Virus record (IMG/VR): IMGVR_UViG_3300044680_000280
Span: 248,001 to 312,000 of that record
Direction: 5' to 3' (one strand)
Length of the DNA stretch: 64,000 nt
DNA from: a virus
This document shows, piece after piece, positions 1 to 64,000 of this stretch. A program made the translations under genes and the position numbers. Positions within the stretch are counted from its first letter, which is position 1, and every line of letters starts with the position of its first letter. Below the pieces are notes generated by a model that had not been told where the DNA came from, did not search any database, and saw only the letters and a program-made list of their open reading frames with translations.

Positions 1-42
1 GTAGGTCAGCAATTTCCTGACTTGAATCCATGAGTTTAGGAA

Positions 43-49
43 TACACCG
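43..49 (-). promoter_or_regulatory. GGTGTA-type promoter element (leftward)
   Basis: TACACCG on the + strand. It forms an inverted pair with the rightward copy 11 bp away, so transcription probably diverges from here. Any gene it drives lies to the left of the window. Confidence 0.45.
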
Positions 50-59
50 ATCGACCTCC

Positions 60-66
60 CGGTGTA
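60..66 (+). promoter_or_regulatory. GGTGTA-type promoter element
   Basis: CGGTGTA, 23 nt before the ATG at 90, with an AGAGGAG ribosome binding site between. One of the longer leaders in the series. Confidence 0.6.
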
Positions 67-89
67 TGACAAACAAGAGGAGTACAATC

Positions 90-467
90 ATGGAAGAAGA
101 GCAGACGAAGACAGAGGAAACGCCGAAACCCCCGAGCTTTTACCGCAAGCACACGTTCTCGGTAAAGGGTCCGGGACGCAAGGAAACGAGCGCCTATCTT
201 ATGTCAAGGCAAATTCTCCTACCTCATCCCGTGGGAAGGCAACCGCTGACGAAGGCGCAGATCGACAAGTACTTCACGGAAACTAGAAACCGCCGATTCC
301 CAGAGCAGCGCGTGGCCAACCTCGAGTTGGTGCAACGTCAGCTCGACAAGGACACACGACGTCGTGCCCGCCTGAAGTTGGAGGGTAATGTCGTTGGAAC
401 AGTATCCGCGACGAACCTAGACGAGAAGGTCTCGGGGGAAATTCAGACGATCGCGCAAGAGTCGTGA
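90..467 (+). CDS. Basic protein of unknown function, 125 aa
   Basis: I do not recognise a family. The protein is highly charged: an acidic N-terminus (residues 1-12) is followed by Lys/Arg-rich sequence, with clusters around residues 65-72 and 85-100, which would suit nucleic acid contact, though that is a guess. The ATG at 90 is chosen because it sits 9 nt after AGAGGAG and downstream of the CGGTGTA element at 60-66; an upstream in-frame ATG at 30 would lie before the promoter. Its stop TGA overlaps the GTG start of the next gene, so the two are probably translated together. Confidence 0.75.
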   Translation: MEEEQTKTEETPKPPSFYRKHTFSVKGPGRKETSAYLMSRQILLPHPVGRQPLTKAQIDKYFTETRNRRFPEQRVANLELVQRQLDKDTRRRARLKLEGNVVGTVSATNLDEKVSGEIQTIAQES

Positions 468-751
468 TTTCCGAACGCCCGTTACCTGAACCTTGGTGGG
501 TCTACATTATCCAGGGGTCAGGTAACGGGCGTCTCTATACCGGCATCGCGAAGAACGTTGACAAACGACTGAAAGCCCACAACACGGGACGTGGGGCTAA
601 GTTCACTCGAATCGGCGGCCCGTGGTTCTGTATCTACAGAAAGGAGTATCCCTCACACGGGGACGCCATCCGAGAAGAGATACGAATTAAAAAGCTGACC
701 CGGGCGCAGAAGTTTCAACTGGCTCAAAGACCTCAAAGTCCTCTTCGATAG
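464..751 (+). CDS. GIY-YIG nuclease domain protein (UPF0213/YhbQ-like)
   Basis: A 95-aa protein, about the full length of the UPF0213 (YhbQ) group of stand-alone GIY-YIG proteins. The V-Y-I-I motif at residues 13-16 and L-Y-T-G-I at 24-28 match the GIY and YIG strands, followed by an Arg (K-R-L-K-A-H) and a late conserved Glu (E-E-I-R-I-K-K-L). It is predicted to cut or process DNA ends; family members are poorly characterised. It starts at GTG 464, overlapping the upstream stop by GTGA. Its 3' end overlaps the convergent methyltransferase gene by about 65 bp. Confidence 0.8.
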   Translation: MISERPLPEPWWVYIIQGSGNGRLYTGIAKNVDKRLKAHNTGRGAKFTRIGGPWFCIYRKEYPSHGDAIREEIRIKKLTRAQKFQLAQRPQSPLR

Positions 752-2315
752 TCATTGCCATGTTGCGTTTGATCTCCGCAATCTTGTGTTTGGCAAAAAC
801 TCTCTTCGTTGCCAACTTGTGAAATTTGGGGTCTCGCTCGATTCCGATGAACTGACGGTTCTCTTCTGTAGCCGCCAGGCACGTCGTACCCGACCCGCAG
901 TAAGGATCGAGAACGACTCCTCCGACCGGCGTGACCAACTTGACGAGGTATTTCATCAGAGAAATAGGTTTTACGGTTGGGTGAAAGTTGGCTTCCTTAG
1001 GCACGTAATCGAGGTGCTCCAAGTACTTCTCTGGGATGTACTGAACGACCCACTCTTCGACCGCGCGCCCTGACTCCAAGGAGAAAGACGTGTCGAGACT
1101 GTCGTCACCCGGATTGAGGGCCAACATATTTCCTAGGGTCGCCTCCTCGATCTCAAAAAGGAGCTCTTCCGAGACGTCTTCTTTGACAATGTGCTCCTTG
1201 AGCTTGCTCTTCGGGAGACCCTCATTGCGTTCCTCCCTTGACGCTTTCGCCGCATAGAAGAACGGGGCCGCCGGCATAAACTGAACGAAGAAGCGAGCCA
1301 TACCGCCCGCATCTTTCGCAGAAGCACTTTGGGCATTCATTGTGGCGACCGGGCAACCCTCGACACATGCATAAAGGGCGACTTCTTCCTTGCCCTCGGC
1401 ATCGCCTGTCTTCATGCTCGTGTACGCATGACCCGCCCCGTGACCGAAGGGCTTCATGCCGTCATCGAATCGATTGATGATCGGGGCATCCACCTTCGCC
1501 GTCCCCGTCTGAGTGCATCCCTCCGCATGGGTGAGAACCGCGTTTGCTGGCCAACGGCCGCCCTCCTTGACGTCGTTGGCGCCCGAAAGATCGCTACTGT
1601 TCTTCCAGGAGTTGCCGAGAGACCCACCCTTTGCCTTGAGGGCGGAGACCATAGCCCTGTGCTGCTCGAGGTCTTTGGCGTTCGCGTGCTTCACCCGCGT
1701 CCCGTCGATGTTGATTCCACCCGTTCCCGTCTGGACAATCTGATCAGCAAGGGTGCCGCTGAACGGCTTCCGCATGCAAAGGATGGGCTCCCAAGCCGGT
1801 TTCAGCGCCGTACCGTACCCCTCAAACTGGTCCGCCCTGGCGAGCAGTTTGGCCTTCAGCTCCGGGTCTTCCGCAACCGCGGCCCGCTTGCGTAACTCCT
1901 TGGAAATGTTCATGGACTTGGGAAAGCCTTGCGCTTGAATCCATTGTAGGCAAGGGGATCCAAAGTACGACGAAATGGTGTCTCGGTTGTCGAACCCTGC
2001 GGCTCGGAGTCCGATGCTCATGACGTCCCAGGTTCGAGTCGAAGCGAAGCTCAAAACGTAGCCCCCTGGCTTGAGCACGCGGAGGCACTCACGCCAAACG
2101 GGCACGGAGGGGATGTCCCACTTGTAAGACATGAAGTCCCCGCCCATGTCGAGCGTCGACCCGCGAAGGTACGCTTCAATGTCCTCCTTCGTTGGCTCCC
2201 TCGTGCCCATCCCGTAGGGGGGATCCGTCACAATACTGTCGACGGAGTTGTCAGGAAGGGTCTTCAGAACTTCGAGGCAGTCACCATTAAGTATGACATT
2301 GGTGGACTCGGACAT
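687..2315 (-). CDS. DNA N6-adenine/N4-cytosine methyltransferase
   Basis: 542 aa. The catalytic motif D-P-P-Y appears at residues 32-35 and the S-adenosylmethionine motif D-P-Y-C-G-S-G-T near residue 468, so motif IV precedes motif I as in beta-class amino-methyltransferases. A roughly 300-residue middle region carries the likely target recognition domain. It should methylate adenine N6 or cytosine N4 in DNA. No restriction endonuclease lies beside it, so it is probably an orphan enzyme protecting phage DNA from host restriction or marking it for regulation. The target site cannot be read from sequence. Confidence 0.9.
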   Translation of the reverse strand: MSESTNVILNGDCLEVLKTLPDNSVDSIVTDPPYGMGTREPTKEDIEAYLRGSTLDMGGDFMSYKWDIPSVPVWRECLRVLKPGGYVLSFASTRTWDVMSIGLRAAGFDNRDTISSYFGSPCLQWIQAQGFPKSMNISKELRKRAAVAEDPELKAKLLARADQFEGYGTALKPAWEPILCMRKPFSGTLADQIVQTGTGGINIDGTRVKHANAKDLEQHRAMVSALKAKGGSLGNSWKNSSDLSGANDVKEGGRWPANAVLTHAEGCTQTGTAKVDAPIINRFDDGMKPFGHGAGHAYTSMKTGDAEGKEEVALYACVEGCPVATMNAQSASAKDAGGMARFFVQFMPAAPFFYAAKASREERNEGLPKSKLKEHIVKEDVSEELLFEIEEATLGNMLALNPGDDSLDTSFSLESGRAVEEWVVQYIPEKYLEHLDYVPKEANFHPTVKPISLMKYLVKLVTPVGGVVLDPYCGSGTTCLAATEENRQFIGIERDPKFHKLATKRVFAKHKIAEIKRNMAMTIEEDFEVFEPVETSAPGSAF

Positions 2316-2325
2316 ACCGAATCCA

Positions 2326-3159
2326 CTACACCGTCATCGTGCGCTCCTCGTGAACGAATTTCATGAGCACCGTCTTGATCTTGGGTTCGTAGATGGCTTT
2401 CCACGACTTGTAGGGCGCCTTGAGACCCTCCGCCTTGAGGTGGGGCAGCATGACGTCTTCCGTCTGCGCATGAGCCTTGAATCCGAGAATCTCAGCCGGA
2501 GTGTACCCCTCCATGAGGAGGTCGAGGTACAGGGGAGCGTCCGGATGCACGTGTTGCAGTGCCTGTCGGACCTTCGGAAGCACACTGGTCGGTAGATTGT
2601 GGTAGAAGTTTGCTTCGGACTCTGGGTCCCCCATCTGCATCGTGGGGTTTCCCTCCTCGTCGGTGTTGTCGATGGACGGACCGAAGTCATACTTCTTGCG
2701 CTTCGTCTTCTGAATGTCCGAGAGGACAACGTAGTTCAAGCTCTTCAAGAGGTACCTGAACACCTCTCCCAGCTTCGCCCCCTCCCTCAGCTCTTTCCAC
2801 CCACCTTCGACCACGAAGGCGAATAGCCAATTCGAGATAGCGACGTCGACTAACTGCTCGGAGTGGTATTTGGCGAGCAGACTCTTTCGGAGGTCCGCAG
2901 CAAAACCCCGAAGGTAATCCGCAGGAAGGAGTTTCGTCGGGTCCTTGTGCTGATCCACCGGAAATTCAAGTGCCGGCTTCCCGTGGATGTCGGGCAAGTC
3001 CTGAATCTTCTTGCGGATAAAAATGACCCCTAAAGATCGGCCGAGAGCCTGGAGTTCCACTCCTGAGAGGGACGCGATTACGTAAGCCAGTCGCATCCCG
3101 AGCGGGAGCGATGCAAAGATAGCTCGGGTTACACGTACCCCCCGACTTCGTACTTCCAT
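2326..3159 (-). CDS. Putative sigma-like protein, 277 aa
   Basis: No clear family match by eye. The overall plan (helical, basic, a W-containing helix around residues 110-120, and a helix-turn-helix-like end with G-Y-T-P-A-E-I-L-G-F near residues 218-227) resembles a diverged sigma factor with a region-4-like C-terminus. It lies 35 bp downstream of the better sigma candidate on the same strand. The ATG at 3159 has only a weak ribosome binding site; Met22 is an alternative start. It could instead be an unrelated DNA-binding protein. Confidence 0.5.
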   Translation of the reverse strand: MEVRSRGVRVTRAIFASLPLGMRLAYVIASLSGVELQALGRSLGVIFIRKKIQDLPDIHGKPALEFPVDQHKDPTKLLPADYLRGFAADLRKSLLAKYHSEQLVDVAISNWLFAFVVEGGWKELREGAKLGEVFRYLLKSLNYVVLSDIQKTKRKKYDFGPSIDNTDEEGNPTMQMGDPESEANFYHNLPTSVLPKVRQALQHVHPDAPLYLDLLMEGYTPAEILGFKAHAQTEDVMLPHLKAEGLKAPYKSWKAIYEPKIKTVLMKFVHEERTMTV

Positions 3160-3194
3160 CCTAAGAGTGTTGGGCGAATGAAAGGAAAACCGCT

Positions 3195-4322
3195 TCAGGC
3201 CATCGACGAGACGAAGATGTTTTCCTCTGCCAATTCCACATCTTCCTCAATGGTTACCGACTCTTCCATCAGGTCGTCGGTAATGACCTGATCCTCGGCA
3301 CCCGGAGTAGGACGCATTTGAATCTGTCGACGCTCGCGGGCGATGCGGACCCAAGGACGGAGCAGACGTTGAGTGAGGCGGAGGTCATCCGGAGATAGCT
3401 CGAGCTTGCGGACAGCTTCCTCGATGTCGTACCCTTCATTGATGAACTCGAAGATCTCTTCCGCACGGGCGGCGGCGGGACTCTTGGAGATCTCCCGGAG
3501 CAGAAGGCTGAGTTCGGCACGGGCTTCTTGATTGCAGGGGGTCTTATCCGGCAGTCGGCTTTCCCAGGAGAGGGAGTCCTCGACGAGCGGGCGGAGCTCC
3601 TGGAAGGTGTCCCAAACGCGCTCCTTGTTGTGTCGCTCCTCACCTCGGCAAAAGTTCTTGAAGCGATTGTGCACCGTCTTTGAAAGGTAGTTCTGAAAAT
3701 GCCGCCGGCTCTTGGGGACGATCGTGTTGTGGTCGAGCATGACCGCGTCCTCGAAGTACTCCATCTCACCGAGTCGAATGACCGCCGCGAGATTGTAGGT
3801 AGTGTGCTTGGAGTCCGCCTTGCCCTTCAAAGGAAGGACCATCCAAGGCTCCCGGGGAACCGTCGCAACGAACGTCTTGATCGCGTCACGAAACCGTTCC
3901 CACGTGATTCCAAGGGCCTTGTGGGCTTGTTCCCCGGTGATCGTCTCCGGAACGACGACGTTGCTCTGCTCGAGAAATCGTTCGATCGCGCGGGCTTGCT
4001 TCAGTTGGAGAAAGATCTCCTGAACGATGTCACGCGTTCGGCTGTTCGCCGTGACCTTGTTGTAACGACTGATCAGGTGAACGACGAGGGCGCCGTAGAG
4101 GCGAATGAACTGGTCGTACACTTCGCGCTTGTCGAGAGACCGTATGTCGAAAATGGCCTGAATGTAGTCAGCGTAAATCGGGTCGAACGTTTCGGATTCC
4201 ACCTCGGAGCTTCGATGTCGTCGAACCTTTCGAATTCCTGTGATCTCGTCTTGGAAATCCTCCGCATCAGGTGCGTCGGGGGTGAGATTGACGACGTTCG
4301 AGGCTTGGTTTCGAATTGACAT
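3195..4322 (-). CDS. Putative ECF-like RNA polymerase sigma factor, 375 aa
   Basis: Residues about 70-115 (Y-D-Q-F-I-R-L-Y-G-A-L-V followed by D-I-V-Q-E-I-F-L-Q-L) resemble sigma region 2, the -10 recognition helix plus the V-Q-E-x-F signature of ECF factors. A second match, residues about 210-240 (F-Q-N-Y-L-S-K-T-V-H-N-R), resembles the following helix, with an insertion of about 90 residues between them. A region-4-like helix-turn-helix with S-P-D-D-L-R-L lies near residues 305-335. The tail is acidic. It is a candidate for recognising the GGTGTA elements spread over the window. Confidence in the sigma call is moderate; the gene itself is firm. Confidence 0.65.
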   Translation of the reverse strand: MSIRNQASNVVNLTPDAPDAEDFQDEITGIRKVRRHRSSEVESETFDPIYADYIQAIFDIRSLDKREVYDQFIRLYGALVVHLISRYNKVTANSRTRDIVQEIFLQLKQARAIERFLEQSNVVVPETITGEQAHKALGITWERFRDAIKTFVATVPREPWMVLPLKGKADSKHTTYNLAAVIRLGEMEYFEDAVMLDHNTIVPKSRRHFQNYLSKTVHNRFKNFCRGEERHNKERVWDTFQELRPLVEDSLSWESRLPDKTPCNQEARAELSLLLREISKSPAAARAEEIFEFINEGYDIEEAVRKLELSPDDLRLTQRLLRPWVRIARERRQIQMRPTPGAEDQVITDDLMEESVTIEEDVELAEENIFVSSMA

Positions 4323-4373
4323 TTTAGTGGTTCTCCGATTTGTACCCGAAAGGTGGCCAACACACGGGCGTAT

Positions 4374-4379
4374 GGTGTA
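4374..4379 (+). promoter_or_regulatory. GGTGTA-type promoter element
   Basis: ATGGTGTAAG; 17 nt before the ATG at 4397 with AAGAAGAG between. Confidence 0.6.
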
Positions 4380-4396
4380 AGTTTAAGAAGAGCAAG

Positions 4397-5014
4397 ATGG
4401 ACCTAAGTACTCTGACGAACTACGATATTCCTTGGACTCCATTTGGAGATGAGGAGTTCAACGTGACCCAAGATCCCGAGGAGATGCTTCTCGAGTTGGA
4501 TGCGTTGAATGCGGCGGCAAATGTAGTCGAAGGACGAACCTCCGCCAACGGCGTCCGTGACTTCATTCGCTCCGTGCTGAACAAGCGCTCTACCTCTCCC
4601 GACATTGAAAACATTCTGGTGACCAGCGCCATGACCCGCGTAGCGGGTCTCGCGGTGAGTCCCGTCTCCTCTATGCTCCAACCAACGAACTGGGCGAAGA
4701 GGGTTGCTCAAACGGTTGCCATAGCGTGGATCGGATGGGCATCCGGTCAAGTAAATACAACCGAGACCCTTTTGAAAAAACTCCGAAATGAGCAACGGAC
4801 AGAAGAGTATGTACAAGAAAGCTCCGGAGCAGTCAACCTGATGTCGCTATATTTTTGGGCGGGCGCCGTAGAAGCGCTGGCCCAGGAAGATCTGTCGACT
4901 TCAAAGAGGCTCTGGAAGAGATCACTCGAGGTTGGAAGCACCTTCGGAACGAGTTCCAGCCTCCTCGTTCAGTGGTCGTACACTGCAAGTTTCTTCCCTA
5001 TGCTGGCCCCGTAG
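4397..5014 (+). CDS. Protein of unknown function, 205 aa
   Basis: Not recognised. Mostly helical, with an acidic N-terminal third (several E-E and D-P-E-E stretches) and a more hydrophobic middle around residues 85-130 that is not convincing as a membrane segment. The ATG at 4397 is preferred over the in-frame ATG at 4340 because the promoter element sits at 4374-4379. The stop codon TAG lies inside a GC-rich hairpin (GGCCCC, GTA, GGGGCC at 5004-5018). Confidence 0.7.
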   Translation: MDLSTLTNYDIPWTPFGDEEFNVTQDPEEMLLELDALNAAANVVEGRTSANGVRDFIRSVLNKRSTSPDIENILVTSAMTRVAGLAVSPVSSMLQPTNWAKRVAQTVAIAWIGWASGQVNTTETLLKKLRNEQRTEEYVQESSGAVNLMSLYFWAGAVEALAQEDLSTSKRLWKRSLEVGSTFGTSSSLLVQWSYTASFFPMLAP

Positions 5015-5080
5015 GGGCCCTGCCTTCGGGAACCGTTGCCGTTCCATCGTGTCGTGTCGGGCCCCCTTCGGGGCCGTTAT
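5004..5080 (+). terminator. Paired GC-rich hairpins after the 4397 gene
   Basis: Two hairpins with near identical stems, GGCCCC-GTA-GGGGCC and then GGCCCC-CTTC-GGGGCC, the second followed by a modest T-rich stretch (GTTATCTGTTTG). Likely the end of the upstream transcript. Confidence 0.55.
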
Positions 5081-5147
5081 CTGTTTGTCTTCGAGGTACT
5101 GTTCTCTACGGGACTGTTTCTACGGTCGTTGTTTGAATCGTGGTTGT

Positions 5148-5183
5148 TTGTGTTGTTGCGGTTGCGGTTGCGGTTGTTACGAT
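5148..5183 (+). repeat. GTTGCG hexanucleotide microsatellite
   Basis: Short run of GTTGTT/GTTGCG units in the gene-free stretch before the folded RNA. Nothing else recognisable is seen between 5080 and 5290. Confidence 0.6.
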
Positions 5184-5298
5184 CATCATCAGTGACATCA
5201 GAACCTCACCCATCCGTTCTCTCTTATATTTGATACCATCTAACCAACTGTGATCCCTGAGGATACATTGGATCGAAGATCTCCACAGGTGGAACAAT

Positions 5299-5469
5299 GA
5301 TGTCCCACCTCTATAAGGTCGCTACCTGGACGTTCCGCTCCTTCCCGTGAGGGAAAGAGAAGGCCAGCCTGACTTGGGGATGTGTTGCTACGAGTGAGCA
5401 TTCGCGTCTCACTGTAGGACCGTAACTCCGGTACGTCAAGCTCTTACCTTTTAGGTGAGGTGGGACATC
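5299..5469 (+). ncRNA. Candidate structured non-coding RNA A (about 171 nt)
   Basis: A perfect 13-bp stem (5299-5311 with 5457-5469, GATGTCCCACCTC and its complement) closes a 145-nt interior holding at least five hairpins: AGGT/ACCT at 5316-5327; TTCCC-GTGA-GGGAA at 5342-5355, whose GTGA loop is a GNRA tetraloop only if the + strand is transcribed; CTAC-AGTGAG/CTCACT-GTAG at 5388-5417; ACCG/CGGT at 5419-5432; CTTACCT/AGGTGAG at 5443-5459. No open reading frame uses it. A separate promoter element follows at 5499. It matches no RNA family I can name (not RNase P, tmRNA or 6S by motif). Confidence 0.7.
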
Positions 5470-5498
5470 GACAGAGAACTCTTGGAAGGGTAGCCTCT

Positions 5499-5504
5499 GG
5501 TGTA
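5499..5504 (+). promoter_or_regulatory. GGTGTA-type promoter element
   Basis: CTGGTGTAAGG, 12 nt before the ATG at 5517; leaderless or nearly so. Confidence 0.65.
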
Positions 5505-5516
5505 AGGAATCTCATC

Positions 5517-5834
5517 ATGATGACGTTACTGGAATTCTCGGATGTGAATGGGAAACCCCAGGTTAAGATCGATCTTCCGCCGCTTCTCATGGGATCGAAG
5601 GTGCGGTTGCACCTTAGTCTTCAGCGTACGAGTGGGGCTCGAAATGAGATCCTCGTCGTTGACGGACAGTTTCGAGTCGCTGCGGTCGGTGTAGATGCAG
5701 GATGTTCTCCACAGAGACAGGTGGTTTCCGTGGAATCTCTGAACGTCACCCCGACGTGGCGGTCGATCAAGAAAACAGTTGAATGGAGGCGTGCGCTTCC
5801 CCCTGTGAGGGCTCCGCGCACGATTGTTGAATGA
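5517..5834 (+). CDS. Protein of unknown function, 105 aa
   Basis: Not recognised. Beta-rich sequence with alternating hydrophobic residues; a small globular beta protein is likely. The start is set by the promoter element 12 nt upstream; a second ATG follows at once. The stop overlaps the next ATG (ATGA), so it is coupled to the 5831 gene. Confidence 0.65.
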   Translation: MMTLLEFSDVNGKPQVKIDLPPLLMGSKVRLHLSLQRTSGARNEILVVDGQFRVAAVGVDAGCSPQRQVVSVESLNVTPTWRSIKKTVEWRRALPPVRAPRTIVE

Positions 5835-6136
5835 GGATCACACCGATTGAACCGGAGGCTCTACGGGGTCTTCCACGCACGATCTCGATGGGAGGAACGA
5901 AGCACGTCTCGGTCTACCACGGGACGCCCCTCGAGATGGTCCGCAGCATGGCTTCTGAGATGGGGTTGGGTACGGACGTACACGAAGCCGTCTCCACACT
6001 ACTAGACGCTCTGGGGCGCAACCGCGGCGTTCTGATCGCCATCCCTGAGGATGCTCCCGAGGACGTCGTCGCAACCCTCTTCGTTTACGCGCTCCTCGAC
6101 TCGGGTGTCTCTCGGGCGGTTACGGCTGAGAGCTGA
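5831..6136 (+). CDS. Protein of unknown function, 101 aa
   Basis: Not recognised. The ATGA overlap with the upstream gene suggests a two-gene operon. Residues about 35-65 look helical and the end (V-V-A-T-L-F-V-Y-A-L-L) is hydrophobic but short for a membrane segment. Its 3' end overlaps the convergent dCTP deaminase gene by 17 bp. Confidence 0.65.
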   Translation: MRITPIEPEALRGLPRTISMGGTKHVSVYHGTPLEMVRSMASEMGLGTDVHEAVSTLLDALGRNRGVLIAIPEDAPEDVVATLFVYALLDSGVSRAVTAES

Positions 6137-6749
6137 ACATTTTGAACGCCTGGGACTCTACAGGTCCCTCTGCGAGGTTTTCCTTGTACTTCCCAGTCTG
6201 TGAGTACAATTTTTCAACCTCACCCGAAATAGTGTGGAAACGAACCTGACCGATTCTCATGCCAGGGTATAGACGTACGGGGTAAGTGCAGGTAACCTCT
6301 AAAGTTAGCTGACCCGAAAACCCGGGGTCACAGAAGCCAGCGGTTTCATGGATGCTCACAAAAAGTCGCCCGATACTGCTCTTTCCGTCGAGCACGGGGA
6401 CAAACTCGTCGGTGCTGATCCGCTCCTTAGTGTGCATCAAGTAGCCGATCCCGGGTTTCAGGACCCAACCCTCGACTGGGTCGATCCTGAACCGACGGAT
6501 CTTGTTCGGCTTCCGAACGTCGAGGATGGCGGACTTAAAGCCATAGATGGGAACGAGGTTTCGACCGTCGGGGACCTCGTCAGCACCAGACGGAAGCGAG
6601 TAAGTTACAGCCTCGTACACCGCGACGTGCTCACCGAGGGTGACGTCGTAGCTCGTGGGGTTGACCTGGTCGGGGTCGAACGGGTCGATTTTGATACGAA
6701 ACTCGCTAATCGCGTTAAGAATGCCCCGATCGGAGAGAATGCCGTCCAT
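6120..6749 (-). CDS. dcd: dCTP deaminase
   Basis: Converts dCTP to dUTP in the cytoplasm, feeding dTMP synthesis. The family core is clear: G-K-S-S-I-G-R, then H-E-T-A-G-F-C-D-P-G-F-S-G with the catalytic Glu in T-L-E-V, and a C-terminal Y-S-Q-T-G-K-Y-K motif that closes over the nucleotide. 209 aa, normal for the trimeric dUTPase/Dcd fold. I place the start at 6749 because it lies 11 nt after the promoter element, the spacing seen elsewhere; 6758 is possible but only 2 nt away. With the dCMP deaminase at 30463 it gives two routes to deoxyuridine nucleotides. Confidence 0.92.
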   Translation of the reverse strand: MDGILSDRGILNAISEFRIKIDPFDPDQVNPTSYDVTLGEHVAVYEAVTYSLPSGADEVPDGRNLVPIYGFKSAILDVRKPNKIRRFRIDPVEGWVLKPGIGYLMHTKERISTDEFVPVLDGKSSIGRLFVSIHETAGFCDPGFSGQLTLEVTCTYPVRLYPGMRIGQVRFHTISGEVEKLYSQTGKYKENLAEGPVESQAFKMFSSQP

Positions 6750-6760
6750 GGTGTCCATAC

Positions 6761-6767
6761 TACACCG
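6761..6767 (-). promoter_or_regulatory. GGTGTA-type promoter element for dcd
   Basis: CGGTGTA on the - strand, 11 nt before the preferred dcd start. Confidence 0.65.
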
Positions 6768-6782
6768 CTCATCCCTCCCGAC

Positions 6783-6980
6783 ATGATCATATCCCACAGT
6801 ATCATGTTCGATTCCAGTGTCACCGCCCGGGTCTTTGTGAAGCGTTACTACCTCGAGCTGAGGCACCCGTGTCTGGTGGAGGACGAGGTGGTGCACATTG
6901 TGCTCCCAAAAAGTGACTTTGAGGCCGCGAGTTTACTTGCCGCCGACCTCAACGGGAGCATACTCTATGCAGAATGGTAG
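6783..6980 (+). CDS. Small protein of unknown function, 58-65 aa
   Basis: An open frame between dcd and deformylase whose sequence (V-F-V-K-R-Y-Y-L-E-L-R, then V-V-H-I-V-L-P) looks like a small alpha/beta protein. The start may be 6783 or Met at 6804; neither has a clear ribosome binding site. Its stop TAG overlaps the deformylase ATG (ATGGTAG), which argues it is translated. Confidence 0.5.
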   Translation: MIISHSIMFDSSVTARVFVKRYYLELRHPCLVEDEVVHIVLPKSDFEAASLLAADLNGSILYAEW

Positions 6981-7492
6981 ATACGTTGTCATTACGTTAC
7001 TGGCCGGACCCGGTGCTGAACAAAAAGTGCGCTGAGGTTCCGGAGGTCACCGACGAGATCCGTGCCGTTGCCAAGGGCATGCTTGACATCATGTACAAGC
7101 AGGGCGGAATCGGTCTGGCGGCCCCGCAAGTCGGGCGACTCATCCGGATGATCGTCGTGGACGTTTGGTGGCCGAAAACGGGCGCGCGAAATCCCCGGGT
7201 CTTCATCAATCCACTACTGACACTGGGCGAGGAGAAGGAACGAGCTCGCGAGGGTTGTCTATCCCTCCCGGGTATCACGGACTTTGTCACGAGATCAAAG
7301 AGTGTTCAGGTTCACGCGCTGGATGAGCATGGCAAGCCCGTCATGCAACACGCGGACGGACTTCTTGCGGTTTGCCTCCAGCACGAGTGTGAGCACCTCG
7401 ACGGTATCACGCTTGTCGAGCACATGGGGCGGGCGAACCGTCGGATCCTAAAAAAGCAAATGCAGTCCAAGCGACCGCCCCGTCCGGTGTAA
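6974..7492 (+). CDS. def: Peptide deformylase
   Basis: Removes the formyl group from the N-terminal Met of new proteins. All three metal-site motifs are visible: G-I-G-L-A-A-P-Q-V-G (residues 46-55), E-G-C-L-S-L-P-G (93-100, with the Cys ligand) and Q-H-E-C-E-H-L-D-G (136-144, where most enzymes read H-E-x-D-H). 172 aa, near normal length, so not one of the short phage forms lacking the C-terminal helix. Phage deformylases often act on photosystem or virion proteins; the target here is unknown. Its stop TAA is part of the next promoter element. Confidence 0.93.
   Translation: MVDTLSLRYWPDPVLNKKCAEVPEVTDEIRAVAKGMLDIMYKQGGIGLAAPQVGRLIRMIVVDVWWPKTGARNPRVFINPLLTLGEEKERAREGCLSLPGITDFVTRSKSVQVHALDEHGKPVMQHADGLLAVCLQHECEHLDGITLVEHMGRANRRILKKQMQSKRPPRPV
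7485..7491 (+). promoter_or_regulatory. GGTGTA-type promoter element overlapping a stop codon
   Basis: CGGTGTAA supplies the TAA stop of deformylase; the ATG at 7506 follows 14 nt later. Confidence 0.65.
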
Positions 7493-7505
7493 TGCTAGGG
7501 ATACG

Positions 7506-7766
7506 ATGGAAAATTGGGTAAAGTTCCTCCTGTTCGTGGCCACGTACAGTACCGCGATGACGGAGTCGACTGAGGAGAGGCGATTAATAATCGCTGACGC
7601 GAGAAAGGTACCCTATAGCGTGAGCTCAGTCGGTCTCGCAGAGGACCGGGCCTACGACTTCGTACAGTGGGAGCTCGGATATAAGCCGTTACCCTCTTGG
7701 GCTCCAAAAAACATGGCTCCTGTGAGGATGCGAGTGTTTCCTGGAATGAGCGATAGGGGCTACTGA
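7506..7766 (+). CDS. Protein of unknown function, 86 aa
   Basis: Not recognised. The first 17 residues are hydrophobic (W-V-K-F-L-L-F-V-A-T-Y), perhaps a buried helix or weak membrane anchor. A W-rich, proline-containing C-terminal half follows. Position and start are fixed by the promoter element at 7485. Confidence 0.6.
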   Translation: MENWVKFLLFVATYSTAMTESTEERRLIIADARKVPYSVSSVGLAEDRAYDFVQWELGYKPLPSWAPKNMAPVRMRVFPGMSDRGY

Positions 7767-7770
7767 TTCC

Positions 7771-7965
7771 ATGGACCCGTTTACCATCATCGCAATCTTC
7801 GTGCTCATCGGGTACGCTCTTCGGCAACGGCAGAAGGCCAAGGCCGAACGCGAGGTTCGCCTCCGGGTCGAGCTCAAAAACGCGGCTCTCCTGGCCGAGA
7901 TTGAGCGCCAGGGATTCGAGTTCCGCAGCGCATTCAACAACGGACTGGATCTGCACGTCCACTAG
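7771..7965 (+). CDS. Small membrane-anchored coiled-coil protein, 64 aa
   Basis: Residues 3-17 (P-F-T-I-I-A-I-F-V-L-I-G-Y-A-L) form one short membrane segment, followed by a charged helix (residues 20-50) with heptad-like spacing. Such small proteins are often spanin- or holin-associated in phages, but nothing here proves a lysis role. It lies 5 bp after the 7506 gene, probably in the same operon, and its 3' end touches the convergent zincin gene. Confidence 0.6.
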   Translation: MDPFTIIAIFVLIGYALRQRQKAKAEREVRLRVELKNAALLAEIERQGFEFRSAFNNGLDLHVH

Positions 7966-9782
7966 GACAGTAGGTTCAAGAACGTCAAGAAAAGGTCTTC
8001 CCTCTGGGTCGAGGACAAGACAGACTTGAAGCTATCGAGCTGATCCCGAGTCATGTCGTACTCGAGCACGTAGTGGGCAAAAACCTCGGCGAACGCCTCG
8101 TCGATGTTGCTCTTACCGTAGTCGGACACGGGGGTGACGGGACGCTCGTCCGTCTCATACTCCTCGTGGTAAGCTTTCCAGGCATCTCCGACGCGGGCCC
8201 CCTGCGCCTTGTTGAACTCGTCGACTGCGATGTCAATGTACTTGTCAGCTTTGGTCACAGCCTCGACGATCTTTTCCTCGTAGCCGTCGAGCCATTCGGA
8301 CAAGTGTTTCTGAAAAACCTCCATCCAGTAGGCGTCGAAACTCTTCGGCTTTTGACTGGGTTCGGGCTCTGAGTGAATCTTCTTTGAAATGTCCTCGTCA
8401 AAATCAAAGGCGTACCTCTGAACGGCGCTGCTAGCCGTGAGCATTTCATCAAAGGCATGCTTCGTTGTAGGATTCAATGTTGACGAGGCGCCAGCGGAGT
8501 GCACCGCGTCAAGCATGTCGTTGTAAAATGTCCAGCCCGCCTTGGAGACCCGTTCGAAATTCTCCTTGAGGATGTCTCGAAAAAAGCTCTTCTTGGGAAA
8601 AGGGGACGTCAACGGGTCCAGGGACGATCGAACGGCCTTGGCGGCGGCTTGAACCTTTTCTTTGGCTGCTCTCACCGCATCGTTCAAAATGAGAATCGCC
8701 TTACCTGTCGGTTTTGGTTTCTTGTGCACCCTCACCAAGGATTCGAACTTCCCTCTTTGAGACTGGCTCATGAACTTGAACCAGTAGCGGTGCCCGAGCT
8801 CATGAGCCATCAGCTCGACAATGAACCAACTCGGTCGGTTGAACACATTGACGACGTCGGGTCCAATAGGGTAGTTTCCACCCACGCCGCCACCCGTGTT
8901 GTAATTGACCCCTCCACAATCGTTGCAGGAGATGTACACGGTTCCGTACCAAACCTTGTCCAGACGTTTTGCCTTGAGTTTGTGGTACGCCTCCGTCAGG
9001 TACTTGACGTAGTCCTTCACATTTTCTGGCGTTACGGTCAGATCTCGTATAACGACTTTGATGCCATGCAGCTCAAACTGGGTGTGAGTGTCTAGTTTGT
9101 CCTCGGAGTATACGGTCTGAAGCACATCCTTCAGGTGATCGATCCAACTGATGGGATCCACCTTCAAAGCCTTCTTGTCGATGGTGATCAGTCTCTTGAT
9201 GGCTGCATCCAGGTTCAATCGTTTGAAGAGGCCGTACTTCTCATTGAGTCGACTGTAGTCATTGTTCCGACTCCGCTCCAAAGCATCGATCTCGACGGGG
9301 GTCGCCTTTTTGAGCACCTTCTTTGCCAGGGCCACAACAGCTTCCCTGTCGACTTTCCAAACGCCTTTGAGAGCGATTTGAAGACTCGGCACCTTCTCCT
9401 CAAACATCGTCTGTACTTTGGATGTGATTGAGTTGAAAATCTCGTCTTCAACCGTTTGGACTGGATACACGCTATCAATCGCCCGATCAAGCAGAGCGTA
9501 GGAAGCCGATATCTCTTTGAGAGGCTCCTCGATCATCGAGAACCTCATATCGATTGATTGCTCGGCAAACTGGTGGATTCCAAAATTGACTAAGTCCGTT
9601 TTGAATTTTTTGTAGAAGGCTAGGAGGTCGCCAATCTTCCACGACACCTCTCGATTGCTGTCTAGCTTATCCGTAAGGATCTTCTTTAGCTCAGCCTTCT
9701 TCTCCCGCCAGAACTTGTCGGGGATGAACCCACCCGTTCGCAGAAGGAATCGTCGAGCGACACGTTTTGCGAGCTGATCCAC
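7962..9782 (-). CDS. Zincin-like metallopeptidase domain protein, 606 aa
   Basis: The motif A-H-E-L-G-H near residue 333 is a HExxH zinc site, and E-A-F-A-E-V-F-A-H-Y near residue 567 could supply a third ligand, so a metallopeptidase of the gluzincin type is likely. The N-terminal 250 residues are helical and charged. Residues 6-13 (R-V-A-R-R-F-L-L) match the start of the DnaJ-like protein at 29059, hinting at a shared N-terminal signal. GTG start, 12 nt after a -10-like CTATAG. Possible virion or host-takeover protease; substrate unknown. Confidence 0.75.
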   Translation of the reverse strand: MDQLAKRVARRFLLRTGGFIPDKFWREKKAELKKILTDKLDSNREVSWKIGDLLAFYKKFKTDLVNFGIHQFAEQSIDMRFSMIEEPLKEISASYALLDRAIDSVYPVQTVEDEIFNSITSKVQTMFEEKVPSLQIALKGVWKVDREAVVALAKKVLKKATPVEIDALERSRNNDYSRLNEKYGLFKRLNLDAAIKRLITIDKKALKVDPISWIDHLKDVLQTVYSEDKLDTHTQFELHGIKVVIRDLTVTPENVKDYVKYLTEAYHKLKAKRLDKVWYGTVYISCNDCGGVNYNTGGGVGGNYPIGPDVVNVFNRPSWFIVELMAHELGHRYWFKFMSQSQRGKFESLVRVHKKPKPTGKAILILNDAVRAAKEKVQAAAKAVRSSLDPLTSPFPKKSFFRDILKENFERVSKAGWTFYNDMLDAVHSAGASSTLNPTTKHAFDEMLTASSAVQRYAFDFDEDISKKIHSEPEPSQKPKSFDAYWMEVFQKHLSEWLDGYEEKIVEAVTKADKYIDIAVDEFNKAQGARVGDAWKAYHEEYETDERPVTPVSDYGKSNIDEAFAEVFAHYVLEYDMTRDQLDSFKSVLSSTQREDLFLTFLNLLS

Positions 9783-9794
9783 TCTTGAGATCCC

Positions 9795-9823
9795 CTATAG
9801 AACGATCTTAGCTCTACCGTCAA
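9795..9823 (-). promoter_or_regulatory. Sigma70-like promoter for the zincin gene
   Basis: TTGACG, 17 nt, CTATAG on the - strand; 12 nt to the GTG start at 9782. It lies inside the end of the preceding small gene. Confidence 0.5.
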
Positions 9824-9966
9824 GCGCTCAGAGGTTCCTTCTTCTCGAAGGCGACCCCCCGTTCGTGTCCCTCCGATAGTTTTTTACACTGGGAGCAGAG
9901 CTTTACGGGGCCCGACGTGACAGCGGGCCGTTCATTACAAGCCATGCACATGTTCCGTTCGCTCAT
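9820..9966 (-). CDS. Small zinc-ribbon protein, 48 aa
   Basis: Two C-x-x-C pairs (C-M-A-C at residues 7-10 and C-S-Q-C at 24-27) with a 13-residue spacer make a compact zinc ribbon. Start ATG follows directly on the stop of the upstream regulator gene (TGA then ATG), so it is probably co-translated. Phages encode many such mini zinc proteins; target unknown. Confidence 0.7.
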   Translation of the reverse strand: MSERNMCMACNERPAVTSGPVKLCSQCKKLSEGHERGVAFEKKEPLSA

Positions 9967-10143
9967 TCAGTCCTCCGGTGTGTCGACGCTCTGCATTTTG
10001 CGGATCTCCGCCTTGGCGATTTTCCACGCGCGCTGAACGACCCAGGAAAGGGATCTGTCCAAACGCCTCGCTTCCGCGCCGATCTCTTCGAGTTGTTTGT
10101 CCGGGAAGTACAAGGATTGCTTACGTTTATCGTCTTTGTTCAT
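9967..10143 (-). CDS. Small ribbon-helix-helix-like protein, TIGR04563 type
   Basis: 58 aa. The sequence K-R-K-Q-S-L-Y-F-P followed by D-R-S-L-S-W-V-V-Q-R-A-W-K-I-A closely fits what I recall of TIGR04563, a family of short putative regulators abundant in myxobacteria. It should bind DNA as a dimer. The ATG at 10143 is chosen for its GGGAGAGGG ribosome binding site; the longer frame to 10197 lacks one. This is the best single clue to a Myxococcota host, but rests on memory of the family. Confidence 0.75.
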   Translation of the reverse strand: MNKDDKRKQSLYFPDKQLEEIGAEARRLDRSLSWVVQRAWKIAKAEIRKMQSVDTPED

Positions 10144-10225
10144 GACCCTCTCCCGCGACTTGACTTTGTTCAGAGTCCCCGGTAATGTTGGGCACAACGA
10201 GTATGGCTTATAGGTAGAGTAGCAG

Positions 10226-10984
10226 ATGTACGCACAACGTCACATAATCATAGGAGATATTCACGGCTGTCTGGACCTTTTGAAGCGCCTGTTAGACCGT
10301 GTGCGCTTCGATCCTTCGGGCGACTCTCTTGTTTTCCTGGGGGACTTCGTTGACCGAGGTCCCGACCCCGTGGGGGTTGTTCGCCTTGTCCGTAAGCTCT
10401 GTCAGGAGTCAAAGGCACGGGCTGTAAATGGAAATCACGAGGAAAAGATGCTTCATTGGCTCACCAATGTTGAGCTAGAGAAGACGAAGGGTCGAAAGAA
10501 CAGCATGCAGCGGCCAAAACCCGAGCGCCTCGCTCAATGGGAGGGGATGAGCCCTGAGGACATCAAGTGGCTCGGCTCCCTTCCCTATCAGCTCAAGGTG
10601 TGTCCTGGCTGGCTAGCCGTGCATGCGGGGTTCGAGAATCGGCCCATGTCCGAGCAGTTATCCGAACGTATGTGCCGTGTGAAGTACGTTAATGCCTCCA
10701 CTGGGAGTTTGGTGAAGCCCGACCGTAAGAATAGAAATGTACCGCCTACGGGTGCGGTCGAGTGGATGTCCACCTGGAGAGGCCCTGAGAGCATCGTCTA
10801 TGGGCACATCGTTCATGGTTTGGGGGCGCCTCGAGTCGATCATCCAGCTCCGGGGGTTGAGACTTGGGGGATCGACACGGGGGCGTGTTACGGCGGGAAC
10901 TTGTCCGCCCTCGTTCTCGAAACCCGTGAAGTGTTCACTGTTTCGGACGGAAAGTCGTACGCTCGACTCTACAACGACGACTGA
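10226..10984 (+). CDS. Serine/threonine metallophosphatase (PPP family)
   Basis: 252 aa. The metallophosphatase signature is complete: G-D-I-H-G (residues 10-14), G-D-F-V-D-R-G-P (39-46), G-N-H-E (69-72), and later His residues in V-H-A-G and G-H-I. It is closest in plan to the lambda-type/PrpE-like bacterial PPP enzymes, which remove phosphate from proteins or small molecules using two metal ions. In phages such enzymes may counter host kinase signalling; the substrate is unknown. Its 3' end overlaps the convergent 10969 gene. Confidence 0.9.
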   Translation: MYAQRHIIIGDIHGCLDLLKRLLDRVRFDPSGDSLVFLGDFVDRGPDPVGVVRLVRKLCQESKARAVNGNHEEKMLHWLTNVELEKTKGRKNSMQRPKPERLAQWEGMSPEDIKWLGSLPYQLKVCPGWLAVHAGFENRPMSEQLSERMCRVKYVNASTGSLVKPDRKNRNVPPTGAVEWMSTWRGPESIVYGHIVHGLGAPRVDHPAPGVETWGIDTGACYGGNLSALVLETREVFTVSDGKSYARLYNDD

Positions 10985-11238
10985 GGAGATCGCCATGAGG
11001 CCAGGAGAACCATGGCCTCATGAGTGGTCTTCTCCCTTACTAGAGCCATATCATACATAGCCTCTAAGGCGACGATTGCGGTTCCGCTGGCCAGGGCACC
11101 GTAGATACATTTGTCCAAAACATCGAGAATAGTTATCGCTTTTGGTGGAGATTCCCATTTTTCGATCAGAGGCTTTACGCTGGCATCCAATTGGGAGTCC
11201 GGAGCTCGCAGTAGCAGGGTCTTTAGTTGGTCAGACAT
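10969..11238 (-). CDS. Protein of unknown function, 89 aa
   Basis: Not recognised; helical throughout with a hydrophobic stretch near residues 45-62 (A-L-A-S-G-T-A-I-V-A-L) that might be buried or weakly membrane-inserted. Start is fixed by a GGTGTA element 10 nt upstream, divergent from the VWA gene promoter. Confidence 0.65.
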   Translation of the reverse strand: MSDQLKTLLLRAPDSQLDASVKPLIEKWESPPKAITILDVLDKCIYGALASGTAIVALEAMYDMALVREKTTHEAMVLLASWRSPQSSL

Positions 11239-11248
11239 ATGCCATTTT

Positions 11249-11254
11249 TACACC
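11249..11254 (-). promoter_or_regulatory. GGTGTA-type promoter element (leftward)
   Basis: TTGGTGTA on the - strand, 10 nt before the ATG at 11238. Confidence 0.65.
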
Positions 11255-11270
11255 AACATGATTCACATGC

Positions 11271-11277
11271 CGGTGTA
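11271..11277 (+). promoter_or_regulatory. GGTGTA-type promoter element for the VWA gene
   Basis: CGGTGTA, exactly 10 nt before the ATG at 11288. Confidence 0.7.
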
Positions 11278-11287
11278 TGTGCCGCGC

Positions 11288-13621
11288 ATGAACAGCTACC
11301 AGGTGAACCCAAACCTTTACCTCGTCGTGAATGAGGTAAGTAAGGCCCCAGCAACCAAGATCGTTGATGTCCCCGTCGACCATATTCTCGTGTACGACTG
11401 CTCGGGGAGTATGAGCTATGACTTACCGAAAATACGGGAGCAGGTGAAGAAGAAGCTTCCGAAGATGCTCGGGCCGAATGATCGCCTCAGCATAGTGTGG
11501 TTCTCGGGCCGCGTAGAGCACGGAATTCTCCTTGAAGCTGAACCGGTAGCGACGCTATCGGATCTCAAGACCATCGAGCAAACAATCGATCGGTGGCTTC
11601 GTCCTGTCGGGATGACGGGCTTCAAGGGGCCTCTCGAAGACGTGGTCGCGCTCGCGCAACGTTTGGAGAAGACGGGTGGTAATAGAGCACGGTCGATGAT
11701 GTTCTTTACCGACGGCTGTGACAACCAGTCCAGCCAGAACGAAGTTCTCAAAGCAGTTGAGAACGCGGGCATGCATGTACAATCGGCAACCTTCGTCGAA
11801 TATGGTTACTACGCCAACCGACCCCTGCTAGCCCAAATGGCTGAGAAGAGCGGCGGATCCCTTATCTTTGCCGAGACCTTCGACAAATACGAACCTCAGT
11901 TCGAGGCGTCCATCAAACGCAAGAGCACGAATGCCAAACGAATCGAGGTCACCCTCAAAGGTGACCCGGTCGGTGGGTTTGCCTACGCTCTCCAAGGTGG
12001 AGATCTCGTAACATTCGGTGTCGAGGGCGGAAAGATTTCCGTTCCAGAGGACCTCGGCCAATTCTACTACCTGTCTCCGTCATGCGTCGGAACTCTTGCT
12101 TCGGGTACAAGCATGAAGGGGCTCGACGCCACCCTTTCCGCTGTATACGCAGCGATCAGCCTCTTTTCCGTTCGCATGAAGCCTGACGTTGTGCTCCCCC
12201 TTCTCAAGGTGACGGGCGACGCGAGGTTCATCAAGGATTTCTCGACTTGCTTCGGCAAGCAGAAGTACAGCGCCTTCATGGACGCCACCAAGGCGGCGGC
12301 TTTCGATCGGGATCTGCGGTTGAAGGACGGGTACAACCCGAACCTCGTTCCGCCCGATGACGCGGTCACCGTTCTCGATGTACTCGAGACCCTTTATGAG
12401 GATGAGAGCGCGCGTATCCTCCTCAACGATATGACGTACACGAGCATCGGCCGGGGACGGCTCGACGCCACGGATCAGCTCACGGCGGAAGAGCAAACCC
12501 AAGTCGACACTCTCACCGAGGAGATGGGTAAGACCAAGGACGCGAAGAAGATTCGACTTCTTGCCCAGCAAATCGCCGACATCACTGACAAGCCGGAGGC
12601 CCTCAAGTTCAAACGGGAGGTACCGTCGTCGGGTCTGCCCATCAAGAACCTGACCTTCAACGAGGACCGTCCCAACGTAAGCTTCCTCGTTCAAATCCCG
12701 GGTACCATCGACCTTTCGAGTCGCATCGACAAGGCGACGATCGACTTGACGGGCGTCCCGACCATTTTCAAGTGCTTCCAGTTCCGAAACTATGCCGTCA
12801 TTAAGGATGGGCTCGTCAACATCGAGAAGCTCCCCGTCATCGTGTCCCAGAAGACCTTCGACAAGTTTTTGGCCGAGGGCGTCGTGACGAAGGAGGATGT
12901 TCTACGGCTCGAAACCGACGGGCACTCCGTCGGCTTGTGCATTAATCTCAAGTCCCTTCCCGTCATCAACCGCAAGATGGTGAAGGAGCTCAGCGCCAAG
13001 ACCTTCTTCGAGACCGCGTATGAGGTCACCAAGGCCAAGGCGGCGCAGAAGGTACTCAAGGACTATGCCAAGTCTCTCCTGCCGGAGAAGCAAAGCGTCG
13101 GCTATGCGGACAAATACGGCCAGGAGATCGCCGTGTGGCTCAAGGAGCAAGGGATCACGGACTACAACGGATTCCAGCCTCCCCATACGACGTCGGCGCC
13201 GACGACCGATGTATACACGGGTAAGGAACTGAAGGTCTCCCTCAAGGGACTCTCATCTCTGCCCAAGGTTGCCGAAGTGAAGGCGAAGATCCAAAAGGTG
13301 GGCTCCAAACTCAACGCCCCGTCCGCCCTCATGGCGGAGACGATCAAGGAAGTGGAGGCGTTCCTCTCAAGTGCCGTCTACTTGAAGGCGGCTGACCAGC
13401 CAGGGGTCCTCCAGGCGTGGCTCGACGGACAGACGAAGGCGTCGATCAGGAAGACCCGCGCGCTCATGCTCGACATGGCCAAGTTCACGTTTACGACCGT
13501 CGTCGGTCAAACCTGGTTCAAGGAGTTCTCCTCCGTGGACCAGACAGACATGACGATCACCGTGGACGGTAACGACATTCCGTGCAAGGTGGAAATGAAA
13601 GAGATTGAGATCAGGGTGTAG
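11288..13621 (+). CDS. VWA-domain protein, 777 aa
   Basis: Residues about 35-215 are a von Willebrand factor A domain with a full metal site: D-C-S-G-S-M-S (DxSxS), a Thr in G-M-T-G-F-K-G, and F-F-T-D-G-C-D. VWA domains bind partners through the chelated metal, often in complexes with ATPases or secreted and chaperoned proteins. The remaining 550 residues are not recognised and have no membrane segment. The ATG at 11288 lies 10 nt after a promoter element; an upstream TTG frame is spurious. It heads the ABC transporter-like locus but is separated from the next gene by the opposite-strand 13622 gene. Confidence 0.85.
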   Translation: MNSYQVNPNLYLVVNEVSKAPATKIVDVPVDHILVYDCSGSMSYDLPKIREQVKKKLPKMLGPNDRLSIVWFSGRVEHGILLEAEPVATLSDLKTIEQTIDRWLRPVGMTGFKGPLEDVVALAQRLEKTGGNRARSMMFFTDGCDNQSSQNEVLKAVENAGMHVQSATFVEYGYYANRPLLAQMAEKSGGSLIFAETFDKYEPQFEASIKRKSTNAKRIEVTLKGDPVGGFAYALQGGDLVTFGVEGGKISVPEDLGQFYYLSPSCVGTLASGTSMKGLDATLSAVYAAISLFSVRMKPDVVLPLLKVTGDARFIKDFSTCFGKQKYSAFMDATKAAAFDRDLRLKDGYNPNLVPPDDAVTVLDVLETLYEDESARILLNDMTYTSIGRGRLDATDQLTAEEQTQVDTLTEEMGKTKDAKKIRLLAQQIADITDKPEALKFKREVPSSGLPIKNLTFNEDRPNVSFLVQIPGTIDLSSRIDKATIDLTGVPTIFKCFQFRNYAVIKDGLVNIEKLPVIVSQKTFDKFLAEGVVTKEDVLRLETDGHSVGLCINLKSLPVINRKMVKELSAKTFFETAYEVTKAKAAQKVLKDYAKSLLPEKQSVGYADKYGQEIAVWLKEQGITDYNGFQPPHTTSAPTTDVYTGKELKVSLKGLSSLPKVAEVKAKIQKVGSKLNAPSALMAETIKEVEAFLSSAVYLKAADQPGVLQAWLDGQTKASIRKTRALMLDMAKFTFTTVVGQTWFKEFSSVDQTDMTITVDGNDIPCKVEMKEIEIRV

Positions 13622-14047
13622 TCACGCCCTACTTCTGTGTTCTTTCCTCTCTACCTTCATTTTCAAACCTTTTTTCGCCCTCTTCTCTGCGTAGTGCCGT
13701 GCCATGCTTTCCGATAGTTTTCTGCGTCTCTCTTCGGTCCAAGGCTTCGGCACGTATTTTCGTGTGGTGGGCTCCTCCTGGGGCTTGGCCAACTCAGGAA
13801 CCTTGGCGAGCCCATTGAGGACACCGTTTTGGTGAGCCCCGTTGACTTGAACTACGGTGGGATCCTGTTGAATTTTAGCCAGTTCCTTGCCCTCTTCGAA
13901 TATGAGCTCGATCGCCGCTTCCCGGTTGATCCTTATGTGGATTTTCCCTAGCTCCAACCAAACGTCCCCATCTTCTCCCACGATAATGTTCACGGGAACC
14001 GACCCTAGTCCAATGCGCTTGGTGTGCCGTACGATTTGCTCTACCAT
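13622..14047 (-). CDS. Protein with NUMOD3-like C-terminal motif, 141 aa
   Basis: The N-terminal 50 residues form short strands (G-D-V-W-L-E-L-G-K-I-H-I-R-I). The C-terminus has W-T-E-E-R-R-R-K-L-S-E-S-M and a basic tail, resembling the NUMOD3 DNA-binding helix found in homing endonucleases. No nuclease core is visible. Start ATG follows AGGAGAGGT. It ends 1 bp from the VWA gene in convergent orientation. Likely a small DNA-binding protein; function unknown. Confidence 0.65.
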   Translation of the reverse strand: MVEQIVRHTKRIGLGSVPVNIIVGEDGDVWLELGKIHIRINREAAIELIFEEGKELAKIQQDPTVVQVNGAHQNGVLNGLAKVPELAKPQEEPTTRKYVPKPWTEERRRKLSESMARHYAEKRAKKGLKMKVERKEHRSRA

Positions 14048-14183
14048 GGGTTACCTCTCCTAAGGCGCTCATGCCACGAGCCCGGCTTCGCTGTCAAGAA
14101 CTCCGGCTCCTGGCTTCTGCACTTTCTATGCCCGCTCAACCATTCGGACCTGAACCGATTTCGTTCAAAAACTACCCCGGGTT

Positions 14184-14189
14184 GGTGTA
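14184..14189 (+). promoter_or_regulatory. GGTGTA-type promoter element for the ABC-like operon
   Basis: TTGGTGTAAG, 48 nt before the GTG at 14238; longer leader than usual, with GGGAGA as the ribosome binding site. Confidence 0.55.
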
Positions 14190-14237
14190 AGAAGAACGTG
14201 GGGAGCAAGCTTTCCTGTAACCCCGGGAGATTTCAAC

Positions 14238-14897
14238 GTGGCTGAAAACAAAAAGGGTCTGTGGTCCTCCTTGAAGAGCCTTGCCATCGAGGACGTGCCC
14301 GACCCGTCGGCAAAGTCCGCGGTTCCTCTGATTCCAACGACACGTCCAAACCCCGGCGCCGTACCTCCCCCGTGGGTCGCTCCCCCGAGGATTGAAGTTT
14401 CGGTCGATCCGGCAACCTTATCGAAGATCGAGGGCAAACTCCAGGCCTCGACCCCTCCTGTTTATGCGGCGTTTATGGATCAGTTTCAGGCGCTCGAAGC
14501 CGTGATCCCCGACGAGGCAACGCGGTTCAAAGCGGCTCTTGTCGCCAGTCGTTCGTCCATCGAACAGATCTCGGGATCCATCGACCAGCTCCTTGTTGTC
14601 CTGGCGTCTCTGCTTGACGAGTTCAATCGGAAGTTCGAGGACAACCAGAGCAAAGCGGAAACTACAGCCAAGCAGCAGATGGAGGCTGACACGAAGCTCA
14701 TCGCCACTTGCGAGGAGCAACTCAAAGCCATCCAAGCTCAGATTGCTACCCTTCGCACGAAGGTCGACAGCGAACAAGCACAGGTTCAGGCGGAATCCGC
14801 TCGTCGAGAGGGCGTCCGCCAGTCGTTCAAAGCAGCATACGACCAGGTTTTCAATCGCCTCACCGCCCAAAAACAACGCATCTCACAGAGGGTCTAA
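14238..14897 (+). CDS. Coiled-coil protein of the ABC-like locus, 219 aa
   Basis: The first 60 residues are proline-rich and probably disordered (P-T-T-R-P-N-P-G, P-P-P-W-V-A-P-P). Residues about 75-219 are a long helix with heptads, typical of a coiled coil. No signal peptide, so it should act in the cytoplasm. GTG start with GGGAGA upstream. The next gene follows after 3 nt, so the two are surely co-transcribed and perhaps interact through their coiled coils. Confidence 0.7.
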   Translation: MAENKKGLWSSLKSLAIEDVPDPSAKSAVPLIPTTRPNPGAVPPPWVAPPRIEVSVDPATLSKIEGKLQASTPPVYAAFMDQFQALEAVIPDEATRFKAALVASRSSIEQISGSIDQLLVVLASLLDEFNRKFEDNQSKAETTAKQQMEADTKLIATCEEQLKAIQAQIATLRTKVDSEQAQVQAESARREGVRQSFKAAYDQVFNRLTAQKQRISQRV

Positions 14898-14900
14898 ATC

Positions 14901-15941
14901 ATGTCCGGCGAACTAGCTCAAGCCACGAAATCTTGGACGTCTCGTCCCGAAGGCAAAGTCGGCACCGTTTTCGGGTTTCTCCTCCTCGGCGGGGCGGCGA
15001 TTGCCGTTCTGTACTTCTGGGGACTCATTCTGCCTTGGCTGATCATGATGGCGGCGAACACGCTGACCCTGATCGGTCTCTGCGCGGCCATTGCGGGGAT
15101 TCTCTTCATCGTCTTCGACCCACGTTGGCGGAACCTCGCATGGTACGGCTACAAGTCGTTCATGCGAGGGCTCACCGGCATGTTCATCGAGCTCGACCCC
15201 ATCGGCATTCTGAAGAGCTACGTCACCAGCCTCAAAGACAAACTCGAGGAGATGGACAAGTCTCTTGCAAACCTCGACGGTCAACGGGGCAAGCTTCGGA
15301 AGCAGATCGCCGACAACGAGAAAGCCCGCGTCCACGCGCTCAAGATGATGGAAGTTGCCCGCGACCAAAAGCAGAACGCGGCGATGACCCTTCAAGGTCG
15401 CCAAGCGGAAAGACTCGCCCAGTCGAACGTCTCTTTGCAGGACCTTCTGACCCGAATGGATCGCCTTGCGACCGTGCTCGGCAAGATGCGGGAAGCCTCC
15501 GCCATCATGATCGAAGACATCACGAACGAGGTTGAGCTCAAGAGCCGGGAACGTGCCGCCCTCCTCGCCGGGTACAACGCCTTTTCCAAGGCTCGCAGCG
15601 TCATGAAGGGCGGCGGCGATGAAGCCGAGATCTTCAACATGACCATGGAGAAACTGACCGACGATTACGGCATGAAGATGGGTGAGATCGACAACTTCAT
15701 GAAGGTTTCTCAAGGATTCCTCGAGACCGTCGATCTCGAAAATGGCGTTGCCCAGAAGTCCGCAATCGAACAGCTCGAAGCGTGGGAAAATAAGAGTGCC
15801 AACATTCTTGGGCCGACGAACGGCACCGACGTCCACCTTCGAGTCGGCGATGCGGCACCCGCACTTCCGGCCAGCAGCGACGATTTCGCCGACCTCTTCA
15901 CCTCCGATCCCGCGACCCTTTCGGCTTCGGTCAAACGCTAA
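14901..15941 (+). CDS. Membrane-anchored coiled-coil protein, 346 aa
   Basis: Two adjacent membrane segments (residues about 23-44 and 46-72, separated by M-M-A-A-N-T) are followed by a long coiled coil (residues 100-300) reminiscent of PspA/IM30-type proteins, with alanine-rich heptads. The short periplasmic loop and long cytoplasmic tail make it an inner-membrane scaffold. It lies between the soluble coiled-coil gene and the OmpA fusion gene, so may link the ABC complex to cytoplasmic partners. No enzymatic motif is seen. Confidence 0.75.
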   Translation: MSGELAQATKSWTSRPEGKVGTVFGFLLLGGAAIAVLYFWGLILPWLIMMAANTLTLIGLCAAIAGILFIVFDPRWRNLAWYGYKSFMRGLTGMFIELDPIGILKSYVTSLKDKLEEMDKSLANLDGQRGKLRKQIADNEKARVHALKMMEVARDQKQNAAMTLQGRQAERLAQSNVSLQDLLTRMDRLATVLGKMREASAIMIEDITNEVELKSRERAALLAGYNAFSKARSVMKGGGDEAEIFNMTMEKLTDDYGMKMGEIDNFMKVSQGFLETVDLENGVAQKSAIEQLEAWENKSANILGPTNGTDVHLRVGDAAPALPASSDDFADLFTSDPATLSASVKR

Positions 15942-15980
15942 CCGTGCAACTGAAACCAACCCACACAAGGATCTAAATCA

Positions 15981-17777
15981 ATGGCTACTCGTGTCAAACC
16001 GCTCCCGAAGATTCTCCTGGCACTCGCCCTCTTCGGCGGCCTCTTCTTCGTCTTTCACACCCTCGTCGCCAACGGCATCATCTCTCTGCCGGGAACCGCC
16101 GCCGAGGTTCCCAAGGTCGCCGCCGTTCCTACGGCGATTCCGACCGCAACGTCCGCTCCTCTTGTTCCCGCCGTGCCGATGCCGTCGGGCTCCGCCATCT
16201 CGAGCGGGACGAACATTCGAGCCTCCATGTGGGCATGGAACGCTCAAATGGGATTCATGTTCGCCAACGGCGGCCCCGATACGACGTCGGGCTCTCTCAT
16301 GGCCCAACACGGACTGAACGTCCACGTCAAGCGCGAGGACGACACGTCCAAGATGCAAGGAATGCTCATGGCTCTTGCCAAAGGCCTCAAGACCGACCCG
16401 AACACGTCCGCGGGTGTGCACTTCATCACGCTGATGGGCGATGGTACCGCGGCCTTCTTCGCCGCCGCCAACCCCGAGCTCAAGAAGATCTGCAAGGACT
16501 GCGAAGCCGAAGTCGTCGGTGTTCTCGGCTACTCGCGCGGTGAGGACAAGCTCATGGGTCCCGCCGAATGGAAGTCCAACCCGAAAGCCGCTCGCGGTCA
16601 CCTCATCGCGGGCGTCATCCGTGACGGAGACTGGAACGTTGCCATGAAGTGGGCGGGGGACAACGGACTGCTCAACAATCCCGACGAGACTACGTATGAC
16701 CCAGACGCACTGAACTGGCTCAACGCCGACACCTACATCGAGGCTGGGAACAAGTACATCTTGAACGTCTGTGAGCCTCGTCCCGTCGTCCACGGGGGCA
16801 AACGAACGGGCGAGACCAAGAGTGTCTGCGTCGACGGCGTCGTGACCTGGACTCCCGGAGACGTGAACGTGGCCCAAAAGAAGGGCGGTCTCGTTTCGAT
16901 CATCTCGACCAAGGAGTACAGTGGTCAAATGCCTTGCGCCCTTATTGGCATCAAGAAGTGGGACGTAGCCCACAAGACCGAGATCGAAGGCTTCCTGAAA
17001 GCCTCGTTCGATGGTGCGGATCAAGTTCGCCAATACCCGAGCGCCCTGCACAAGGCCGCGGAAATCAGCGCAGCGGTCTACGCAGACCCGGAAGCCAACG
17101 CCGATTACTGGGAGAAGTACTACAAGGGCACGTTAGAGACCGACCGTCAGGGCGTGAAAGTCTCTCTCGGTGGATCGTCCGTCTCCAATCTCGCTGACAA
17201 CCTCCAGATCTTCGGGCTCGCCCCGGGTTCCGCCAACCTTTACGAAGCCACCTACGTGACGTTCGGGGACATCGTGGTGCAGCAGTACCCGAAGCTCGTG
17301 CCGAACTACCCCAAGGTGACCGACGTCGTAAACGTGTCGTTCGTTCAGGATCTCGCAAATTCCGCTCCCCCTTCCCCCGCCGCAACCGCCGAACACAACA
17401 CCTTCGTTGCCGGCGCCCCGGTCGAAACGGTCTCCAAGAAATCGTGGTCGATCAACTTCGAAACGGGTAAAGCAACATTCACGCCAGACGCGATGAAAAC
17501 CCTCACGCAACTCGAGCGCGAACTCGTCATCACTGACCTCGCCATCGAAGTCGACGGTCATACGGACAACACGGGTGACCCATCATTCAATCAGACCCTC
17601 TCGAAGCAGCGCGCGGCGGCTGTTCAGACCTGGCTCTCACAGCAGTCCAGCGCGAACTTCCCACCCGAGCGATTCACCGTTCAAGGCTACGGAGATTCCA
17701 AGCCTATCGCAACGAACTCGACGCCCGTTGGTCAAGCAAAGAACCGTCGAGTCGACGTCGTCCTCGGTCAGCAGTAA
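15981..17777 (+). CDS. Solute-binding-protein/OmpA-like fusion, 598 aa
   Basis: An N-terminal membrane anchor or uncleaved signal (residues 9-29) is followed by a proline/alanine-rich linker and a domain (about 75-450) resembling nitrate/taurine-type ABC solute-binding proteins. The last 120 residues are an OmpA peptidoglycan-binding domain: F-E-T-G-K-A-T-F, then V-D-G-H-T-D-N-T-G and N-R-R-V-D-V-V-L. Together they suggest an inner-membrane anchored periplasmic protein that also grips the cell wall. The fusion is unusual for a transporter, where the binding protein is normally free. It precedes the permease and ATPase genes. Confidence 0.85.
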
Positions 17778-17798
17778 TCAGCAGTTCCAAAGCAGATT

Positions 17799-17837
17799 CT
17801 GGGGTCTCAGTTTCCATATTGAGGCCCCAGCTCTTTT
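17799..17837 (+). terminator. Intrinsic terminator or attenuator within the ABC-like operon
   Basis: CTGGGGTCTCA pairs with TGAGGCCCCAG with one mismatch and is followed by CTCTTTT. It lies between the OmpA-fusion gene and the permease gene, so it could reduce expression of the transport genes relative to the upstream ones. Confidence 0.7.
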
Positions 17838-17849
17838 AATGAGGGTACC

Positions 17850-18638
17850 ATGAACAGACACGACTTGTCCGAAGCTCTCAAACCGAACGGCCATGTGTCA
17901 TCCAGAGCCACCACGATCCTTTTCGTCGGCACCCTCGTGGCCCTCATCGGGGCCTGGTTCGCTCGACCCGACTTCATTCCCGGTCCCGTCGAGGTGGCTC
18001 AAGCGTATCCCCGACTGTTCGATCAGGGTCTCTTCTATCAGCTCTACATCAGCCTCTCGACAAACCTTCAAGCCATCGCCCTCTCCTGCTTCTTTACGAT
18101 TCCGTTGGCGTACTTGAGCGTTCTTCCCGTCATGCGGCCCCTCGTCCACATGCTTTGCAAAGGACGGTTCCTCGGTGTCACCGGGTTCGTCATCCTCTTC
18201 ACCATCTTCTTCGGCGGTGGACACGCGCTGAAGGTCGCTTTGCTCGTCTTTGGAATGAGCTTGTTTCTCGTGACATCTCTTTTTGACATCGTCGAGAGCA
18301 TCCCCCGAGAGGAGTTTGACCACACCCGAACGCTCCGCATGGGGGACTGGGGCTCGGTGATCGAGGTGGTTATCCTAGGAAGGTTCGACCAGGTTCTCGA
18401 CGCCATCCGTCAGAACGCTGCCATGGGTTGGGTCATGTTGACCATGGTGGAGGGACTCGTCCGGTTCGAAGGAGGACTGGGGGCTCTCATGCTGGCTGAG
18501 GACAAGCATATCAAACTGGACGCCGTCTTCGCCGTTCAAATCATCGTTCTGGTCATCGGTATCCTTCAGGACGTCGCCCTCCGTGCCATACGGCACCTTC
18601 TTTGCCCCTATGCCGAACTATCCCTCGAAAGGCATTAG
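17850..18638 (+). CDS. ABC transporter permease, nitrate/taurine type
   Basis: 262 aa with about six membrane segments (first at residues 22-38; others near 67-90, 100-120, 125-145, 185-205 and 225-245). The loop E-F-D-H-T-R-T-L-R-M-G-D-W is the EAA coupling motif that contacts the ATPase. This resembles the BPD-type permeases of nitrate/sulfonate/taurine importers. It has its ATPase two genes downstream and a binding-protein fusion upstream, so a full transporter-like complex is encoded. What it moves, if anything, cannot be read. Confidence 0.85.
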   Translation: MNRHDLSEALKPNGHVSSRATTILFVGTLVALIGAWFARPDFIPGPVEVAQAYPRLFDQGLFYQLYISLSTNLQAIALSCFFTIPLAYLSVLPVMRPLVHMLCKGRFLGVTGFVILFTIFFGGGHALKVALLVFGMSLFLVTSLFDIVESIPREEFDHTRTLRMGDWGSVIEVVILGRFDQVLDAIRQNAAMGWVMLTMVEGLVRFEGGLGALMLAEDKHIKLDAVFAVQIIVLVIGILQDVALRAIRHLLCPYAELSLERH

Positions 18639-18640
18639 AC

Positions 18641-18862
18641 ATGAATCCCCTCAAACAACGAGAACAAATCCTCGTCGACTTTCTCTGTTTCATGCTGTTT
18701 GGACTCGTACTGTTCTTATTCGGAGGAGTCCCCCTTGTTCGTATGATTGGTGCCACGATCATCGCAAGCACCATCATCATTCACGGGTATGTCCAAATGC
18801 GGCTCTGCCAACAGATTGAGAAAGACGGTTACGATTCAGTAACCGGGGAGAAGAAGTCGTGA
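18641..18862 (+). CDS. Small two-segment membrane protein, 73 aa
   Basis: Two hydrophobic segments (residues about 12-31 and 33-52) and a short charged tail. It lies 2 bp after the permease and overlaps the ATPase start by GTGA, so it is a regular member of the operon, perhaps a transporter accessory subunit. Not recognised. Start at 18641 is preferred over the upstream in-frame ATG inside the permease gene. Confidence 0.7.
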   Translation: MNPLKQREQILVDFLCFMLFGLVLFLFGGVPLVRMIGATIIASTIIIHGYVQMRLCQQIEKDGYDSVTGEKKS

Positions 18863-19680
18863 GTCAGGTCTGTGAACGCAAAGAAGTTCTCGTCAAGCTC
18901 GACAACATCTCCCTATCCTTTGACGGGCGGCCGGTTCTCTCCGACATCAACGCGGAAGTTCGGGACATCGTTCGTCCAGGTTGCGTGACGGGTCAGGTCG
19001 TAGGAATCCTCGGCCCGAGCGGTGTGGGAAAAACTCAGCTCTCGCGAATCATGACTGGACTCATGGAGCCAACGACGGGCGCCGTACGAGTCGGCGTCAG
19101 GCTCGAACCGATCCACGCTGGACTTGTTGGCTACGTTGCCCAGAACTACCCTCTTCTCCGTCACCGGACCGTGCTCGGGAATCTCATGGTTGCCGCTCGT
19201 CGTTCGGGCCTGAGCTCCGACGGGGCAAAGGATAAGGCGATGGGATACCTCGGCATGTTTGGACTCCAAGACAAGTGGGACGCTTATCCCGCTCAGTTAT
19301 CGGGTGGACAGCGCCAACGAATCGCCATTGCCCAGCAGCTTCTATGCTCGGAGCACTTCCTCATTCTGGATGAGCCAACAACGGGACTCGATCCCATCAT
19401 GAAGGACAAGGTCTGCGGTTTCATTCGTCAGGTTGCCAGCCTCTACGAGGAGAACACGATCTTCGTCATCACTCACGACATCTCGGCGATCCTCACGATT
19501 GCTGACACACTTTGGGTCCTCGGGCGCCGTAAGGACGCGGCGGGCAACGCCATCGGGGCGACCATCGTCAAGACTTACGACCTCATCGAACGTGGCATCG
19601 CCTGGGAAACGGACGTCGCCACCACCCCGCAGTACCGCGACGCTCAACGAGAGATTCGATCTCTATTTGAGACCCTCTAG
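18859..19680 (+). CDS. ABC transporter ATP-binding protein
   Basis: 273 aa. Walker A G-P-S-G-V-G-K-T (residues 54-61), Q-loop V-A-Q-N-Y, signature L-S-G-G-Q-R-Q-R, Walker B L-I-L-D-E-P-T-T-G-L-D and the switch His in V-I-T-H-D are all present, so it should hydrolyse ATP. It belongs with the permease to a nitrate/taurine-type import complex. GTG start overlapping the upstream stop. Its 3' end overlaps the convergent 19663 gene by 18 bp. Complete ABC importers are rare in phages. Confidence 0.92.
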   Translation: MSQVCERKEVLVKLDNISLSFDGRPVLSDINAEVRDIVRPGCVTGQVVGILGPSGVGKTQLSRIMTGLMEPTTGAVRVGVRLEPIHAGLVGYVAQNYPLLRHRTVLGNLMVAARRSGLSSDGAKDKAMGYLGMFGLQDKWDAYPAQLSGGQRQRIAIAQQLLCSEHFLILDEPTTGLDPIMKDKVCGFIRQVASLYEENTIFVITHDISAILTIADTLWVLGRRKDAAGNAIGATIVKTYDLIERGIAWETDVATTPQYRDAQREIRSLFETL

Positions 19681-19962
19681 ACCGGGCCACGTAGGAAGTC
19701 CGTTCACCATATCGAATGGTGGGCAGCCGCATCTGTACCAATGAAGGAGACCCTTCTTCCCCAGGAGTAGAACAGGAACTTGCCAGGCTTCAACGCTCCA
19801 GCAGTCCTCGTACTCGGCGTCAGGGAATTGAGCTCGGACGTCTTTCAGTACCTCTTCCTTGGTCGGCGCGACGAACAATTTCCCGTTTCCAACCACCACC
19901 CATCCAACGGTGCTGCTGTTGTACGGGTCCCCATTGCTGATCGAATGACACGTAAACTCCAT
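19663..19962 (-). CDS. Protein of unknown function, 99 aa
   Basis: Not recognised. Small alpha/beta protein with W-V-V-V-G-N-G-K-L and several Cys (C-W, C-G-C) near the end, which could bind a metal but lack a clean zinc motif. Start is exactly 10 nt after a GGTGTA element. Confidence 0.65.
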   Translation of the reverse strand: MEFTCHSISNGDPYNSSTVGWVVVGNGKLFVAPTKEEVLKDVRAQFPDAEYEDCWSVEAWQVPVLLLGKKGLLHWYRCGCPPFDMVNGLPTWPGLEGLK

Positions 19963-19972
19963 GACCCTCCCT

Positions 19973-19978
19973 TACACC
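19973..19978 (-). promoter_or_regulatory. GGTGTA-type promoter element (leftward)
   Basis: One arm of TACACCACTTGGTGTA; 10 nt to the ATG at 19962. The mirrored arm drives the 19999 gene, again with 10 nt spacing. Confidence 0.75.
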
Positions 19979-19982
19979 ACTT

Positions 19983-19988
19983 GGTGTA
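19983..19988 (+). promoter_or_regulatory. GGTGTA-type promoter element (rightward)
   Basis: Other arm of the inverted pair; 10 nt to the ATG at 19999. Confidence 0.75.
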
Positions 19989-19998
19989 ATAGCCCCAT

Positions 19999-20604
19999 AT
20001 GTACCCGGATCAACTCGCACTCATCGACCTCGATAGTACGGTCGCGGATTATGATGCCGCCATGAAAGAGGAGATGCTGAAGCTCCAAGCACCGGAAGAA
20101 CCTCCGTACACGGGGCGTTACGAGAGTGACGCCGCCGAGCCCTCGTACATGGAAGCTCGTCGCAAGCTCATTCAACGCAAGCCCGGGTTTTGGCGGAACC
20201 TGAAGCCCCTCGAGCTCGGAATGGACCTTATCGAAGAGATTCGAACCGTCGGTTTCGAACTGCATGTGCTGACGAAGGGACCCAATAGCACCCCCGGGGC
20301 CTGGGGAGAAAAACTCGATTGGGTAAAGGAGCATCTCCCTGGGGTACCCGTGACGGTCACGTCTGACAAGAGCCTCGTCTACGGCCGCATTCTGGTCGAC
20401 GACTATCCACCGTACTTTCAAAAGTGGCTTCAAGTTCGACCGCGGGGGCTCGTCATCTGTGTGGCCCAACCCTGGAACACTGTCTACGGGGGGGACCCCA
20501 ATGTTTTTCGATACACTGGGGAATCAAACAATCGCGGGCTTCTTCGAAGCCTTCTCGATAGGGTGTTCAAGCGAAAGTCAGGAGAAACCTTTTACTCCGC
20601 CTGA
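19999..20604 (+). CDS. 5'(3')-deoxyribonucleotidase-like HAD phosphatase (NT5C)
   Basis: 201 aa. The HAD motif L-I-D-L-D-S-T-V-A-D (residues 7-16) carries the two catalytic Asp; L-T-K-G-P is motif II, and S-D-K-S then I-L-V-D-D-Y are motifs III and IV. The pattern fits the NT5C family that dephosphorylates deoxynucleoside monophosphates such as dUMP or dTMP. Together with dCTP and dCMP deaminases it suggests tuning of the pyrimidine deoxynucleotide pool. It overlaps the convergent 20592 gene. Confidence 0.8.
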   Translation: MYPDQLALIDLDSTVADYDAAMKEEMLKLQAPEEPPYTGRYESDAAEPSYMEARRKLIQRKPGFWRNLKPLELGMDLIEEIRTVGFELHVLTKGPNSTPGAWGEKLDWVKEHLPGVPVTVTSDKSLVYGRILVDDYPPYFQKWLQVRPRGLVICVAQPWNTVYGGDPNVFRYTGESNNRGLLRSLLDRVFKRKSGETFYSA

Positions 20605-20792
20605 TTGTTGCTAGGAGGCGGGGGTATCGTCTGAACCAGCTTACCGTTGGCGTCGACACGGATTGCCTTCATCTTGTCTACTGAGCCGGGCCGCTTGATG
20701 ATTGCGTGGAGTTTTTTGCAGATCTCCTCGGTCTCTTTGGACTCATCGACAAGTTCAAGAGCACTCTTCTGCTCTGCTTCCGTGACTGACAT
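20592..20792 (-). CDS. Small protein of unknown function, 66 aa
   Basis: Charged N-terminal helix with a proline-rich end (P-P-P-P-S-N-N). It lies 7 bp downstream of the coiled-coil gene on the same strand and is probably expressed with it. No family recognised. Confidence 0.6.
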   Translation of the reverse strand: MSVTEAEQKSALELVDESKETEEICKKLHAIIKRPGSVDKMKAIRVDANGKLVQTIPPPPSNNQAE

Positions 20793-20799
20793 CGTCCCC

Positions 20800-21504
20800 T
20801 CACTTCTTTTTCGGTGGGATAGGTGGGAACTTCGGAATGTTCAAGGGCGGCATTCTCCTCGGAGGATCGGGACGCGGCGGTCGTGGGGGAGGGGGCGTGG
20901 AAGGAGTATCCGGCATAGGGGTTGCGTTCGTTTCTGGATCGACGTAACCCATGGCAGCCATAACGCCTCGCAGGAAGGAGTTGGCGGACTTGAGACTCTC
21001 TCGAATACGACGTAGCTCCTCGGCGCGATCCTTCGAATCCTTGTCATACTCGTCTCGCATGATGACCCCTGGGATGTCAGGACTCGAGCGGCCGATTTCG
21101 TCGTGAAGACGTCTCTCCCTCTCATCGAGGTCATCTTCCAGCCTTTGGAGAGAACTCTTAAACGAGTTCATCCGTTGCTCGATGCGCTGTTCGAATTCGG
21201 ACCAATGCTCACCCGTCATCGACCCACGGTTGGCCGTTCGGGATACGATACGGATGAGCCAGTCGGGGGGAGCGTCCCTCCAGCTATCGACCTCATTCCT
21301 TAGCGCCCGAACACTCTTGGAGAGTGTGTCCAGGGTGTAAAAAACGCCCGTCGGGGGTTCGGTCTCAGCATCCCCAAGTAGCTTCTCAAGCTTGGAAATT
21401 CGCGTACGGATAGCCTGAAAAACCCCAAGAAACGTCGTTCCTGCGGCCGATCCGCCGGTGATGACTCCCGGAACCAGGCTTTGGAGTGCCGTAATGATAT
21501 CCAC
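20800..21504 (-). CDS. Coiled-coil protein with proline-rich tail, 234 aa
   Basis: Residues 10-32 are hydrophobic (V-P-G-V-I-T-G-G-S-A-A-G-T) and may touch the membrane. A central helix (about 95-170) is a coiled coil, and the last 40 residues are strongly proline-rich and basic. This plan resembles phage or tape-associated structural or host-interaction proteins but no family is recognised. Confidence 0.65.
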   Translation of the reverse strand: MDIITALQSLVPGVITGGSAAGTTFLGVFQAIRTRISKLEKLLGDAETEPPTGVFYTLDTLSKSVRALRNEVDSWRDAPPDWLIRIVSRTANRGSMTGEHWSEFEQRIEQRMNSFKSSLQRLEDDLDERERRLHDEIGRSSPDIPGVIMRDEYDKDSKDRAEELRRIRESLKSANSFLRGVMAAMGYVDPETNATPMPDTPSTPPPPRPPRPDPPRRMPPLNIPKFPPIPPKKK

Positions 21505-21526
21505 ACCTACGTGGATAAAAGAAGAC

Positions 21527-21670
21527 TTAATCGATCAGGGGACTATCCCACTGGTAGTACTCCGCGTCGAAGTCAGGACTTGCGGGATTCCCAGGATGTC
21601 CAGACGGCCCGGACGACCCTTTTTCGTCTGATTTTTCGTCCTTGTCGTCATTCTTTTCGTTGGGTCCCAT
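21527..21670 (-). CDS. Small acidic protein, 47 aa
   Basis: Acid- and Lys-rich first half (N-D-D-K-D-E-K-S-D-E-K) then Gly/Ser/Pro, ending W-D-S-P-L-I-D. AGGAGA lies 7 nt before the ATG, and it sits between two same-strand genes with no spare space, so I believe it is real. Probably disordered; function unknown. Confidence 0.55.
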   Translation of the reverse strand: MGPNEKNDDKDEKSDEKGSSGPSGHPGNPASPDFDAEYYQWDSPLID

Positions 21671-21679
21671 ACTGTTCTC

Positions 21680-22261
21680 CTACCGTGACTTGATGTAGTT
21701 CTTCCGTGGAATGTCCGCGAGTCTATTGACAATGTCCAAGTTGTTTGAACGCACGGCCGCCGACAGATTGACCGAGACCCTGCGGTAGTAGGGAGATTCG
21801 AGCCATTCTGCGTAGGGGGTGTTGCCTCGAGCCTTGTTGCACTTCCGGCACGACGCCAGAAGGTTGTCCGGGGTACTCGGTCCTCCCTCTTCCCAGCAGA
21901 TAATGTGGTCGACAGTAAGAGGAACGTCATCTTTCCCGCAGTAGCAGCACTTGTAGGAGTCCCTCTTGAAAACCCTCCAAGAGATGTTCGCCTCGATAGT
22001 ACGGGCGCTCTTTCGGAGAATTGCCTTCTTGATGGTTCCGTCCCCCTCCCTTGCCGTGACCTCGGTTTCGAGCGTGTCCAGTTGGGTCATGAGCTTCTGC
22101 CAGTCCTCAACTCCCATACTGAGGTTTTCTAGCTCTGCTGTAAGATCCCGCTCTTCCGGAAAGAGGGCCAAAAAGGCTCGTCCTTCCCCCGCGTAGACAA
22201 CACCTACCATACCCACGGTGTGCCCAAATTTCAGCAGGTCCAGTTGGGAAAGTTTCACCAT
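21680..22261 (-). CDS. HNH endonuclease
   Basis: 193 aa. The C-terminal half has the complete HNH core: C-C-Y-C-G (first zinc pair), V-D-H-I with the catalytic His, D-N-L-L-A-S-C-R-K-C with Asn and the second zinc pair, then K-A-R-G. The N-terminal 90 residues are unrelated and may give specificity. Free-standing HNH proteins in phages act as homing nucleases or in packaging. Start is 11 nt after a GGTGTA element. Confidence 0.85.
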   Translation of the reverse strand: MVKLSQLDLLKFGHTVGMVGVVYAGEGRAFLALFPEERDLTAELENLSMGVEDWQKLMTQLDTLETEVTAREGDGTIKKAILRKSARTIEANISWRVFKRDSYKCCYCGKDDVPLTVDHIICWEEGGPSTPDNLLASCRKCNKARGNTPYAEWLESPYYRRVSVNLSAAVRSNNLDIVNRLADIPRKNYIKSR

Positions 22262-22272
22262 GTTCCCATTAA

Positions 22273-22278
22273 TACACC
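22273..22278 (-). promoter_or_regulatory. GGTGTA-type promoter element for the HNH gene
   Basis: TTGGTGTA on the - strand, 11 nt to the ATG at 22261. Confidence 0.65.
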
Positions 22279-22307
22279 AAGACTGGCGTCTCGGACCACC
22301 AAAATAG

Positions 22308-22418
22308 AGCGGCTGCCTCGAATCGAACGAGGGACCTCCGGACTAACTACTCCGGTGCTCTTCCATCGGCCCTACTTCCCTGGCGCCAGGCTTTCGAACC
22401 TCGCTGAGCTACAGCCGC
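22308..22418 (-). tRNA. tRNA-like gene with enlarged D-loop and 8-nt anticodon loop
   Basis: A tRNA cloverleaf is visible: 7-bp acceptor stem (GCGGCTG with CAGCCGC), TA, 4-bp D stem (GCTC with GAGC), 5-bp anticodon stem (CCGGA with TCCGG), 5-nt variable loop AGGTC, and T arm CCTCG-TTCGATT-CGAGG. Two features are abnormal: the D-loop is 45 nt instead of 8-11 and holds the palindrome CCTGGCGCCAGG, and the anticodon loop GTAGTTAG has 8 nt, so the anticodon cannot be assigned. No CCA is encoded. A CGGTGTA element lies 12 nt before the 5' end, so it is probably transcribed. Confidence 0.55.
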
Positions 22419-22430
22419 ACTCTTGACAAT

Positions 22431-22437
22431 TACACCG
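22431..22437 (-). promoter_or_regulatory. GGTGTA-type promoter element before the tRNA-like gene
   Basis: CCGGTGTAATTG on the - strand, 12 nt before the acceptor stem. Its use before an RNA gene argues that the motif is a promoter and not a translation signal. Confidence 0.6.
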
Positions 22438-22464
22438 GTTCTCTACTTGTGCCCTCACTCGAGT

Positions 22465-23250
22465 ATGACAACGACTCGCAAAGTTCAACGCTACGGATGG
22501 GTCCCCGACCTTCCGGACCATCGAGACCATCTCTACGCCGCTCCCAGCCCCGTGCTAGCGGCCCTTCCCCCGTCAGTCGACCTTCGCCCCAACTGCCCCG
22601 CCGTCTACGACCAAGGTCAATTGGGAAGCTGCACCGCTAATGCAATCGGTGCTGCGTTCGAGTTCGACCAGATCAAGGAAAAACTTCCTCATGTCTGGAG
22701 GCCATCGCGCCTGTTCATTTACTACAACGAGCGTTCCATCGAGGGCACCGTGTCGCAGGACGCAGGAGCTCAAATTCGAGACGGCATCAAAAGCGTTGCG
22801 TCCCAGGGCGCTTGCTCCGAAGACCTCTGGCCGTACGACATCACGAAGTTTGCGGATCAGCCACCGGCGGACACCTACACGAACGCCTCGAAGCATCTCG
22901 TGACGAGCTACCAGTCGGTTGCTCAGGACGCGCAACAGATCAAGGGCTGCCTCGCCTCGGGTTACCCCGTAGTTTTCGGCTTCACGGTCTACTCGGACTT
23001 CGAGTCTCAGCAGGTTGCATCGACCGGCGTCGTCAACATGCCGACCTCGAGTGAAACGGTCGTCGGTGGTCACGCGGTTCTCTGCGTTGGCTACGACGAC
23101 TCGACGAGCCAGTTCATCGTTCGCAATTCTTGGGGCAACGGGTGGGGTCTCAACGGGTACTTCCTCTTCCCGTACCAGTATCTCCTCAGTTCGAGCCTCG
23201 CGTCCGACCTGTGGACCGTTAGATTCGTACAGGGTACACCGAACTCGTAA
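22465..23250 (+). CDS. Papain-family (C1A) cysteine protease
   Basis: 261 aa. The active site is complete: Gln in Y-D-Q-G-Q-L-G-S-C, nucleophile Cys in the same block followed by T-A-N-A, His in G-G-H-A-V, and Asn in R-N-S-W-G. No signal peptide or long propeptide, so it is likely mature as made. Bacterial and phage papain homologues of this type occur in virions or act on host proteins. Start ATG at 22465 is the only one with suitable spacing to the TTGACA at 22423. Confidence 0.88.
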   Translation: MTTTRKVQRYGWVPDLPDHRDHLYAAPSPVLAALPPSVDLRPNCPAVYDQGQLGSCTANAIGAAFEFDQIKEKLPHVWRPSRLFIYYNERSIEGTVSQDAGAQIRDGIKSVASQGACSEDLWPYDITKFADQPPADTYTNASKHLVTSYQSVAQDAQQIKGCLASGYPVVFGFTVYSDFESQQVASTGVVNMPTSSETVVGGHAVLCVGYDDSTSQFIVRNSWGNGWGLNGYFLFPYQYLLSSSLASDLWTVRFVQGTPNS

Positions 23251-23269
23251 TTCTCCTAAACGAGGACTG

Positions 23270-23303
23270 AGAAGGGGGGCGGGCGAAATACCGCCCCCCT
23301 TCT
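23270..23303. terminator. Bidirectional terminator hairpin
   Basis: A perfect 13-bp stem, AGAAGGGGGGCGG with its complement around an 8-nt loop, sits between convergent genes (protease and 23311 gene), 19 bp after one stop and 7 bp from the other. Confidence 0.8.
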
Positions 23304-23310
23304 GTGTACC

Positions 23311-23886
23311 TTATGGTTGGGAATTCGATTCACCCATCGCGGGAACGATAACGGGGTGGGCCTGAATTGTAACGGCTGGGACTGCGACGCCCACTGCGGT
23401 CGGATACCTTCGGATTCGATAGATTTCGAGTTTGAAGTTTTCCGCTTGCTCATGAACCGTTCCCGGGCCTAAAGAGAAGCCCCATCGGCCGTCATCTTGA
23501 ATGCGGCCCCGAAGGTTCCGTCCGATGACCAACTTTGCCCTCTTGACGTCCTCAAAGCGGCAAATGACCTTGTCTCCGAAGACCGAGATGAACAGAACCC
23601 CTCCGAGGGTCTCCAGAATCCACGCTCCGAGCGGGTGAACGGGAGGCGTAGCCCCCAACTTTTGAAGGTGACTCTCGAGGATCATGCCGAGGTGGGCCGC
23701 ACGATTGATCTCTGCCTCGCTTTTCACGGGCGCCGGCGGGGCGTCCTGCTTTTTGATCGTGACGGACGATTTTCGTCTCGTTACGGGCACGGGGGTTGGG
23801 ACCAGCTTGATTCTGGCAACGCTGGCAACCTTTTTCTTGCCCGGTACGAACGAGTAGCCCATCTTTGTGCGCTCTTTGTCAGCCAT
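23311..23886 (-). CDS. Protein of unknown function, 191 aa
   Basis: Basic N-terminus (residues 1-60) rich in Lys, Arg, Pro and Val, then a folded domain with G-A-W-I-L-E-T-L-G-G-V-L-F-I-S-V-F-G. No family recognised. Start follows GAGGCGG and a TTGAAC-GTACTA promoter. Confidence 0.65.
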   Translation of the reverse strand: MADKERTKMGYSFVPGKKKVASVARIKLVPTPVPVTRRKSSVTIKKQDAPPAPVKSEAEINRAAHLGMILESHLQKLGATPPVHPLGAWILETLGGVLFISVFGDKVICRFEDVKRAKLVIGRNLRGRIQDDGRWGFSLGPGTVHEQAENFKLEIYRIRRYPTAVGVAVPAVTIQAHPVIVPAMGESNSQP

Positions 23887-23906
23887 GGGAACCGCCTCTC
23901 GTCCTT

Positions 23907-23935
23907 TAGTACGGCAAAATCGCCTCGAAGTTCAA
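23907..23935 (-). promoter_or_regulatory. TTGAAC-class promoter
   Basis: TTGAAC, 17 nt, GTACTA; 20 nt to the ATG at 23886. Confidence 0.55.
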
Positions 23936-23981
23936 TCTCATCCTTCAATTCTATGAGCGCCGCACCTACACGAAAAATAGG

Positions 23982-24010
23982 TTGAACCGTTCGAGGGCTT
24001 GCGCTGTACT
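23982..24010 (+). promoter_or_regulatory. TTGAAC-class promoter
   Basis: TTGAAC, 17 nt, TGTACT; 18 nt to the ATG at 24029 with AGGAG between. Confidence 0.65.
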
Positions 24011-24028
24011 CGGTCTAGGAGCAAGACG

Positions 24029-24436
24029 ATGCGAAATCACTTCCGGATTGGAAAAATGGCTGACCTCGAGACTCTTCTACCCGGGTTCAAAAAGGTTTGG
24101 CCGGAAATCAAGGCGCTCTGCGGAACGTCGCAACGTCACCCCAAGTTGGTCTGCTTCACCGACAAGCCCGAGCAGGTGTACCCCAACGACTACGACCAGG
24201 CCAGGCGCATCTCGTTGAACCTCGAGACCATGCAGGTCGAGGGCACCGTTCATATTTCCGCCGGCGAGTGGGCATGCCACGGGGGCAGCAACAACGACCG
24301 CGAAGTCACTGCGATTCCGACAACGCACGCTCTGCTCACCTGCACCTACAGCGACTACCACCGCACCTTTACGATGGTCGTTCAGGTCGCAAAACTTCCC
24401 GAGGCTCTTTCGCCTCCCGCTCAACAACAGGGTTGA
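24029..24436 (+). CDS. Protein of unknown function, 135 aa
   Basis: Not recognised. Mixed alpha/beta sequence with T-V-H-I-S-A-G-E-W-A-C-H-G-G, perhaps a small globular domain. It starts a run of co-oriented small genes (24.0-26.2 kb), each with its own TTGAAC-type promoter. Confidence 0.65.
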   Translation: MRNHFRIGKMADLETLLPGFKKVWPEIKALCGTSQRHPKLVCFTDKPEQVYPNDYDQARRISLNLETMQVEGTVHISAGEWACHGGSNNDREVTAIPTTHALLTCTYSDYHRTFTMVVQVAKLPEALSPPAQQQG

Positions 24437-24461
24437 ACCTTCTGCGGCGTCCCGTTGTACT
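24433..24461 (+). promoter_or_regulatory. TTGAAC-class promoter
   Basis: TTGAAC overlapping the upstream stop codon, 17 nt, TGTACT, 6 nt, ATG at 24468; leaderless. Confidence 0.7.
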
Positions 24462-24467
24462 AATCCC

Positions 24468-25286
24468 ATGAGCACGACTCGATACATCGGCAACTGCCAG
24501 ATCTGCGAAGGGGACCAGAAACTTCACAAGGGGAGTATGGTTCACCATGGGTACAGACGCCCTGGTAATGGGTCGATTCGAGGAGACTGTCCCGGTGTAG
24601 GATACGAGCCGTACGAAGTATCCTGCGAGCTCATAAAAATCTACAAGTCGAATCTAGAGGACTCGGTGCAGGAACACGAAGCCCACCTCGATGAGTTGCA
24701 GGAAGGTCGAGTTCAGGAGATCCGTAGGATGGAGCTCAAAAACCGCGTAGAGACCACCGTGATCTATGTTCGGGGACAAGTTCCTGACCGTGACTTCGAA
24801 CGAGTCCTTCGGGAGAGGATCAGAGAGGTTACGCACAGAATTCACTACCTCAAGCTCGAGATCGGACGGTACACCATTCGCATCGCCAACTGGAAACTCC
24901 TTCCTCTTCGCACCGTCGAAGAAGAGGAGGTCAAGGAAACCGTTTCTCGCGCCGTCCGAGCCGAGGAGGTGGCCAAGCGTCGCGAAGCCAAGCTCGCCAA
25001 GGAAGCCGCCACGCGGGCCAAGAAGGAAGCTCTCAAGGTCAAGCGGGCCGCCATCGAAGCCGAGTTCGCCAACGGCTTCCGTGCTATTGCGGCCAGCTCA
25101 GAGAGCCTTGAGGTTCGTAAGGCCGAGGCGATGAAGCTGGCGTACAAAATGGCTCTGAAGAAGTATGACTACATGGGCGCCCGTCAGCTTGAATGTGACG
25201 ACGTTCTCCTTCTTCTCGGCCTTGCCGTGTGCAAGGGAGACTGGATTGAATACAAATACCCCCTGAAGGGTGGACATCGAATCTGA
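24468..25286 (+). CDS. Zinc-ribbon and coiled-coil protein, 272 aa
   Basis: The first 45 residues have C-Q-I-C, then M-V-H-H-G-Y-R-R-P-G and G-D-C-P-G-V, a zinc-ribbon type seen in hypothetical proteins of phages and bacteria. Residues 55-240 form a long charged helix, very Ala/Lys/Glu-rich at 160-205. No enzymatic motif. It starts 6 nt after a -10-like TGTACT. Confidence 0.7.
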   Translation: MSTTRYIGNCQICEGDQKLHKGSMVHHGYRRPGNGSIRGDCPGVGYEPYEVSCELIKIYKSNLEDSVQEHEAHLDELQEGRVQEIRRMELKNRVETTVIYVRGQVPDRDFERVLRERIREVTHRIHYLKLEIGRYTIRIANWKLLPLRTVEEEEVKETVSRAVRAEEVAKRREAKLAKEAATRAKKEALKVKRAAIEAEFANGFRAIAASSESLEVRKAEAMKLAYKMALKKYDYMGARQLECDDVLLLLGLAVCKGDWIEYKYPLKGGHRI

Positions 25287-25310
25287 AACCCCGCATCAAG
25301 GACAATGACA

Positions 25311-25361
25311 ATGGCCGGTTCAAAGGCGAAAGCAACGAAGGACATCGGACAACAGCAATAA
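25311..25361 (+). CDS. Possible 16-aa peptide
   Basis: A very short Lys-rich frame with AAGGAC upstream, between two genes of the same strand. It may be a leader peptide or chance. Confidence 0.25.
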   Translation: MAGSKAKATKDIGQQQ

Positions 25362-25368
25362 ACCGTGG

Positions 25369-25602
25369 GTGAGCAACTACCCGGCTCTCGAGGACTGGCT
25401 CGACACGATGGACGCCGTGTGCATGTACCAGGAGGTCTTCGGTAAGAACATGATCGAGATGTGGATGATCAAAGGGCGGCCGTTTATCGTGCTCGTACAT
25501 CCGAACGGTCTCGGGTGGAACATCTTCACCGACGGCTCGACGGGGGACGTCAAGGCCACTCTCGATGATGCTGAGAAACGCATCACGGCCACATACAAAT
25601 AG
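25369..25602 (+). CDS. Protein of unknown function, 77 aa
   Basis: GTG start. Aromatic-rich (W-L-D-T-M, W-M-I-K-G-R-P-F, W-N-I-F) small alpha/beta protein; no family recognised. The end overlaps the TTGAAC of the next promoter. Confidence 0.65.
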   Translation: MSNYPALEDWLDTMDAVCMYQEVFGKNMIEMWMIKGRPFIVLVHPNGLGWNIFTDGSTGDVKATLDDAEKRITATYK

Positions 25603-25603
25603 G

Positions 25604-25631
25604 TTGAACTCCACGGCTCCCGCTCTGTATT
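25604..25631 (+). promoter_or_regulatory. TTGAAC-class promoter
   Basis: TTGAAC, 16 nt, TGTATT; 17 nt to the ATG at 25649, with AGGAGA between. Confidence 0.6.
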
Positions 25632-25648
25632 GACTTCAGGAGAAGCGA

Positions 25649-25936
25649 ATGCGGTACGAAGGCTACCACGACATCGGTGAGCTCCCCATCAAGGCGGGGG
25701 ACCGAGTTACCCTTCCGAAGGGAACGCTCGTGATGACCACCAACCCAAAGCACGATGGTATCCGGGTCCTGAAGCGAAAGTGCACCGTGACAGTGCATCA
25801 CGTGGGACACGGCTCGAACGCCTACGTAAACCGTGGCGAAAAAATCCCCGTCAGCAATCCAGAGGTGTTCTGGGCAGACACCAGCGGGTACTGGTGCCGT
25901 GTGGACATTAACACGGTGCTCGCTAAAAGTGCCTAA
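25649..25936 (+). CDS. Small beta-rich protein, 95 aa
   Basis: The pattern I-K-A-G-D-R-V-T-L-P-K-G-T and later short strands fits an SH3-like or OB-like barrel. Function unknown. Confidence 0.6.
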   Translation: MRYEGYHDIGELPIKAGDRVTLPKGTLVMTTNPKHDGIRVLKRKCTVTVHHVGHGSNAYVNRGEKIPVSNPEVFWADTSGYWCRVDINTVLAKSA

Positions 25937-25968
25937 AGGTTCACCCCAAACCGACGTTCCATAAGGTC

Positions 25969-26244
25969 ATGGCAAAGAAAAGCGCTCGCGGTAGGACGGA
26001 ACTGGTCCACGTTGTTCACGCGTACGACGTTAACCTCAGCGAGACCACGCGGTCTCCCAGCACCGTCGTCTGGCGCCGCATCTCTCGGGCGCTCATGAGC
26101 GACGGTGTGATTCTCGAGAAGGTCGACATCCGGTTCGAGGATGGGCAGAAACACTCCTACGGCTGGAAGGTTAAGGACAAGTCGGAGCTCTCTCCGGCAG
26201 AGTTCACCGCGGACTACGTCGAACGAGGTTGGGAGGTCAAATAG
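25969..26244 (+). CDS. Small protein of unknown function, 91 aa
   Basis: Basic N-terminus, then an alpha/beta core with W-R-R-I-S-R-A-L. No family recognised. The upstream GGTTCACC ... CATAAG block may be a weak promoter of the TTGAAC class. Confidence 0.6.
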   Translation: MAKKSARGRTELVHVVHAYDVNLSETTRSPSTVVWRRISRALMSDGVILEKVDIRFEDGQKHSYGWKVKDKSELSPAEFTADYVERGWEVK

Positions 26245-26266
26245 TTCGGGGTGGGCTTCACCGCCC

Positions 26267-26273
26267 CGGTGTA
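26267..26273 (+). promoter_or_regulatory. GGTGTA-type promoter element
   Basis: CGGTGTA, 10 nt before the ATG at 26284. Confidence 0.7.
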
Positions 26274-26283
26274 TTGAAGGGGT

Positions 26284-26883
26284 ATGACCCCTTCCAGATT
26301 CATCCGAAAATTTCTATTCGCAGGAATCGCAGCTCTGACCATGGCGAGCACCGCCATGGCTCAGGACGCGTACGTCTCCCCAACGGAGTACCACCCTGAC
26401 ATTTCGCAGCCCCCGTACGAGGCGCATCGATGGTTGGGCTTTCAGTTCGATCTCGGCCTCCCGAGCGGAACCGCTCTCGGTCTCGTCGTTCGCCCGAAGG
26501 TTGAATGGCTCCGGCTGAACCTCGCCGGAACGTACAACACCGCCTCTCCGGGAGCGCGAGTGGGACTGACCCTCGATCCCGTTCCGTTCGGCATCGCTCC
26601 TACACTCACGCTCGAGGGGGGCTTCGCGGGAACGGGCAGTCCGGTGTTCGTCGGGTCCAAAGTTCCAGCAGTCGGCTACGAGTACGTCAACTTTCATGCT
26701 GGACTCGAGTTCGGGAAACGAAACAAATGGCGTCTGTTCATTCACGCGGGACCGACCTACACCCACGTGACGACGTCCGATTTCAACAAGGCTGTCAACG
26801 TACAGAACCTTGTTCTCGCGAATCCGACCGCAAACCTCTGGGTCGTATCGACGGGTGACCTCGGTGTCACCGTGTACTTCTGA
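26284..26883 (+). CDS. Secreted outer-membrane-like protein, 199 aa
   Basis: A classical signal peptide (basic start, hydrophobic residues 12-24, cleavage after A-M-A) precedes about 170 residues of alternating hydrophobic strands ending V-T-V-Y-F, the terminal-Phe pattern of outer membrane beta barrels. The phage would thus place a barrel in the host outer membrane, perhaps to block entry of rival phages. Strand count cannot be fixed by eye; a soluble periplasmic beta protein remains possible. Followed by a lipoprotein gene in the same operon. Confidence 0.7.
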   Translation: MTPSRFIRKFLFAGIAALTMASTAMAQDAYVSPTEYHPDISQPPYEAHRWLGFQFDLGLPSGTALGLVVRPKVEWLRLNLAGTYNTASPGARVGLTLDPVPFGIAPTLTLEGGFAGTGSPVFVGSKVPAVGYEYVNFHAGLEFGKRNKWRLFIHAGPTYTHVTTSDFNKAVNVQNLVLANPTANLWVVSTGDLGVTVYF

Positions 26884-26924
26884 GTCGGCCTCCAAACCAC
26901 CACCCCGAACTTCTGAGAACCACA

Positions 26925-27464
26925 ATGAAAATTCAATTCGCACTCCTCCTGTCCCTTCTCCCCGCATGCGGTGTGTACGGCTCGGTCGACGAGCCCCCCT
27001 CCTGTTTCAGCAGCACCATCGAGCCCGTAGGTGTCGAGGGCGGCCTTCCCATCTTCGATGGCGGCGCTCCGAGCGAAACGTTAACGCTTTCCGCCAACTT
27101 CGACTTCTCGGGCATTGCAAGTGCTTTGAAGGACGTCTCGAAGTCCCAGACGATTCGAGTCACCAGCATCACCCTTGAGACGCAAACGCTGTCCGAACCC
27201 ATGCGATGGCTTGAAGACGCCACGGCCACCGTCTCGAGCCAAGACGGCAACCAAGACGACCTTCTGGGCACGTATACGGCTCCGGTCGGTGGCGCCGGGT
27301 ACACGGCCGACTTCGCCGTCGACGCCAACACCCCCATCCAAACGCTCATCACGCATCCGGTGACCCTGGACCTTGCCATTACGGGCACGGCAGCCCCGCC
27401 AAACGAGGCTCTCAACGTGACCATGTGCGTCAGCTTCGACGGAACGATTTCGAAGAAGTTATGA
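26925..27464 (+). CDS. Lipoprotein, 179 aa
   Basis: A short signal with lipobox L-L-P-A-C-G (residues 11-16) should be lipidated at Cys15. The mature part is Ser/Thr-rich and beta-like, with two or three more Cys (C-F near residue 27, C-V-S near 169). Composition resembles myxobacterial surface lipoproteins. Its stop overlaps the next ATG (TTATGA). Confidence 0.75.
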   Translation: MKIQFALLLSLLPACGVYGSVDEPPSCFSSTIEPVGVEGGLPIFDGGAPSETLTLSANFDFSGIASALKDVSKSQTIRVTSITLETQTLSEPMRWLEDATATVSSQDGNQDDLLGTYTAPVGGAGYTADFAVDANTPIQTLITHPVTLDLAITGTAAPPNEALNVTMCVSFDGTISKKL

Positions 27465-27901
27465 AACCTGTCGACGGGCTCCCGAACTTCACCAAAGGAC
27501 TCTACCTGCTCGTTGGAAACAACGAGCAGGAGCTCTCCGAAGTACTTCTTGATCTGGTCAAGCGGGTCAATAAGGAGTACCTCTTGAATGGGCAGGGAGT
27601 TTATTTCAAACATTTCGTCGGCGATCGTATGAACCGTCAAGAGATCCTCGAATGGTCGACTCAGGTTCAAAACGAGGGTATGGGGCCCGACAACGATAAT
27701 TGGCCCGTCCTCGCATCTACAATGCATCCGTGGGTTGTTGACAGCCTGCGAATCGCCGAGGACGTCCAGGAGAGGCTCCTTTTTGTCCGTGACGGCAAAC
27801 TCATGCGACTCGACGAAGTGGAACTTCACGATTTCCTGAGGGATTATCGTGCGGGCATCTGTCACACGTCCGAAATCATGGTCTCCAACGGTTTATGGTG
27901 A
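27461..27901 (+). CDS. Protein of unknown function, 146 aa
   Basis: Cytoplasmic, mixed alpha/beta, no family recognised. Translation is coupled to the lipoprotein gene by the ATGA overlap, so the three-gene unit (26284, 26925, 27461) may act together. Confidence 0.65.
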   Translation: MKPVDGLPNFTKGLYLLVGNNEQELSEVLLDLVKRVNKEYLLNGQGVYFKHFVGDRMNRQEILEWSTQVQNEGMGPDNDNWPVLASTMHPWVVDSLRIAEDVQERLLFVRDGKLMRLDEVELHDFLRDYRAGICHTSEIMVSNGLW

Positions 27902-27906
27902 GCTAA

Positions 27907-28386
27907 ATGACCACGGAAAGATACAAACGGTGCGAGCACTGCGGTGCTCATTACGTACATCAAAGCAGCGGCGGATGCACCCCGAAGTACAATCACGGCA
28001 AATGGTGCCACGACTGTTACAAAGTGGTGCAAGACGCTCTGACTGCCCAACCAAGGCAATACGAGTGCCGATATCAAAGTACTTCGGGACACCCTCGTCT
28101 ATCGTTGGTCACGGTAGACAAGCTCCTCGGATGGGAAATCCTAAACAGAGCAGAACAGAGCCTCCCCATCACCCGTATCTTTTCAGGCCTTTATGACCTG
28201 AAGTCCCAGGACTCTCAGAGCGTTCGAGAAATCCGAGGTCGGGACCAGTACAGTGGGATTTCCTTCAAACTCGCTGTCTGGAAAAACAACTCCGAGAAAC
28301 CGGAGATCGAAGCGGCCATGGAGTACGATATTCAACAGGGGTGTTTCACGGGGCGAGCTTGGAGCACCACCCCATGCATCCCCTAG
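27907..28386 (+). CDS. Zinc-finger protein, 159 aa
   Basis: C-E-H-C-G near residues 9-13 and C-H-D-C near 36-39, with an extra Cys and His between, define an N-terminal zinc ribbon. The rest is alpha/beta without known motif. It follows the 27461 gene after 5 bp. Confidence 0.65.
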   Translation: MTTERYKRCEHCGAHYVHQSSGGCTPKYNHGKWCHDCYKVVQDALTAQPRQYECRYQSTSGHPRLSLVTVDKLLGWEILNRAEQSLPITRIFSGLYDLKSQDSQSVREIRGRDQYSGISFKLAVWKNNSEKPEIEAAMEYDIQQGCFTGRAWSTTPCIP

Positions 28387-28580
28387 GACATTACGTCCCA
28401 CTTGTGCCAGGTGTACAGAGTTCGGATGAGGACACCAAAAAATACCATGACCGTAAGGTGGAAGGAATCACTGTCCTCAAATTCACCGAACCATACTACC
28501 GCGAACATGATAGTCGTGAGAGCCGCCTCCAAATGGAAGCGAGCCTGGTAATCATCAGCGGTACGCCTTTTCGTTCTCAT
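28383..28580 (-). CDS. Small two-segment membrane protein, 65 aa
   Basis: Two hydrophobic stretches (residues about 18-32 and 41-57) separated by an acidic turn, ending W-H-K-W-D. GAGG lies 9 nt before the ATG. I prefer it to the overlapping + frame, which lacks a ribosome binding site and a protein-like composition. Confidence 0.55.
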   Translation of the reverse strand: MRTKRRTADDYQARFHLEAALTTIMFAVVWFGEFEDSDSFHLTVMVFFGVLIRTLYTWHKWDVMS

Positions 28581-28600
28581 CTGTTCCTCTTTAAAGGGAA

Positions 28601-28632
28601 AACCCGGGCCGCTTTTGAGCCGTTCCCGGGTT
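28601..28632. terminator. Hairpin between genes
   Basis: AACCCGGG with CCCGGGTT around a 16-nt loop; between the 28658 and 28383 genes on the - strand. Likely termination or processing site; no T tract. Confidence 0.45.
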
Positions 28633-28657
28633 ACAGTCCTTGAGATAGGTAGGTTGG

Positions 28658-28987
28658 TCAGTTGACCGATTCTCTGATCTTGACGGAGTCCCCGACGTCG
28701 ACAGTGTGGGCCACACCGATTCGCGGTTCCGTCGGAAGGTCGTTGGAGACCTCTTGTGGCTCGACGTTGAAACGGAGGTTCGACCAGAGGTCATCGACGC
28801 TCTCCGGATACCGAACCGCTACGGTCACCTCGAGAAGATTCGGCGACGTCTTTCGCGTGGTGCCGATCATGTTGTCGAGCGTCTTCGTGAAGGCTTCGAT
28901 GATGGCAGCCCGTTTGCTCTGAAGTGTCGGTGCCTCGACCGGTTCCTCTTTGACCGCACCCGGCGTACCCGTTCTCGTCATACCCAT
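28658..28987 (-). CDS. Protein of unknown function, 109 aa
   Basis: Disordered, Pro/Glu-rich N-terminus then a helix (residues 22-45) and a beta-rich end. No family recognised. Ribosome binding site GGGAGAT precedes the ATG. Confidence 0.6.
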   Translation of the reverse strand: MGMTRTGTPGAVKEEPVEAPTLQSKRAAIIEAFTKTLDNMIGTTRKTSPNLLEVTVAVRYPESVDDLWSNLRFNVEPQEVSNDLPTEPRIGVAHTVDVGDSVKIRESVN

Positions 28988-29027
28988 GGCTTTGATCTCC
29001 CTGTTTTCGTGTCGTATTCCCTATCAG

Positions 29028-29034
29028 TACACCG
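29028..29034 (-). promoter_or_regulatory. GGTGTA-type promoter element
   Basis: CCGGTGTA on the - strand, 40 nt before the ATG at 28987. Confidence 0.55.
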
Positions 29035-29058
29035 GGGCGACCGCGAAAAAATCAGAAA

Positions 29059-30258
29059 TCAGAACTTTGATGGGTCGCCCCACTGGCTCAGGGCTTCCTT
29101 GAGCTCCTCATGGAGCGAGGCGGGCTCCGTGGTCAGGGCGTCGAGCAAAAGTTTGATGGCGACCCCACCGTGCGCCCCCAAATGCCCGCCCCGCATCTTT
29201 GTGAGGTTCTTGGGTACCTTGTCGTTTGGATCATAGCTGAACACGGCAAGAACGAATCCATTCTTCTTCAGGTTCTCCACGGTTGCCGCAGCAAGTTTCA
29301 CGCCAGCTTTCCCGTCGACACTGACGTAGTAGTCGAAGTACTCGTAGCCGAACATTTGTTTACCTTGGGCGGCCCGCTCCTTCTTGAGCTCTCTCGCCAT
29401 CGCCAGGTTGTACACGGGGGTAACTTCGACGTTGGTCTTTCTACCCGACATAGACGGGTGGTCCTTGGACACGAGCCCGCTCGAGATCAGAATGTCCTTC
29501 AGGCTTGCACCGCCCGAACCCATTTTCACACTCAAGACAGTACTCTCGTTGAGCTCACCCCCTGGCCACGCAATGTACTTTTGAGGCGCCTTGCGGACCG
29601 TGCCCCCGTCCCCGAATTCCATTACCTCTCGGACGAGCTTTGGACACAATTTCGTTAGGTCCGACTTCAGAGGACCCTCGGTAAAATGACCCAGCCAGTC
29701 CGACTCGATGATCACGTTTCCAGACTTGTCGGCGTCAAAAACGGTGTTCGCCCCGCGATGGCGAACACCCTCGGCGATCAACTTGTTTTCAATTCGACCA
29801 AAGACAACCCACATATCCGCGGACCAACCCCGTTCCTTGTAGCTCATCCATTCGGGCTTCGAAATGAAGAGCCACTCAACCCCGCTAGGATGGTGGACCC
29901 CTTCCGCAAAGTTTTTGCCCTTGATCGTGTCGACAACAGGCGGGGGCTCCCTCTTCGGACGATCGGGCGTTGGGGAACGTTCGGGACGCCACTCGCTCCG
30001 AGGAGCTGATGCCCCCGCTTTGAGGAGGTAGTCCTTTGCCATGTTGATCGCCACAAGAGCCTCGTGGCTACCGCCCTTGTCGGGATGGTTTTCCAGGGCT
30101 TTTTGGCGCCAGTTCTTGGTGATTTCCTCGGCAGAGGGCGTGTCCTTCGGATCGAAACCGAGAAGTTTGAGCGCGCGTTCTCGGGTCATGTCCCCAACAT
30201 ACTGCCACGCCAGCTTCTCCAGGTATCGTTGGGCAACTCGGGACGCAATACGGCTCAT
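29059..30258 (-). CDS. J-domain (DnaJ-like) protein, 399 aa
   Basis: Residues about 22-80 are a J domain: helix II and the loop N-H-P-D-K-G-G with the HPD tripeptide that stimulates DnaK ATPase. The rest (80-399) is not a DnaJ body (no G/F or zinc domain), so it is a J-fusion that may direct host Hsp70 to a phage client. Its start R-I-A-S-R-V-A-Q-R-Y-L matches the zincin protein at 7962, suggesting a shared N-terminal signal. Confidence 0.85.
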   Translation of the reverse strand: MSRIASRVAQRYLEKLAWQYVGDMTRERALKLLGFDPKDTPSAEEITKNWRQKALENHPDKGGSHEALVAINMAKDYLLKAGASAPRSEWRPERSPTPDRPKREPPPVVDTIKGKNFAEGVHHPSGVEWLFISKPEWMSYKERGWSADMWVVFGRIENKLIAEGVRHRGANTVFDADKSGNVIIESDWLGHFTEGPLKSDLTKLCPKLVREVMEFGDGGTVRKAPQKYIAWPGGELNESTVLSVKMGSGGASLKDILISSGLVSKDHPSMSGRKTNVEVTPVYNLAMARELKKERAAQGKQMFGYEYFDYYVSVDGKAGVKLAAATVENLKKNGFVLAVFSYDPNDKVPKNLTKMRGGHLGAHGGVAIKLLLDALTTEPASLHEELKEALSQWGDPSKF

Positions 30259-30315
30259 GGGGGTATCCTAGTAGAGCTTACAAGAAACTTAAAGCTAGGC
30301 AAACCCCCATCCTTG

Positions 30316-30321
30316 GGTGTA
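30316..30321 (+). promoter_or_regulatory. GGTGTA-type promoter element before RNA B
   Basis: GGGTGTATACTG; no gene follows before the next promoter, only the folded RNA B. Confidence 0.55.
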
Positions 30322-30354
30322 TACTGTAAACGGGTCTCGTAATTGACCCACCTG

Positions 30355-30435
30355 AGCCACAGACCCACAACTGTTCTGAAGACTAACCTTGCAACCAAGC
30401 AAGGCTCCACTCTTTAGACTTGTGGGTCTCTGTCT
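30355..30435 (+). ncRNA. Candidate structured RNA B
   Basis: A perfect 10-bp stem AGACCCACAA with TTGTGGGTCT (30361-30370, 30420-30429) encloses a second hairpin, CCTTGC-AACCAA-GCAAGG (30387-30404). The segment lies between a promoter element at 30316 and a second one at 30445 that drives the dCMP deaminase gene, so it looks like its own short transcript. Its closing stem could instead be a terminator. Confidence 0.55.
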
Positions 30436-30444
30436 TTAACGGCT

Positions 30445-30451
30445 CGGTGTA
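30445..30451 (+). promoter_or_regulatory. GGTGTA-type promoter element
   Basis: CGGTGTA, 11 nt before the ATG at 30463. Confidence 0.7.
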
Positions 30452-30462
30452 GTGGGTTCGGT

Positions 30463-30966
30463 ATGTCGTACGAAACTGATCCGAAAGTTCACAGGTGGGA
30501 TCTCCGTTACCTGGAGGCGGCCAAGCACTTTGCTCAGTGGAGCAAAGATCCGAGCACAAAGGTCGGAGCCGTCATTGTTACGAGACAACAGACCTACTCC
30601 GGCGACCTCTTGGATCTGAGAAAGATCGATATGGGCCGGATCGTTTCGGTCGGATACAACGGATTCGCACGGGGCATCAAGGACTCAGATGATCGCCTCA
30701 ACAATCGGGAGCTCAAGTACAAGATGGTTGTTCATGGGGAGCGAAACGCCATGCTCTACGCCCAGCGGGATCTCACCGGTTGCACGCTTTACACATGGCC
30801 TTTCATGCCGTGCGCCCCCTGCGCCGCCATGACGATTCAAACGGGAATCAAGCGGGTCGTGGCACCAAAAAACGACAATCCTCGTTGGGTGGAGGACTTC
30901 CAAATCACACGAACGATGTTCAGGGAAGCTATGGTAGAGCTGGTCGAAAAGGAGATTGAACTATGA
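30463..30966 (+). CDS. dCMP deaminase
   Basis: 167 aa. The zinc site is clear: H-G-E-R-N-A (His and catalytic Glu, about residues 88-93) and P-C-A-P-C-A (the two Cys ligands, 112-117). It should convert dCMP to dUMP, the dTMP precursor. Typical length for the phage/eukaryote-type enzyme; the middle part (residues 40-80) carries the G-Y-N-G-F substrate motif. It works with dcd (6120) and the nucleotidase (19999) on the pyrimidine pool; no thymidylate synthase is seen in this window. Confidence 0.9.
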   Translation: MSYETDPKVHRWDLRYLEAAKHFAQWSKDPSTKVGAVIVTRQQTYSGDLLDLRKIDMGRIVSVGYNGFARGIKDSDDRLNNRELKYKMVVHGERNAMLYAQRDLTGCTLYTWPFMPCAPCAAMTIQTGIKRVVAPKNDNPRWVEDFQITRTMFREAMVELVEKEIEL

Positions 30967-31265
30967 TGATTTCCCGCGTTACTCTCACCCTCGAAGTCCA
31001 GTGTACGGACGGAACGACTTTCAAGTCCCCCATCTCCGTCTCTCCGTACTTATACGATGTTGTAGACTCGGAGATTCTCGCAGAATTAGGCGCGGAGCCC
31101 GAGAAATCCACTCCCGATGAGAAACTGTTCGCCATCTTAGTCAACAAGATCCGACGAAACGAAGGGTTTGTCGTGTATGAGGCTCCAACCGAGAATCGAG
31201 ATATCATCGATTGGCTGTCCACTCACATTCTCTCGATGCTTCGACTGAAGTCAAAGGACAAGTAG
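30963..31265 (+). CDS. Protein of unknown function, 100 aa
   Basis: Overlaps the deaminase stop by ATGA. Beta strands at the start then a helical C-terminus ending with Lys-rich K-S-K-D-K. No family recognised. Confidence 0.65.
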   Translation: MMISRVTLTLEVQCTDGTTFKSPISVSPYLYDVVDSEILAELGAEPEKSTPDEKLFAILVNKIRRNEGFVVYEAPTENRDIIDWLSTHILSMLRLKSKDK

Positions 31266-31268
31266 CCG

Positions 31269-32129
31269 TCAGTTGCAAGTGCAGGCTTGTTGGCTCCAGA
31301 CCTTCTGAACGCTGTACCCGTCGATGGTCTCCCACCAGAATGGTTCGTTCGCGACTTGACAGAGATCGGCAACTTCTTCGCCTGTATTGTCGTCGAACCA
31401 GCCGTTGGCGACGTCTGGGTTCGTCGACGCTTCGTAAAGCTCGTGACTGATAATACCCATCATCTCGTCGAACCAGCCCGAGTAAAGAAAGATTGCGAAC
31501 GTGTACTTCTGACTGCCGTAAGACCCGTATCCGTGGAAGCCGCCGAGCGTGAGATTGTAGTCGTTCGTCGGAATATAACCCGGAGGAAGAAACACCCCGT
31601 AGAAGGTATTCGAGTCCGGAACCGGCAAGAGCCCGACCTGAATCTCATTGTTCAGCTCGTTCGGAACGAACTGGGTCGGAAGAACCGTGAGGATTTGAGC
31701 TTGAGCGTCCGTCGACGCATCGTAGTATGTGTCCTGCCCGAGGCCGCCGTCCCCTGTTGGAAGAAGAAGATTCGCGTTCGAGTTGTAAACGTTCGTGTCG
31801 AAAGAACCCGAACCGATCCCGTATTGGGACAGACGATCGAGAACATTTCCTCCGTTCAAGAGCACGTCCCACGGTTTGTAGTATTGGCTCTGATCAACAT
31901 CTCCTTGAAGAGAACCTGTCCAGTAGCTCCCCCAGAAGACGAAGTGAACCTGCGGATGAGTGAGGAGCCAACCGTTCGCCTGATGACGGTAGACATCATA
32001 CGGACAAGTTCCAGCGTCCGGAGTGGCACCCGGAGGCGTGAAGTTCGTGGTGTCGTTCGAATCCCCGTAGGCGCAGGCACTCGCGAGAAGAAGCAGGGTG
32101 ATCCAGCTACTGTTCAGTTTGCGGCTCAT
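31269..32129 (-). CDS. Secreted lipoprotein with metallopeptidase-like motif, 286 aa
   Basis: A signal with lipobox L-A-S-A-C-A (residues 16-21) predicts a lipoprotein. Near the end, I-S-H-E-L-Y-E-A-S-T-N-P-D, then G-W-F-D-D and G-E-E-V-A-D-L-C resemble a group of bacterial secreted proteins with H-E-L-x-E-A-x-T-D-P motifs that I recall as putative zinc peptidases. It should sit on the host cell surface or periplasm; function in infection unknown. Confidence 0.75.
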   Translation of the reverse strand: MSRKLNSSWITLLLLASACAYGDSNDTTNFTPPGATPDAGTCPYDVYRHQANGWLLTHPQVHFVFWGSYWTGSLQGDVDQSQYYKPWDVLLNGGNVLDRLSQYGIGSGSFDTNVYNSNANLLLPTGDGGLGQDTYYDASTDAQAQILTVLPTQFVPNELNNEIQVGLLPVPDSNTFYGVFLPPGYIPTNDYNLTLGGFHGYGSYGSQKYTFAIFLYSGWFDEMMGIISHELYEASTNPDVANGWFDDNTGEEVADLCQVANEPFWWETIDGYSVQKVWSQQACTCN

Positions 32130-32139
32130 ACTAAACTAG

Positions 32140-32146
32140 TACACCG
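32140..32146 (-). promoter_or_regulatory. GGTGTA-type promoter element
   Basis: CGGTGTA on the - strand, 10 nt to the ATG at 32129. Confidence 0.7.
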
Positions 32147-32173
32147 AATCAGTGTACCGGGAGACAAGAATCC

Positions 32174-32482
32174 TCAGCCATCGGAATCAATTGGCTCTAT
32201 CGACTCCTCGCTGGTTGACAGCATGTGATCCCACACGGACTGACGCTTCTCGAGGGATTCCAACCCGCACTTTGAATCCAAAGCGAATTTCTGGCTGGAG
32301 GTGAGCATGAGCTTGGCTGATGTCTTCTTTTCGCTCTCCCAGAGCCAGAGAGACATCTTGATCTCGAGCTTGGCTTTCGGGGCGTACAGAAAACCCTTCT
32401 CGGACGCCTCTTGAGCCAGTTTTCTCCACACTTGTTCGAAAACGCGTTTGACCTTAAGTCGGTTATCGTTGAAAAGACCCAC
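32174..32482 (-). CDS. Tagged protein of unknown function, 102 aa
   Basis: The body has no known motif (helix, then short strands with L-W-L-W-E-S-E). Near the C-terminus, residues about 80-90, K-R-Q-S-V-W-D-H-M-L is a version of the shared terminal peptide described in the findings. Follows the 32486 gene after 3 bp on the same strand. Confidence 0.65.
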   Translation of the reverse strand: MGLFNDNRLKVKRVFEQVWRKLAQEASEKGFLYAPKAKLEIKMSLWLWESEKKTSAKLMLTSSQKFALDSKCGLESLEKRQSVWDHMLSTSEESIEPIDSDG

Positions 32483-32485
32483 GGG

Positions 32486-33160
32486 TCACCGAGACTTCGC
32501 CCAATCGACGAGCTCCTGCGTCACGATTCGCATGTTCTCCTCGGTCATGGGTTTCAGGGGGAGCTTGAACAGGACAACGCCCGATTCCTCTTCGCATGCG
32601 TCCGCAACGATGAGGGGCGACGAATGATTCTTGTTCGTCGAGACGGTTAGGACAACGCTCTCCCGCTCACCCGGCTTCTTTTCCAGGATGTAGCAAACGT
32701 CGGTCATGTGATCGTTTTCATGCGGGAAGAGTGTTCCCTTGAGACCCGAGGCCATGAAGACATCCGAGACGATATTGACCATGCCAGCCCTTCCGTCTGT
32801 AACTACACCGAATTTCGTCTTTGCCCAATCGATAAGTCGTTGAGCCGACATCAACGCATTCGCTAGATTGAGCTCCTCGTGTGGGAAGTCTCGCAGTGTC
32901 GCCCCCGATCCTTCCAGGGTGATCTCGGAACCCAACACGCGTTCCGCACTGTCGGCGTCAGGACGGTAGAGCTTTGCTCCGACCTTGTAGATCGAGAGGA
33001 CGACCCGTGCCGTTCGCCCGTGCGAATCAGCCAACATTTGGGGGAGGACATACCAGAGCGTCCAGTAATCAGAGTCGTGACCCTGATGCAGCTCGATTCG
33101 TCCTCCCAGCCCTGAATCCTCGAACACCTGCCACGCGGAGTCGGCAATGTCGTTCTGCAC
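32486..33160 (-). CDS. Two-repeat protein of unknown function, 224 aa
   Basis: Two copies of an about 105-residue domain, each ending with a helix like L-I-D-W-A-K-T-K or L-V-D-W-A-K-S-R. The neighbour gene at 33208 carries one more copy (E-L-V-D-W-W-K). The fold is alpha/beta but unrecognised. GTG start, 10 nt after a promoter element. Confidence 0.7.
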   Translation of the reverse strand: MQNDIADSAWQVFEDSGLGGRIELHQGHDSDYWTLWYVLPQMLADSHGRTARVVLSIYKVGAKLYRPDADSAERVLGSEITLEGSGATLRDFPHEELNLANALMSAQRLIDWAKTKFGVVTDGRAGMVNIVSDVFMASGLKGTLFPHENDHMTDVCYILEKKPGERESVVLTVSTNKNHSSPLIVADACEEESGVVLFKLPLKPMTEENMRIVTQELVDWAKSR

Positions 33161-33170
33161 TATTTTAGTT

Positions 33171-33177
33171 TACACCG
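33171..33177 (-). promoter_or_regulatory. GGTGTA-type promoter element
   Basis: CCGGTGTA on the - strand, 10 nt to the GTG at 33160. Confidence 0.7.
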
Positions 33178-33207
33178 GATAGTGCCCGCATGCATCTACA
33201 GAAAAAA

Positions 33208-33546
33208 TCAAGCAAATGCGGGCTTTTGGTGGCACAACTTCCACCAGTCGACGAGCTCTTGCACGACCTCTTTGACCGCGTCGACGCTTATCGTGCGGGC
33301 CCGAATCGACTTCAGAACCTTCCCCGTCTGGTCGTCGTAGACCACCGCCGAGACGATCTTTAGAGGGCTCATCGAGATCCCACACAGAGTGTATTCGGAC
33401 GGAGCCTCACCCCCGAGCCGTAGATACGGCATTTTGAAGGTGAGGCACACGTACGAACTCGTGCTAGAGGACCACTGGTTCAAACTTCGACCGAAGCCCG
33501 CTTCCCGGAGCATTTCTTCGGCGATTTTGCTTTCTTTCTTCCACAT
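33208..33546 (-). CDS. Single-repeat paralogue of the 32486 protein, 112 aa
   Basis: Same domain as in the adjacent 32486 gene, ending V-V-Q-E-L-V-D-W-W-K. N-terminus is a charged helix (W-K-K-E-S-K-I-A-E-E). Tandem duplication followed by fusion would explain the pair. Confidence 0.65.
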   Translation of the reverse strand: MWKKESKIAEEMLREAGFGRSLNQWSSSTSSYVCLTFKMPYLRLGGEAPSEYTLCGISMSPLKIVSAVVYDDQTGKVLKSIRARTISVDAVKEVVQELVDWWKLCHQKPAFA

Positions 33547-33579
33547 GACGACATCCCACCCCCACGACGGGGTGAATGG

Positions 33580-33586
33580 TACACCG
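33580..33586 (-). promoter_or_regulatory. GGTGTA-type promoter element
   Basis: CGGTGTA on the - strand, 33 nt before the ATG; a CACCCC/GGGGTG hairpin lies in the short leader. Confidence 0.55.
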
Positions 33587-33611
33587 GAGGACTGACGTGC
33601 GCCCGTCCTTT

Positions 33612-33812
33612 TTAAAGCTCGCGCGATAGCGAGAGCTCTATCTCGATTCGGGACAACACGACGGTGACAGCCTCGTCCATGTCGATCTCGTCCTGTAGGT
33701 GCTGAGTCATTTCGGGTTGTGGTTCGACCGCTCTAAATTCTTGCTTTTCCATTGACTTTGTATCCTGGTGTTCTTTCGTCATTCCCGGAGGGAATAAGTT
33801 ATTACCAGACAC
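33612..33812 (-). CDS. Small acidic protein, 66 aa
   Basis: Acidic helix near the end (D-E-I-D-M-D-E-A-V-T-V-V-L). Overlaps the upstream 33802 gene by 11 bp. No family recognised. Confidence 0.55.
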   Translation of the reverse strand: MSGNNLFPPGMTKEHQDTKSMEKQEFRAVEPQPEMTQHLQDEIDMDEAVTVVLSRIEIELSLSREL

Positions 33813-34044
33813 CCCAGCACATCGCGGCCGTCTCGACGAAGACGTTCGACTTCATCTGGACCTTCGACTGAGCCCCGATTCTGAAAAGCAGGGGCTCCTC
33901 CGGGTCGTCCGTCGCGACGATTAGCATGGAAAGGACTTGGGGCTTGTTGTTCGGCAGAAGGCCGATAAAGCGGTACGTCTTGGGTCCGTGGTAGAAGACG
34001 TCGCCCTGGTTGAGTTTCGAAGCCTGTTTTTCTTTGATGAGCAC
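33802..34044 (-). CDS. Protein of unknown function, 80 aa
   Basis: GTG start at 34044 with AAGGAG upstream; longer frames to 34182 are not supported because they overlap the previous gene. The sequence L-N-Q-G-D-V-F-Y-H and following strands suggest a small barrel. Overlaps the 34049 gene stop region closely, so translation is coupled. Confidence 0.6.
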   Translation of the reverse strand: MLIKEKQASKLNQGDVFYHGPKTYRFIGLLPNNKPQVLSMLIVATDDPEEPLLFRIGAQSKVQMKSNVFVETAAMCWGVW

Positions 34045-34048
34045 CGGG

Positions 34049-34306
34049 TCACTCCTTGGGCGTTTCGCCCGCTGCACTGAGCCACGTGTCGAGCCTCGTC
34101 GAGTTCGTGAAGTTGCGCATGACGTCGCTACGGACGCGACGGACTTTGCTTGCCTGGCTCGTCGTCTTTTTACCCGTCGCAAGCAGACGCCGAGCCGCTT
34201 TTCGTCGGTTACGGTCGTTTCGCCACTCGGCGGTAAGTTCGTGATTTTCGTCGAACTTCACGGGGCGACTCATGTGTAAAACCTGAAGGGCGGTCTTGAT
34301 GTCCAT
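34049..34306 (-). CDS. Basic helical protein, 85 aa
   Basis: Arg/Lys-rich throughout (R-N-D-R-N-R-R-K-A-A-R-R). Probably binds nucleic acid. Start is 10 nt after a promoter element. Confidence 0.65.
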   Translation of the reverse strand: MDIKTALQVLHMSRPVKFDENHELTAEWRNDRNRRKAARRLLATGKKTTSQASKVRRVRSDVMRNFTNSTRLDTWLSAAGETPKE

Positions 34307-34316
34307 TCCCCATTAT

Positions 34317-34323
34317 TACACCG
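34317..34323 (-). promoter_or_regulatory. GGTGTA-type promoter element
   Basis: CCGGTGTAATAATGG on the - strand, 10 nt to the ATG at 34306. Confidence 0.7.
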
Positions 34324-34350
34324 GAGACACCCCGGACTCAGCCAGAAAAA

Positions 34351-34521
34351 TCAGTCGATGACGAGCAAGGTCTCCAGTTCGTGGGTCACCCCGTCGCGGG
34401 GCTGTGCCCACTTGTGGTTGCACTCTGGGCACTGCTTGATGAGGCGGTCCCGCTTGACGAGTCGGAGCTCGATCTTTTCCGCGGGGCAGTGGCATTCGGG
34501 GCAGTGTGCGTCTGTGGCCAT
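34351..34521 (-). CDS. Zinc-ribbon protein, 56 aa
   Basis: C-P-E-C-H-C near residue 6 and C-P-E-C-N-H near 31 form a zinc ribbon of the transcription-factor type. ATG at 34521 follows AGGGAAACG; function unknown. Confidence 0.65.
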   Translation of the reverse strand: MATDAHCPECHCPAEKIELRLVKRDRLIKQCPECNHKWAQPRDGVTHELETLLVID

Positions 34522-34615
34522 GTTCGTTTCCCTCACCCTAGTAGAACGGAAGGAGCCCAGGAACCTTTACCTTGAGCTCCTATTTGGTCAGAATGCTCGG
34601 TACGCCGAGACAGCC

Positions 34616-34861
34616 TCAGGCCACCTTCACGGCTGGCATCGAGGGCACCGTGGGGCGATCGTTCGGGCCACGACGGCTCTCTTCGAGCAACTTGAGGAGC
34701 TCCGCCTTGTTGATCTCTCGCGTCGGGCGAAACGGGGGAGCCTGAATCTCTACGACATTCGCGAAAGCAACGAGGGCGTCTTCAATTGAGTCGAATGGCT
34801 CATCCAGTCCGACCACGGGCTCGAGTTTGTCGATCTGGTCCAGGGTGTCTTCGGCTTCCAT
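34616..34861 (-). CDS. Acidic protein of unknown function, 81 aa
   Basis: Acidic N-terminal half, then P-P-F-R-P-T-R-E-I-N-K-A-E and a helix. Preceded by a TTGAAC-class promoter and GAGGT. No family recognised. Confidence 0.6.
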   Translation of the reverse strand: MEAEDTLDQIDKLEPVVGLDEPFDSIEDALVAFANVVEIQAPPFRPTREINKAELLKLLEESRRGPNDRPTVPSMPAVKVA

Positions 34862-34882
34862 TGTGATCTACCTCTTGCAAGA

Positions 34883-34911
34883 TAGTACGGCCGGTCAGAA
34901 GCGAAGTTCAA
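34883..34911 (-). promoter_or_regulatory. TTGAAC-class promoter
   Basis: TTGAAC, 17 nt, GTACTA; 21 nt to the ATG at 34861. Confidence 0.6.
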
Positions 34912-34930
34912 TAGCCGGCGGACAAAAACG

Positions 34931-35164
34931 TCACACTAACGTTTCTTTCAAGCTTTCGATCCTGGCTACCGCACGACCCCCCTGAAGGAGGAGCACCCGC
35001 TTCTCGCCTCGTTTCATGGCCTCGAAAAATGCCGACCACGCGTCCCGCTCCGATAGGTTCTCGTGTAGGAGAACGTCGTTTACAATGACGGTGAAAATCG
35101 ACCTATCGATAGGCGGGGGTACGCTGACTCTGAAAACTCGTCTCCCGCTTCCCCTACGCCGCAT
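34931..35164 (-). CDS. Protein of unknown function, 77 aa (paralogue of 35880)
   Basis: The core F-T-V-I-V-N-D-V followed by D-A-W-S-A-F-F-E-A-M-K and L-L-L-Q-G-G-R is shared with the 35880 protein. Basic N-terminus. Unknown function. Confidence 0.65.
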   Translation of the reverse strand: MRRRGSGRRVFRVSVPPPIDRSIFTVIVNDVLLHENLSERDAWSAFFEAMKRGEKRVLLLQGGRAVARIESLKETLV

Positions 35165-35169
35165 GCCTC

Positions 35170-35457
35170 CTAGCTTAGCAGTTCAGGAGGGGTCCAGCGA
35201 GGTTGTTCCTTGTTTTGGGGCTCGGGGAGCGGAGCGTCACTCTCGGGAACGAAGACCTTGAAGGCACCGAATTTGGTTTCCATCGTGGTCCAAAGAACCC
35301 GGATGACGTAGTCGTCGCCGAGAGCGGGGACATTGACCTCGAAGTGCGACTTCAGCACCTTGGTGACCGTGCCATTAAGGGCACCGCTGACGAACTTTTG
35401 GCAAACCCGGACGGTCTGCCCTTTGTTGACCACTTGGACGGTTTTGGGGTCACTCAT
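35170..35457 (-). CDS. SH3-like small protein, 95 aa
   Basis: V-N-K-G-Q-T-V-R-V followed by G-A-L-N-G-T-V-T-K-V-L-K resembles KOW/SH3-type barrels; proline-rich tail. Overlaps the 35450 gene. Confidence 0.6.
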   Translation of the reverse strand: MSDPKTVQVVNKGQTVRVCQKFVSGALNGTVTKVLKSHFEVNVPALGDDYVIRVLWTTMETKFGAFKVFVPESDAPLPEPQNKEQPRWTPPELLS

Positions 35458-35638
35458 TTTTCTTCTCCTTCAAAATGGGCGGATACTTCGAAGACTTCCT
35501 CGGAACCTCCTCCTCCTCGATCGGGGGAACCACCTTTCCGAGGATGTGGGCCACCAGAGCTCGCGCGGCCTTGAACTTTTGGCTCGATTCTCGACGTTCG
35601 GCTTCTCTAGCCGGAGCTTTCGGCCACTCGTCACTCAT
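35450..35638 (-). CDS. Charged small protein, 62 aa
   Basis: Helical (residues 8-32) then acidic and Lys-rich tail (E-E-E-E-V-P-R-K). The ATG at 35638 overlaps the upstream gene's end only slightly; the longer frame is not needed. Confidence 0.55.
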   Translation of the reverse strand: MSDEWPKAPAREAERRESSQKFKAARALVAHILGKVVPPIEEEEVPRKSSKYPPILKEKKNE

Positions 35639-35649
35639 CGGTTTCACTC

Positions 35650-35883
35650 TCACCCCCGCGAGGGTGCCCCCTTGCGCTTTCGGTTCGGTCTTGCTGTCCG
35701 CACAAACGACTTCATGAACACTTTTGCCCACCTTTCGGGAATGACCCGAGCGTTTGGACCTTTACCCTGGACCGCATTGAGCGCCAGGTCAAGCACGGAA
35801 CCGTGGATACGATTCACGTGCGTCCAGTGGCCCTGAATTGAACCCTCCCTCTTTGCCTGTCGGCGACTCGTGATCTCGTTCAC
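35650..35883 (-). CDS. Basic protein of unknown function, 77 aa
   Basis: GTG start overlapping the stop of the 35880 gene (GTGA). Basic throughout, ending R-P-N-R-K-R-K-G. No family recognised. Confidence 0.55.
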   Translation of the reverse strand: MNEITSRRQAKREGSIQGHWTHVNRIHGSVLDLALNAVQGKGPNARVIPERWAKVFMKSFVRTARPNRKRKGAPSRG

Positions 35884-36104
35884 GGACGGTCCCCCATTTG
35901 AGCGAGGGGACGCCCGTTTCGCAAAAGTCGAACCCGTCGATCCTGCCGGATCGACGCAAAGAACGACGCCCAGGCTTCCTTCTCGCCGAGCTCTTCGCCC
36001 TTCACGACATCGTCCACGATGACCGTGTAATCGCGAAACACTTCCTTCTCCGGCATTTGATGCTCCAGACGGGAAAGCTCCCGCCACTTGTTCTTGGTAC
36101 CCAC
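35880..36104 (-). CDS. Protein of unknown function, 74 aa (paralogue of 34931)
   Basis: Shares Y-T-V-I-V-D-D-V, E-A-W-A-S-F-F-A-S-I and L-L-R-N-G-R with the 34931 protein. GTG start 8 nt after a promoter element. Confidence 0.65.
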   Translation of the reverse strand: MGTKNKWRELSRLEHQMPEKEVFRDYTVIVDDVVKGEELGEKEAWASFFASIRQDRRVRLLRNGRPLAQMGDRP

Positions 36105-36112
36105 GGTTATAG

Positions 36113-36119
36113 TACACCG
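36113..36119 (-). promoter_or_regulatory. GGTGTA-type promoter element
   Basis: CCGGTGTACTATAA on the - strand, 8 nt to the GTG at 36104. Confidence 0.65.
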
Positions 36120-36141
36120 GTCAGGGGTAGAAGTTCAAGGT

Positions 36142-36501
36142 TCAGGCGTCGTTCGTGACGAGATCCGTTCGAATCGTCAGGTCGAACGGGGACTCCGCAG
36201 CGAGGACTTCCCGGGGTAGGCTGTACGTGTCGGCCAAAGTCATGTTGACCATCGAAAGGAGAGCTCGCTGGGGGAAGACGATGCTGTACGTCAGCAGGGC
36301 CTGGCGTGGACGGCCGAACTGGTCGGCGTCCACGTTCGCAGACTTCATCCACGCCTCGAGCCAGGCGACGTACGCCGGATGGCCCATATCGGTGTAGCCC
36401 TCAAGCACGATGTTTCGGCAGAGGTCCTTCAGCTCCTGCATCTCTTCGTGGTTCATGTAGGGTTTGAACAGGAGGGTCGTCGAGTCCACTTCGTAGCTCA
36501 T
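36142..36501 (-). CDS. Protein of unknown function, 119 aa
   Basis: ATG at 36501 follows GGAGAACGA. Sequence F-K-P-Y-M-N-H-E-E-M-Q-E then Y-V-A-W-L-E-A-W-M suggests a helical bundle, with a beta end. Overlaps the 36498 gene stop (ATGA), so it is coupled. No family recognised. Confidence 0.6.
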   Translation of the reverse strand: MSYEVDSTTLLFKPYMNHEEMQELKDLCRNIVLEGYTDMGHPAYVAWLEAWMKSANVDADQFGRPRQALLTYSIVFPQRALLSMVNMTLADTYSLPREVLAAESPFDLTIRTDLVTNDA

Positions 36502-36926
36502 TGTTCGTTCTCCGTTGGGGTTGGATTCGTGGAAGGGGCTCCGCATGTGCATGAATCGCAAATCTCGCACACATAGAGCCCGTGATCGTTACAGGAAATG
36601 GGAATGGCACACGTTAGGGCGAGGCGCCGCTGGCAGCCGATCGCGTGCTGTCGAGCCTTTTCGCAGACGCACTGAATGAGCTGGCAGTCACAGTCCGCAA
36701 CTCGACCGACGGCCATGTACTCGTCCAATGACATTTTGCCAAGAACCTTGTAGACACCGTTTTCATCGGGGATATCTGAAAAAAGTATAACCTCGGTACC
36801 GTCATGCGACGCCCCGTTTATGGCCCGAATCAACTCCTGGTACGGTCCCTCTTCGGGTATGGATCCCTCTTCGGGTATGGATCCCTCTTCGGGTATGGAT
36901 CCCTCTTCGGGTATGGGGTCAGACAT
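36498..36926 (-). CDS. Cys-rich protein with N-terminal tandem repeats, 142 aa
   Basis: Residues 4-28 are four IPEEG-S/P repeats encoded by near-perfect 18-bp direct repeats. The C-terminal half has C-D-C-Q, C-V-C, C-Q-R and a cluster C-E-I-C-D-S-C-T-C, so one or two zinc sites are likely. The repeat array could slip and vary in length between isolates. Confidence 0.65.
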   Translation of the reverse strand: MSDPIPEEGSIPEEGSIPEEGSIPEEGPYQELIRAINGASHDGTEVILFSDIPDENGVYKVLGKMSLDEYMAVGRVADCDCQLIQCVCEKARQHAIGCQRRLALTCAIPISCNDHGLYVCEICDSCTCGAPSTNPTPTENEQ

Positions 36927-37401
36927 CGAGACAGTCGATTCGCCACCGGGTCAAACGGCAAATATCCCCCTCTGAGTCGCTCATGAGACTGAGGAGCAGG
37001 CCTTCTCCGAGGCTTGTTCGCATCTTGATGTTCTCAATGCACTGGCTCGGAGTGAGAAAAATCTTGCCGTACGGCACGGTGGGTGAATCGACTGACTCAA
37101 GCCCGGCAAGCCAATCGAGCCAACGTTTCCGCTCGGCATCGAGATCGACACTTTTGGTCGGGGGCGTAGGACGGTACTCGCTCCCGTACGCCGTCAGGAT
37201 GACTCGAGACGGGCCCGTCATGTCGACGGGGGTACAGGTCGTTTGGCTCCTGTCGAGCCAAGCCTGGGGCGTCTCGTCGCCCGCTTGACCCATGGCGAGG
37301 TATCGGGCCATTTCCTCCGTCTCCGCCAGGATGACGAGACCGAGCGTTTTGTTGGGCGCGTCCTCGACGGGACCGATGAGTTCGAGATGCCAGAGCTCCA
37401 T
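36919..37401 (-). CDS. Protein of unknown function, 160 aa
   Basis: Start placed at 37401, 12 nt after the promoter element; the in-frame ATG at 37410 is only 3 nt from it. The protein begins L-W-H-L-E-L-I-G-P-V and is alpha/beta with D-W-L-A-G-L. Overlaps the 36498 gene by 8 bp. No family recognised. Confidence 0.65.
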   Translation of the reverse strand: MELWHLELIGPVEDAPNKTLGLVILAETEEMARYLAMGQAGDETPQAWLDRSQTTCTPVDMTGPSRVILTAYGSEYRPTPPTKSVDLDAERKRWLDWLAGLESVDSPTVPYGKIFLTPSQCIENIKMRTSLGEGLLLSLMSDSEGDICRLTRWRIDCLDV

Positions 37402-37412
37402 GAATTCCATCC

Positions 37413-37565
37413 TTACACCGGAGAGGGGGGCTCAACCGCCCCTTTTTTGCCCTCGAGTATCCGTTTCACACGAAGCTCCCGCTGGGCCAGCTTGAGCAAG
37501 ATCTCCATCACCGCGAGTTCGAGCCGATCGTACTCCCTGTTGGCTGAGGTCGAGATGCTCTCCAT
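37413..37565 (-). CDS. Small helical protein, 50 aa
   Basis: Helical, charged (E-Y-D-R-L-E-L-A-V-M-E-I-L-L). Its TAA stop is part of the next promoter element, GGTGTAA. No family recognised. Confidence 0.55.
   Translation of the reverse strand: MESISTSANREYDRLELAVMEILLKLAQRELRVKRILEGKKGAVEPPSPV
37414..37420 (-). promoter_or_regulatory. GGTGTA-type promoter element overlapping a stop codon
   Basis: CCGGTGTAAGG on the - strand provides the stop of the 37413 gene and drives the 36919 gene. Confidence 0.65.
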
Positions 37566-37568
37566 GTG

Positions 37569-38045
37569 TTAGTTCGCGTGACGTATTCTGACCGCACCGT
37601 TCATTCCACCACATTCGGAGAACATGTCCGGTGGCCAGCGCCGCACCGCCTCTTCGACGGCATCCCTCCACGTGCCCGTGTTGATCCCCGCGTACTCTTC
37701 AGCGGTCGTGGATTCTCCGTTGAATCCACTGACAAAGAAAAGCCACGGACCGGCGGCTTCGTCGGAATGCTTTGCCAAAAGGGCGTCCTTAACTTGCTGT
37801 TTGGTTTCCGCCAAACGACGAGGAGCCTCCTCCTCTTCCCTCTTTTTGCGAGCCCTCTCAGTTTGAGCTTGTTTTTCCCGGTGGAGCCGATCTTCGCGCA
37901 ACGTGTTGCGGAACTCCGCCATTCTCCGGGTCAGAACCTCGAGACGACGTCTCACGGGCCCATCTACAGCAGGCACCGTCTCATCCAAGAACTGCACCAG
38001 GACGTCGTAATCCTCCTCATTCAACTGCTGAAGCTTCTTCGCCAT
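37569..38045 (-). CDS. Protein with central charged helix, 158 aa
   Basis: Residues 40-85 form a strongly charged helix (R-A-R-K-K-R-E-E-E-E). The C-terminal third (G-P-W-L-F-F-V-S-G-F-N-G) looks like a separate small domain. No family recognised. Confidence 0.6.
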   Translation of the reverse strand: MAKKLQQLNEEDYDVLVQFLDETVPAVDGPVRRRLEVLTRRMAEFRNTLREDRLHREKQAQTERARKKREEEEAPRRLAETKQQVKDALLAKHSDEAAGPWLFFVSGFNGESTTAEEYAGINTGTWRDAVEEAVRRWPPDMFSECGGMNGAVRIRHAN

Positions 38046-38051
38046 GATCTC

Positions 38052-38522
38052 TCACTCCTCGGGTCTTTTGGCTCGCTTCCCTTCCAACCATTTCAGTAGG
38101 TCAACCCGTCCTGAGTAGAGCACGGGAATTGTCTGCGCTTCCGCGAGATCCGCCGCGCACAGCCGGTGGTGCCCGTCAACGAGAACGAGAATGGGGTAAA
38201 CATGACCGTTCGCGCATTTGTTGTCGAGCACAATCGGATCGAGAGCCTCCCCCGATCGCAACATCTCGTAGAAGTACCGAATCCGACCCCAATGCCACGC
38301 GTACTGGTGACGCTCTCGCATAAGACGAGATTGCCATGGGTGGGGGTACGAGCGGTCGGCCTCCTCAACGTACTCCTCCTCGGGGGGATACCGCAGGACA
38401 AACTCAAGACGTCGCTCGCGATCGGCGTTCCCGCTGTCGTCACGGGAACCACCGAAGAGAGATACAAAAGGATCGTATACTTCGCGTACTCGACTGACGA
38501 GTACAATGTTTTCCGTCAGCAT
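38052..38522 (-). CDS. ParB/sulfiredoxin-like nuclease-fold protein, 156 aa
   Basis: The C-terminal part has L-D-P-I-V-L-D, then I-L-V-L-V-D-G-H-H-R-L-C-A-A, matching the D-G-x-H-R signature of ParB-like (ParBc) domains. These bind CTP in ParB and ATP in sulfiredoxin; phages use them in DNA modification and regulation. No helix-turn-helix is evident. Confidence 0.7.
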   Translation of the reverse strand: MLTENIVLVSRVREVYDPFVSLFGGSRDDSGNADRERRLEFVLRYPPEEEYVEEADRSYPHPWQSRLMRERHQYAWHWGRIRYFYEMLRSGEALDPIVLDNKCANGHVYPILVLVDGHHRLCAADLAEAQTIPVLYSGRVDLLKWLEGKRAKRPEE

Positions 38523-38821
38523 CAATGATCCCCCGCGGGACCGGCACGGTACCCGGCCGATCTGATCCAAAAATGTCTGACCCCCTGATCGATGGTCGCA
38601 CTCGTCGCAGTGAAGTACTCGACCGCATACTTCAACACATCCGGCTCGAAGTCGCAGGAGTCGGGGTTGATGCAAGCGTTGATCGGCCCCTTTGGGTCCT
38701 CTCGGTTTTCAACGAGACTGAACGCCGACCGAAGGATCGTGTTCTCGACGAGCATCCTCGTTGCAAACGTAGGGGCGGCGTCCGTAACCATCTTCAAAAC
38801 CGCGAGACTGATTCGTTCCAT
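38522..38821 (-). CDS. Protein of unknown function, 99 aa
   Basis: Helical N-terminus, then C-I-N-P-D-S-C-D-F. Its ATG lies 6 nt after TGTACT of a TTGAAC-class promoter. No family recognised. Confidence 0.6.
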   Translation of the reverse strand: MERISLAVLKMVTDAAPTFATRMLVENTILRSAFSLVENREDPKGPINACINPDSCDFEPDVLKYAVEYFTATSATIDQGVRHFWIRSAGYRAGPAGDH

Positions 38822-38827
38822 GTCAGC

Positions 38828-38855
38828 AGTACAACGCGATCCGCGCCGAGTTCAA
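38828..38855 (-). promoter_or_regulatory. TTGAAC-class promoter
   Basis: TTGAAC, 16 nt, TGTACT, 6 nt, ATG at 38821; leaderless. Confidence 0.7.
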
Positions 38856-38899
38856 CCGAAATCGACAGCTCTACCGAACGGTGTCACCGCCCAATTCTC

Positions 38900-39265
38900 T
38901 CACATTTGAATGTCAAGCACTTGGGCAACGAGCCTGAGCTGAGCATCCTCATCCAAGGCACGAAAGTCTCGGAGAGTCTCCTCGAGCTCGGGCGGAACGC
39001 GGGGCACGTCGTCCATTGCCAGACACTTTTGTACATGAAAGACAAGGTCCTCCCCAAACCAATCGATTGCGGCCCCATCCCGCCATTTGATCAAGGCCTC
39101 GAGCTTCTGGGACGCCCGTTCTTCTGGGACGCCGCCCTCGATGAAGTCTACGACAGCCGCAGAGCAAGTTACGCACATGTTGAAGCACTCCCCTTTTTGA
39201 AGGAGGCTTCCTCCAATCTCTTCCTTCGAGATCCTCTTTCGGCACCTGGCACAAAACTCTTCCAT
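38900..39265 (-). CDS. Zinc-ribbon protein, 121 aa
   Basis: C-A-R-C near residue 5 and C-V-T-C near 30 make an N-terminal zinc ribbon. The rest is helical, ending with a hydrophobic amphipathic helix. ATG at 39265 follows GAGGTACC. Confidence 0.65.
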   Translation of the reverse strand: MEEFCARCRKRISKEEIGGSLLQKGECFNMCVTCSAAVVDFIEGGVPEERASQKLEALIKWRDGAAIDWFGEDLVFHVQKCLAMDDVPRVPPELEETLRDFRALDEDAQLRLVAQVLDIQM

Positions 39266-39297
39266 GGTACCTCTACTCGTACGCCCGTTTGGGTTGA

Positions 39298-39326
39298 AAT
39301 GCACGAACTAAATGGGCCGCGGTCAA
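39298..39326 (-). promoter_or_regulatory. Sigma70-like promoter
   Basis: TTGACC, 17 nt, TGCATT on the - strand; 32 nt before the ATG at 39265. The rest of 39266-39425 holds only a CCCGTCC/GGACGGG hairpin (39341-39360). Confidence 0.4.
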
Positions 39327-39425
39327 CCCGTGGTGCCGTACCCGTCCCCGGCCGGACGGGCTGCAAAGCCAGAGGTCAAAAAAGACACGGTTCGTTACAA
39401 AATAGTTTCTGAAACCAAAAACCTC

Positions 39426-39432
39426 CGGTGTA
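39426..39432 (+). promoter_or_regulatory. GGTGTA-type promoter element
   Basis: CCGGTGTATTGACTAG, 10 nt to the ATG at 39443. Confidence 0.7.
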
Positions 39433-39442
39433 TTGACTAGCT

Positions 39443-39760
39443 ATGGACACCCTTTCAACCCAAATCAAAAACCTCGCCGCTCAATTCGCCGACGACGTCG
39501 TCACGGCCTTCCTGTCCTCGTCTCCGAACGAGATTCAGAGCCTGACGAGCCGCCCCCGAACCACCACCACCGCCGCTCGCGCCCCGCGGACCACGAATCC
39601 GGCAACGCGCTCTGGACGCCTCCCCAAAATCCAGAGTCGATTGTATCAGGTCGGAGACCGCTTCTACCTCGACACGAGCGACGGCCGGACCTACACCAGC
39701 ACCCGAAAGCGAGACCTCATCCGACGCGCCGCCGCGCGCGGTATCGAAGTCAACGTCTGA
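39443..39760 (+). CDS. Protein of unknown function, 105 aa
   Basis: N-terminal helix, then a Thr/Ala/Arg-rich low-complexity linker (residues 38-58) and a small domain with Y-L-D-T-S-D-G-R-T-Y. Modular plan and basic linker suggest a DNA-associated protein; no family recognised. Confidence 0.6.
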   Translation: MDTLSTQIKNLAAQFADDVVTAFLSSSPNEIQSLTSRPRTTTTAARAPRTTNPATRSGRLPKIQSRLYQVGDRFYLDTSDGRTYTSTRKRDLIRRAAARGIEVNV

Positions 39761-39764
39761 AAGA

Positions 39765-39925
39765 TTTTTGACCTAATTCTCCGGTTCGACCCGCGCGGGT
39801 CACCCGGGAGGGTCAAAGACGGGGAAAGCAGCCCGCACAACGCAGTGAATTAAAAAGTAGCTGCTAGCTTGACGCCTCGGAGAGACGAGGAGGCCTAACC
39901 TCTAATCACCCCACAATGGGGGACA
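39765..39925 (+). ncRNA. Structured leader or RNA C before the 39926 gene
   Basis: Contains the 14-bp palindrome GACCCGCGCGGGTC (39788-39801), AGCAGC/GCTGCT (39827-39832, 39860-39865), a GCCTCG/CGAGG hairpin (39874-39890) and CCCC-ACAAT-GGGG (39909-39921). The last hairpin pairs off the GGGGGA that is the only ribosome binding site for the ATG at 39926, so it may hold translation of that gene off. No GGTGTA element is present. Confidence 0.5.
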
Positions 39926-40633
39926 ATGCCCGTCGAAACCTACACTGTCTTGTCGACCTTCACGATCTCCCCTCTCCCTGGAGAAACTAGGGAGAGGGTC
40001 TTCACGGAAGGCGGTACCCTATCTTACGATAGGACCATAATCTCGCGGTACACCGAACAACTTGATCAGGCCCTCTATAACGGGTGGATCGTCCGACTCG
40101 TCCCTCTTGAACAGGACGACGGAAATGACGGAGACGATGGGGACGACGGAGACATTCGTCGGTGGAGCTCCGATCCTCAAACCCAAGAAAGAATCGCTAT
40201 ACGAGATTGGAATCGTCGCCGCGACCGTACGACAATTCTAGGTCCGGATGAGCCTCGATCTCCCTACATCAGTGCGATTGATTATTCGTACTCTTCGACG
40301 AGTAACGAGATTCTAGTACCGCTCCCAGAAACCCACAGCCTCGTGATGGATGGCGATCACCTCGTCGGACGGGCTCAGCAAGAATCCGATGAAAGCGAAA
40401 GCGACGATAGTTCGATTCCCATCGAATCCCCTCCTATCGAAGTTGCCGTGGTTCACATTTCCAAGAAGTACTTGGAACGTTGGGAAGGACTGCACGGGAA
40501 CACCCTTCGGGCCGAGCTCACCGCCGCGGTCACCAAATTCATGACTTTGGAAACGGACGACGAAGCGGAAACCCTTCCGAAAGAGCCAAAAAAGTCTCAC
40601 TGGGAACATGTGCTGGAAGAGGTAGCGGAATGA
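39926..40633 (+). CDS. Tagged protein with RHH-like domain, 235 aa
   Basis: Acidic N-terminal half with a D/G-D low-complexity segment (residues about 65-80). Residues 178-215 resemble a ribbon-helix-helix fold (V-A-V-V-H-I-S-K-K-Y-L then two helices). The C-terminus E-P-K-K-S-H-W-E-H-V-L-E-E is the shared terminal peptide. Its ribosome binding site is sequestered in a hairpin. Overlaps the next gene by ATGA. Confidence 0.7.
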   Translation: MPVETYTVLSTFTISPLPGETRERVFTEGGTLSYDRTIISRYTEQLDQALYNGWIVRLVPLEQDDGNDGDDGDDGDIRRWSSDPQTQERIAIRDWNRRRDRTTILGPDEPRSPYISAIDYSYSSTSNEILVPLPETHSLVMDGDHLVGRAQQESDESESDDSSIPIESPPIEVAVVHISKKYLERWEGLHGNTLRAELTAAVTKFMTLETDDEAETLPKEPKKSHWEHVLEEVAE

Positions 40634-40827
40634 CACCGATCGATACGGACGGGGAACTCGGGCAAGCCATGATGGCCGCCATTCGGGAAGCCCGAACCCT
40701 GTGCGAAAGAACTGGGAATACCCCGGAGAACGAAGCCCTGCGGAAGGCTATTGATGATATGGATCAGATCGTCATCCGAGGCATTCGCAAAGATCTCGAG
40801 GCACTGGCAAGAAGCCCCGTCAACTAG
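40630..40827 (+). CDS. Small helical protein, 65 aa
   Basis: Two predicted helices separated by T-G-N-T-P-E. Coupled to the 39926 gene by ATGA. No family recognised. Confidence 0.6.
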   Translation: MTPIDTDGELGQAMMAAIREARTLCERTGNTPENEALRKAIDDMDQIVIRGIRKDLEALARSPVN

Positions 40828-41483
40828 ACGCCACTCACGAGCGTCTTCTTGTCCCTTCGGTACGACTTCCGCGTAAGGTCTAGCCACGGGTCCATATGCT
40901 CGAACTTCTTGAAATCGCAGATCGTGATGAGCAGATAATCTCGCCACGAGCGTGTCCCGTTGTCGATGGCGTCCCAGACCTTGCCCCGAGCTTCCCACCG
41001 CCGATAGTCCGCCTTCGTTCGAATGTAGCTCGGCGGATCCACATTGTTCCAGTAGCAGAAATCCTCAAGCCTCGGATCCCTCTTCATGAACTTGACCGTG
41101 TTCCTTACGAATCCGTTCGCGTAGGGGATGACGTAAAGGTTGCCCCTGTACTCTCGAATCGTCACATCCACCGTGAGATCCATCGGATTATCAAACGATG
41201 ATACCGACGCCTCTTTGAAAGCCTTCCGTATCCTCACTTGAGCCATAGAAAGCCGAATGCGGTAATCGTTCCTCTTCTCGACGGGGTAGTAGCCCGCATT
41301 CTCCTTGTACTCGTCGGACTCGGGGTCGATGCTCTTCACGATGTTCGAGTAGCAGTCACGAAGAACCTTGATGACCTCTTTTTCGCCCCGCTCGTTCGTG
41401 TCCCGAACCCACTGCCAGAACTTGGCGGGACTCTTCGCAACCGACGGTTTCAGACGGTAAGCGGTCCAGACCTTCGTGCTCAT
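40824..41483 (-). CDS. Protein of unknown function, 219 aa
   Basis: Alpha/beta with many Arg, Tyr and Trp residues (W-Q-W-V-R-D-T, D-Y-R-R-W-E-A-R). No catalytic motif I can name. ATG lies 10 nt after a promoter element. Confidence 0.65.
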   Translation of the reverse strand: MSTKVWTAYRLKPSVAKSPAKFWQWVRDTNERGEKEVIKVLRDCYSNIVKSIDPESDEYKENAGYYPVEKRNDYRIRLSMAQVRIRKAFKEASVSSFDNPMDLTVDVTIREYRGNLYVIPYANGFVRNTVKFMKRDPRLEDFCYWNNVDPPSYIRTKADYRRWEARGKVWDAIDNGTRSWRDYLLITICDFKKFEHMDPWLDLTRKSYRRDKKTLVSGV

Positions 41484-41493
41484 GCCCTAGAGA

Positions 41494-41500
41494 TACACCG
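41494..41500 (-). promoter_or_regulatory. GGTGTA-type promoter element
   Basis: CGGTGTATCTCTAGGGC on the - strand, 10 nt to the ATG at 41483. Confidence 0.7.
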
Positions 41501-41511
41501 AAACGAGACTA

Positions 41512-41736
41512 CTACTCGTCGGTTTCCGTCTTGATGATGTTCTTGTCGTGCCGTCGACGAGCCGCGCTGGTCGCCTTCTTGGCCCCGCGTCTGGCCCTCG
41601 CCGCCCCGTGGATACCCCGGCAATGATCGTGCCCTTTAACGGACTCGGAGGACAGGAGACCGTTCGCCATGGTTGCGTCGTTGTGCTCGACCCGCTTCAT
41701 AGGTTGAGCCGCTCCGCTTATCGTTTTGGAACCCAT
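41512..41736 (-). CDS. Basic protein of unknown function, 74 aa
   Basis: His and Arg/Lys-rich (H-D-H-C-R-G-I-H-G, R-R-G-A-K-K). Probably nucleic-acid binding; no family recognised. Confidence 0.5.
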   Translation of the reverse strand: MGSKTISGAAQPMKRVEHNDATMANGLLSSESVKGHDHCRGIHGAARARRGAKKATSAARRRHDKNIIKTETDE

Positions 41737-41756
41737 GGCGAACAGCTTACCTCCGG

Positions 41757-43070
41757 CTATGAGATCCGTCGAATCTGATCTCGAAATGGGCTCCCGTCTG
41801 GAAAAATATTGATGACCGTGGACAGCTTCGACAGAAGAATCAAAGCTCTCTTCCTGTTGTAAATGACTTGCTGGCCGATAGGTCCTCGCAGGGGGAGTCG
41901 AACCACGAACTTATCGGTGAGAGTTGGAAACACATGAAGGAACACCGTTCCTCTGTGCTCGATTCCAGAATAAATGTACTCCAGCTCTTCTGCATGACTC
42001 TGATTCACTGCTAGTCGAACATCGTTGTCCTTGCCAAACAACTTGGGCAGCTCTGAAAGATTATAGGTGCGTGGTGGGGGTCGGTCAAACGTCCCACTCT
42101 CTTCCTTGGGTTGGACAGAGAGCATAGCCGCCACAACGCTCAAAACCTCCTCGTTGGATGCGTACTCAATGAAAGGCACAATCGCTCTTGAAGGGCGTAC
42201 GACGGATAGTATGTGGAGGTCATTGACCTTAAATGATCCTAACTCGGTGGTGGTGACAAATAACGCCTCATCCCCAGGAGACTTGTCAAAGGCAACGCCT
42301 TGTTCACCGCTCGAGTTGATGGGAAACGTCGGTTGGATATGCAGCTCTCCCTTGGGAACTTCCTCACCGAGAACCGTTTTCTTCATGATGACGGACAGGG
42401 GATCCAGCATTCGAATGACGGCGCCTTTACCATCCGTTTTCTTGTCTTCGAGTTCAAAATTGTCGCCGTAACTCGGAGCCACGTTTCCGAAAGTGAGGTA
42501 CCCGCAATTCCGTACGTGGGACAAAAGCTCCTCGGAAAGTAACTCGAGCTCTTCAGTCCGTTTATCGGGATAAATCCTCTTCAAGAGAGGAACGATGGTA
42601 GAGAATCGTTTGGTCTCATTGGACAACCAATTCGACTCAAAACGAAGCTTCTCGTGTCGAATCAATACGGGCTGTGGTGAGGAGCTGTCACACGGAAACG
42701 CAAAGATAAGAGAGATGGGACACTCTGCGTCCTCGGTGACCCCAACCTCACGCTTCTTATTGGTAGAATAAGCCAAGGTCAACGGAAGCACACGACGGGG
42801 CGGCTCAAGCATATTCCAGCAGTCAGGACCCCTTGACCGTAAATAAATAGATTCAGCTACGCAAAGAGCTCTACGATCCTCGGGGGATAGGATCACGTGC
42901 AGAGGACTCGGACCCTCTTCCGGAAACAGGACGGACATGATTTCTTGCCGTTCGAACTTCGGCGGAGCCACGACCTCCTGGGTCTCCCCTCGAACATGCC
43001 TCGATGCCGTTTGCCAGCTCTCCCCGGTCTTTTCTTGACGTGCCTCTATCTTCTTTTTGAGATTGCTCAT
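41757..43070 (-). CDS. Large protein of unknown function, 437 aa
   Basis: The N-terminal 27 residues (L-K-K-K-I-E-A-R-Q-E-K-T-G-E-S-W-Q-T-A) resemble a short helical motif, often written T-G-E-S-Y-x-T-A-R-R-H, found at the start of assorted phage and plasmid proteins. The remainder is alpha/beta and unrecognised. The ATG at 43070 follows GGGAGACG; a longer frame to 43136 is possible. Confidence 0.65.
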   Translation of the reverse strand: MSNLKKKIEARQEKTGESWQTASRHVRGETQEVVAPPKFERQEIMSVLFPEEGPSPLHVILSPEDRRALCVAESIYLRSRGPDCWNMLEPPRRVLPLTLAYSTNKKREVGVTEDAECPISLIFAFPCDSSSPQPVLIRHEKLRFESNWLSNETKRFSTIVPLLKRIYPDKRTEELELLSEELLSHVRNCGYLTFGNVAPSYGDNFELEDKKTDGKGAVIRMLDPLSVIMKKTVLGEEVPKGELHIQPTFPINSSGEQGVAFDKSPGDEALFVTTTELGSFKVNDLHILSVVRPSRAIVPFIEYASNEEVLSVVAAMLSVQPKEESGTFDRPPPRTYNLSELPKLFGKDNDVRLAVNQSHAEELEYIYSGIEHRGTVFLHVFPTLTDKFVVRLPLRGPIGQQVIYNRKRALILLSKLSTVINIFPDGSPFRDQIRRIS

Positions 43071-43236
43071 TGTTCGTCTCCCTTGGAAACGTCGCCCTCG
43101 CCACCCCGAAACGACGTCGCCAAAAAGGGAAACCAACCGAATCGCTCCGAGGCATCCCCCTTCGCCCCGCAGTAACGCTCGCGGGTGGGCGAACGAACGC
43201 AGGGTAAGGTCCGAGCATGGACCTACCTTACTCTAT

Positions 43237-43243
43237 TACACCG
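43237..43243 (-). promoter_or_regulatory. GGTGTA-type promoter element
   Basis: CCGGTGTAATAG on the - strand. The nearest ATG is 18 nt away (43218), but the likely gene start is at 43070, so this transcript has an unusually long leader (43071-43236) with no certain gene in it. Confidence 0.55.
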
Positions 43244-43259
43244 GGGACAAGAAGAACGC

Positions 43260-43414
43260 AAGGATCCTTTTGTGCCACGGATTACTTGCTGAGGGACCCC
43301 TGATGGTTCATACCGTGTCGAGCTGGGAATAGCTCGGCTTGCCGTCCCCGTAAGGGGACTAGATCCTTCGAGCCTCAATTTCTTCCGTAAGCGTAAGGGG
43401 TCAGCGCTACGGAA
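43260..43414. ncRNA. Candidate structured RNA D
   Basis: AAGGATC/GATCCTT (43260-43266, 43362-43368) encloses GAGCT-GGGAAT-AGCTC (43320-43335) and GTCCCC-GTAA-GGGGAC (43344-43359), then a separate 10-bp hairpin TTCCGTA(A)GCG/CGCTACGGAA (43383-43414). The GTAA loop is a GNRA tetraloop on the + strand. No + promoter was found; on the - strand the element would be the 3' end of the 43417 gene. Strand is undecided. Confidence 0.45.
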
Positions 43415-43416
43415 AA

Positions 43417-44151
43417 CTACTTGATGAGCTTCAAAAGTCGTTCCTTCTCCGCGTTCAACTCCTCAGACTTCTCTGGGGTTAGGTAATCGACCTGGCGGAG
43501 TTGGTACTCAACGTCTCGGAGTCTCTCCTTCGCTCGGTACACTTTTTCTGCTCGCGCTGATCGAGGCTTTAGGAGATACTGCACGTGCTTGTCGGGCATG
43601 TGGATAACCCGTTTGCCTACGATCGTTCCTTGATCAGTTTCCGTACCGATGCTCTCTGAGTGGAGCGTAAAGGTCGGTGCACGATCCGAATCAAAGTCGT
43701 GTCCGTAAATTTTCGCCCTCTCGCTCAGGATGATGCATCCAGGCTTCCAAGGGACCTCCGCCTGGTCCCTTGGAATTCTTTCTGGCTTACCGAGTTGCGT
43801 GCCCTTAAAGTACTGTACGATCCACGTGATCGCATCGAGCTTTTCCCTTTCGAGAGCTTGAAGCTTACTTTTGTGGGAATGCTCCCATTCCTGGTACACA
43901 AGCTTCGCGGAGGGTACTTTGCGATTATTGGGTCCCGAGAATCCGTTGCTCTCCACGTAAAGGCTCGAGGCGAGCCCCGTACCGATGCGTTTTTCGTAGG
44001 GAGCCGTTCCAAGCTCCGAGACTTCTTTACGGAACGCCTCCCAATACGGGCCGAGTTCGCCTTGGAGCCTATCGATCTTGGCCAGAAACTGGTCGTAAAT
44101 TGCCTGCGGGGTCAGAACCTCTGTCGCACGGCGATCGTAGCTGTAGCTCAT
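43417..44151 (-). CDS. Protein of unknown function, 244 aa
   Basis: Helical at both ends; the C-terminal 45 residues are a charged coiled coil (E-R-L-R-D-V-E-Y-Q-L, E-E-L-N-A-E-K-E-R). The middle has W-K-P-G-C-I-I-L. ATG at 44151 chosen; GTG at 44166 is possible. An ACCTGA/TCAGGT hairpin lies just upstream. Confidence 0.6.
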   Translation of the reverse strand: MSYSYDRRATEVLTPQAIYDQFLAKIDRLQGELGPYWEAFRKEVSELGTAPYEKRIGTGLASSLYVESNGFSGPNNRKVPSAKLVYQEWEHSHKSKLQALEREKLDAITWIVQYFKGTQLGKPERIPRDQAEVPWKPGCIILSERAKIYGHDFDSDRAPTFTLHSESIGTETDQGTIVGKRVIHMPDKHVQYLLKPRSARAEKVYRAKERLRDVEYQLRQVDYLTPEKSEELNAEKERLLKLIK

Positions 44152-44210
44152 GTCCAAGTTTACCACCTGAAACCTCAGGTGCCATCAATTTCGAACGCCG
44201 CTACGGAAAG

Positions 44211-44510
44211 TCAATCCTCTTCCAGTAGGTGTTCCCAGACGGACTTCTTCGGCGGTCGTACATCCGAAGAATCGGATGTTTTTAACGCGGGTTGGAGCCA
44301 CCCCGTTTTGTGGGTTCTCTGTAATACGGGAGCGATTCGATACATGAGAGGCGTGGTGAAGGAGATCGGTCGACGAGTGCCCTCTTCTAGAAATCGAGGC
44401 TCGGAGAAGAGTGGAATGAACACCGGCTCTCCCGATTGAATGGGCGAATTCACGGGGGGATGAATGAAGCTCAACATCCCGTCAGACCTGAAATCTGAAT
44501 CCGTCGGCAT
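44211..44510 (-). CDS. Tagged protein of unknown function, 99 aa
   Basis: Proline-rich and probably unstructured N-terminal part, no domain recognised, ending P-P-K-K-S-V-W-E-H-L-L-E-E-D, the best copy of the shared terminal peptide. First of five tagged genes in a row (44.2-47.6 kb). Confidence 0.65.
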   Translation of the reverse strand: MPTDSDFRSDGMLSFIHPPVNSPIQSGEPVFIPLFSEPRFLEEGTRRPISFTTPLMYRIAPVLQRTHKTGWLQPALKTSDSSDVRPPKKSVWEHLLEED

Positions 44511-44514
44511 TGAC

Positions 44515-44955
44515 CTAACCCTCGTCCTCGAGCATGTGTTCCCACACGGACTTTTTGGGTGACCGCGACTCCACGGGTGGCTGTTCTTTTAGAGAACTAA
44601 GCCACCGTCGGCCACGCTCATACGCTATTTGAGCCGTCGTCGCGGGTCCCTCTGGACCCATCCCATTCAACTGCTCGTCCGATACACGGCGAAGCCAATC
44701 CATAACATCATCGTTCACCCAATTCGGTTGTACCTCACGGGGCTCGAGAGGAAGAGGGGTCGTTAACGCTCTCGTTTGGCTGACCTCCGACGGTCTTTCG
44801 AACATCGAGCTTGAGACGGCCTCATCCGAACGCCTTGTGGCGATCTCCGTCCGTGCGCCCAACTCATCGAGTGATCGAAGAATACGGTCGAGACGCTCGA
44901 TGATCGCTTGATCAAATCGTTCGAAATCAAGCCTATCCGTATCCTCAGACGGCAT
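44515..44955 (-). CDS. Tagged RHH-like protein, 146 aa
   Basis: Begins M-P-S-E-D-T like the 44945 gene. A helical region (15-45) is followed by W-V-N-D-D-V-M-D-W-L and two helices that may form a ribbon-helix-helix-like unit. Ends S-P-K-K-S-V-W-E-H-M-L-E-D-E-G. Overlaps the upstream gene's stop by 11 bp. Confidence 0.65.
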   Translation of the reverse strand: MPSEDTDRLDFERFDQAIIERLDRILRSLDELGARTEIATRRSDEAVSSSMFERPSEVSQTRALTTPLPLEPREVQPNWVNDDVMDWLRRVSDEQLNGMGPEGPATTAQIAYERGRRWLSSLKEQPPVESRSPKKSVWEHMLEDEG

Positions 44956-46150
44956 CGGTGTCGTCCTCGGATAAATGCTCCCACAATGACTTCTTCGGCT
45001 CATTCCTTGGGGAAAGGTTGATCTGATTGAAAGACACAAGCCCCGCCTGAATGTAGGTTAATGCCAATCCCCACATGGTGTGCTCCGTCCCTTTCACTTC
45101 GCTCAAAACCCGAGCCTGCTCCTCCAAAGTCGAGATCATGTCCAGGGGAAGGAAACACGTGAACTCATGCAAGTCCTCGCCCGGCGGCCTCGGTTGAACG
45201 TACCATGCGGAAACGCTGTCAACCTCGTCATCTTGCTCAACCTCGTTTTGGTAATCCTCTTGCTGAGGGGGCGGACCCAAAAGTCTGTACTCGTTAATAT
45301 CAATCTCTCGGGTCGTAATCTCCGCCTCCGAAAACAGGGTCTCCCCATGCTCTTCATCCTCCGGATGACCGATAACCCACTCTTGAATTCGCTGGAGCAC
45401 CCATGGAGTACGATATTCGTCCAAGTCCGAAGACGATAGCACTTGAGACGTTCCCGAAGTGAGCTGCTGATTTATGATGCGGTCTAGATCGACCCGCCAA
45501 CGAGAACGTATGAAATCCGTGAATTCGTGAAAGGTTCCGTTTAGTACTCTACGAAGTCCCTGGGCCTCGGTTTCACCGCCCGAAACCGCCGTCGTCTCTG
45601 TCCTCGTCGTGGCCCTTGTCCTCGCCCGTCTTCCCCGCTCTCGTTCGACTTGATCCATCGTTACCGTACGACCCACGAGCTCGTTTAACTCCTCATTGGG
45701 TACGTGGCGAAGCCACGCGGGCGGCTCTGCGTCCAGGAGCACGAGAAGACTACGGGACTCGTTCAAAAGGGAGATCGTCACGAGTTCCCCGGTCGCCCGA
45801 AGAATCGTCTCCGTCTCGTCCGCCTCCAACAACGGCATCTGATAATGATCGTACATCCAATGTCCGACTTGATTGTCAAGCCAAGCGGTTCGAAACTGAA
45901 TCAATCCGAGACGACTGAACTCGAAAATACCGATCCCGTCGAACCCCCCGATCGTCCTAGTTTCCTCAATTCGCATCAGCACCCGCTGCCACTGGGGTGC
46001 AATAAACCGTTCGAATAAAGACGCCTCCTCCGACGACGTACGATTCGAACGACTCTGCTCCGCGAGTCTCAACTCCTCAATCCGCGCTTCCGCTTCGACA
46101 AGACGAGCAAGACGAGCCGCGAGAGACTCTACCGTGTCCTCTGAAGGCAT
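44945..46150 (-). CDS. Tagged protein with two RHH-like units, 401 aa
   Basis: N-terminal coiled coil (residues 7-35), then two separate strand-helix-helix units (near 145-190 and 325-375) that look like ribbon-helix-helix folds. Ends E-P-K-K-S-L-W-E-H-L-S-E-D. Possibly arose by duplication within the tagged gene cluster. Confidence 0.65.
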   Translation of the reverse strand: MPSEDTVESLAARLARLVEAEARIEELRLAEQSRSNRTSSEEASLFERFIAPQWQRVLMRIEETRTIGGFDGIGIFEFSRLGLIQFRTAWLDNQVGHWMYDHYQMPLLEADETETILRATGELVTISLLNESRSLLVLLDAEPPAWLRHVPNEELNELVGRTVTMDQVERERGRRARTRATTRTETTAVSGGETEAQGLRRVLNGTFHEFTDFIRSRWRVDLDRIINQQLTSGTSQVLSSSDLDEYRTPWVLQRIQEWVIGHPEDEEHGETLFSEAEITTREIDINEYRLLGPPPQQEDYQNEVEQDDEVDSVSAWYVQPRPPGEDLHEFTCFLPLDMISTLEEQARVLSEVKGTEHTMWGLALTYIQAGLVSFNQINLSPRNEPKKSLWEHLSEDDTDAV

Positions 46151-46151
46151 G

Positions 46152-46868
46152 TTACTCGGACTCCCCTAGCAAATGATCGAACACCGTCTTCCGCGGTTCA
46201 AGCCCGACATTATTCAGCTTTCCAAGACGACGACAGTCGTTCGACAGACCCTCCTCAATGTACCGCACCATCAGATCCTGCCACATAGTCCCGTCTCGTT
46301 CGTATGCCTCGAAACTCAAATTCTTGATCGCTTCGATCGTCTCACGGGGAATGCGTAACGTCACCGCTAAATCAACTTCGAGACCCCCGATAAGAACGGG
46401 CGAGCGGGTCGTCGGCAAAATGGGGTTCATCACGGACCACGTGGCTCGGGTCGCCACAATAATGATCGCATTCCAAAACCGATCCCGCTCCGAGTCAGGT
46501 AACGACCGACACAATCGCTCGACCTGAAGACGTATCCAGTCATCCCTGTGCGCTTCTAATCCATCCTGATTGAACGGCAAGTTGCCCGGTATGGTTTGAC
46601 TGCGGCTAATGAAATCCAACTCCCGTTGCCACCGCTCCCGCACCTCATCCTCAAAGTTACGGCCCCCATTGTGAAGAATGCGGTTCAACCGAGTTGGCTC
46701 GTTCACACTCAAATCTACGCCGTCAGGACTCAGGTTCCGCGGGCCCGGGTCCCAACCCTGAACGGACCCCGCCCCTCGAACGGCCGCCTCAATGTCTTTG
46801 ATAATGTCCGCCCGCTCCTCCGCCGATAGGTGCGTCGTCAGAGCCGGAAAATCGGACGGCAAAGGCAT
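46152..46868 (-). CDS. Tagged RHH-like protein, 238 aa
   Basis: Residues about 170-215 (V-D-L-A-V-T-L-R-I-P-R-E-T then two helices) fit a ribbon-helix-helix. Ends E-P-R-K-T-V-F-D-H-L-L-G. Start lies 12 nt after a promoter element, so this is the first gene of the tagged cluster operon. Confidence 0.65.
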   Translation of the reverse strand: MPLPSDFPALTTHLSAEERADIIKDIEAAVRGAGSVQGWDPGPRNLSPDGVDLSVNEPTRLNRILHNGGRNFEDEVRERWQRELDFISRSQTIPGNLPFNQDGLEAHRDDWIRLQVERLCRSLPDSERDRFWNAIIIVATRATWSVMNPILPTTRSPVLIGGLEVDLAVTLRIPRETIEAIKNLSFEAYERDGTMWQDLMVRYIEEGLSNDCRRLGKLNNVGLEPRKTVFDHLLGESE

Positions 46869-46880
46869 GATCCCTAAGGA

Positions 46881-46887
46881 TACACCG
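46881..46887 (-). promoter_or_regulatory. GGTGTA-type promoter element
   Basis: CGGTGTATCCTTAGGGATC on the - strand, 12 nt to the ATG at 46868. Confidence 0.7.
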
Positions 46888-46911
46888 AAACCCCGGCGTT
46901 ACACTGACCCG

Positions 46912-47127
46912 ATGCCCGCCAAAATCATCGTCGGTCCCTGGAAGGGACCCTCGACCGCTCCCAACGATGAAAAAAGTCCGGCCCCCTTCGTTGCCTTGTA
47001 CGTCGCCCTCGCCGCCCCGCTGGGCGTCTTTGCGGTGCTTCTTCTCCTCTACCAGGTCTTTCTCAAAGACGTGCCCTGGAACGACTTTGTCGAAGCGTTG
47101 CCGAAAAACTCATCCGTCTTCCAGTAA
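46912..47127 (+). CDS. Small single-pass membrane protein, 71 aa
   Basis: One strong membrane segment (residues 26-47, F-V-A-L-Y-V-A-L-A-A-P-L). Proline-rich N-terminus. Overlaps the convergent 47110 gene. No family recognised. Confidence 0.6.
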   Translation: MPAKIIVGPWKGPSTAPNDEKSPAPFVALYVALAAPLGVFAVLLLLYQVFLKDVPWNDFVEALPKNSSVFQ

Positions 47128-47592
47128 ATGCTCCCAAACAGACTTGGACGGTTCCTCCGTAGGCATCGCGGACACCACGGATCCCTCCTCGAGAGTCTCC
47201 TGCTTGATGAGCCAGTCCCAGAGTAGCTCCCTCGACTTGGCCGCAATCGAGGTCGACTGACCACGAACCGCCCGGTCAAGCCGAGCCCATTCGTCGGAGT
47301 TGAAGAACAACGTCGTAAACTTCTCAGAGGGGGACGCCGGGTCCATACGATCTTCGAATAAACCCCTCAGACGCATTAACCCTATGTACGCATCCTCAAT
47401 ACTCCGCGCCTCGTGGGGCCAATTCAACAACTCCCTGAGCTCGTTATGGTCAGCGTAGGCGTTCGGACTCTTCTGCCAGGGCTCCACCTTCAAGTGATAT
47501 AGGCGAACCTCTTCTAAGTCCTGGTCCAAGGAGTCATACTCCCTTCCCGACAACCGAATCCACCGATCTACAACCCAACGTACAGTCGGCAT
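47110..47592 (-). CDS. Tagged RHH-like protein, 160 aa
   Basis: Residues about 102-140 (F-T-T-L-F-F-N-S-D-E-W-A-R-L then helix A-A-K-S-R-E-L-L-W-D-W-L) fit a ribbon-helix-helix closely. Ends E-P-S-K-S-V-W-E-H-L-L-E-D-G. Confidence 0.65.
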   Translation of the reverse strand: MPTVRWVVDRWIRLSGREYDSLDQDLEEVRLYHLKVEPWQKSPNAYADHNELRELLNWPHEARSIEDAYIGLMRLRGLFEDRMDPASPSEKFTTLFFNSDEWARLDRAVRGQSTSIAAKSRELLWDWLIKQETLEEGSVVSAMPTEEPSKSVWEHLLEDG

Positions 47593-47658
47593 GAGATCCC
47601 TACCCCTCCGTCGTGGGCATGCCCCCATTGTTACACTTTGATGTCCGCCAAAACCAGG

Positions 47659-48123
47659 TCATTCGTCCTCTTCGGGACAGGACGAATCCCCGATGGCCGC
47701 CGCCGTGATCTCCCTCACTCGTTTCTGCTCCCGTTTCAAAAACTCCTCAACCGTAATGCCCAGCTCCCCCGCCCGCTTCTCCGCCGTCTCCCGTACCGAT
47801 GGCCATTTCACACGGTCCCGAAGAGGACCCTCCTTTTCCTTGGGAACCACGACGATTCCCCGTCGGAGCGTCTCCTCCGCGGTCACCATCCATCGCAATT
47901 CGCGAACGATGGATCGCTGAACTCGCTCCGACGGTTCCACCTTCCCCTCTATCCACCGAGTAACCGCAAACGGAGCCACTTCCAAGAGCTCCGCCATTTG
48001 TTCCACGCTTACCCCGCTGAGCGATATCCCGTCCCGAACAAGGTCGGCAAAGCTCCCCTCGTCCTCGAATAGGAACAGCCTCGCCCTCGTCAGGTACGAA
48101 CCCAAATCGCCCAGTACGTCCAT
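47659..48123 (-). CDS. HTH (Cro/CI-type) DNA-binding protein, 154 aa
   Basis: Residues about 25-80: S-V-E-Q-M-A-E-L-L-E-V-A-P-F-A-V-T-R-W-I-E-G is a helix-turn-helix of the XRE type. C-terminal helix with E-E-F-L-K-R-E. Likely repressor or activator. The ATG at 48123 sits 7 nt after TATCTT of a promoter. Confidence 0.75.
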   Translation of the reverse strand: MDVLGDLGSYLTRARLFLFEDEGSFADLVRDGISLSGVSVEQMAELLEVAPFAVTRWIEGKVEPSERVQRSIVRELRWMVTAEETLRRGIVVVPKEKEGPLRDRVKWPSVRETAEKRAGELGITVEEFLKREQKRVREITAAAIGDSSCPEEDE

Positions 48124-48130
48124 GATCCCG

Positions 48131-48159
48131 AAGATACGCGGAAACAATCTCCGGGTCAA
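48131..48159 (-). promoter_or_regulatory. Sigma70-like promoter
   Basis: TTGACC, 17 nt, TATCTT, 7 nt, ATG at 48123 (leaderless). Confidence 0.6.
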
Positions 48160-48170
48160 GAAGTTCGCCT

Positions 48171-48177
48171 CGGTGTA
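48171..48177 (+). promoter_or_regulatory. GGTGTA-type promoter element
   Basis: CGGTGTATCAGTAGGGC, 10 nt to the ATG at 48188. Divergent from the HTH gene promoter, so the HTH protein may act here. Confidence 0.7.
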
Positions 48178-48187
48178 TCAGTAGGGC

Positions 48188-48601
48188 ATGATGACCGACG
48201 CCAAAAGTCACATGGAATACTTCACCTTCGCATGTGAGCACGTATGCCCCGAACGGAAATTCTCTGCCGCCGACATCCAAGGCGTAACCCTTGGGGGTAC
48301 TTCCATCGGCTTACGATGCGCCTGCGGCGACGAAGTACGCCTGGGCTTGAGCATCGCAAAAGCCCTGCCCAAACCGATCCAACCCTACCTGCTGACAACA
48401 GAAGCCCGTCTCGAAACTTTGAAACGTATCAATGAGGACCCGAAAACCCTCCTCTCCGAACTGATGAACTCGGGCGGCTGGTTCCAGCCAGACCCAGGAG
48501 TCGCCAAGATGACCGCCATGGCTGCCTTTATGGGTCCCGAAGGCAACCCCATGCAGAAAAAACTCGAAGCCATGTTCGATGCCCAACCAAAGACGTCATG
48601 A
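48188..48601 (+). CDS. Protein of unknown function, 137 aa
   Basis: Four Cys (C-E-H-V-C, C-A-C) in the first half could bind zinc; helical C-terminal half. Coupled to the 48598 gene by ATGA. Confidence 0.6.
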   Translation: MMTDAKSHMEYFTFACEHVCPERKFSAADIQGVTLGGTSIGLRCACGDEVRLGLSIAKALPKPIQPYLLTTEARLETLKRINEDPKTLLSELMNSGGWFQPDPGVAKMTAMAAFMGPEGNPMQKKLEAMFDAQPKTS

Positions 48602-48831
48602 ACACCGACCAACTGAAGGACGCCATCTGCCTCGCGAAGGGAATCCTGGCCGAAGCCCAGGTAAGTATTGACCACGCATTTCCGCTACCGCCCGACTCAA
48701 GGTACGAGCCGCTCGAGTGCAGAGAATGCACCCTCGCCCGAGCTGTCCTGGAACTCTCCGACAGGCTAGGAGAGAAAGAGGCGGAGAGATTCGACCGCAA
48801 CTTCGTCGAAACTCAGAGAGATCAGCCCTAA
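48598..48831 (+). CDS. Small helical protein, 77 aa
   Basis: C-R-E-C near residue 41 and helical flanks. Probably the operon partner of 48188. Overlaps the convergent 48828 gene. Confidence 0.6.
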   Translation: MNTDQLKDAICLAKGILAEAQVSIDHAFPLPPDSRYEPLECRECTLARAVLELSDRLGEKEAERFDRNFVETQRDQP

Positions 48832-49067
48832 CCCCTCTCCCACTTCCCCTCATCATTCCACCTTCCAGACCCAAGAAGGAACGACGGCGACCCAGGCTCC
48901 CCCTCAAATGGGGCCCTCGAGTTCCCCTCGGGTCGGGACAACCCGTGCTTTCTCAGCCGTCGACCCCGACGGGCATTCTCAATGTCCCACATCACAAGAG
49001 CCACAAAGACCGCCGCGCCCCACAGCACCATCGAAACCGCGCCCCGTACCCGTTTCCAAATGCCCAT
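48828..49067 (-). CDS. Small membrane protein, 79 aa
   Basis: A hydrophobic segment (residues 10-26, A-V-S-M-V-L-W-G-A-A-V-F-V-A-L-V-M) after a basic start, then an Arg/Gly-rich soluble tail. Start set by the promoter element 9 nt away. Confidence 0.55.
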   Translation of the reverse strand: MGIWKRVRGAVSMVLWGAAVFVALVMWDIENARRGRRLRKHGLSRPEGNSRAPFEGEPGSPSFLLGSGRWNDEGKWERG

Positions 49068-49076
49068 GGGAAAGGT

Positions 49077-49083
49077 TACACCG
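49077..49083 (-). promoter_or_regulatory. GGTGTA-type promoter element
   Basis: CGGTGTAACCTTTCCC on the - strand, 9 nt to the ATG at 49067. Confidence 0.65.
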
Positions 49084-49113
49084 AAGACGAACAGCGGGCG
49101 GGGGCTCGATGAT

Positions 49114-49150
49114 GTCGACGAACATCGAACCCAGCTCGATGTTCGTCGAC
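49114..49150. repeat. 15-bp perfect inverted repeat plus third copy
   Basis: GTCGACGAACATCGA and its complement around a 7-nt loop, with a further direct copy of TCGACGAACATCGAACCCA at 49168-49186. Possible operator or structured element. Confidence 0.6.
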
Positions 49151-49188
49151 GCAGTTCGATGAGTGGCTCGACGAACATCGAACCCATG

Positions 49189-49202
49189 CCCGCGAAGCAG
49201 GG
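49189..49202 (+). repeat. Interspersed hairpin repeat, copy 1
   Basis: CCCGCGAAGCAGGG, a small imperfect hairpin found in about seven copies at 49.2-53.7 kb. Confidence 0.6.
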
Positions 49203-49204
49203 CG

Positions 49205-49440
49205 GTGGGGGTTTCCCCTTTTGGTCAAAAAGTATACCGACCTAAAAAATTCTGTTATTTTTCAAGGGCTTACCCAAAAAGGAATGACGTATGGGGTTAT
49301 CCGTATTACCATCTAACCGACCCGGGACCATACGTATACTCAATATGCCCCTTTCCCGAGATCTGTGAGGGCGAGTAAGATAATGGAGCGGTTCTACGCT
49401 CACTGTAACTAGACCGCCTCGATCGGTATACCCGACCCCG
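49205..49440. other. AT-rich gene-free stretch
   Basis: Locally AT-rich (around 49228-49330), with several GTATAC-type palindromes and no protein-like frame. Could be an operator or replication region; I see no coding evidence. Confidence 0.4.
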
Positions 49441-49454
49441 CCCTGCTTCGCGGG
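49441..49454 (-). repeat. Interspersed hairpin repeat, copy 2
   Basis: Reverse orientation (CCCTGCTTCGCGGG). Confidence 0.6.
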
Positions 49455-49463
49455 CCCGGGTCG

Positions 49464-49865
49464 ATGATCCCCACTGAACAGACTTACCATACAGCACTGA
49501 ACTACCTACATCGCGCCATCTGTTCAGCACTGGTCACGTCAAGGGCTGAACAGAAGCCCTCACTGAACGCTGAGCTCAATCAGGTGTGGGCGAAAATCAC
49601 ATGTACCCACCTCTGGGCGATTCGAAGAGCGAGCTCCAAGATGGGACCCAAAAGGGGCGGCGGGGGTCGCACTACGGTTCAGTTCGCTACACACGAACGA
49701 ACCTACACACCTACCTACGAACACGGGCGGGTCGTGTGTGTGGTGGGCGGCGCCCAGGTATATATACCAGTGTTCGTAGAGGGGGGAGCGGTGAAGGTAT
49801 ATGGGGAACAAACACAAGCCCGCGGAGCAGGGCCCGGTGTATGTGATTCTATGGGCAATAATTGA
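49464..49865 (+). CDS. Doubtful coding frame, 133 aa
   Basis: The first 60 residues look helical and plausible, but the second half runs through repeats and the frame overlaps the 49801 gene. The segment 49470-49575 also holds five CACTGAAC/CTGTTCAG elements, so it may be regulatory DNA. Confidence 0.3.
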   Translation: MIPTEQTYHTALNYLHRAICSALVTSRAEQKPSLNAELNQVWAKITCTHLWAIRRASSKMGPKRGGGGRTTVQFATHERTYTPTYEHGRVVCVVGGAQVYIPVFVEGGAVKVYGEQTQARGAGPGVCDSMGNN

Positions 49866-50115
49866 AGCTGGCCCTCTTGGGCTACCCCGCAAGTGGCGTA
49901 TGAGGTTGGGGTCGGACCACATCGTTCACCTCGAGTGGAGCCACGACCACATCACCTGGACGACCGTCCCTCGAGTGGCCCTCCCGACGACGTATGGAAC
50001 GGGCACCTACGTCACATGGGACCTCGTGGGGGACCTGATGCAAGAAGGGGTTCCCGGAGCGCCCGCTTCCATTGGGGAACAAGCACAAGCCCGCGAAGCT
50101 GGGCCCGGTGTCTGA
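49801..50115 (+). CDS. Protein of unknown function framed by repeats, about 104 aa
   Basis: The centre (H-I-V-H-L-E-W-S-H-D-H-I-T-W-T-T-V) is protein-like, as in small beta domains of phage proteins. Both ends of the frame are copies of the interspersed repeat (reading A-E-Q-G-P-V and A-R-E-A-G-P-G-V). The true start is unsure: 49801, 49843 (GTG) or 49900. Confidence 0.45.
   Translation: MGNKHKPAEQGPVYVILWAIIEAGPLGLPRKWRMRLGSDHIVHLEWSHDHITWTTVPRVALPTTYGTGTYVTWDLVGDLMQEGVPGAPASIGEQAQAREAGPGV
49819..49832 (+). repeat. Interspersed hairpin repeat, copy 3
   Basis: CCCGCGGAGCAGGG within a longer direct repeat of about 37 nt shared with copy 4; followed by CGGTGTA. Confidence 0.6.
50090..50103 (+). 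repeat. Interspersed hairpin repeat, copy 4
   Basis: CCCGCGAAGCTGGG; flanks AACAAGCACAAG and CCGGTGT match copy 3. Confidence 0.6.
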
Positions 50116-50144
50116 ACTGTTAACCGAGCCTGGGGTCAGAACCC

Positions 50145-50246
50145 CTAACGCCGCGCCGAGGATGCCCTCAGAGGGGCTTTGGGAGGACGCCTAGGCTTGG
50201 AGCCGTCCATATCGGGCGATGGGCTGTTGAGCCGGCTGATGTCCAT
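50145..50246 (-). CDS. Small basic proline-rich protein, 33 aa
   Basis: Directly after structured RNA E on the same strand, with AAGGAGAG 8 nt before the ATG. Basic and proline-rich (K-P-R-R-P-P-K-A-P). RNA E could be its regulatory leader. Confidence 0.45.
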   Translation of the reverse strand: MDISRLNSPSPDMDGSKPRRPPKAPLRASSARR

Positions 50247-50268
50247 CTCGGCTCTCCTTGCAGAAACG

Positions 50269-50392
50269 GTCAGTGAGCCCCGATTTAGGGTTGCGAGCCC
50301 TAGACCCACCCGAGGATACCTCCTGCGCTTCCCACGCGTAGGCACTTCAATGGTACCGGCCCTACCTCGGAAGCCCATCGGGGCTCACTGAC
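50269..50392 (-). ncRNA. Candidate structured RNA E (124 nt)
   Basis: A 16-bp perfect stem (50269-50284 with 50377-50392) encloses TAGGG/CCCTA (near 50286-50302), CCGAGG/CCTCGG and CCTGCGC/GCGTAGG. A TTGAAC-TTACTA promoter on the - strand predicts a start about 50392, exactly the 5' base of the stem. It precedes a ribosome binding site and a 33-aa frame, so it may be a cis-acting leader or an independent RNA. Confidence 0.7.
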
Positions 50393-50397
50393 ACAAG

Positions 50398-50426
50398 TAG
50401 TAAAGCGCCGGGAAGGCGGAGTTCAA
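50398..50426 (-). promoter_or_regulatory. TTGAAC-class promoter of RNA E
   Basis: TTGAAC, 17 nt, TTACTA; transcription expected from about 50392. Confidence 0.65.
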
Positions 50427-50453
50427 GTGGATGAGCTCAAGGTTTCGCTCTTT

Positions 50454-50642
50454 TTACTCGCCAGTGTCCTGTAGCTCCCACAACGGCTGTGTGTTCAGCA
50501 CGAGAGCCCGCACCGCCGCCGCGAGTGCGGTGACCGCGTCATTGAGGCGCCCGTTCTCGCATTCGCCCAGGTCCTTCTCCACCTGCTCCACCTGCTCGAG
50601 TATCCGTAGCCCGGCGACCGACAGCGTGTTTACCTTCGCCAT
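50454..50642 (-). CDS. Small helical protein, 62 aa
   Basis: Leucine/valine-rich helix throughout (L-R-I-L-E-Q-V-E-Q-V-E-K), possibly a coiled coil. GAAAGG precedes the ATG. Confidence 0.6.
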   Translation of the reverse strand: MAKVNTLSVAGLRILEQVEQVEKDLGECENGRLNDAVTALAAAVRALVLNTQPLWELQDTGE

Positions 50643-50670
50643 GTCTCGATTCCTTTCGTAGAAAAATCTC

Positions 50671-50832
50671 TCAGCTCATCCACCACTGAAGCAGGCGAGT
50701 CCACCAGCTCGGGAGATGGGCTTGCACGTGACTGCGCCAGGCATACTCCGCCAACTCGCACCGTACGATGAACTGTTTGTCGCAAATGGGGCAGCGCACG
50801 GCACCTCTGGGGAGGTCTACATCGAGCCCCAT
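50671..50832 (-). CDS. Small zinc-finger protein, 53 aa
   Basis: C-P-I-C-D-K-Q-F and later H-V-Q-A-H form a C2H2-like finger; W-rich end. Its ATG overlaps the upstream stop (TGATG), so it is coupled to the 50832 gene. Confidence 0.6.
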   Translation of the reverse strand: MGLDVDLPRGAVRCPICDKQFIVRCELAEYAWRSHVQAHLPSWWTRLLQWWMS

Positions 50833-51005
50833 CAGTGGCCACAGACCGTGCATTTGACGCGGTCGCTCGGGGAGCCGTTCCGATTGATCCGCTCCTCCGT
50901 GTGACCGCAGGCAAGGACGAACGTCCAATGGTTCGCGGGAACGGCACGACGGCTCCGACGACGAACGATCGTGGTCTCGACCTTGAAAGAGCTGATGACG
51001 TCCAT
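50832..51005 (-). CDS. Small zinc-binding protein, 57 aa
   Basis: A-C-G-H and C-T-V-C-G-H suggest a zinc site. Basic N-terminal half. Start lies 6 nt after TGTACT of a TTGAAC promoter. Confidence 0.6.
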   Translation of the reverse strand: MDVISSFKVETTIVRRRSRRAVPANHWTFVLACGHTEERINRNGSPSDRVKCTVCGH

Positions 51006-51011
51006 GGTGAA

Positions 51012-51040
51012 AGTACAGCTCGGAGCGGGGCGAAGTTCAA
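51012..51040 (-). promoter_or_regulatory. TTGAAC-class promoter
   Basis: TTGAAC, 17 nt, TGTACT, 6 nt, ATG at 51005. Confidence 0.7.
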
Positions 51041-51213
51041 ACTTTGGGCTCATTCACCTGAGCTCGCAAAGCGATCGCTTCTTTTCGTGCGGACCAAGCA
51101 TCGGCGAACAGGGCATTAGCCGACCATGCGTCATGGTTGTCAGCCGCGGCCTCTGCCCGCTCTTCCAAGGCCGCCGCCTCTCGGTCCAACTCGTCGGCTC
51201 TCAACTCGTTCAT
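51037..51213 (-). CDS. Small Ala/Glu-rich helical protein, 58 aa
   Basis: One long helix (A-A-A-L-E-E-R-A-E-A-A-A) and a shorter one with R-K-E-A-I-A-L-R. Ribosome binding site AGGAGGG. Stop overlaps the next TTGAAC promoter. Confidence 0.55.
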   Translation of the reverse strand: MNELRADELDREAAALEERAEAAADNHDAWSANALFADAWSARKEAIALRAQVNEPKV

Positions 51214-51332
51214 GGTCCGTCCCTCCTGAAGGTAGTAAAGCGCCCGGACGATGAAAGTTCAATCCCCCGCCCCTTGGGGGAGTCTAGACCGAGCCCATTT
51301 TCCTCGAGCTCCGGCCGCCGAAAACGTTTCAT
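51210..51332 (-). CDS. Possible 40-aa basic peptide
   Basis: Arg/Lys-rich; its TGA overlaps the ATG of the 51037 gene (ATGA). A TTGAAC promoter lies inside it, which argues against independent importance. Confidence 0.3.
   Translation of the reverse strand: MKRFRRPELEENGLGLDSPKGRGIELSSSGRFTTFRRDGP
51234..51262 (-). promoter_or_regulatory. TTGAAC-class promoter
   Basis: TTGAAC, 17 nt, TTTACT; 20 nt to the ATG at 51213. Confidence 0.6.
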
Positions 51333-51364
51333 TGCGGGGAACCTCACTTTTACCTACATGCAAC

Positions 51365-51436
51365 GCCTCGAGCCCGAAGGAGCTCCGTTTCCCCGGTGTA
51401 GGCTAAGTCCCCTCGAGCCCGAAGGAGCTCGGTTCT
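51365..51436 (+). repeat. Direct repeat of CTCGAGCCCGAAGGAGCTC with a GGTGTA element between
   Basis: Two copies of an 18-20 nt sequence that can form a hairpin, flanking CGGTGTA at 51394-51400. No gene follows, so the element's role is unclear. Confidence 0.5.
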
Positions 51437-51481
51437 CCATTTGGGCTTGCACAGCCGAAAAAATCCGGCAGATTGTGTCGG

Positions 51482-51592
51482 GTAAAGGTAACGTCACACC
51501 TTGAGATGACGAGACCTGATCAGTCGTATGGCGTAAAGGTAACGTCACACCTTGAGATGACGAGTCGTATGGCGTAAAGGTAACGTCACACC
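51482..51592 (+). repeat. Iteron-like direct repeats
   Basis: Three copies of GTAAAGGTAACGTCACACC (51482, 51533, 51574), the first two extended by TTGAGATGACGAG. No gene uses the region 51440-51695, which reads as protein-binding DNA. Confidence 0.65.
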
Positions 51593-51683
51593 CCTCTCGG
51601 CAGCCGTCGAAAGCTTCAGCCGAGAGGTCTCGATATGGCAGCTCAGAGCCTTCGTATCTGAGACTTGTAACGACTGATCAGGT
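51514..51683. repeat. 14-bp inverted repeat ACCTGATCAGTCGT
   Basis: Arms at 51514-51527 and 51670-51683 flank most of the iteron region. The 20-mer containing the second arm (51665-51684) also occurs exactly at 4060-4079 inside the sigma-like gene. Confidence 0.55.
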
Positions 51684-51714
51684 GGAGGTGGCCCGATGAG
51701 CCCCTCGAGCGGGT

Positions 51715-51743
51715 TTGAACCTTGGACGGTTCCGCGCTGTACT
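51715..51743 (+). promoter_or_regulatory. TTGAAC-class promoter
   Basis: TTGAAC, 17 nt, TGTACT, 6 nt, ATG at 51750. Confidence 0.75.
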
Positions 51744-51749
51744 TCTCCC

Positions 51750-52157
51750 ATGAGCACTGAGACAACGACGATGGAAACGGCAACGACAACGACCCTCGAG
51801 AGCCTCTTGGCGGGTCACGAAGTTTCTGAGCCGCGTGTAGTCAGCCTGCAACTCGCGATTGAGCTCGGAGCTGACAAGGCGACCCTAGAGCGCATCCGCG
51901 ACGCAGCGAAGGTGAACCGACGTGATTTCATGGTCTTACCGGCTCACCGATTCGAAAACCTGAGCCGAGGGCGCGGCTGGGCCCGCAAGGGTCGAGGGGA
52001 CAACGTGGCATGGGGAGAGCGGTGCGACGGCGGCTACCGCGTCGGCCCTGGCCGCTGGTCAGTCGGCGCTACGGACGGATACAGCCGCAAGGCCTCCGTC
52101 GAGTGGCAGGTCGAACAGATTGTCGTCGGCGCCGAGACGTGGACGATCGCGAACTGA
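51750..52157 (+). CDS. Protein of unknown function, 135 aa
   Basis: Thr-rich start (M-E-T-A-T-T-T-T), then a helix and a Gly/Arg-rich domain (R-G-R-G-W-A-R-K-G-R-G) ending W-T-I-A-N. Leaderless. No family recognised. Confidence 0.6.
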   Translation: MSTETTTMETATTTTLESLLAGHEVSEPRVVSLQLAIELGADKATLERIRDAAKVNRRDFMVLPAHRFENLSRGRGWARKGRGDNVAWGERCDGGYRVGPGRWSVGATDGYSRKASVEWQVEQIVVGAETWTIAN

Positions 52158-52176
52158 ACCCCGTTTCAAACGACAC

Positions 52177-52205
52177 TTGAACCCCGTTCGGTTCCGCGCT
52201 GTATT
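52177..52205 (+). promoter_or_regulatory. TTGAAC-class promoter
   Basis: TTGAAC, 17 nt, TGTATT, 7 nt, ATG at 52213. Confidence 0.75.
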
Positions 52206-52212
52206 TCCTCCC

Positions 52213-52500
52213 ATGAGTACCGAGGCAGGAATCGAAGCGTTCAACGACGAGGTGGGAGCCATCGGTGACGCTCGCCGATGCCCCCGTCACCCGGGAGTGA
52301 AGACCTCGTCTGATGACGGTCTGTTCGATGGCGTCTGCGGCCTTTGCGAGGCTGACATGGCGGATGATACCGATCGTTGGGACGTCGACTCGGAGAACCC
52401 GCATCGTAGCCAGTGTGGGTACGGGGTCGGACGATTCCCGCCCGGCCCGCGCCTCAGTATTGCGTGTGTCCCGTTCGAAGACGACGGGATCCCGTTCTGA
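52213..52500 (+). CDS. Small Cys-containing protein, 95 aa
   Basis: Starts like the 51750 protein (M-S-T-E). C-P-R-H and C-G-L-C-E may bind zinc; acidic second half. No family recognised. Confidence 0.6.
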   Translation: MSTEAGIEAFNDEVGAIGDARRCPRHPGVKTSSDDGLFDGVCGLCEADMADDTDRWDVDSENPHRSQCGYGVGRFPPGPRLSIACVPFEDDGIPF

Positions 52501-52608
52501 GGACTTGAACCCCGTTCGAGCACGATTCACGGTGGGTGTGAAAAGTTCGAAAAAACCTCAACCTCGAGCGGCAACCGCCGTTCTATCTAAGTGAAGGGAC
52601 AAACGACA

Positions 52609-52848
52609 ATGTCAGCTCTCGAAACCATCAAGCAGAACGGCAGCATCCTCGAAGACCTCATCAAGCCCGTCAAGGTATTCAAGGGCCCGTGGACGAGCTC
52701 GGACGAGTCCATCACCACCCCGACCGAAGTTCACCTCTACGCGGACGGCTCCGCCATCGCGTGCCACCCCGACCAGGGTGACTTCCCCTACGAAACCCTC
52801 TTCTTGCTCCAGAGGGCCTACCTCATCACCATTCCCGAAGCGTTGTAA
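52609..52848 (+). CDS. Small protein of unknown function, 79 aa
   Basis: Acidic alpha/beta protein ending L-I-T-I-P-E-A-L. AAGGGAC precedes the ATG. TTGAACC at 52504 may be part of its promoter. No family recognised. Confidence 0.6.
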   Translation: MSALETIKQNGSILEDLIKPVKVFKGPWTSSDESITTPTEVHLYADGSAIACHPDQGDFPYETLFLLQRAYLITIPEAL

Positions 52849-52854
52849 TCCCCC

Positions 52855-52970
52855 TTGCCCCCCTTCGGGGGCTCGGGTTACGCTCCCGATGCTCTCACCG
52901 GATGGTCCGTGAGAGTCGACCCCGTCGTAAGGACCCTGCGCAGGCCTCACGACGGGGTTTCCTAATTTGC
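52855..52970 (+). ncRNA. Series of hairpins, structured RNA G
   Basis: Consecutive stems: CCCCC-TTC-GGGGG, TCGGG/CCCGA, CTCTCAC/GTGAGAG (with an inner CGGA/TCCG) and ACCCCGTCGT/ACGACGGGGT. Follows the 52609 gene directly; could be its terminator set or a separate RNA. Confidence 0.4.
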
Positions 52971-53020
52971 ACGATCCCCTAACGTGATACGCTGAGCTCC
53001 TCGTAGAGCCCCGCATTCGA

Positions 53021-53069
53021 AGAAGCCCCGTGACGTCGCTCAGCGACTTCGCGGGGCTTCTGCTTTTTG
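53021..53069 (+). terminator. Intrinsic terminator
   Basis: AGAAGCCCCG/CGGGGCTTCT with inner GTCGCT/AGCGAC and a T-rich tail (GCTTTTTG). Confidence 0.75.
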
Positions 53070-53190
53070 TCCCCAGCCTGGGGACAACCTGGGTGTTGCC
53101 TCAAACCCGCCCGTTGCACGACATGTACAACACCACGAATTCATGTCATACATTTTGACACACCTGAACAACGGTTCCCCTCGAGCGATA

Positions 53191-53262
53191 GGCACTGAAC
53201 AGAGACCCTCGTTCAGTAGCTGAACATAAATACAGCACTGTTCGCACGGTTGGTTCAGTGCC
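53191..53262. repeat. TGAAC palindrome array
   Basis: GGCACTGAAC/GTTCAGTGCC as outer arms with GTTCAG-TAG-CTGAAC inside; the same motif recurs at 49470-49575. Likely binding sites. Confidence 0.55.
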
Positions 53263-53268
53263 ACCTGT

Positions 53269-53280
53269 CCGCGAAGCGGG
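53269..53280 (+). repeat. Interspersed hairpin repeat, copy 5
   Basis: CCGCGAAGCGGG, a more symmetrical copy. Confidence 0.5.
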
Positions 53281-53323
53281 ACAGGTGCGAGCTGGAGGCG
53301 AGCTCCCACATATCTCGAGGGTA

Positions 53324-53530
53324 ATGCCGTATTCGCTTGACTTTGTCATGACCGAGTTTCTTAAGCGTGTTGAGGCACATCCCCAAAAGAAATCAAGCTC
53401 TTCCGCCGAAGGACGGACCGATTTATTCCTCCGGGATTCGAAATCCCAACTCATCCGTGGGCTTGACCTCTACCATGAGTGGAGGGAACCTACCTTCGCC
53501 CTGCTTCGCGGGCCCGTGGTAGACGGTTAG
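53324..53530 (+). CDS. Small protein of unknown function, 68 aa
   Basis: Helical N-terminus then a Ser/Lys-rich stretch; the last residues come from the interspersed repeat (F-A-L-L-R-G-P). GAGGG lies just before the ATG. Moderately plausible. Confidence 0.45.
   Translation: MPYSLDFVMTEFLKRVEAHPQKKSSSSAEGRTDLFLRDSKSQLIRGLDLYHEWREPTFALLRGPVVDG
53499..53512 (-). repeat. Interspersed hairpin repeat, copy 6
   Basis: CCCTGCTTCGCGGG inside the end of the 53324 frame. The next 220 bp (to 53748) holds an 18-bp direct repeat GATGGAYCGACGGGGTGA (twice, near 53540-53575) and no convincing gene. Confidence 0.6.
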
Positions 53531-53717
53531 ATGGTTCGATGGACCGACGGGGTGATGGGTAGATGGATCGACGGGGTGACCGGAGAGCGTACCGCGAGAT
53601 TCCCCTAGCCGCACCGGTTCGAATGGTTAAGCTTGCCAGTAAGGGTATCAAGCTTCCTTTGGGGAGCCCCTAGAGGGGTCGGCCTTGCTCTTGAGGTTGG
53701 CCCTTCGCCATTTCCAG

Positions 53718-53731
53718 CCCTGCTTCGCGGG
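53718..53731 (-). repeat. Interspersed hairpin repeat, copy 7
   Basis: CCCTGCTTCGCGGG, just upstream of the next promoter. Confidence 0.6.
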
Positions 53732-53748
53732 CATGTAGAATGGTGGGT

Positions 53749-53758
53749 GGTGTATACT
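53749..53758 (+). promoter_or_regulatory. GGTGTA-type promoter element
   Basis: GGTGTATACT, with 10 nt between GGTGTA and the ATG at 53765; TATACT is 6 nt from it. Confidence 0.65.
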
Positions 53759-53764
53759 GGAGTC

Positions 53765-54001
53765 ATGTTCAATCCGTCCTCACCTGAGGTCAAGGTGTGC
53801 GGGGAGGCGGGTCAGCGACTGTATGACAAACTTGAGGCGGAGGGGGTCTCTCTGATGGCGGTCGGGGTGGGCGTCAGTTGGAACGGACAGCAGCCTGCGA
53901 TCCACCTGATGCTTGTCCGGAGCACGGACAGACCGATTCCTGAGACCTTTGAGGGGTACGAAGTCCACTGTCGCGTCACGGGGCGGATTGTGCCGCTGTG
54001 A
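53765..54001 (+). CDS. Protein of unknown function, 78 aa
   Basis: Alpha/beta with S-L-M-A-V-G-V-G-V-S-W and H-L-M-L-V-R. No family recognised. Leaderless. Confidence 0.6.
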   Translation: MFNPSSPEVKVCGEAGQRLYDKLEAEGVSLMAVGVGVSWNGQQPAIHLMLVRSTDRPIPETFEGYEVHCRVTGRIVPL

Positions 54002-54058
54002 CGGTACGGGCTGAAACATTTACGTTTGTAAAAAAGCCCGAACTCTTAAAACCCCCAT

Positions 54059-54064
54059 GGTGTA
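54059..54064 (+). promoter_or_regulatory. GGTGTA-type promoter element
   Basis: ATGGTGTACTAAAAGAG, 9 nt to the GTG at 54074. Confidence 0.65.
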
Positions 54065-54073
54065 CTAAAAGAG

Positions 54074-54598
54074 GTGGAGCCTTTACACGGTGGACTCCTA
54101 GATGAGAGGAATTTTAGAGACCGCGGCTCGGTCCCCTTCGAACTCGACGAGCCGGTACAGGTTGAGGCTGTGGGAGGGGAGAGTTGGGAACTACCTACGG
54201 GAAAGTACTACATTAAAATGGTTAGATATTACCTCAGGATTGAAACCGTCGTCCTAGAGGCAGCACCTCTCTCTGTAGCGGAGCTGGAAATCGTTATCGC
54301 TAAAAACTTCGAGGAACGATGCTCGCTCACACGTAGAGTAGACGGTCGTATTTTAAGCCGTACATGTGAGTTCAAACACCCTACACAATTGGGAGAATTC
54401 CTTTACGGCCCTAAATGCATCCAACCTGGGTGTAATGGGGTCATCTCCTCATTTACCTTCGAAGCGGAAGAACAGATCTCCCTGTGTCCCAAACATACAA
54501 CTCCTAAAGGTTCATTCCACTTAGGAGCTGACGATGACGATGACGATGACGATCAAAAACCTCCACGTTACGACCGCATGAGAAGGCAATTCCAATGA
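54074..54598 (+). CDS. Zinc-containing partner of the HEPN protein, 174 aa
   Basis: GTG start. Beta-rich N-terminal domain (residues 20-80); then C-E-F-K-H, K-C-I-Q-P-G-C and C-P-K-H, giving a zinc site. A run of eight Asp precedes the basic C-terminus. Coupled by ATGA to the HEPN gene. Base composition is more AT-rich than the surroundings, suggesting recent arrival of the pair. Confidence 0.65.
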   Translation: MEPLHGGLLDERNFRDRGSVPFELDEPVQVEAVGGESWELPTGKYYIKMVRYYLRIETVVLEAAPLSVAELEIVIAKNFEERCSLTRRVDGRILSRTCEFKHPTQLGEFLYGPKCIQPGCNGVISSFTFEAEEQISLCPKHTTPKGSFHLGADDDDDDDDQKPPRYDRMRRQFQ

Positions 54599-56001
54599 GT
54601 GGCCAAGTCACCGAAGCCGTTTACCAAACGCCAGAGCCGAACACACCTATCGTGCTCTACGAAGGTGACATGGAGCTCAAACAGGGAGACGGTGAAAGCG
54701 AGACACACATCTGGGGTAAAGGTAGGATCACTTACCACTGGCAACCCACACCGAGTATTGAGTGGGAGCTGCCTATGGAAAAGTATATAGGCCGTCCAAA
54801 GTTCGAGAACTGCACAATAACCATCCCCTCACGTTTCTGTGTATTTCCGGCTTACGTATCCCGAATTAGACCTGGTAAGGTTTCTGGCGATGCAATTGAA
54901 GCGGTACTATCCAACCATAATTGGTACTCACCCAAAGTTCAACAATTGCGGTTACATATACCCAATTTTCTCACCGATCGGTGGGGTTCTTGGATTGCTG
55001 CACCGAATGAACATTGCGAGTACGCTGGGCGAACTAAAGTTGAACTATCCGACTGGACACTGACTTTGGACTTGTTGGGGCATATTCCTCGGAATCGTAG
55101 AGATGGGGGACATATGGTCACCCATGTTATGGTCGTTGAGCGACCCGATAATTCGGAATTCGACCCGAACATGGCGAGGGAGCTTGTGGAGTCCCTGTAC
55201 AGTGTCTTCTCTTTCTGTACGGGGCAAGCTACGGGTGCAGTGCTTGTGACGGGGCACAACCTGATGGGTCAAGTTTGCTGGAAATGGTGGCGTACCCTTC
55301 ATATCGACGCCTACCAATCTCGTACCACATGGCTTCCGTCTGATTACAAGGGGGCGGGCACTCAACATCATCCTTCTTTCTCAAGACAAGATGCTTTTAA
55401 AGCGCTTTTACGCGGCTTCACGGAGGTAACCTCGATTTCTCCTATCGCCCGTCGTACCCTTTCTACCTGTGTGTATTGGTATTTGAAGGCACGAGATCAA
55501 TCTGTTGAGAGTGCCGTGATCTTCTCAGTTCTTATCCTGGAGACTCTGACATGGTTCGACAGCGTCATCACTCACGGTGAGGACCCCAACGCCTTTGAAG
55601 CTTCTCCAGCCAAGGTGTCTGCGTATTTGGAGACTCTTGAGATACCTCATGATGAGCTGTACGAAGGTCAGGGCGCTATCGAGCGTCTTATTGAGATGCG
55701 AGACACAATGACGCATCCGCCAAAAGGAGGGGATTTCAAAGAGTACCCTGACATAATGCGAGATCACGTCCTCGCCTTGTATCTGATGGAGAGGGCCTTT
55801 CTAAGAGTCTTGGGCTACAACGGGTACATGTTCGATCGCAGGACCGGCCGAGACGTTGTGGTGGGTGTCCTGCCAGAACCACCCACCGTTAGTGGAGAGG
55901 AACTAGAAGAGATAAGACAGAACAGGATGAGAGGACCTCAGCAGGTCGGGGAACACGAGTGGCATATAGGGGGCCCCATCGACCAGTCTCGTAAGCCCTG
56001 A
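54595..56001 (+). CDS. HEPN-domain protein (ApeA-like), 468 aa
   Basis: N-terminal beta domain (about 1-220) and a helical C-terminal half. Near residue 368, I-E-M-R-D-T-M-T-H-P is the R-x4-H motif of HEPN RNases, preceded by F-S-V-L-I-L-E-T-L-T. The overall plan fits the ApeA family of anti-phage HEPN proteins, which cut RNA when triggered. In a phage it would serve against competitors. Lower GC than neighbours; the upstream 54074 gene is the probable partner. Confidence 0.7.
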   Translation: MSGQVTEAVYQTPEPNTPIVLYEGDMELKQGDGESETHIWGKGRITYHWQPTPSIEWELPMEKYIGRPKFENCTITIPSRFCVFPAYVSRIRPGKVSGDAIEAVLSNHNWYSPKVQQLRLHIPNFLTDRWGSWIAAPNEHCEYAGRTKVELSDWTLTLDLLGHIPRNRRDGGHMVTHVMVVERPDNSEFDPNMARELVESLYSVFSFCTGQATGAVLVTGHNLMGQVCWKWWRTLHIDAYQSRTTWLPSDYKGAGTQHHPSFSRQDAFKALLRGFTEVTSISPIARRTLSTCVYWYLKARDQSVESAVIFSVLILETLTWFDSVITHGEDPNAFEASPAKVSAYLETLEIPHDELYEGQGAIERLIEMRDTMTHPPKGGDFKEYPDIMRDHVLALYLMERAFLRVLGYNGYMFDRRTGRDVVVGVLPEPPTVSGEELEEIRQNRMRGPQQVGEHEWHIGGPIDQSRKP

Positions 56002-56014
56002 CCATTTAAACCCT

Positions 56015-56021
56015 CGGTGTA
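56015..56021 (+). promoter_or_regulatory. GGTGTA-type promoter element
   Basis: CGGTGTAATGCCTCTCC, 10 nt to the ATG at 56032. Confidence 0.7.
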
Positions 56022-56031
56022 ATGCCTCTCC

Positions 56032-56493
56032 ATGGATCTCGACACTCTTCTAGCTCACCTTGAGAGCACGGCGGGCGTTAGCGGGACCAGCCTACACCCG
56101 GACGACTGGCAATGGTCCGAGTTGTTCAGGGATTACCTGGGGAAGCACTCACGGGTCTTTCGGGGATGTCCGTGCATCGGTACGGAGGCGACGACAGGAC
56201 AGTGTCACCGTAAGAGCGCCGAGTGGGCTCGAGAGCACGGCGGAACTTTTTGGTCCGGCTACGCCCTTTCCGAGGGGGAGTGGGTAACGCACTCGTGGGC
56301 GGTGCACCGAGGTTCTCTTGTGGTGGAATGCACTCCGATTGCACGGACGGTGTACGTTGGTGTGAGACGACTATTGACAAGGCGGGAGCTCATCGGGAGT
56401 CGTCTCAATGTCGGTCCCTCCGTGTTGGAGACGGTGGAAGAGCGACGCCTGCGGAAGCGGTTAGCTGAACCGTCCTTTACCTCATGTCCTTAG
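56032..56493 (+). CDS. Conserved phage protein with C-H pair, 153 aa
   Basis: G-Q-C-H-R-K-S-A-E-W followed by G-Y-A-L-S-E-G-E-W-V-T-H-S-W and V-V-E-C-T-P fits a small family of phage and bacterial proteins that I recall as possible papain-like folds (Cys, His and later Glu). Enzyme activity is unproven. Confidence 0.65.
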   Translation: MDLDTLLAHLESTAGVSGTSLHPDDWQWSELFRDYLGKHSRVFRGCPCIGTEATTGQCHRKSAEWAREHGGTFWSGYALSEGEWVTHSWAVHRGSLVVECTPIARTVYVGVRRLLTRRELIGSRLNVGPSVLETVEERRLRKRLAEPSFTSCP

Positions 56494-56540
56494 GGCGTCT
56501 GACCCCTCGGGAAGCAACCGCGGTTTGGGGACAAACATAG

Positions 56541-56569
56541 TTGACCTTTGGCTTCCGACGGTTAGGATT
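56541..56569 (+). promoter_or_regulatory. Sigma70-like promoter
   Basis: TTGACC, 17 nt, AGGATT, 6 nt, ATG at 56576. Confidence 0.55.
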
Positions 56570-56575
56570 TGCTAT

Positions 56576-56740
56576 ATGGGTCCGCGCGATCAGAACCGGC
56601 CGGATGGTTACCCCATCGACCAGAAGTTCGACGAGGCCGCGAGCCGCGTGCTCAAAGATCGGCGCCTCGATGAGGAGAAGGCCGACGACTTTCTCCGCGA
56701 GATGGAGAAGCGCCTGCGAGCCGCCCAGAAGAAGGGTTGA
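56576..56740 (+). CDS. Small helical protein, 54 aa
   Basis: Charged helix (D-E-E-K-A-D-D-F-L-R-E-M) after a polar start. Leaderless, with a terminator directly after. Confidence 0.6.
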   Translation: MGPRDQNRPDGYPIDQKFDEAASRVLKDRRLDEEKADDFLREMEKRLRAAQKKG

Positions 56741-56760
56741 GCTGCCCGGCTCAACCCTTA
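56731..56760 (+). terminator. Terminator hairpin
   Basis: AAGGGTTGAGC/GCTCAACCCTT, 11-bp stem with a 6-nt loop overlapping the stop codon. Confidence 0.6.
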
Positions 56761-56805
56761 GGGGTCCGGGCGACGTAGACGCCCGTGCATTCGGGGATCG
56801 ACCCT

Positions 56806-57078
56806 TCATGAGTCATGAGTGACCTCCTCAGTCAAAAGGTGTTCCCAATGGTTCATGCGGGGTTCTGTAGGTTGTGAGCTGGAGGGGGCATCAGGTACGT
56901 AAACATCGATCTGGCAGCGGCTAGAATCAGCCTCATCTTGAAGCAAGAGGACGACTCGTCCTTGTACTTCCCACTCCCACCCCGACCCGAATTCGGCGGA
57001 TGCCACCCCGCGGATCGTAACCCAGGAGCCGATGTTCGGGCGGACACCGTCAGGGATGGGCATCGTGAATCTAGGCAT
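56806..57078 (-). CDS. Tagged beta protein, 90 aa
   Basis: A beta-barrel-like body (W-V-T-I-R-G-V-A, G-R-V-V-L-L-L-Q-D-E), then T-E-P-R-M-N-H-W-E-H-L-L-T-E-E, the shared terminal peptide. Start 12 nt after a promoter element. Confidence 0.65.
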   Translation of the reverse strand: MPRFTMPIPDGVRPNIGSWVTIRGVASAEFGSGWEWEVQGRVVLLLQDEADSSRCQIDVYVPDAPSSSQPTEPRMNHWEHLLTEEVTHDS

Positions 57079-57090
57079 CGTTCTTACCCC

Positions 57091-57097
57091 TACACCG
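57091..57097 (-). promoter_or_regulatory. GGTGTA-type promoter element
   Basis: CCGGTGTAGGGGTAAGAACG on the - strand, 12 nt to the ATG at 57078. Confidence 0.65.
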
Positions 57098-57142
57098 GGT
57101 CCTTGGAGGGCGGTTATGACGGAACTGACTTGACCCATCGGC

Positions 57143-57313
57143 TCAGTTGGGTCGGAAGGCCCTCTTGACCATGGGGATCTCTAGCAGTCCTTCGGCCTCG
57201 TAGTTGGGTCCTTGGAGGGCGGGCCCTTTACATGCGGGCTGGCAGATCGGGTTCTTCTGTCGGGCCGGGAGTGTTCGTCTACAGAAGAGGCATCGAGGGG
57301 TGCGAGAACGCAT
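57143..57313 (-). CDS. Small zinc-ribbon protein, 56 aa
   Basis: C-L-F-C-R-R and C-Q-P-A-C-K form a zinc site. Too short to be found by length filters; the promoter element 16 nt upstream supports it. Confidence 0.55.
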   Translation of the reverse strand: MRSRTPRCLFCRRTLPARQKNPICQPACKGPALQGPNYEAEGLLEIPMVKRAFRPN

Positions 57314-57329
57314 GCGGGGTAGGCATTAC

Positions 57330-57336
57330 TACACCG
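57330..57336 (-). promoter_or_regulatory. GGTGTA-type promoter element
   Basis: CGGTGTAGTAATGCC on the - strand, 16 nt to the ATG at 57313. Confidence 0.5.
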
Positions 57337-57339
57337 TAG

Positions 57340-57576
57340 TTACAGCGCACGGATGTTGCCCACGGCGTTAATCATGACTCGAACTCCATTCACGGCGGGA
57401 GGGACCGCTGCTCGTACTTCATCGCTCATGACGTCGACGTTGACTTTGACGCAGTAATTCCCCGACTCGCCCGCGATTCCGATGCCACGCAGCCAGTGAG
57501 GATGCCCAAGCTTCTCTTTCAGAGTCGCCTTGGCATGCTGTGCTTGCACCAGGGCGGTCTCGTCTCGACTGTTCAT
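57340..57576 (-). CDS. Protein of unknown function, 78 aa
   Basis: Helix then strands (Y-C-V-K-V-N-V-D-V, V-R-V-M-I-N-A). Resembles small ferredoxin-like folds; no family named. Confidence 0.6.
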   Translation of the reverse strand: MNSRDETALVQAQHAKATLKEKLGHPHWLRGIGIAGESGNYCVKVNVDVMSDEVRAAVPPAVNGVRVMINAVGNIRAL

Positions 57577-57606
57577 CCCGGACGCAGCACATAAGTAAAT
57601 CCAGGT

Positions 57607-57635
57607 TTGAACTTCGCCCCTCCTTGGGCGGTACT
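57607..57635 (+). promoter_or_regulatory. TTGAAC-class promoter
   Basis: TTGAAC, 17 nt, GGTACT; 18 nt to the ATG at 57654. Confidence 0.6.
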
Positions 57636-57653
57636 TTCCGTTGAAAGGCGGGT

Positions 57654-58055
57654 ATGAGGATGCACCGTGTTGTTTTCATCGAGAAGAGCGGCAAGTCGGG
57701 CTCGGCGTCGTTTCCCACCCTCCACATTGCGACGATGTACGCGAGGACTGTCAAGAGCGGCAAAGTCGTGGAGGGCGGGACGGACGAGCTCACGTCGGTC
57801 GCAGTGGTCAAGTGCGAGGCTCCCGAGATCGTGAATGCGAAGAGGCAGATCCTGAACGAGTCCATTCTCAGGGAGCATGCGGCGGAAGCCTACATGGAGG
57901 CGGGAACGGAAACGCGCCTCCTGGGCGGGTCGACGTCGGAAGCCTTGGACAATGCCAGCTCGGCTCGAGCCCAGGTCATGCGTAACCTGTGCGCATGCGG
58001 CAAGTCCTGCCCGATCGGCATGAGCGTTTGCTACTCGTGCCGTCGGTATCGGTAG
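57654..58055 (+). CDS. Protein with C-terminal zinc ribbon, 133 aa
   Basis: The C-terminal 26 residues hold C-A-C-G, C-P-I-G and C-Y-S-C, a zinc ribbon. The body is alpha/beta. No family recognised. Confidence 0.6.
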   Translation: MRMHRVVFIEKSGKSGSASFPTLHIATMYARTVKSGKVVEGGTDELTSVAVVKCEAPEIVNAKRQILNESILREHAAEAYMEAGTETRLLGGSTSEALDNASSARAQVMRNLCACGKSCPIGMSVCYSCRRYR

Positions 58056-58099
58056 CCGTTTGCAAAGTGACGGAACACGGGCTCGATCCAAGGTCGTGC

Positions 58100-58106
58100 C
58101 GGTGTA
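58100..58106 (+). promoter_or_regulatory. GGTGTA-type promoter element
   Basis: CCGGTGTAAGAGATTGAGG, 11 nt to the ATG at 58118. Confidence 0.65.
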
Positions 58107-58117
58107 AGAGATTGAGG

Positions 58118-58555
58118 ATGAGAAAGTCGTATGAGCAACGGCGGGCGGCGAGAGCGGACAGATTCGTCGCGTCTCTTACGGACGAGAGCGAGTTTTTCGG
58201 CCTAATCGGCGCGGGTTGTCCCGACTCCTTCTACCGGATCTACGTTCGACTCACGAAGGAGTCTCGAACGTGGTGGCGCTTCGAGGTTGGAGCGGGTCCG
58301 TCGAGCATCAATCCGATCAAGCGTCAGGGCAACATGAACGTAGCGGATCGGGCGGTAGCGATGTGGGGACCTATTCCGTTCCTCGCCGATTACACCTACG
58401 ATCCCGAAAAGCTTTCAATTGCCAAGTTCAACTCGAGGAGCCTAGTCATACAGCCGAGTTTGAACCCGATGTTGCGCCGACAGAAGAAAAACGTTCAATC
58501 TACGAACATATACTCGATCCAGGCCAGGGCCTCCTCAACGGTGGAACTGGCGTGA
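58118..58555 (+). CDS. Protein with out-of-frame terminal tag, 145 aa
   Basis: Alpha/beta body with R-I-Y-V-R-L-T-K-E and W-W-R-F-E-V. The shared tag is encoded just before the end but in the -1 frame: after Q-K-K, a shift back by one base at the AAAAAC run (about 58489) reads K-R-S-I-Y-E-H-I-L-D. A frameshift mutation or a programmed shift could explain this. The in-frame end is given here. Confidence 0.6.
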   Translation: MRKSYEQRRAARADRFVASLTDESEFFGLIGAGCPDSFYRIYVRLTKESRTWWRFEVGAGPSSINPIKRQGNMNVADRAVAMWGPIPFLADYTYDPEKLSIAKFNSRSLVIQPSLNPMLRRQKKNVQSTNIYSIQARASSTVELA

Positions 58556-58938
58556 TTTGCCAGCTCCGCGGCACGGATGGTTCGTTGGACGAGCTCTTCC
58601 AGGAGAAACTCAGAGTCATCGACATCCGACGTGCCGATGACGACGTCAACGACATAAACCCCTTCCGAGACGGTTAGACGGTCCCATCGTCCGAAGTGGT
58701 TGCCGGGTATTGAGGGGATGACGACGCACGATGAGCCATCCTCGGATACCCGTAGACCGACATCTCGGCTATAGTTGAAGTCTCCATTGTGATCCACTTG
58801 GAGGTTTCGTAGCCGTAGAGGCGGAAGCACAACGTTACCCTCCATCTCCATCCCACGGGGAAGCGGTCCAGCATTACGAAGAGCCGCTTCGCGCTCTTCT
58901 ACAGCTCTGGCGTAAGAAACTTGGAGGGAGTCGGGCAT
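58495..58938 (-). CDS. Protein of unknown function, 147 aa
   Basis: Helical start (A-V-E-E-R-E-A-A-L), then a beta domain. ATG is preceded by AAAGGTAAC and a promoter element. Overlaps the convergent 58118 gene's end. Confidence 0.6.
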   Translation of the reverse strand: MPDSLQVSYARAVEEREAALRNAGPLPRGMEMEGNVVLPPLRLRNLQVDHNGDFNYSRDVGLRVSEDGSSCVVIPSIPGNHFGRWDRLTVSEGVYVVDVVIGTSDVDDSEFLLEELVQRTIRAAELANHASSTVEEALAWIEYMFVD

Positions 58939-58955
58939 GGGGTTGTTACCTTTCT

Positions 58956-58962
58956 TACACCG
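58956..58962 (-). promoter_or_regulatory. GGTGTA-type promoter element
   Basis: CCGGTGTAAGAAAGG on the - strand, 17 nt to the ATG at 58938. Confidence 0.6.
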
Positions 58963-58965
58963 GCC

Positions 58966-59601
58966 TCACGTGAGCTCCTCGTCGGGCGCCATCATGTGGT
59001 CATAGACCGTAGTTCTGTTTTTCCTCTCTCGCTTCTTCCGTTGGTGGGGGAACGCAAGGGGCCAAGCCCCGTTGAGGTCGTACCGTACGAAGGGTTCGTT
59101 GTACGAGGGCATGAGCGGGTGTCTCGGTTGGCCGTCTAGGAGAAGGTCTCCGATATGTCCCACTTCGACTTCGATGGAGAGCTCGTGTGCTCGAAGCATG
59201 AGCTGGAACTCTTGTACTCGTCGATCGACGTGGGCGCGGCATTTGGCGGAGCCCCAGCCGAGGACGACGCGGCACACGTTTTTGTTGTAGAGAGCCGCCG
59301 CGAGATAAGAGTTCGTTTTAGGTCCTACTGCGAACCCGTAGTCCAGTTCGGCAAGGGTGCTGGGGTTGCGGTTGCGATAGGCGAAGAGGTTTTGGATTTC
59401 GAACGAGCCGAAGCCCCATCGGGAGGCGAAGCCGAAGCATTTGCGGACCGTGGCATCGTCTTGGAGGACGTCCGCCGTGCTCGGGTTCAGGAGTACGAAG
59501 AGACACTTCAGAGTTGGACCCCATGTTCGGGTCAACGAGTAGCGGTATATACCGTCTTCCGATAGAACCGCGTCCCTTTGGCATCGAGCTAATGTGGGCA
59601 T
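58966..59601 (-). CDS. DUF1643 family protein with terminal tag, 211 aa
   Basis: The DUF1643 pattern is clear: L-F-V-L-L-N-P-S-T-A-D, then D-D-A-T-V-R-K-C, W-G-F-G-S-F-E-I-Q-N-L-F-A-Y-R and V-V-L-G-W-G. The family is widespread, of unknown role. The end (N-R-T-T-V-Y-D-H-M-M) is a diverged copy of the shared tag added after the family's normal C-terminus. Its ATG overlaps the stop of the upstream gene (TGATG). Confidence 0.8.
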   Translation of the reverse strand: MPTLARCQRDAVLSEDGIYRYSLTRTWGPTLKCLFVLLNPSTADVLQDDATVRKCFGFASRWGFGSFEIQNLFAYRNRNPSTLAELDYGFAVGPKTNSYLAAALYNKNVCRVVLGWGSAKCRAHVDRRVQEFQLMLRAHELSIEVEVGHIGDLLLDGQPRHPLMPSYNEPFVRYDLNGAWPLAFPHQRKKRERKNRTTVYDHMMAPDEELT

Positions 59602-61376
59602 CAGTATCCGTGTATGGGGCAATACCTACCCGCGGTATCATCGTTGGCGATGATCATGCACCGACACTGTAGTTCGTACGCCTCTTTGGTCAGGTTGAAC
59701 TCTTCTAGTTGGCGCTTGGCCTCTTCGAGCTCGGCATTGCGGGGCGTGGGGCCCTTCATGTCCTTGATGAGGTCGTGAACCCCGGGTACATGATGCTCGA
59801 TGCAGTCACACAGGAAATCCTCGATATGTGCGCGATCTTCGTACGTTTCGACGGTGCCGTCGGTCTTGAACTCTTTGACGACCCCTCCGCCTACTTGAAG
59901 CGCGTGCCACGTTAGTTTCCCTTTGAGGGTCACGAGGACGCCGCCGTAACCCAAGGACGGTTCAATCACACATGATATGGGGCGCCTATCGAGTCTGACG
60001 GTGGCGTACCGTCTTCGTAGTTCGGACACTTCTGTCTCGCTGAGGGTAGCTTTCGGGTTCGGTGGGCCCGAGAATAGGAGCGGTTCTACCACGATGTTCA
60101 TGCCCGGGTTTCTCACCCAGGCGTCCATGACGGAGATGCAGTCGCGAATTTCACTGTCGCTCGATTCGGCGGGATTCGGCCGGTACGGTTGAAGCTTCTG
60201 GAAGCCGAGCACGGACAAATGGTCGTAGGGGAAACCAGGCGCAGCTTTTGACGTCTCCTCACGGGCTTTCGTCTGCTGGGCGTTCTTCTGTACCCATTCG
60301 TTCACGATCGTTTGGGCCAGTTCGGACGGGGGGGCATCTTTCTCCTCGGCCAGGTCGTGATCGGGGAAGGACGGAAGCTGGAACAAGCGTAGCTCGGCGA
60401 GGAGCTCATTGACGACCTTTACGCGGTTGTCCCTCTCGACCCCTAATTGCCGCTGGAATTCGTCCTTTTCCTTCAGCAGCGTATCTTTCTCCATTTTCAC
60501 CGTATCGAGGTCCTGGATGAGCGCTTCGTAGTCTTTGATCTCCAGTCGGCGGCTCGACGCAATCGGAGGAAGCTCGGCCTTTTGTCGGAACGTGTTGACG
60601 GCGTGTCGAAGCTCTTCCGTATCGGGCGTCTTGGCGGTGAGGAGACATTCGGCAATGGTCACGAAGCGGGCATACTCTATGGCCATGTTGAGGTGGTCGT
60701 TTTCGACTTGCCGTTTGCTTGCCACGAGCTCCGCGTTGTCTCGGTTGTCGTTGGACAGGCGCTGACGCGCCGTATCAAGCTCGCCTTTGAGTTCGTTTCG
60801 CTCGCGCTGCACCTCCGTCAGAGCTTCGCTCAACGACATGCTCGACGCACGAAGCTCTTCAACATGAAGCCGCAGTTTGTCTCGCTCGTCAGCCAACTGC
60901 ATGTTGTCTGCCAATGCACGCTGTAGCTCTGAGCGCGTCTCATATTGGGGGCTCGACGCAATCGGAGGAAGCCCGGCCTTCTGTCGGAACGTGTTGACGG
61001 CGAACCGAAAATCGATGTTCAGTCTCTCTTGATCTGTTCCCGTACTTGTCAGGAGACGTTCGGCAAGGTGTACGAAGTTTTCATACTCCTTGCCCTGTTC
61101 TGAGTAGAGACTCGAGAGTCTCTCGTTGCTGGCCGTGAGCTGGTCGACGCGGTGGGCCAGCTCGAGTCGTTCTCGTCTAAAGTAAGGTGACTCGTAGGTC
61201 TCCTTCATGGGCGATGTCGGTCCTTGCCCTAGGGCTCTATCGAAGTCTGCATTCCAGGCGTCACGGAAGCGCTGAAGCATTCCCAGGTCGAAACTATCCC
61301 ACGGCTCGTTGGTGATGTACCGGATGAGTTCTTTCCACGCCGGCGTCGTTGACGGTTGGGGTTTATCTGAGTTCAT
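59601..61376 (-). CDS. Long coiled-coil protein with internal duplication, 591 aa
   Basis: Residues about 75-330 are coiled coil. Two copies of a segment ending A-V-N-T-F-R-Q-K-A-x-L-P-P-I-A-S-S (about residues 120-150 and 260-290) show an internal repeat. C-terminal half is globular, ending with three Cys and a His. Looks like a structural or scaffolding-type protein; no family recognised. Confidence 0.65.
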   Translation of the reverse strand: MNSDKPQPSTTPAWKELIRYITNEPWDSFDLGMLQRFRDAWNADFDRALGQGPTSPMKETYESPYFRRERLELAHRVDQLTASNERLSSLYSEQGKEYENFVHLAERLLTSTGTDQERLNIDFRFAVNTFRQKAGLPPIASSPQYETRSELQRALADNMQLADERDKLRLHVEELRASSMSLSEALTEVQRERNELKGELDTARQRLSNDNRDNAELVASKRQVENDHLNMAIEYARFVTIAECLLTAKTPDTEELRHAVNTFRQKAELPPIASSRRLEIKDYEALIQDLDTVKMEKDTLLKEKDEFQRQLGVERDNRVKVVNELLAELRLFQLPSFPDHDLAEEKDAPPSELAQTIVNEWVQKNAQQTKAREETSKAAPGFPYDHLSVLGFQKLQPYRPNPAESSDSEIRDCISVMDAWVRNPGMNIVVEPLLFSGPPNPKATLSETEVSELRRRYATVRLDRRPISCVIEPSLGYGGVLVTLKGKLTWHALQVGGGVVKEFKTDGTVETYEDRAHIEDFLCDCIEHHVPGVHDLIKDMKGPTPRNAELEEAKRQLEEFNLTKEAYELQCRCMIIANDDTAGRYCPIHGY

Positions 61377-61419
61377 GTGCGCATTCCTTTTCACGGGACG
61401 TCGTTATCGGTCATGAAAC

Positions 61420-61740
61420 CTACAACACACGGTCGAACCAATGGGTTTCCGTTGGCGGGGGACACCATCTACACCGGCAGGCAGACCCTTCTTGTCCCGC
61501 CATGTGTGCGTTGTGGAGTTCGGTTTCAATTCGCTCCCGGGCTTGGTGGGAGAGCCCAAACATCTCCTGCAACTCTCGGGCGACCTCGTGATAGTCGGTC
61601 CTATTGCTCATCAGGTGCCTTTGGGTTGATGACGTGACCCCGACGACGGTCGGCTTCCACGGTCCGAAGTGGAACCACAACCATGCCCTGGCACGAAGTT
61701 TGAGCTGACCCCTTTCGAGCTGTTCTTCTTCGGTCGGCAT
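61420..61740 (-). CDS. Protein of unknown function, 106 aa
   Basis: W-rich N-terminal half; near the end H-M-A-G and C-R-C-R-W-C, a possible metal site. Ends just before the 59601 gene. Confidence 0.6.
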   Translation of the reverse strand: MPTEEEQLERGQLKLRARAWLWFHFGPWKPTVVGVTSSTQRHLMSNRTDYHEVARELQEMFGLSHQARERIETELHNAHMAGQEGSACRCRWCPPPTETHWFDRVL

Positions 61741-61749
61741 GAGCTTATC

Positions 61750-61929
61750 CTACTCCTCGCTGGTGCCGTAGATCGATGGTCTGACGAACCATGTCCACGC
61801 TTTCGCGTGGAATTCTTCTGGGCTGAGGTTAGTCATCCCCTGTGTGATTCCGAGTCGCCAAGCGGCTTCTGATGGGCGCCTGGCGACTCGGGGGCTGTGC
61901 GGATCAAGGCCGTAGGACCTGGGGTCCAT
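61750..61929 (-). CDS. Small protein of unknown function, 59 aa
   Basis: ATG at 61929 overlaps the stop of the upstream gene (TGATG). Contains W-R-L-G-I-T-Q-G and A-W-T-W-F-V-R-P, resembling A-W-L-W-F in the next gene, so the two may be distant paralogues. Confidence 0.55.
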   Translation of the reverse strand: MDPRSYGLDPHSPRVARRPSEAAWRLGITQGMTNLSPEEFHAKAWTWFVRPSIYGTSEE

Positions 61930-62189
61930 CACCGCTTTCTCCAATTCGGAGGGGGGTGATTCTGGGGAGCCGAAAAAACGCACTCCTGGAGCACCTTCTC
62001 TTCTTTGTCGTCACGCTTCCGCCTCTCGGCGAGCATCGTGTCGGCCATCTCGGCCGCATCGGCGGCAAGATCCTCCCTTTCATCTTCGCCTACCGGGGTC
62101 ATGGAGCTGCTCGAGAAGGCGCCCCTGATGACGGCGGCAGCGAAGCGATCCCAGGCCTTGCGCTCCTCTTTCGTTCGAATTCGATCCAT
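61929..62189 (-). CDS. Charged helical protein, 86 aa
   Basis: Acidic and basic helix (E-D-E-R-E-D-L-A-A-D-A-A-E-M-A-D). Start 11 nt after a promoter element; first gene of a leftward operon running to about 58966. Confidence 0.6.
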   Translation of the reverse strand: MDRIRTKEERKAWDRFAAAVIRGAFSSSSMTPVGEDEREDLAADAAEMADTMLAERRKRDDKEEKVLQECVFSAPQNHPPPNWRKR

Positions 62190-62200
62190 GTTCCTCTACA

Positions 62201-62207
62201 TACACCG
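62201..62207 (-). promoter_or_regulatory. GGTGTA-type promoter element
   Basis: CGGTGTATGTAGAGGAAC on the - strand, 11 nt to the ATG at 62189. Confidence 0.7.
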
Positions 62208-62270
62208 ACGCGGAGCGGGAGCCGAGCCCGAAAGGGGCTGGATAGTTGACCGATTTGCATGGCTTCGAGC

Positions 62271-62277
62271 CGGTGTA
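62271..62277 (+). promoter_or_regulatory. GGTGTA-type promoter element
   Basis: CCGGTGTACTTATATTC, 12 nt to the ATG at 62290. Confidence 0.7.
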
Positions 62278-62289
62278 CTTATATTCTAC

Positions 62290-62511
62290 ATGAGCACAGA
62301 GGACATCGTAAGGCTTACGCTCTGCATCATCCTATTCACGTTAATATGTCTCGCCTTGTCGGGCGTCTTGGACGAAGGGTCCGACAAGTCGAAGTCCGTG
62401 GCGGAGAAGGGCGACGCTCTGTTCACTGAAGCCTGCGTTAACCAAGAGAACAGCGGGTCACCCCCTGAAAGCGGTGTATGGATAAAAAAGAACACCCATG
62501 CCCACCGTTGA
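62290..62511 (+). CDS. Small single-pass membrane protein, 73 aa
   Basis: Membrane segment at residues 8-26 (L-T-L-C-I-I-L-F-T-L-I-C-L-A) with a polar tail. Its end overlaps the HAD gene start. Confidence 0.6.
   Translation: MSTEDIVRLTLCIILFTLICLALSGVLDEGSDKSKSVAEKGDALFTEACVNQENSGSPPESGVWIKKNTHAHR
62472..62478 (+). promoter_or_regulatory. GGTGTA-type promoter element
   Basis: CGGTGTATGG inside the previous gene, 19 nt to the ATG at 62498. Confidence 0.55.
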
Positions 62512-63289
62512 CGACGCTGCTTCGCCCCGACCTCAATTTGGCGTCATCTTTGACGTTGACGGGGTCCTTCTGGACTCCCTTCCCGCGCACCTGGACGTTT
62601 GTCGAAAAAGGGGTCTCGAGTATGGGCTCAACCTCTCGATCCCGGACCCCGCGGCTTTCCGTTCGATGGTCCGTCAGGGCGTGAAGATCAGCCCCATGGT
62701 CGACTTCTTCCGAGCGGTCGGCTTTCCGAGTGACCTAGCCGAACGTGCGGATTACGACTACCAACACAACTTCAGCCGTGAGTACACGTCTCCCCTCTTC
62801 CCCGGTGTTTCCGAGATGCTGGCACGGTTCAAGACGGCCAACTGGGAGATGGGAATCGTGACGTCGAATACACGGGGAAATATTCGAGAATCTCTTGGAA
62901 GTCTCAAGACGTACTTTCGGCACGAAAGCATATTCACCCGAGAGGACGGGATCTCCAAAGCGGTCGCCATCGAGTGCCTTACCGACCTGTTCTATCTCAA
63001 ACCCCACCAGGTCGTCTATATAGGAGACCAACCCGCCGATGCCAAGGCCGCTCTCGACGCGGGCGTCCGTTTCCTGGGCGTCACCTACGGTTGGGGTATC
63101 GAACGGGGAGACAACGGCATGGAGACGGTCGGTCACCCCAAGGAAATAGCCGATTATCTTCTCGCCGGTTTTACGGGCGGTACAACCCCGACGGAATCTT
63201 CGCCTTTGAGCGAGGATGCCCACATTTCATCAACACGTACATCGGCAAAACCTGCTCCTGCGACGACGCGCCAGTCCAGGAGGTCTTGA
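62498..63289 (+). CDS. HAD-family phosphatase, 263 aa
   Basis: Phosphoglycolate-phosphatase-like: F-D-V-D-G-V-L-L-D-S (nucleophile and acid Asp, residues 18-27), T-S-N-T (motif II), K-P-H-Q (motif III Lys) and G-D-Q-P-A-D (motif IV). A helical cap lies between motifs I and II. The last 40 residues are Ser/Thr/Pro-rich and not part of the fold. Substrate unknown; could be a nucleotide or sugar phosphate. Confidence 0.85.
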   Translation: MPTVDDAASPRPQFGVIFDVDGVLLDSLPAHLDVCRKRGLEYGLNLSIPDPAAFRSMVRQGVKISPMVDFFRAVGFPSDLAERADYDYQHNFSREYTSPLFPGVSEMLARFKTANWEMGIVTSNTRGNIRESLGSLKTYFRHESIFTREDGISKAVAIECLTDLFYLKPHQVVYIGDQPADAKAALDAGVRFLGVTYGWGIERGDNGMETVGHPKEIADYLLAGFTGGTTPTESSPLSEDAHISSTRTSAKPAPATTRQSRRS

Positions 63290-63327
63290 AGCATGGGGCA
63301 GACAAAGCACGGCTCTCTAGGTTCAGT

Positions 63328-63515
63328 AAGCAACCTACACCTAACCACTTTCTTTTGTACGGCGTTGGGAAAGTGGCTTGCTCGCTGACCGTGCTCGGTT
63401 AGACTCTCCGTTGTCGAGGCGGTGAGTCGGTCCTGAGCACGGGCCGGTCTTTACAGCGTCGCAAGCCGGGCGAAACGACCGGCTAGAGCCCTGATTCGGT
63501 GTTCCACCACCGGGT
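63328..63515 (+). ncRNA. Candidate structured RNA F
   Basis: A chain of hairpins in a gene-free stretch: CCACTTTC/GAAAGTGG (63345-63376); CCGTGCTC/GAGCACGG (63389-63442) enclosing a 9-bp stem with one mismatch; GGGC-CGGTC/GACCGGC-GCCC (63441-63491); and CGGTG/CACCG near 63497-63512. Between the HAD gene and the promoter at 63577. Confidence 0.55.
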
Positions 63516-63576
63516 CGGGGCTCGTGACTTTTGTGGGTTTGGATTGCGGCTAGGACTGTGCCTTTCGTCGGACCCG

Positions 63577-63583
63577 CGGTGTA
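63577..63583 (+). promoter_or_regulatory. GGTGTA-type promoter element
   Basis: CGGTGTATTAAAAAGGA, 10 nt to the ATG at 63594. Confidence 0.7.
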
Positions 63584-63593
63584 TTAAAAAGGA

Positions 63594-64000
63594 ATGTCAA
63601 CAATTAATCCGGGAGACATCGTGCAACTCAAGTCGGGCGGTCCCAACATGACCGTCTCTCACCTCAACTCGGAGGGTGGGCATAGGGCTCACTGCTTCTG
63701 GTTTGATGGAAATACCCGACGAGATGCGGAATTTAATTCATGCACCTTGAATAAGGTTACGCCTAAGGTTACGCCAAAGAAGGAACCTCTCCCTCATGGT
63801 GGGTATCTCGAGTACAGTGGTGTCATCATTAATGTGACGCCTACACACCGCAACTTTGCTGTTTCAGTGCAGGTCGATGGGTTCGGGGATTTCGTGGCGT
63901 ATACCGCAGTCGGTCAACATGCACCACCAGTAGGTGCCGTGGCTAAGATACGAATTTACGAAAATCCCAGTCTCAATCGCATCCTAGAGTGGTCGACTTG
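63594..64000 (+). CDS. YodC-like (DUF2158) protein, 3' end beyond window
   Basis: Residues 5-55 match the YodC/DUF2158 pattern: G-D-I-V-Q-L-K-S-G-G-P-N-M-T-V, then C-F-W-F-D-G. A second beta domain follows (residues 70-135, G-V-I-I-N-V, F-A-V-S-V-Q-V-D-G-F-G-D-F-V-A-Y), suggestive of an OB or SH3 fold. No stop codon before the window end, so the gene is partial. Function unknown. Confidence 0.7.
   Translation, partial: MSTINPGDIVQLKSGGPNMTVSHLNSEGGHRAHCFWFDGNTRRDAEFNSCTLNKVTPKVTPKKEPLPHGGYLEYSGVIINVTPTHRNFAVSVQVDGFGDFVAYTAVGQHAPPVGAVAKIRIYENPSLNRILEWST

Follow-up and report, generated by a model that had tools for sequence, protein, structure and literature searches.

Does the folded segment A, at positions 5299-5469 of the window (the whole stretch of 64,000 nucleotides analysed here), belong to a structured noncoding RNA of this phage, or is it a regulatory leader, a feature of the DNA, or a product of chance? 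A is located within a gap of 502 nt (5015-5516) flanked by the ORFs 4397-5014 and 5517-5834. The features of the gap and its neighbourhood are:

3195-4322, minus strand: sigma-factor-like gene, conserved and adjoining the cassette; the label reflects a weak Sigma70_r2 match (score 19.7, below the Pfam cut-off of 24 bits)
4397-5014, plus strand: conserved 205-aa gene upstream of the gap; HMM match in six of the seven relatives described below, not in L017
5060-5075, plus strand: terminator-like hairpin with a T-rich tail, which would end the mRNA of ORF 4397-5014
5138-5190, no strand: triplet-like low-complexity tract (GTT/GCG; AAC/CGC on the minus strand)
5299-5469, plus or minus strand: structure A, a multibranched fold with good folding on both strands
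5299-5311, plus strand: GATGTCCCACCTC, the 5' arm of the stem of 13 bp that closes A; paired with a probability of about 0.98 whether flanks are included or not
5342-5355, plus strand: hairpin TTCCC-GUGA-GGGAA, with a GNRA loop as plus-strand RNA; the relative L016 has similar GUGA hairpins
5457-5469, plus strand: GAGGTGGGACATC, the 3' arm of the same stem; likewise paired with a probability of about 0.98 whether flanks are included or not
5499-5504, plus strand: GGTGTA start motif, between A and ORF 5517-5834
5517-5834, plus strand: conserved 105-aa gene downstream of the gap; no Pfam or PHROGs match
5831-6136, plus strand: conserved gene of 101 aa, the second one downstream of the gap; without a Pfam match

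Fold of segment A

A first-pass annotation had described A as a perfect 13-bp stem closing over five inner hairpins, one of them with a GNRA loop, and as far beyond chance in a gene-free region of 500 bp, without resemblance to a known RNA class. The closing stem is confirmed, with 145 nt between its arms and a mean pair probability of at least 0.976 on both strands and in all seven contexts tried. The GUGA hairpin is likewise present, but the minimum-energy fold of the plus strand has four inner branches rather than five. Folded exactly from 5299 to 5469, the plus strand reaches -70.5 kcal/mol (z = -3.5, 1 of 200 shuffles as good) and the minus strand -74.1 kcal/mol (z = -6.05, 0 of 200 shuffles as good). 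When flanks are included (5240-5520), the z-score of the plus strand drops to -1.39 and 14 of 200 shuffles fold as well. After GC correction, 11 (plus strand) and 4 (minus strand) of 1,596 segments of equal size are more extreme than A. We note that these statistics flatter A, since the stretch was picked after being seen. The gap yielded no conserved ORF, and the departure of A from chance had been overstated.

Under an order-1 Markov model, 0.09 perfect inverted repeats per window are expected with arms of 13 bp or more and a spacer of 60-200 nt. At a minimal length of 12 bp and the same spacing, the window contains five repeats versus 0.58 expected (order-1 Markov), and 100 kb of flanking genome contain none. 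Two of the five are found at 47665-47828, within a predicted gene (weak HTH match), and at 39288-39464, overlapping a probable gene start (ORF 39443). The best long-range helix in the gap of the window is equalled in 2 of 120 shuffles.

Searches for a known RNA class agree with the annotation. The Rfam 15 covariance models give no match in the whole window at gathering thresholds, and none up to an E-value of 10 in the 581 bases around A (4980-5560). In the seven relatives, Rfam yields nothing relevant (two irrelevant sub-threshold matches only), and ARAGORN reports neither tRNA nor tmRNA in the window or the relatives. A occurs as a single copy in its own virus record of 406,734 bp, and no similar DNA was found in the phages or plasmids collections. 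A 19-nt match to A at L007:12904 was discarded: it is located where apparent genes begin or end, and its fold has a z-score of -0.03.

Conserved gene order around the gap

Seven distant huge-phage contigs from IMG/VR keep a common order, consisting of the sigma-like gene (minus strand), usually the 205-aa gene (plus strand), the gap, and the 105-aa and 101-aa genes (plus strand). Profile HMMs recover the sigma-like, 105-aa and 101-aa genes on these strands in the window and in all seven relatives, and the plus-strand 205-aa gene in six of the seven. A search with the 101-aa gene gave L015 (59%), L016 (53%) and L017 (43%); a search with a four-sequence alignment then gave L028-L031. Contig L018, returned for the 101-aa gene, has no HMM match and was left out, and L025-L027 and L032-L034 are repeats of the L015-L017 contigs. 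Single-protein searches with the sigma-like and 105-aa genes added no relatives, an alignment of the sigma-like proteins returned known contigs only, and a search of genome contigs returned none. The phages collection holds no match for the sigma-like proteins of the window and L015 or for the L016 homologue of the 105-aa protein; for the 105-aa protein of the window it gives only two matches, both with an E-value of 0.7.

Although identity between the flanking proteins has fallen to about 40-59%, the gap keeps its position, with sizes from 325 nt (L029) to 987 nt (L031) by the gap limits used. Comparison of 182 ORF segments from the gaps results in one strong match, a minus-strand gene in L016 and L028 to the left of the core. 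All other matches are weak (E-value 3e-4 or worse) and no reading frame is conserved in the core, for which reason a hidden gene at A was rejected.

Comparison of sequence and fold within the gap

The gaps have 28 10-mers in common, compared with 7.2 in shuffles, and 0 of 200 shuffles have as many. Neighbouring 10-mers overlap, and the number of shared events is therefore smaller than 28. Shared 6-, 7- and 8-mers are not in excess: 35, 59 and 45 of 200 shuffles, respectively, have as many. Four of the 28 gap pairs align at z of at least 4, the best being L017-L028 (z = 6.8, mononucleotide shuffles); alignment of the gap of the window with those of the seven relatives is not significant (z from -0.4 to 2.9). 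T-rich triplet-like tracts are visible by eye in all relatives except L029. In L015, L017 and L031, but in no other, T at one phase is above every one of 100 shuffles.

With respect to structure, the long-range helix of L031 stands out like that of the window (equalled in 4 of 120 shuffles). In the other five of the six relatives tested, the best long-range helix is unremarkable and is equalled in 77 (L015), 24 (L016), 43 (L017), 86 (L028) and 118 (L030) of 120 shuffles; L029 was included neither in this test nor in the RNAalifold alignment. The latter (MAFFT, seven gap sequences) gives 0.0 kcal/mol on the plus and -0.7 kcal/mol on the minus strand, essentially no consensus fold, the gaps being too diverged to align. 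Local fold z-scores of the relatives are mixed, without strand preference. On the plus strand, the gaps contain 10 GNRA hairpins (4.2 in shuffles, 4 of 200 with as many) and 7 UNCG hairpins (2.1 in shuffles, 2 of 200 with as many); the corresponding values for the minus strand are 7 versus 4.2 (24 of 200) and 3 versus 1.6 (49 of 200). The locus is partly conserved: position and weak traces of sequence are kept, and neither the alignment, in which no covariation is supported, nor the helix test lends support to a conserved fold or 13-bp stem.

Candidate promoter motifs and direction of transcription

Across 164 kb of this phage, no hexamer is more enriched than GGTGTA at 6-22 nt ahead of ATG ORFs. 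It precedes 91 of 1,502 start candidates (including nested ATGs), where 8.8 would be expected; a control stretch a further 40 nt upstream has 12. Throughout the phage, the motif is found about 10-13 nt before ATG, for example at 7486 (plus), 11254 (minus), 46886 (minus) and 53749 (plus) in the window, and it also precedes ATG in relatives. GGTGTA is a candidate dedicated promoter, perhaps that of the neighbouring sigma-like factor. In six of the seven relatives (L015, L016, L017, L028, L030 and L031), a leftward, minus-oriented GGTGTA is located at the right edge of the gap, 59-127 nt before the 105-aa gene; it is absent in the window and in L029. The leftward motif, with no conserved ORF behind it in the core, suggests leftward noncoding transcription in the relatives. 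We note that TACACC, present in six of the eight gaps, is not exceptional among all hexamers and has weight only through the earlier selection of GGTGTA.

A second promoter class, TTGAAC-N16/17-(T/C)(G/T)TA(C/T)T, is represented by 26 strict sites over 164 kb, almost all just before start codons. Sites of the form TTGAAC-N16/17-TGTACT include 24433 (plus), 51040 (minus), 51262 (minus), 51715 (plus) and 52177 (plus) in the window. The class is absent from the loci of 11 relatives examined, and A as one of its transcripts was rejected, the best local score ranking 569th or worse. Beside A itself, neither a leftward GGTGTA nor a promoter of the TTGAAC type was found in this phage. Terminator-like sites have no consistency across relatives. 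As to the strand of a putative transcript, the leftward motif in relatives and the shuffle z-scores favour minus, and the GNRA and UNCG hairpins favour plus.

Other structures and genes in the window

Two further structures are found in the window. Structure C (50269-50392, minus strand) consists of a perfect 16-bp closing stem over 92 nt (z = -4.8 on the minus strand). A TTGAAC-type promoter (50426-50399) ends six bases before it, so that structure C has the appearance of an RNA that begins with its own closing stem; it is followed by a 33-aa frame with a GGAGA resembling a ribosome site (by eye). Structure C is a better-supported candidate for a noncoding RNA or leader than A. Structure D (51514-51683) has a 14-bp closing stem (z = -5.0 on the plus, -5.5 on the minus strand), and one of its hairpins recurs at L011:1293-1331 with a paired change from T-A to C-G. 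Its 3' arm (51665-51684) has an exact 20-nt match inside the sigma-like gene (4060-4079, E-value 5e-4); a plus-strand RNA from structure D would be antisense to the mRNA of that gene. The region from about 48000 to 53000 contains the cumulative GC-skew minimum (164 kb examined), repeats and many inverted repeats, and is a possible replication origin.

The phage also encodes an OmpA-domain protein and an ABC-transporter ATPase (15981-19680). For an 832-aa protein (11123-13621), the matches listed include four IMG/VR contigs with 51-55% identity and Ackermannviridae-like phages with about 32-35% identity.

Alternative explanations

The gap is found directly upstream of the 105-aa and 101-aa genes in all eight phages, as expected of a cis-acting leader, in which the gap would be the 5' untranslated region of this gene pair and A a riboswitch- or attenuator-like regulatory fold. 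The GNRA and UNCG hairpins on the plus strand point the same way, as does AGGTGGAACA (5285-5294), which by eye is identical to part of the 3' arm in 9 of 10 positions and could pair with the 5' arm in competition with it while the RNA is being made. A strand switch of this kind was rejected, however, the competing hairpin having a probability of 0 at equilibrium. Moreover, a GGTGTA start motif stands between A and the 105-aa gene in the window (5499) as well as in L015 (4671), hence the mRNA of the 105-aa gene probably starts after A, and no promoter was found upstream of A. We regard a leader as unlikely. Slightly less likely again is that the gap acts as DNA instead of through an RNA, in a regulatory or structural role (as divergent promoters, binding sites, or a site of recombination or replication), with the inverted repeat as a feature of the DNA. 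The about equal folding of both strands, the opposed GGTGTA motifs in L015 and L030, the low-complexity tract, and the failure to obtain an alignable RNA fold are consistent with such a role. A replication origin at A is nevertheless disfavoured and was rejected, as, over the 164 kb covered, the minimum of the cumulative GC skew lies near 48-52 kb of the window, about 46 kb away; a mobile element with terminal inverted repeats was rejected because A is a single copy without phage or plasmid matches and no target-site duplication was seen.

The gap may also be real and its 13-bp stem and fold due to chance. Stems of this kind are expected at the low rate given above, the helix test does not support conservation of the stem, the z-score with flanks is about -1.4, and the repeat at 39288-39464, also long and perfect, overlaps a probable gene start. 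Yet only 2 of 120 (helix) and 0-1 of 200 (fold) shuffles are as good, and the stem falls in the one gap found conserved. We consider chance the least probable of these explanations.

A candidate noncoding RNA locus

The explanation we favour, tentatively and just short of calling it probable, is that A belongs to a noncoding locus conserved in a clade of huge phages, and that this locus produces a structured noncoding RNA of about 170-450 nt. It is favoured by the kept position of the gap, the lack of a conserved protein in the core, the residual similarity between the gaps of the relatives, the unusual foldability of A, the plus-strand GNRA and UNCG hairpins, and the leftward GGTGTA. The annotation had graded A a strong candidate for a new folded RNA; with the gap kept at the same place in seven relatives, the candidacy is upheld at a lower grade. 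We consider the locus a reasonable, not a strong, candidate for a phage structured noncoding RNA, with a function that we only infer.

In such a scheme, the gap region would give rise to a separate transcript. The 13-bp stem would, in this phage, bring both ends of that RNA together to form a closed particle with several branches, which may resist nucleases or be cut out by a double-strand RNase, and the RNA could have a regulatory role for the phage, either on neighbouring genes or in trans. A more far-reaching version, which we consider doubtful, is that the clade carries beside the sigma-like gene a conserved and fast-evolving noncoding RNA locus, composed of a low-complexity tract and an ornate structured domain and transcribed from GGTGTA promoters of the phage itself. 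A would then be the version of this phage, with the 13-bp stem closing it, and the locus would represent a new family among the large phage RNAs, one that location and not sequence defines. If true, a noncoding locus can keep its position while its sequence becomes unalignable. Few noncoding RNAs are known from huge phages; a gene-free locus that keeps its place beside a sigma-like factor and a candidate promoter motif offers a concrete starting point for RNA-seq.

Comparison with known systems

A literature search at the level of titles and abstracts found nothing on the locus of A or on a GGTGTA phage promoter. Riboswitch and attenuator leaders share with A the location upstream of a conserved gene pair; A differs from them by the start motif between A and the gene, by the lack of an Rfam riboswitch match, and in that no terminator was found between. 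The RNase III-processed stems of phage and rRNA precursors resemble A in the long perfect stem closing over an RNA; processing of A is putative, and the helix test does not support conservation of its closing stem. GOLLD and ROOL have Rfam families; A has no Rfam match and is much shorter than these RNAs. A resembles these large ornate and often phage-linked RNAs (PMC12286853) in that it encodes no protein, is gene-free, and is multibranched.

Follow-up and report, generated by a model that had tools for sequence, protein, structure and literature searches.

What kind of system does a huge phage encode when genes resembling those of a bacterial importer lie beside genes for coiled-coil proteins, and what might it do during infection? 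We analyzed a window of 64,000 nucleotides (positions 248,001 to 312,000 of IMG/VR record IMGVR_UViG_3300044680_000280), belonging to a 406.7-kb phage record. The ORF list gives six ORFs at positions 14238–19680, all on the plus strand and with coordinates unchanged from the first-pass annotation. A tail sheath was found in the phage genome; terminase Pfam models had no match in it, and the gp23 Pfam model had none there or anywhere else it was run. The families, predicted folds, motifs, gene order and recurrence reported here were established by computation. The features of the region are:

11288..13621, plus strand: VWA-domain protein (phrog_2426), a neighbor judged to be outside the system
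13622..14047, minus strand: ORF of 141 aa, between the VWA gene and the set
14238..14897, plus strand: coiled-coil protein (CC), GTG start, 219 aa, core component
14901..15941, plus strand: membrane coiled-coil protein (MCC), 346 aa, core component
15981..17777, plus strand: fusion of a solute-binding protein with an OmpA-like domain (SBP/OmpA), 598 aa, core component
17799..17830, plus strand: terminator-like hairpin between the SBP/OmpA and permease genes, 13 pairs and a T-rich tail
17850..18638, plus strand: permease of the TauC/NrtB/CmpB type, 262 aa, core component
18641..18862, plus strand: small transmembrane (TM) protein, 73 aa, accessory and not conserved
18859..19680, plus strand: ABC ATPase, 273 aa, all catalytic motifs intact, core component; its gene overlaps the small TM gene by 4 nt

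We found that the conserved core comprises five genes in the order CC-MCC-SBP/OmpA-permease-ATPase. This organization is present in 33 of the 45 distinct viral loci, the same ordered block also occurs in Lak-A1 and in a 735-kb phage, and Bacillus phage G possesses a rearranged version; in a 595-kb phage, a PspA-like ORF was seen by eye beside a diverged set. As the gene order recurs in distant genomes, a chance association is excluded. The first-pass annotation had mentioned related sets in other large phages and had proposed searching for the same order; the search retrieved that order in phages and related sets in bacteria. The coiled-coil proteins, which it had counted as components, are part of the core. 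Universal presence in jumbo phages was rejected, since 7 of the 12 named phages tested are devoid of the set (LR756502, LR756504, LR756508, Atu_ph07, SCTP-2, phiKZ, and XacN1).

Two further proteins initially included in the system had to be removed from it. The VWA protein matches phrog_2426 (E 7e-180); phage records with members of this family number 497, at about 34% identity, and the matches listed are in 150–170-kb phages. Because this separate family is widespread in other phages, and because the gene is divided from the set by the minus-strand ORF (no significant family match in Pfam and PHROG searches) and adjoins the set, among the loci read, only on the L003 contig, the VWA protein was rejected as a component. 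The small TM protein was likewise rejected as a core part: of the permease-ATPase junctions, 14 of the 63 viral ones and 0 of the 64 bacterial ones contain a TM ORF, and the sequences are unlike one another.

By their predicted components, the permease, ATPase and SBP appear to constitute an ABC importer of the NitT/TauT type. The complete importer-like inner-membrane set described at first is thus upheld by the ORFs, the ATPase family match (ABC_tran, PF00005, E 1.2e-24), the permease profile and the SBP fold; moreover, a TauA/NrtA-like SBP gene adjoins the transporter genes in nearly all loci. The ATPase motifs were rightly described as intact, Walker A, Walker B, the signature LSGGQRQR and the Q- and H-loops being kept across the aligned relatives. 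The window permease alone matched no Pfam model; BPD_transp_1 was matched by five of the six aligned members of its family, and the family profile retrieved CmpB (1.7e-18) and NrtB (4e-16) from the PDB. As to the EAA motif, also reported as intact, the loop is conserved, its form being the variant EEFDH(A/T)RTL.

The SBP/OmpA protein carries a single N-terminal TM anchor (residues 5–36), a solute-binding domain of the NitT/TauT type (about 75–470) and a C-terminal OmpA-like peptidoglycan-binding domain (about 490–598; PF00691, E 8e-19). Its AlphaFold model (pLDDT 91.2) matched TauA, NrtA, CmpA and SsuA in the PDB, as well as OmpA-like domains, with a TM-score of 0.73 by target length against TauA. 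Asp529 and Arg544 of the OmpA-like domain, the m-DAP-binding pair, are invariant in a 66-row alignment; in a 20-row alignment, this Asp is missing only in two phage G copies. The TM anchor, the PF00691 match and the Asp/Arg pair agree with the initial view that the SBP is tied to the inner membrane and, as predicted, to peptidoglycan.

Of 35 viral loci, 13 have a terminator-like hairpin between the SBP and permease genes, against 0.1 predicted from shuffled sequences and 0–1 at the other junctions. The hairpin at 17799–17830 is probably an attenuator, and hairpins specific to the SBP gene imply that the SBP is made in excess. This fits an importer, since importer operons commonly produce more binding protein than transporter. 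The set could therefore be read as serving plain nutrient uptake, i.e., as an auxiliary metabolic importer of a small and probably negatively charged compound (a sulfonate, or one resembling nitrate/bicarbonate or a thiamine precursor), with MCC, CC and the OmpA domain responsible only for positioning. An SBP fold closest to TauA/NrtA/CmpA/SsuA, a permease closest to CmpB/NrtB, intact ATPase motifs, the SBP-excess attenuator pattern and the matches of phage G and Lak SBPs to NMT1/THI5-like Pfam models all accord with such a role. Yet, in phages, MCC and CC are linked to the set nearly as consistently as the transporter genes, MCC has a predicted Vipp1/PspA-like fold, PspA and AAA+ partners accompany the bacterial sets, and no obvious metabolic gene family recurs among the clustered bacterial neighbors. 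We thus consider nutrient uptake alone rather unlikely.

CC is a soluble protein composed of a short N-terminal amphipathic-looking segment, a P/A-rich linker and a C-terminal coiled coil. Its alignment takes in Lak, phage G and bacterial members, and in profile-profile comparisons the viral CC profile matched two of three bacterial CC families (probabilities of 86 and 97.5%) and the CC of LR756501 (98.6%). In MCC, a hydrophobic block (about residues 18–76) forms two TM helices, followed by a long helical hairpin that is confidently predicted in the AlphaFold model and that the charge pattern places on the cytoplasmic side. Viral and bacterial MCC are linked at 100% (hhalign). When the MCC model was compared by Foldseek with 350,542 PDB chains, the nine best matches were all Vipp1/PspA (best E 1e-3), and CHMP1B ranked lower. 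Against PspA profiles, bacterial MCC reached a probability of 84%, phage G gp247 87% across its full length, and the viral MCC profile alone 18%, compared with 0.5–17% for bacterial and viral CC controls. As PspA_IM30 (PF04012) had no sequence match in the window, Lak or phage G MCC, we do not file MCC as PspA; in turn, the MCC sequence profile searched against the PDB found Vipp1 at E 2.5–4, amid generic coiled coils. Given the unmatched PF04012 and this weak profile search, the ESCRT-III assignment of MCC consists of a predicted fold together with moderate profile scores. MCC is thus predicted to have the ESCRT-III superfamily fold, a statement made at the level of fold only because the Foldseek E-value is about 1e-3. 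The predicted Vipp1/PspA fold strengthens membrane maintenance, one of the roles suggested by the first-pass annotation, as a serious option.

Related sets were also detected in ordinary bacteria, most of the loci found being 41–60% identical to the window SBP domain, and a phage-only origin was rejected on account of these chromosomal copies. The bacterial clusters often contain genuine PspA (PF04012, 6e-18) and an AAA+ ATPase. At least 13 bacterial loci encode AAA+ proteins, and homologs of these occur in none of the viral loci read, a comparison confined to the loci themselves; filament turnover in the phage version would therefore need another factor. Bacterial MP301, a two-TM coiled coil encoded after the ATPase, may be a stand-in for MCC; profiles show no link between the two. 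The first-pass annotation had named a set in ordinary bacteria with a clear solute as a finding that would refute its proposal; the set is there, and a solute assignment was found neither in the loci nor in the literature consulted. In our tree, viral sequences fall into several separate groups, and Flavobacterium L125 is placed beside a 27-virus clade with support of 1.0; the window group is joined at a node supported at 0.15, and the root is uncertain.

We favor, with evenly balanced confidence, an importer of the NitT/TauT type that is anchored to the wall and coupled to an ESCRT-III-like coat, itself anchored in the membrane, which maintains the inner membrane during infection; a physical complex, transport activity, MCC polymerization and the membrane-maintenance role are what we infer here. 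The five core genes would be the phage counterpart of an envelope machine widespread in bacteria, in which permease and ATPase would form the NitT/TauT-type transporter. SBP/OmpA would be anchored at both ends, its N-terminal helix in the inner membrane and its OmpA-like domain on peptidoglycan; held over the transporter in this way, it would bridge membrane and wall. MCC would likewise reside in the inner membrane, its helical hairpin facing the cytoplasm, and would build, perhaps with CC, an ESCRT-III/PspA-like coat. In the infected cell, one and the same assembly would capture a small solute outside the inner membrane and stabilize or reshape this membrane, keeping the host of a large phage sealed and energized through a long infection.

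The predicted envelope-spanning architecture would also suit superinfection exclusion or counter-defense, the wall-anchored complex altering the envelope against injection by other phages or guarding against membrane-attacking host defenses. Membrane or surface proteins encoded by huge phages have been suggested, in general terms, to have a possible influence on susceptibility to other phages (Al-Shayeb et al., 2020, PMC7162821), and the occurrence of the set in some huge phages and not in others is expected of an optional competitive trait. We find this role improbable, as ordinary bacteria have related sets in a non-phage context (in Flavobacterium panacis, for example, beside the atp genes), and PADLOC yielded shared-domain matches only (the ZorB OmpA domain and ABC ATPases), for which reason identity with a defense system was rejected. 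Still more doubtful is a mechanical or lysis-timing device without transport, in which an FtsEX-like, ATPase-driven change would be transmitted to the wall and the SBP domain would be only a spacer or signal receptor. Double anchoring, the coiled-coil partners and the large insertions that distinguish the window-type SBP domain from its phage G and Lak forms speak for it; yet the permease is a NitT/TauT-type importer subunit, unlike FtsX/MacB, and the SBP retains a TauA-like fold and many residues invariant in the alignment. Unrelated ORFs, or a bacterial cassette carried passively without selected function, are hardly credible despite the bacterial relatives and the several viral tree groups, given that very divergent phages, differing in host and genetic code, retain the gene order and the catalytic motifs.

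Giant phages from widely separated lineages, both isolated and metagenomic (phage G, Lak, the 735-kb phage and the window phage), share this five-gene set. The pairing of an apparent ABC transporter with a membrane-repair-type protein suggests that giant phages come with equipment of their own for host membrane upkeep. More tentatively, we propose that unrelated huge-phage lineages carry a wall-anchored, ESCRT-III-coupled ABC machine for maintaining or remodeling the inner membrane of the host, an envelope-support trait of very large phages not previously described. If the set does maintain the membrane, this would help account for cells surviving long enough to produce very large virions, and the set would represent a virus-encoded ESCRT-III-like system in bacteria. 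The bacterial operon, in turn, becomes testable in cultured phage G and in cultured Flavobacterium, Undibacterium and Massilia.

We found no description of the phage set in the main texts of the open-access literature searched. New are the recurrent huge-phage cassette, the match of the MCC model to Vipp1/PspA, the TauA/NrtA/CmpA fold of the SBP and the SBP-specific hairpins. Jug huge phages also possess a pspA-like gene, beside terD, but the main text of that preprint (PMC12363816) mentions no ABC transporter or OmpA protein. The phage set resembles the NitT/TauT importers TauABC, SsuABC, NrtABCD and CmpABCD in SBP fold, permease family and ATPase type, and differs in its TM-anchored SBP, fused to an OmpA-like domain, and in its two coiled-coil/ESCRT-III-like partners. 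With the peptidoglycan-binding domains of TagL, YfiB, OmpA and MotB it shares the fold and the conserved Asp/Arg pair; here, however, the domain is joined to a solute-binding domain, and the phage G copies are without the Asp. MCC is similar to PspA/Vipp1, the bacterial ESCRT-III proteins, in its predicted long helical hairpin, membrane association and envelope-stress setting, but has two N-terminal TM helices and no PF04012 match. The closest counterparts are operons, e.g., that of OGG56892.1, in which PspA and TM-anchored Snf7 homologs are encoded with an ABC ATPase, a permease and a PBPB-OmpA protein; they were noted without an assigned function in a study whose main text does not discuss phages (Ravi et al., 2024, mSystems, PMC11237479). 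The window genes and their bacterial relatives fit this operon by component list, not by alignment of the example protein: ABC ATPase, permease, solute-/peptidoglycan-binding protein and TM-anchored ESCRT-III-like protein are common to both. In contrast, the AAA+ ATPase is absent from the phage loci read, as is, in most cases, a separate PspA of the soluble kind; CC-MCC stays upstream in them, and a hairpin frequently follows the SBP gene.

All six open reading frames that the first-pass annotation joined into a membrane machine were found at their coordinates and on their strand, and a terminator-like hairpin lies among them:

14238-14897, +, coiled-coil protein (CC)
14901-15941, +, membrane coiled-coil protein (MCC)
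15981-17777, +, solute-binding domain fused to an OmpA-like domain (SBP/OmpA)
17799-17830, +, terminator-like hairpin 3' of the SBP gene
17850-18638, +, permease
18641-18862, +, small transmembrane (TM) protein
18859-19680, +, ATPase

Viral contigs were searched first with single proteins and then with SBP-domain and permease alignments, which gave 37 and 26 loci, respectively, many sharing contigs. Among 45 distinct viral SBP sequences, the order CC-MCC-SBP/OmpA-permease-ATPase was found in 33 loci, several of the remaining ones being cut by contig ends; 12 of the IMG/VR contigs are at least 200 kb long. The identity of the components and their co-inheritance are demonstrated. The small TM gene is not conserved with the set and was removed from it. 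The VWA gene (11288-13621, +), also assigned to the system, is a real gene, but it is set off by a minus-strand ORF and is not conserved with the set; its product (phrog_2426) occurs in 497 phage records at ~34% identity. We further located the set in named phages:

LR756500, 462 kb: carries the set
LR756501, 735 kb: carries the set
Lak-A1, 542 kb: carries the set (code 15 translation)
Bacillus phage G: in sequence, permease, small TM protein, ATPase, CC and MCC, followed by a pair of SBP/OmpA genes
LR756511, 595 kb (L011:2308-10870): diverged form with two SBP-OmpA ORFs, VWA-TM protein, two-TM protein, PspA-like ORF, third SBP, permease and ATPase

The LR756511 cluster encodes three solute-binding proteins, two of them OmpA-fused. 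The permease was present in 15/15 Lak records. SBP and permease were both absent from seven other jumbo phages (LR756502, LR756504, LR756508, Atu_ph07, SCTP-2, phiKZ and XacN1); the first five were picked as prior positives, so 5/12 is not a prevalence estimate.

The window covers bases 248001-312000 of the source record (406,734 bases). This virus is, judging by its sequence, a tailed phage, because it encodes, at about 123.7–128.1 kb, a 1491-aa protein that scores E 1e-24 against tail sheath phrog_2839; standard terminase models had no match in the genome. Upstream of the set lie a 606-aa protein (7962-9782, -) with an HExxH-type metallopeptidase motif (MAHELGHRYWF) and weak metallopeptidase family matches, and a PPP-type phosphoesterase (10226-10984, +; GDIHGC, GDFVDRG, GNHE), also found upstream of the set in a related huge phage, L003 (54% identity). 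A papain-like cysteine peptidase (22423-23250, +; phrog_16701, E 1e-17) shares 78% identity with its L003 counterpart. A GroEL-like chaperonin ORF (L187:12630-14315, -; about 212.6–214.3 kb of the genome) was recognized by eye from its N-terminal sequence.

The ATPase retains its catalytic motifs in the alignment, and the permease is of the TauC/NrtB/CmpB type. In the SBP/OmpA model (AlphaFold, pLDDT 91.2), the binding domain matches TauA, NrtA, CmpA and SsuA in the PDB by fold, and the C-terminal domain TagL/OmpA/YfiB. The Asp and Arg with which OmpA-like domains hold diaminopimelate lie at positions 529 and 544, show the usual spacing of 15 and are both conserved in alignments. Both copies in phage G, which has a Gram-positive host, lack the conserved Asp; the OmpA domains of these tandem proteins (gp249 and gp250, L008:9155-12360) keep the Arg. 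The loss is perhaps an adaptation to a different cell wall.

MCC carries two TM helices with positive charges flanking both outer sides, and the rest of the protein is therefore predicted to be cytoplasmic. Its model contains a confident hairpin (100-155/159-235), and each of its nine best matches among 350,542 PDB chains was to Vipp1 or PspA, with E 1e-3 at best. Profile comparison with PspA gave probabilities of 84% for bacterial MCC, 87% for phage G gp247 and 18% for viral MCC, against 0.5–17% for coiled-coil controls, and moderately backs a relation to PspA. A PDB sequence-profile search placed Vipp1 at E 2.5–4 among generic coiled coils. Based on the fold matches and moderate profiles, with no PF04012 match to MCC of the window, Lak or phage G, we describe MCC as ESCRT-III-like in its predicted fold, but not as a member of the PspA family. 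CC is, by chained profile matches, a single family in phages and bacteria.

When the same length of 120 nt was scanned downstream of every gene, a terminator-like hairpin followed SBP in 13/35 distinct viral loci versus 0.1 expected from shuffles preserving base composition only, related loci not being independent events. The counts are 0/35 after CC, 1/40 after MCC and 0/35 after the permease, a contrast that may partly reflect available space, as CC-MCC gaps are short; the MCC-SBP gap, exceeding 40 nt in 33/40, is the fairer control. The bacterial count is 4/69. Hairpin sequences are unlike between lineages. On the simplest reading, the cell would produce more CC, MCC and SBP than permease and ATPase.

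We infer complex formation, transport, polymerisation and the purpose of the set: it would probably combine an importer tethered to the cell wall with an ESCRT-III-like coat anchored in the membrane, the two being coupled. The main competing explanation is that the set simply takes up a nutrient.

An SBP-domain scan of bacterial genomes gave 79 loci. SBP/OmpA-permease-ATPase occurs in Acidobacteriota, Armatimonadota, Myxococcota, Burkholderiales, Serratia, Flavobacterium and others, most relatives showing 41–60% SBP-domain identity. Some loci have CC-MCC upstream, as in phages, while others have CC and a different two-TM coiled-coil protein (MP301) downstream; some of the latter clusters also contain an AAA+ ATPase (PF00004) and a true PspA, which matches PF04012 at E 6e-18. 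In Flavobacterium panacis (L125:1304-14785), the set directly follows atp genes (by eye, from translations) and is therefore chromosomal; an AAA+ ATPase with AAA_lid_6 lies 3' of it. The phage sets analysed lack the AAA+ partner. CC-MCC-SBP-permease-ATPase is also present in cultured Undibacterium (L118:7764-13396) and Serratia (L113:7915-13296), which are candidates for genetics.

In the open-access literature we did not find the set described as a cassette that recurs in huge phages, among them Lak, phage G and the 735-kb LR756501, nor the MCC fold evidence, the conserved five-gene core, the SBP-specific hairpins or the absence of the AAA+ partner from phage sets. The bacterial operon is already in print, without characterisation: such operons were noted by Ravi et al. 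(2024; PMC11237479), whose main text does not discuss phages and who proposed that membrane remodelling is connected with the transport of solutes.
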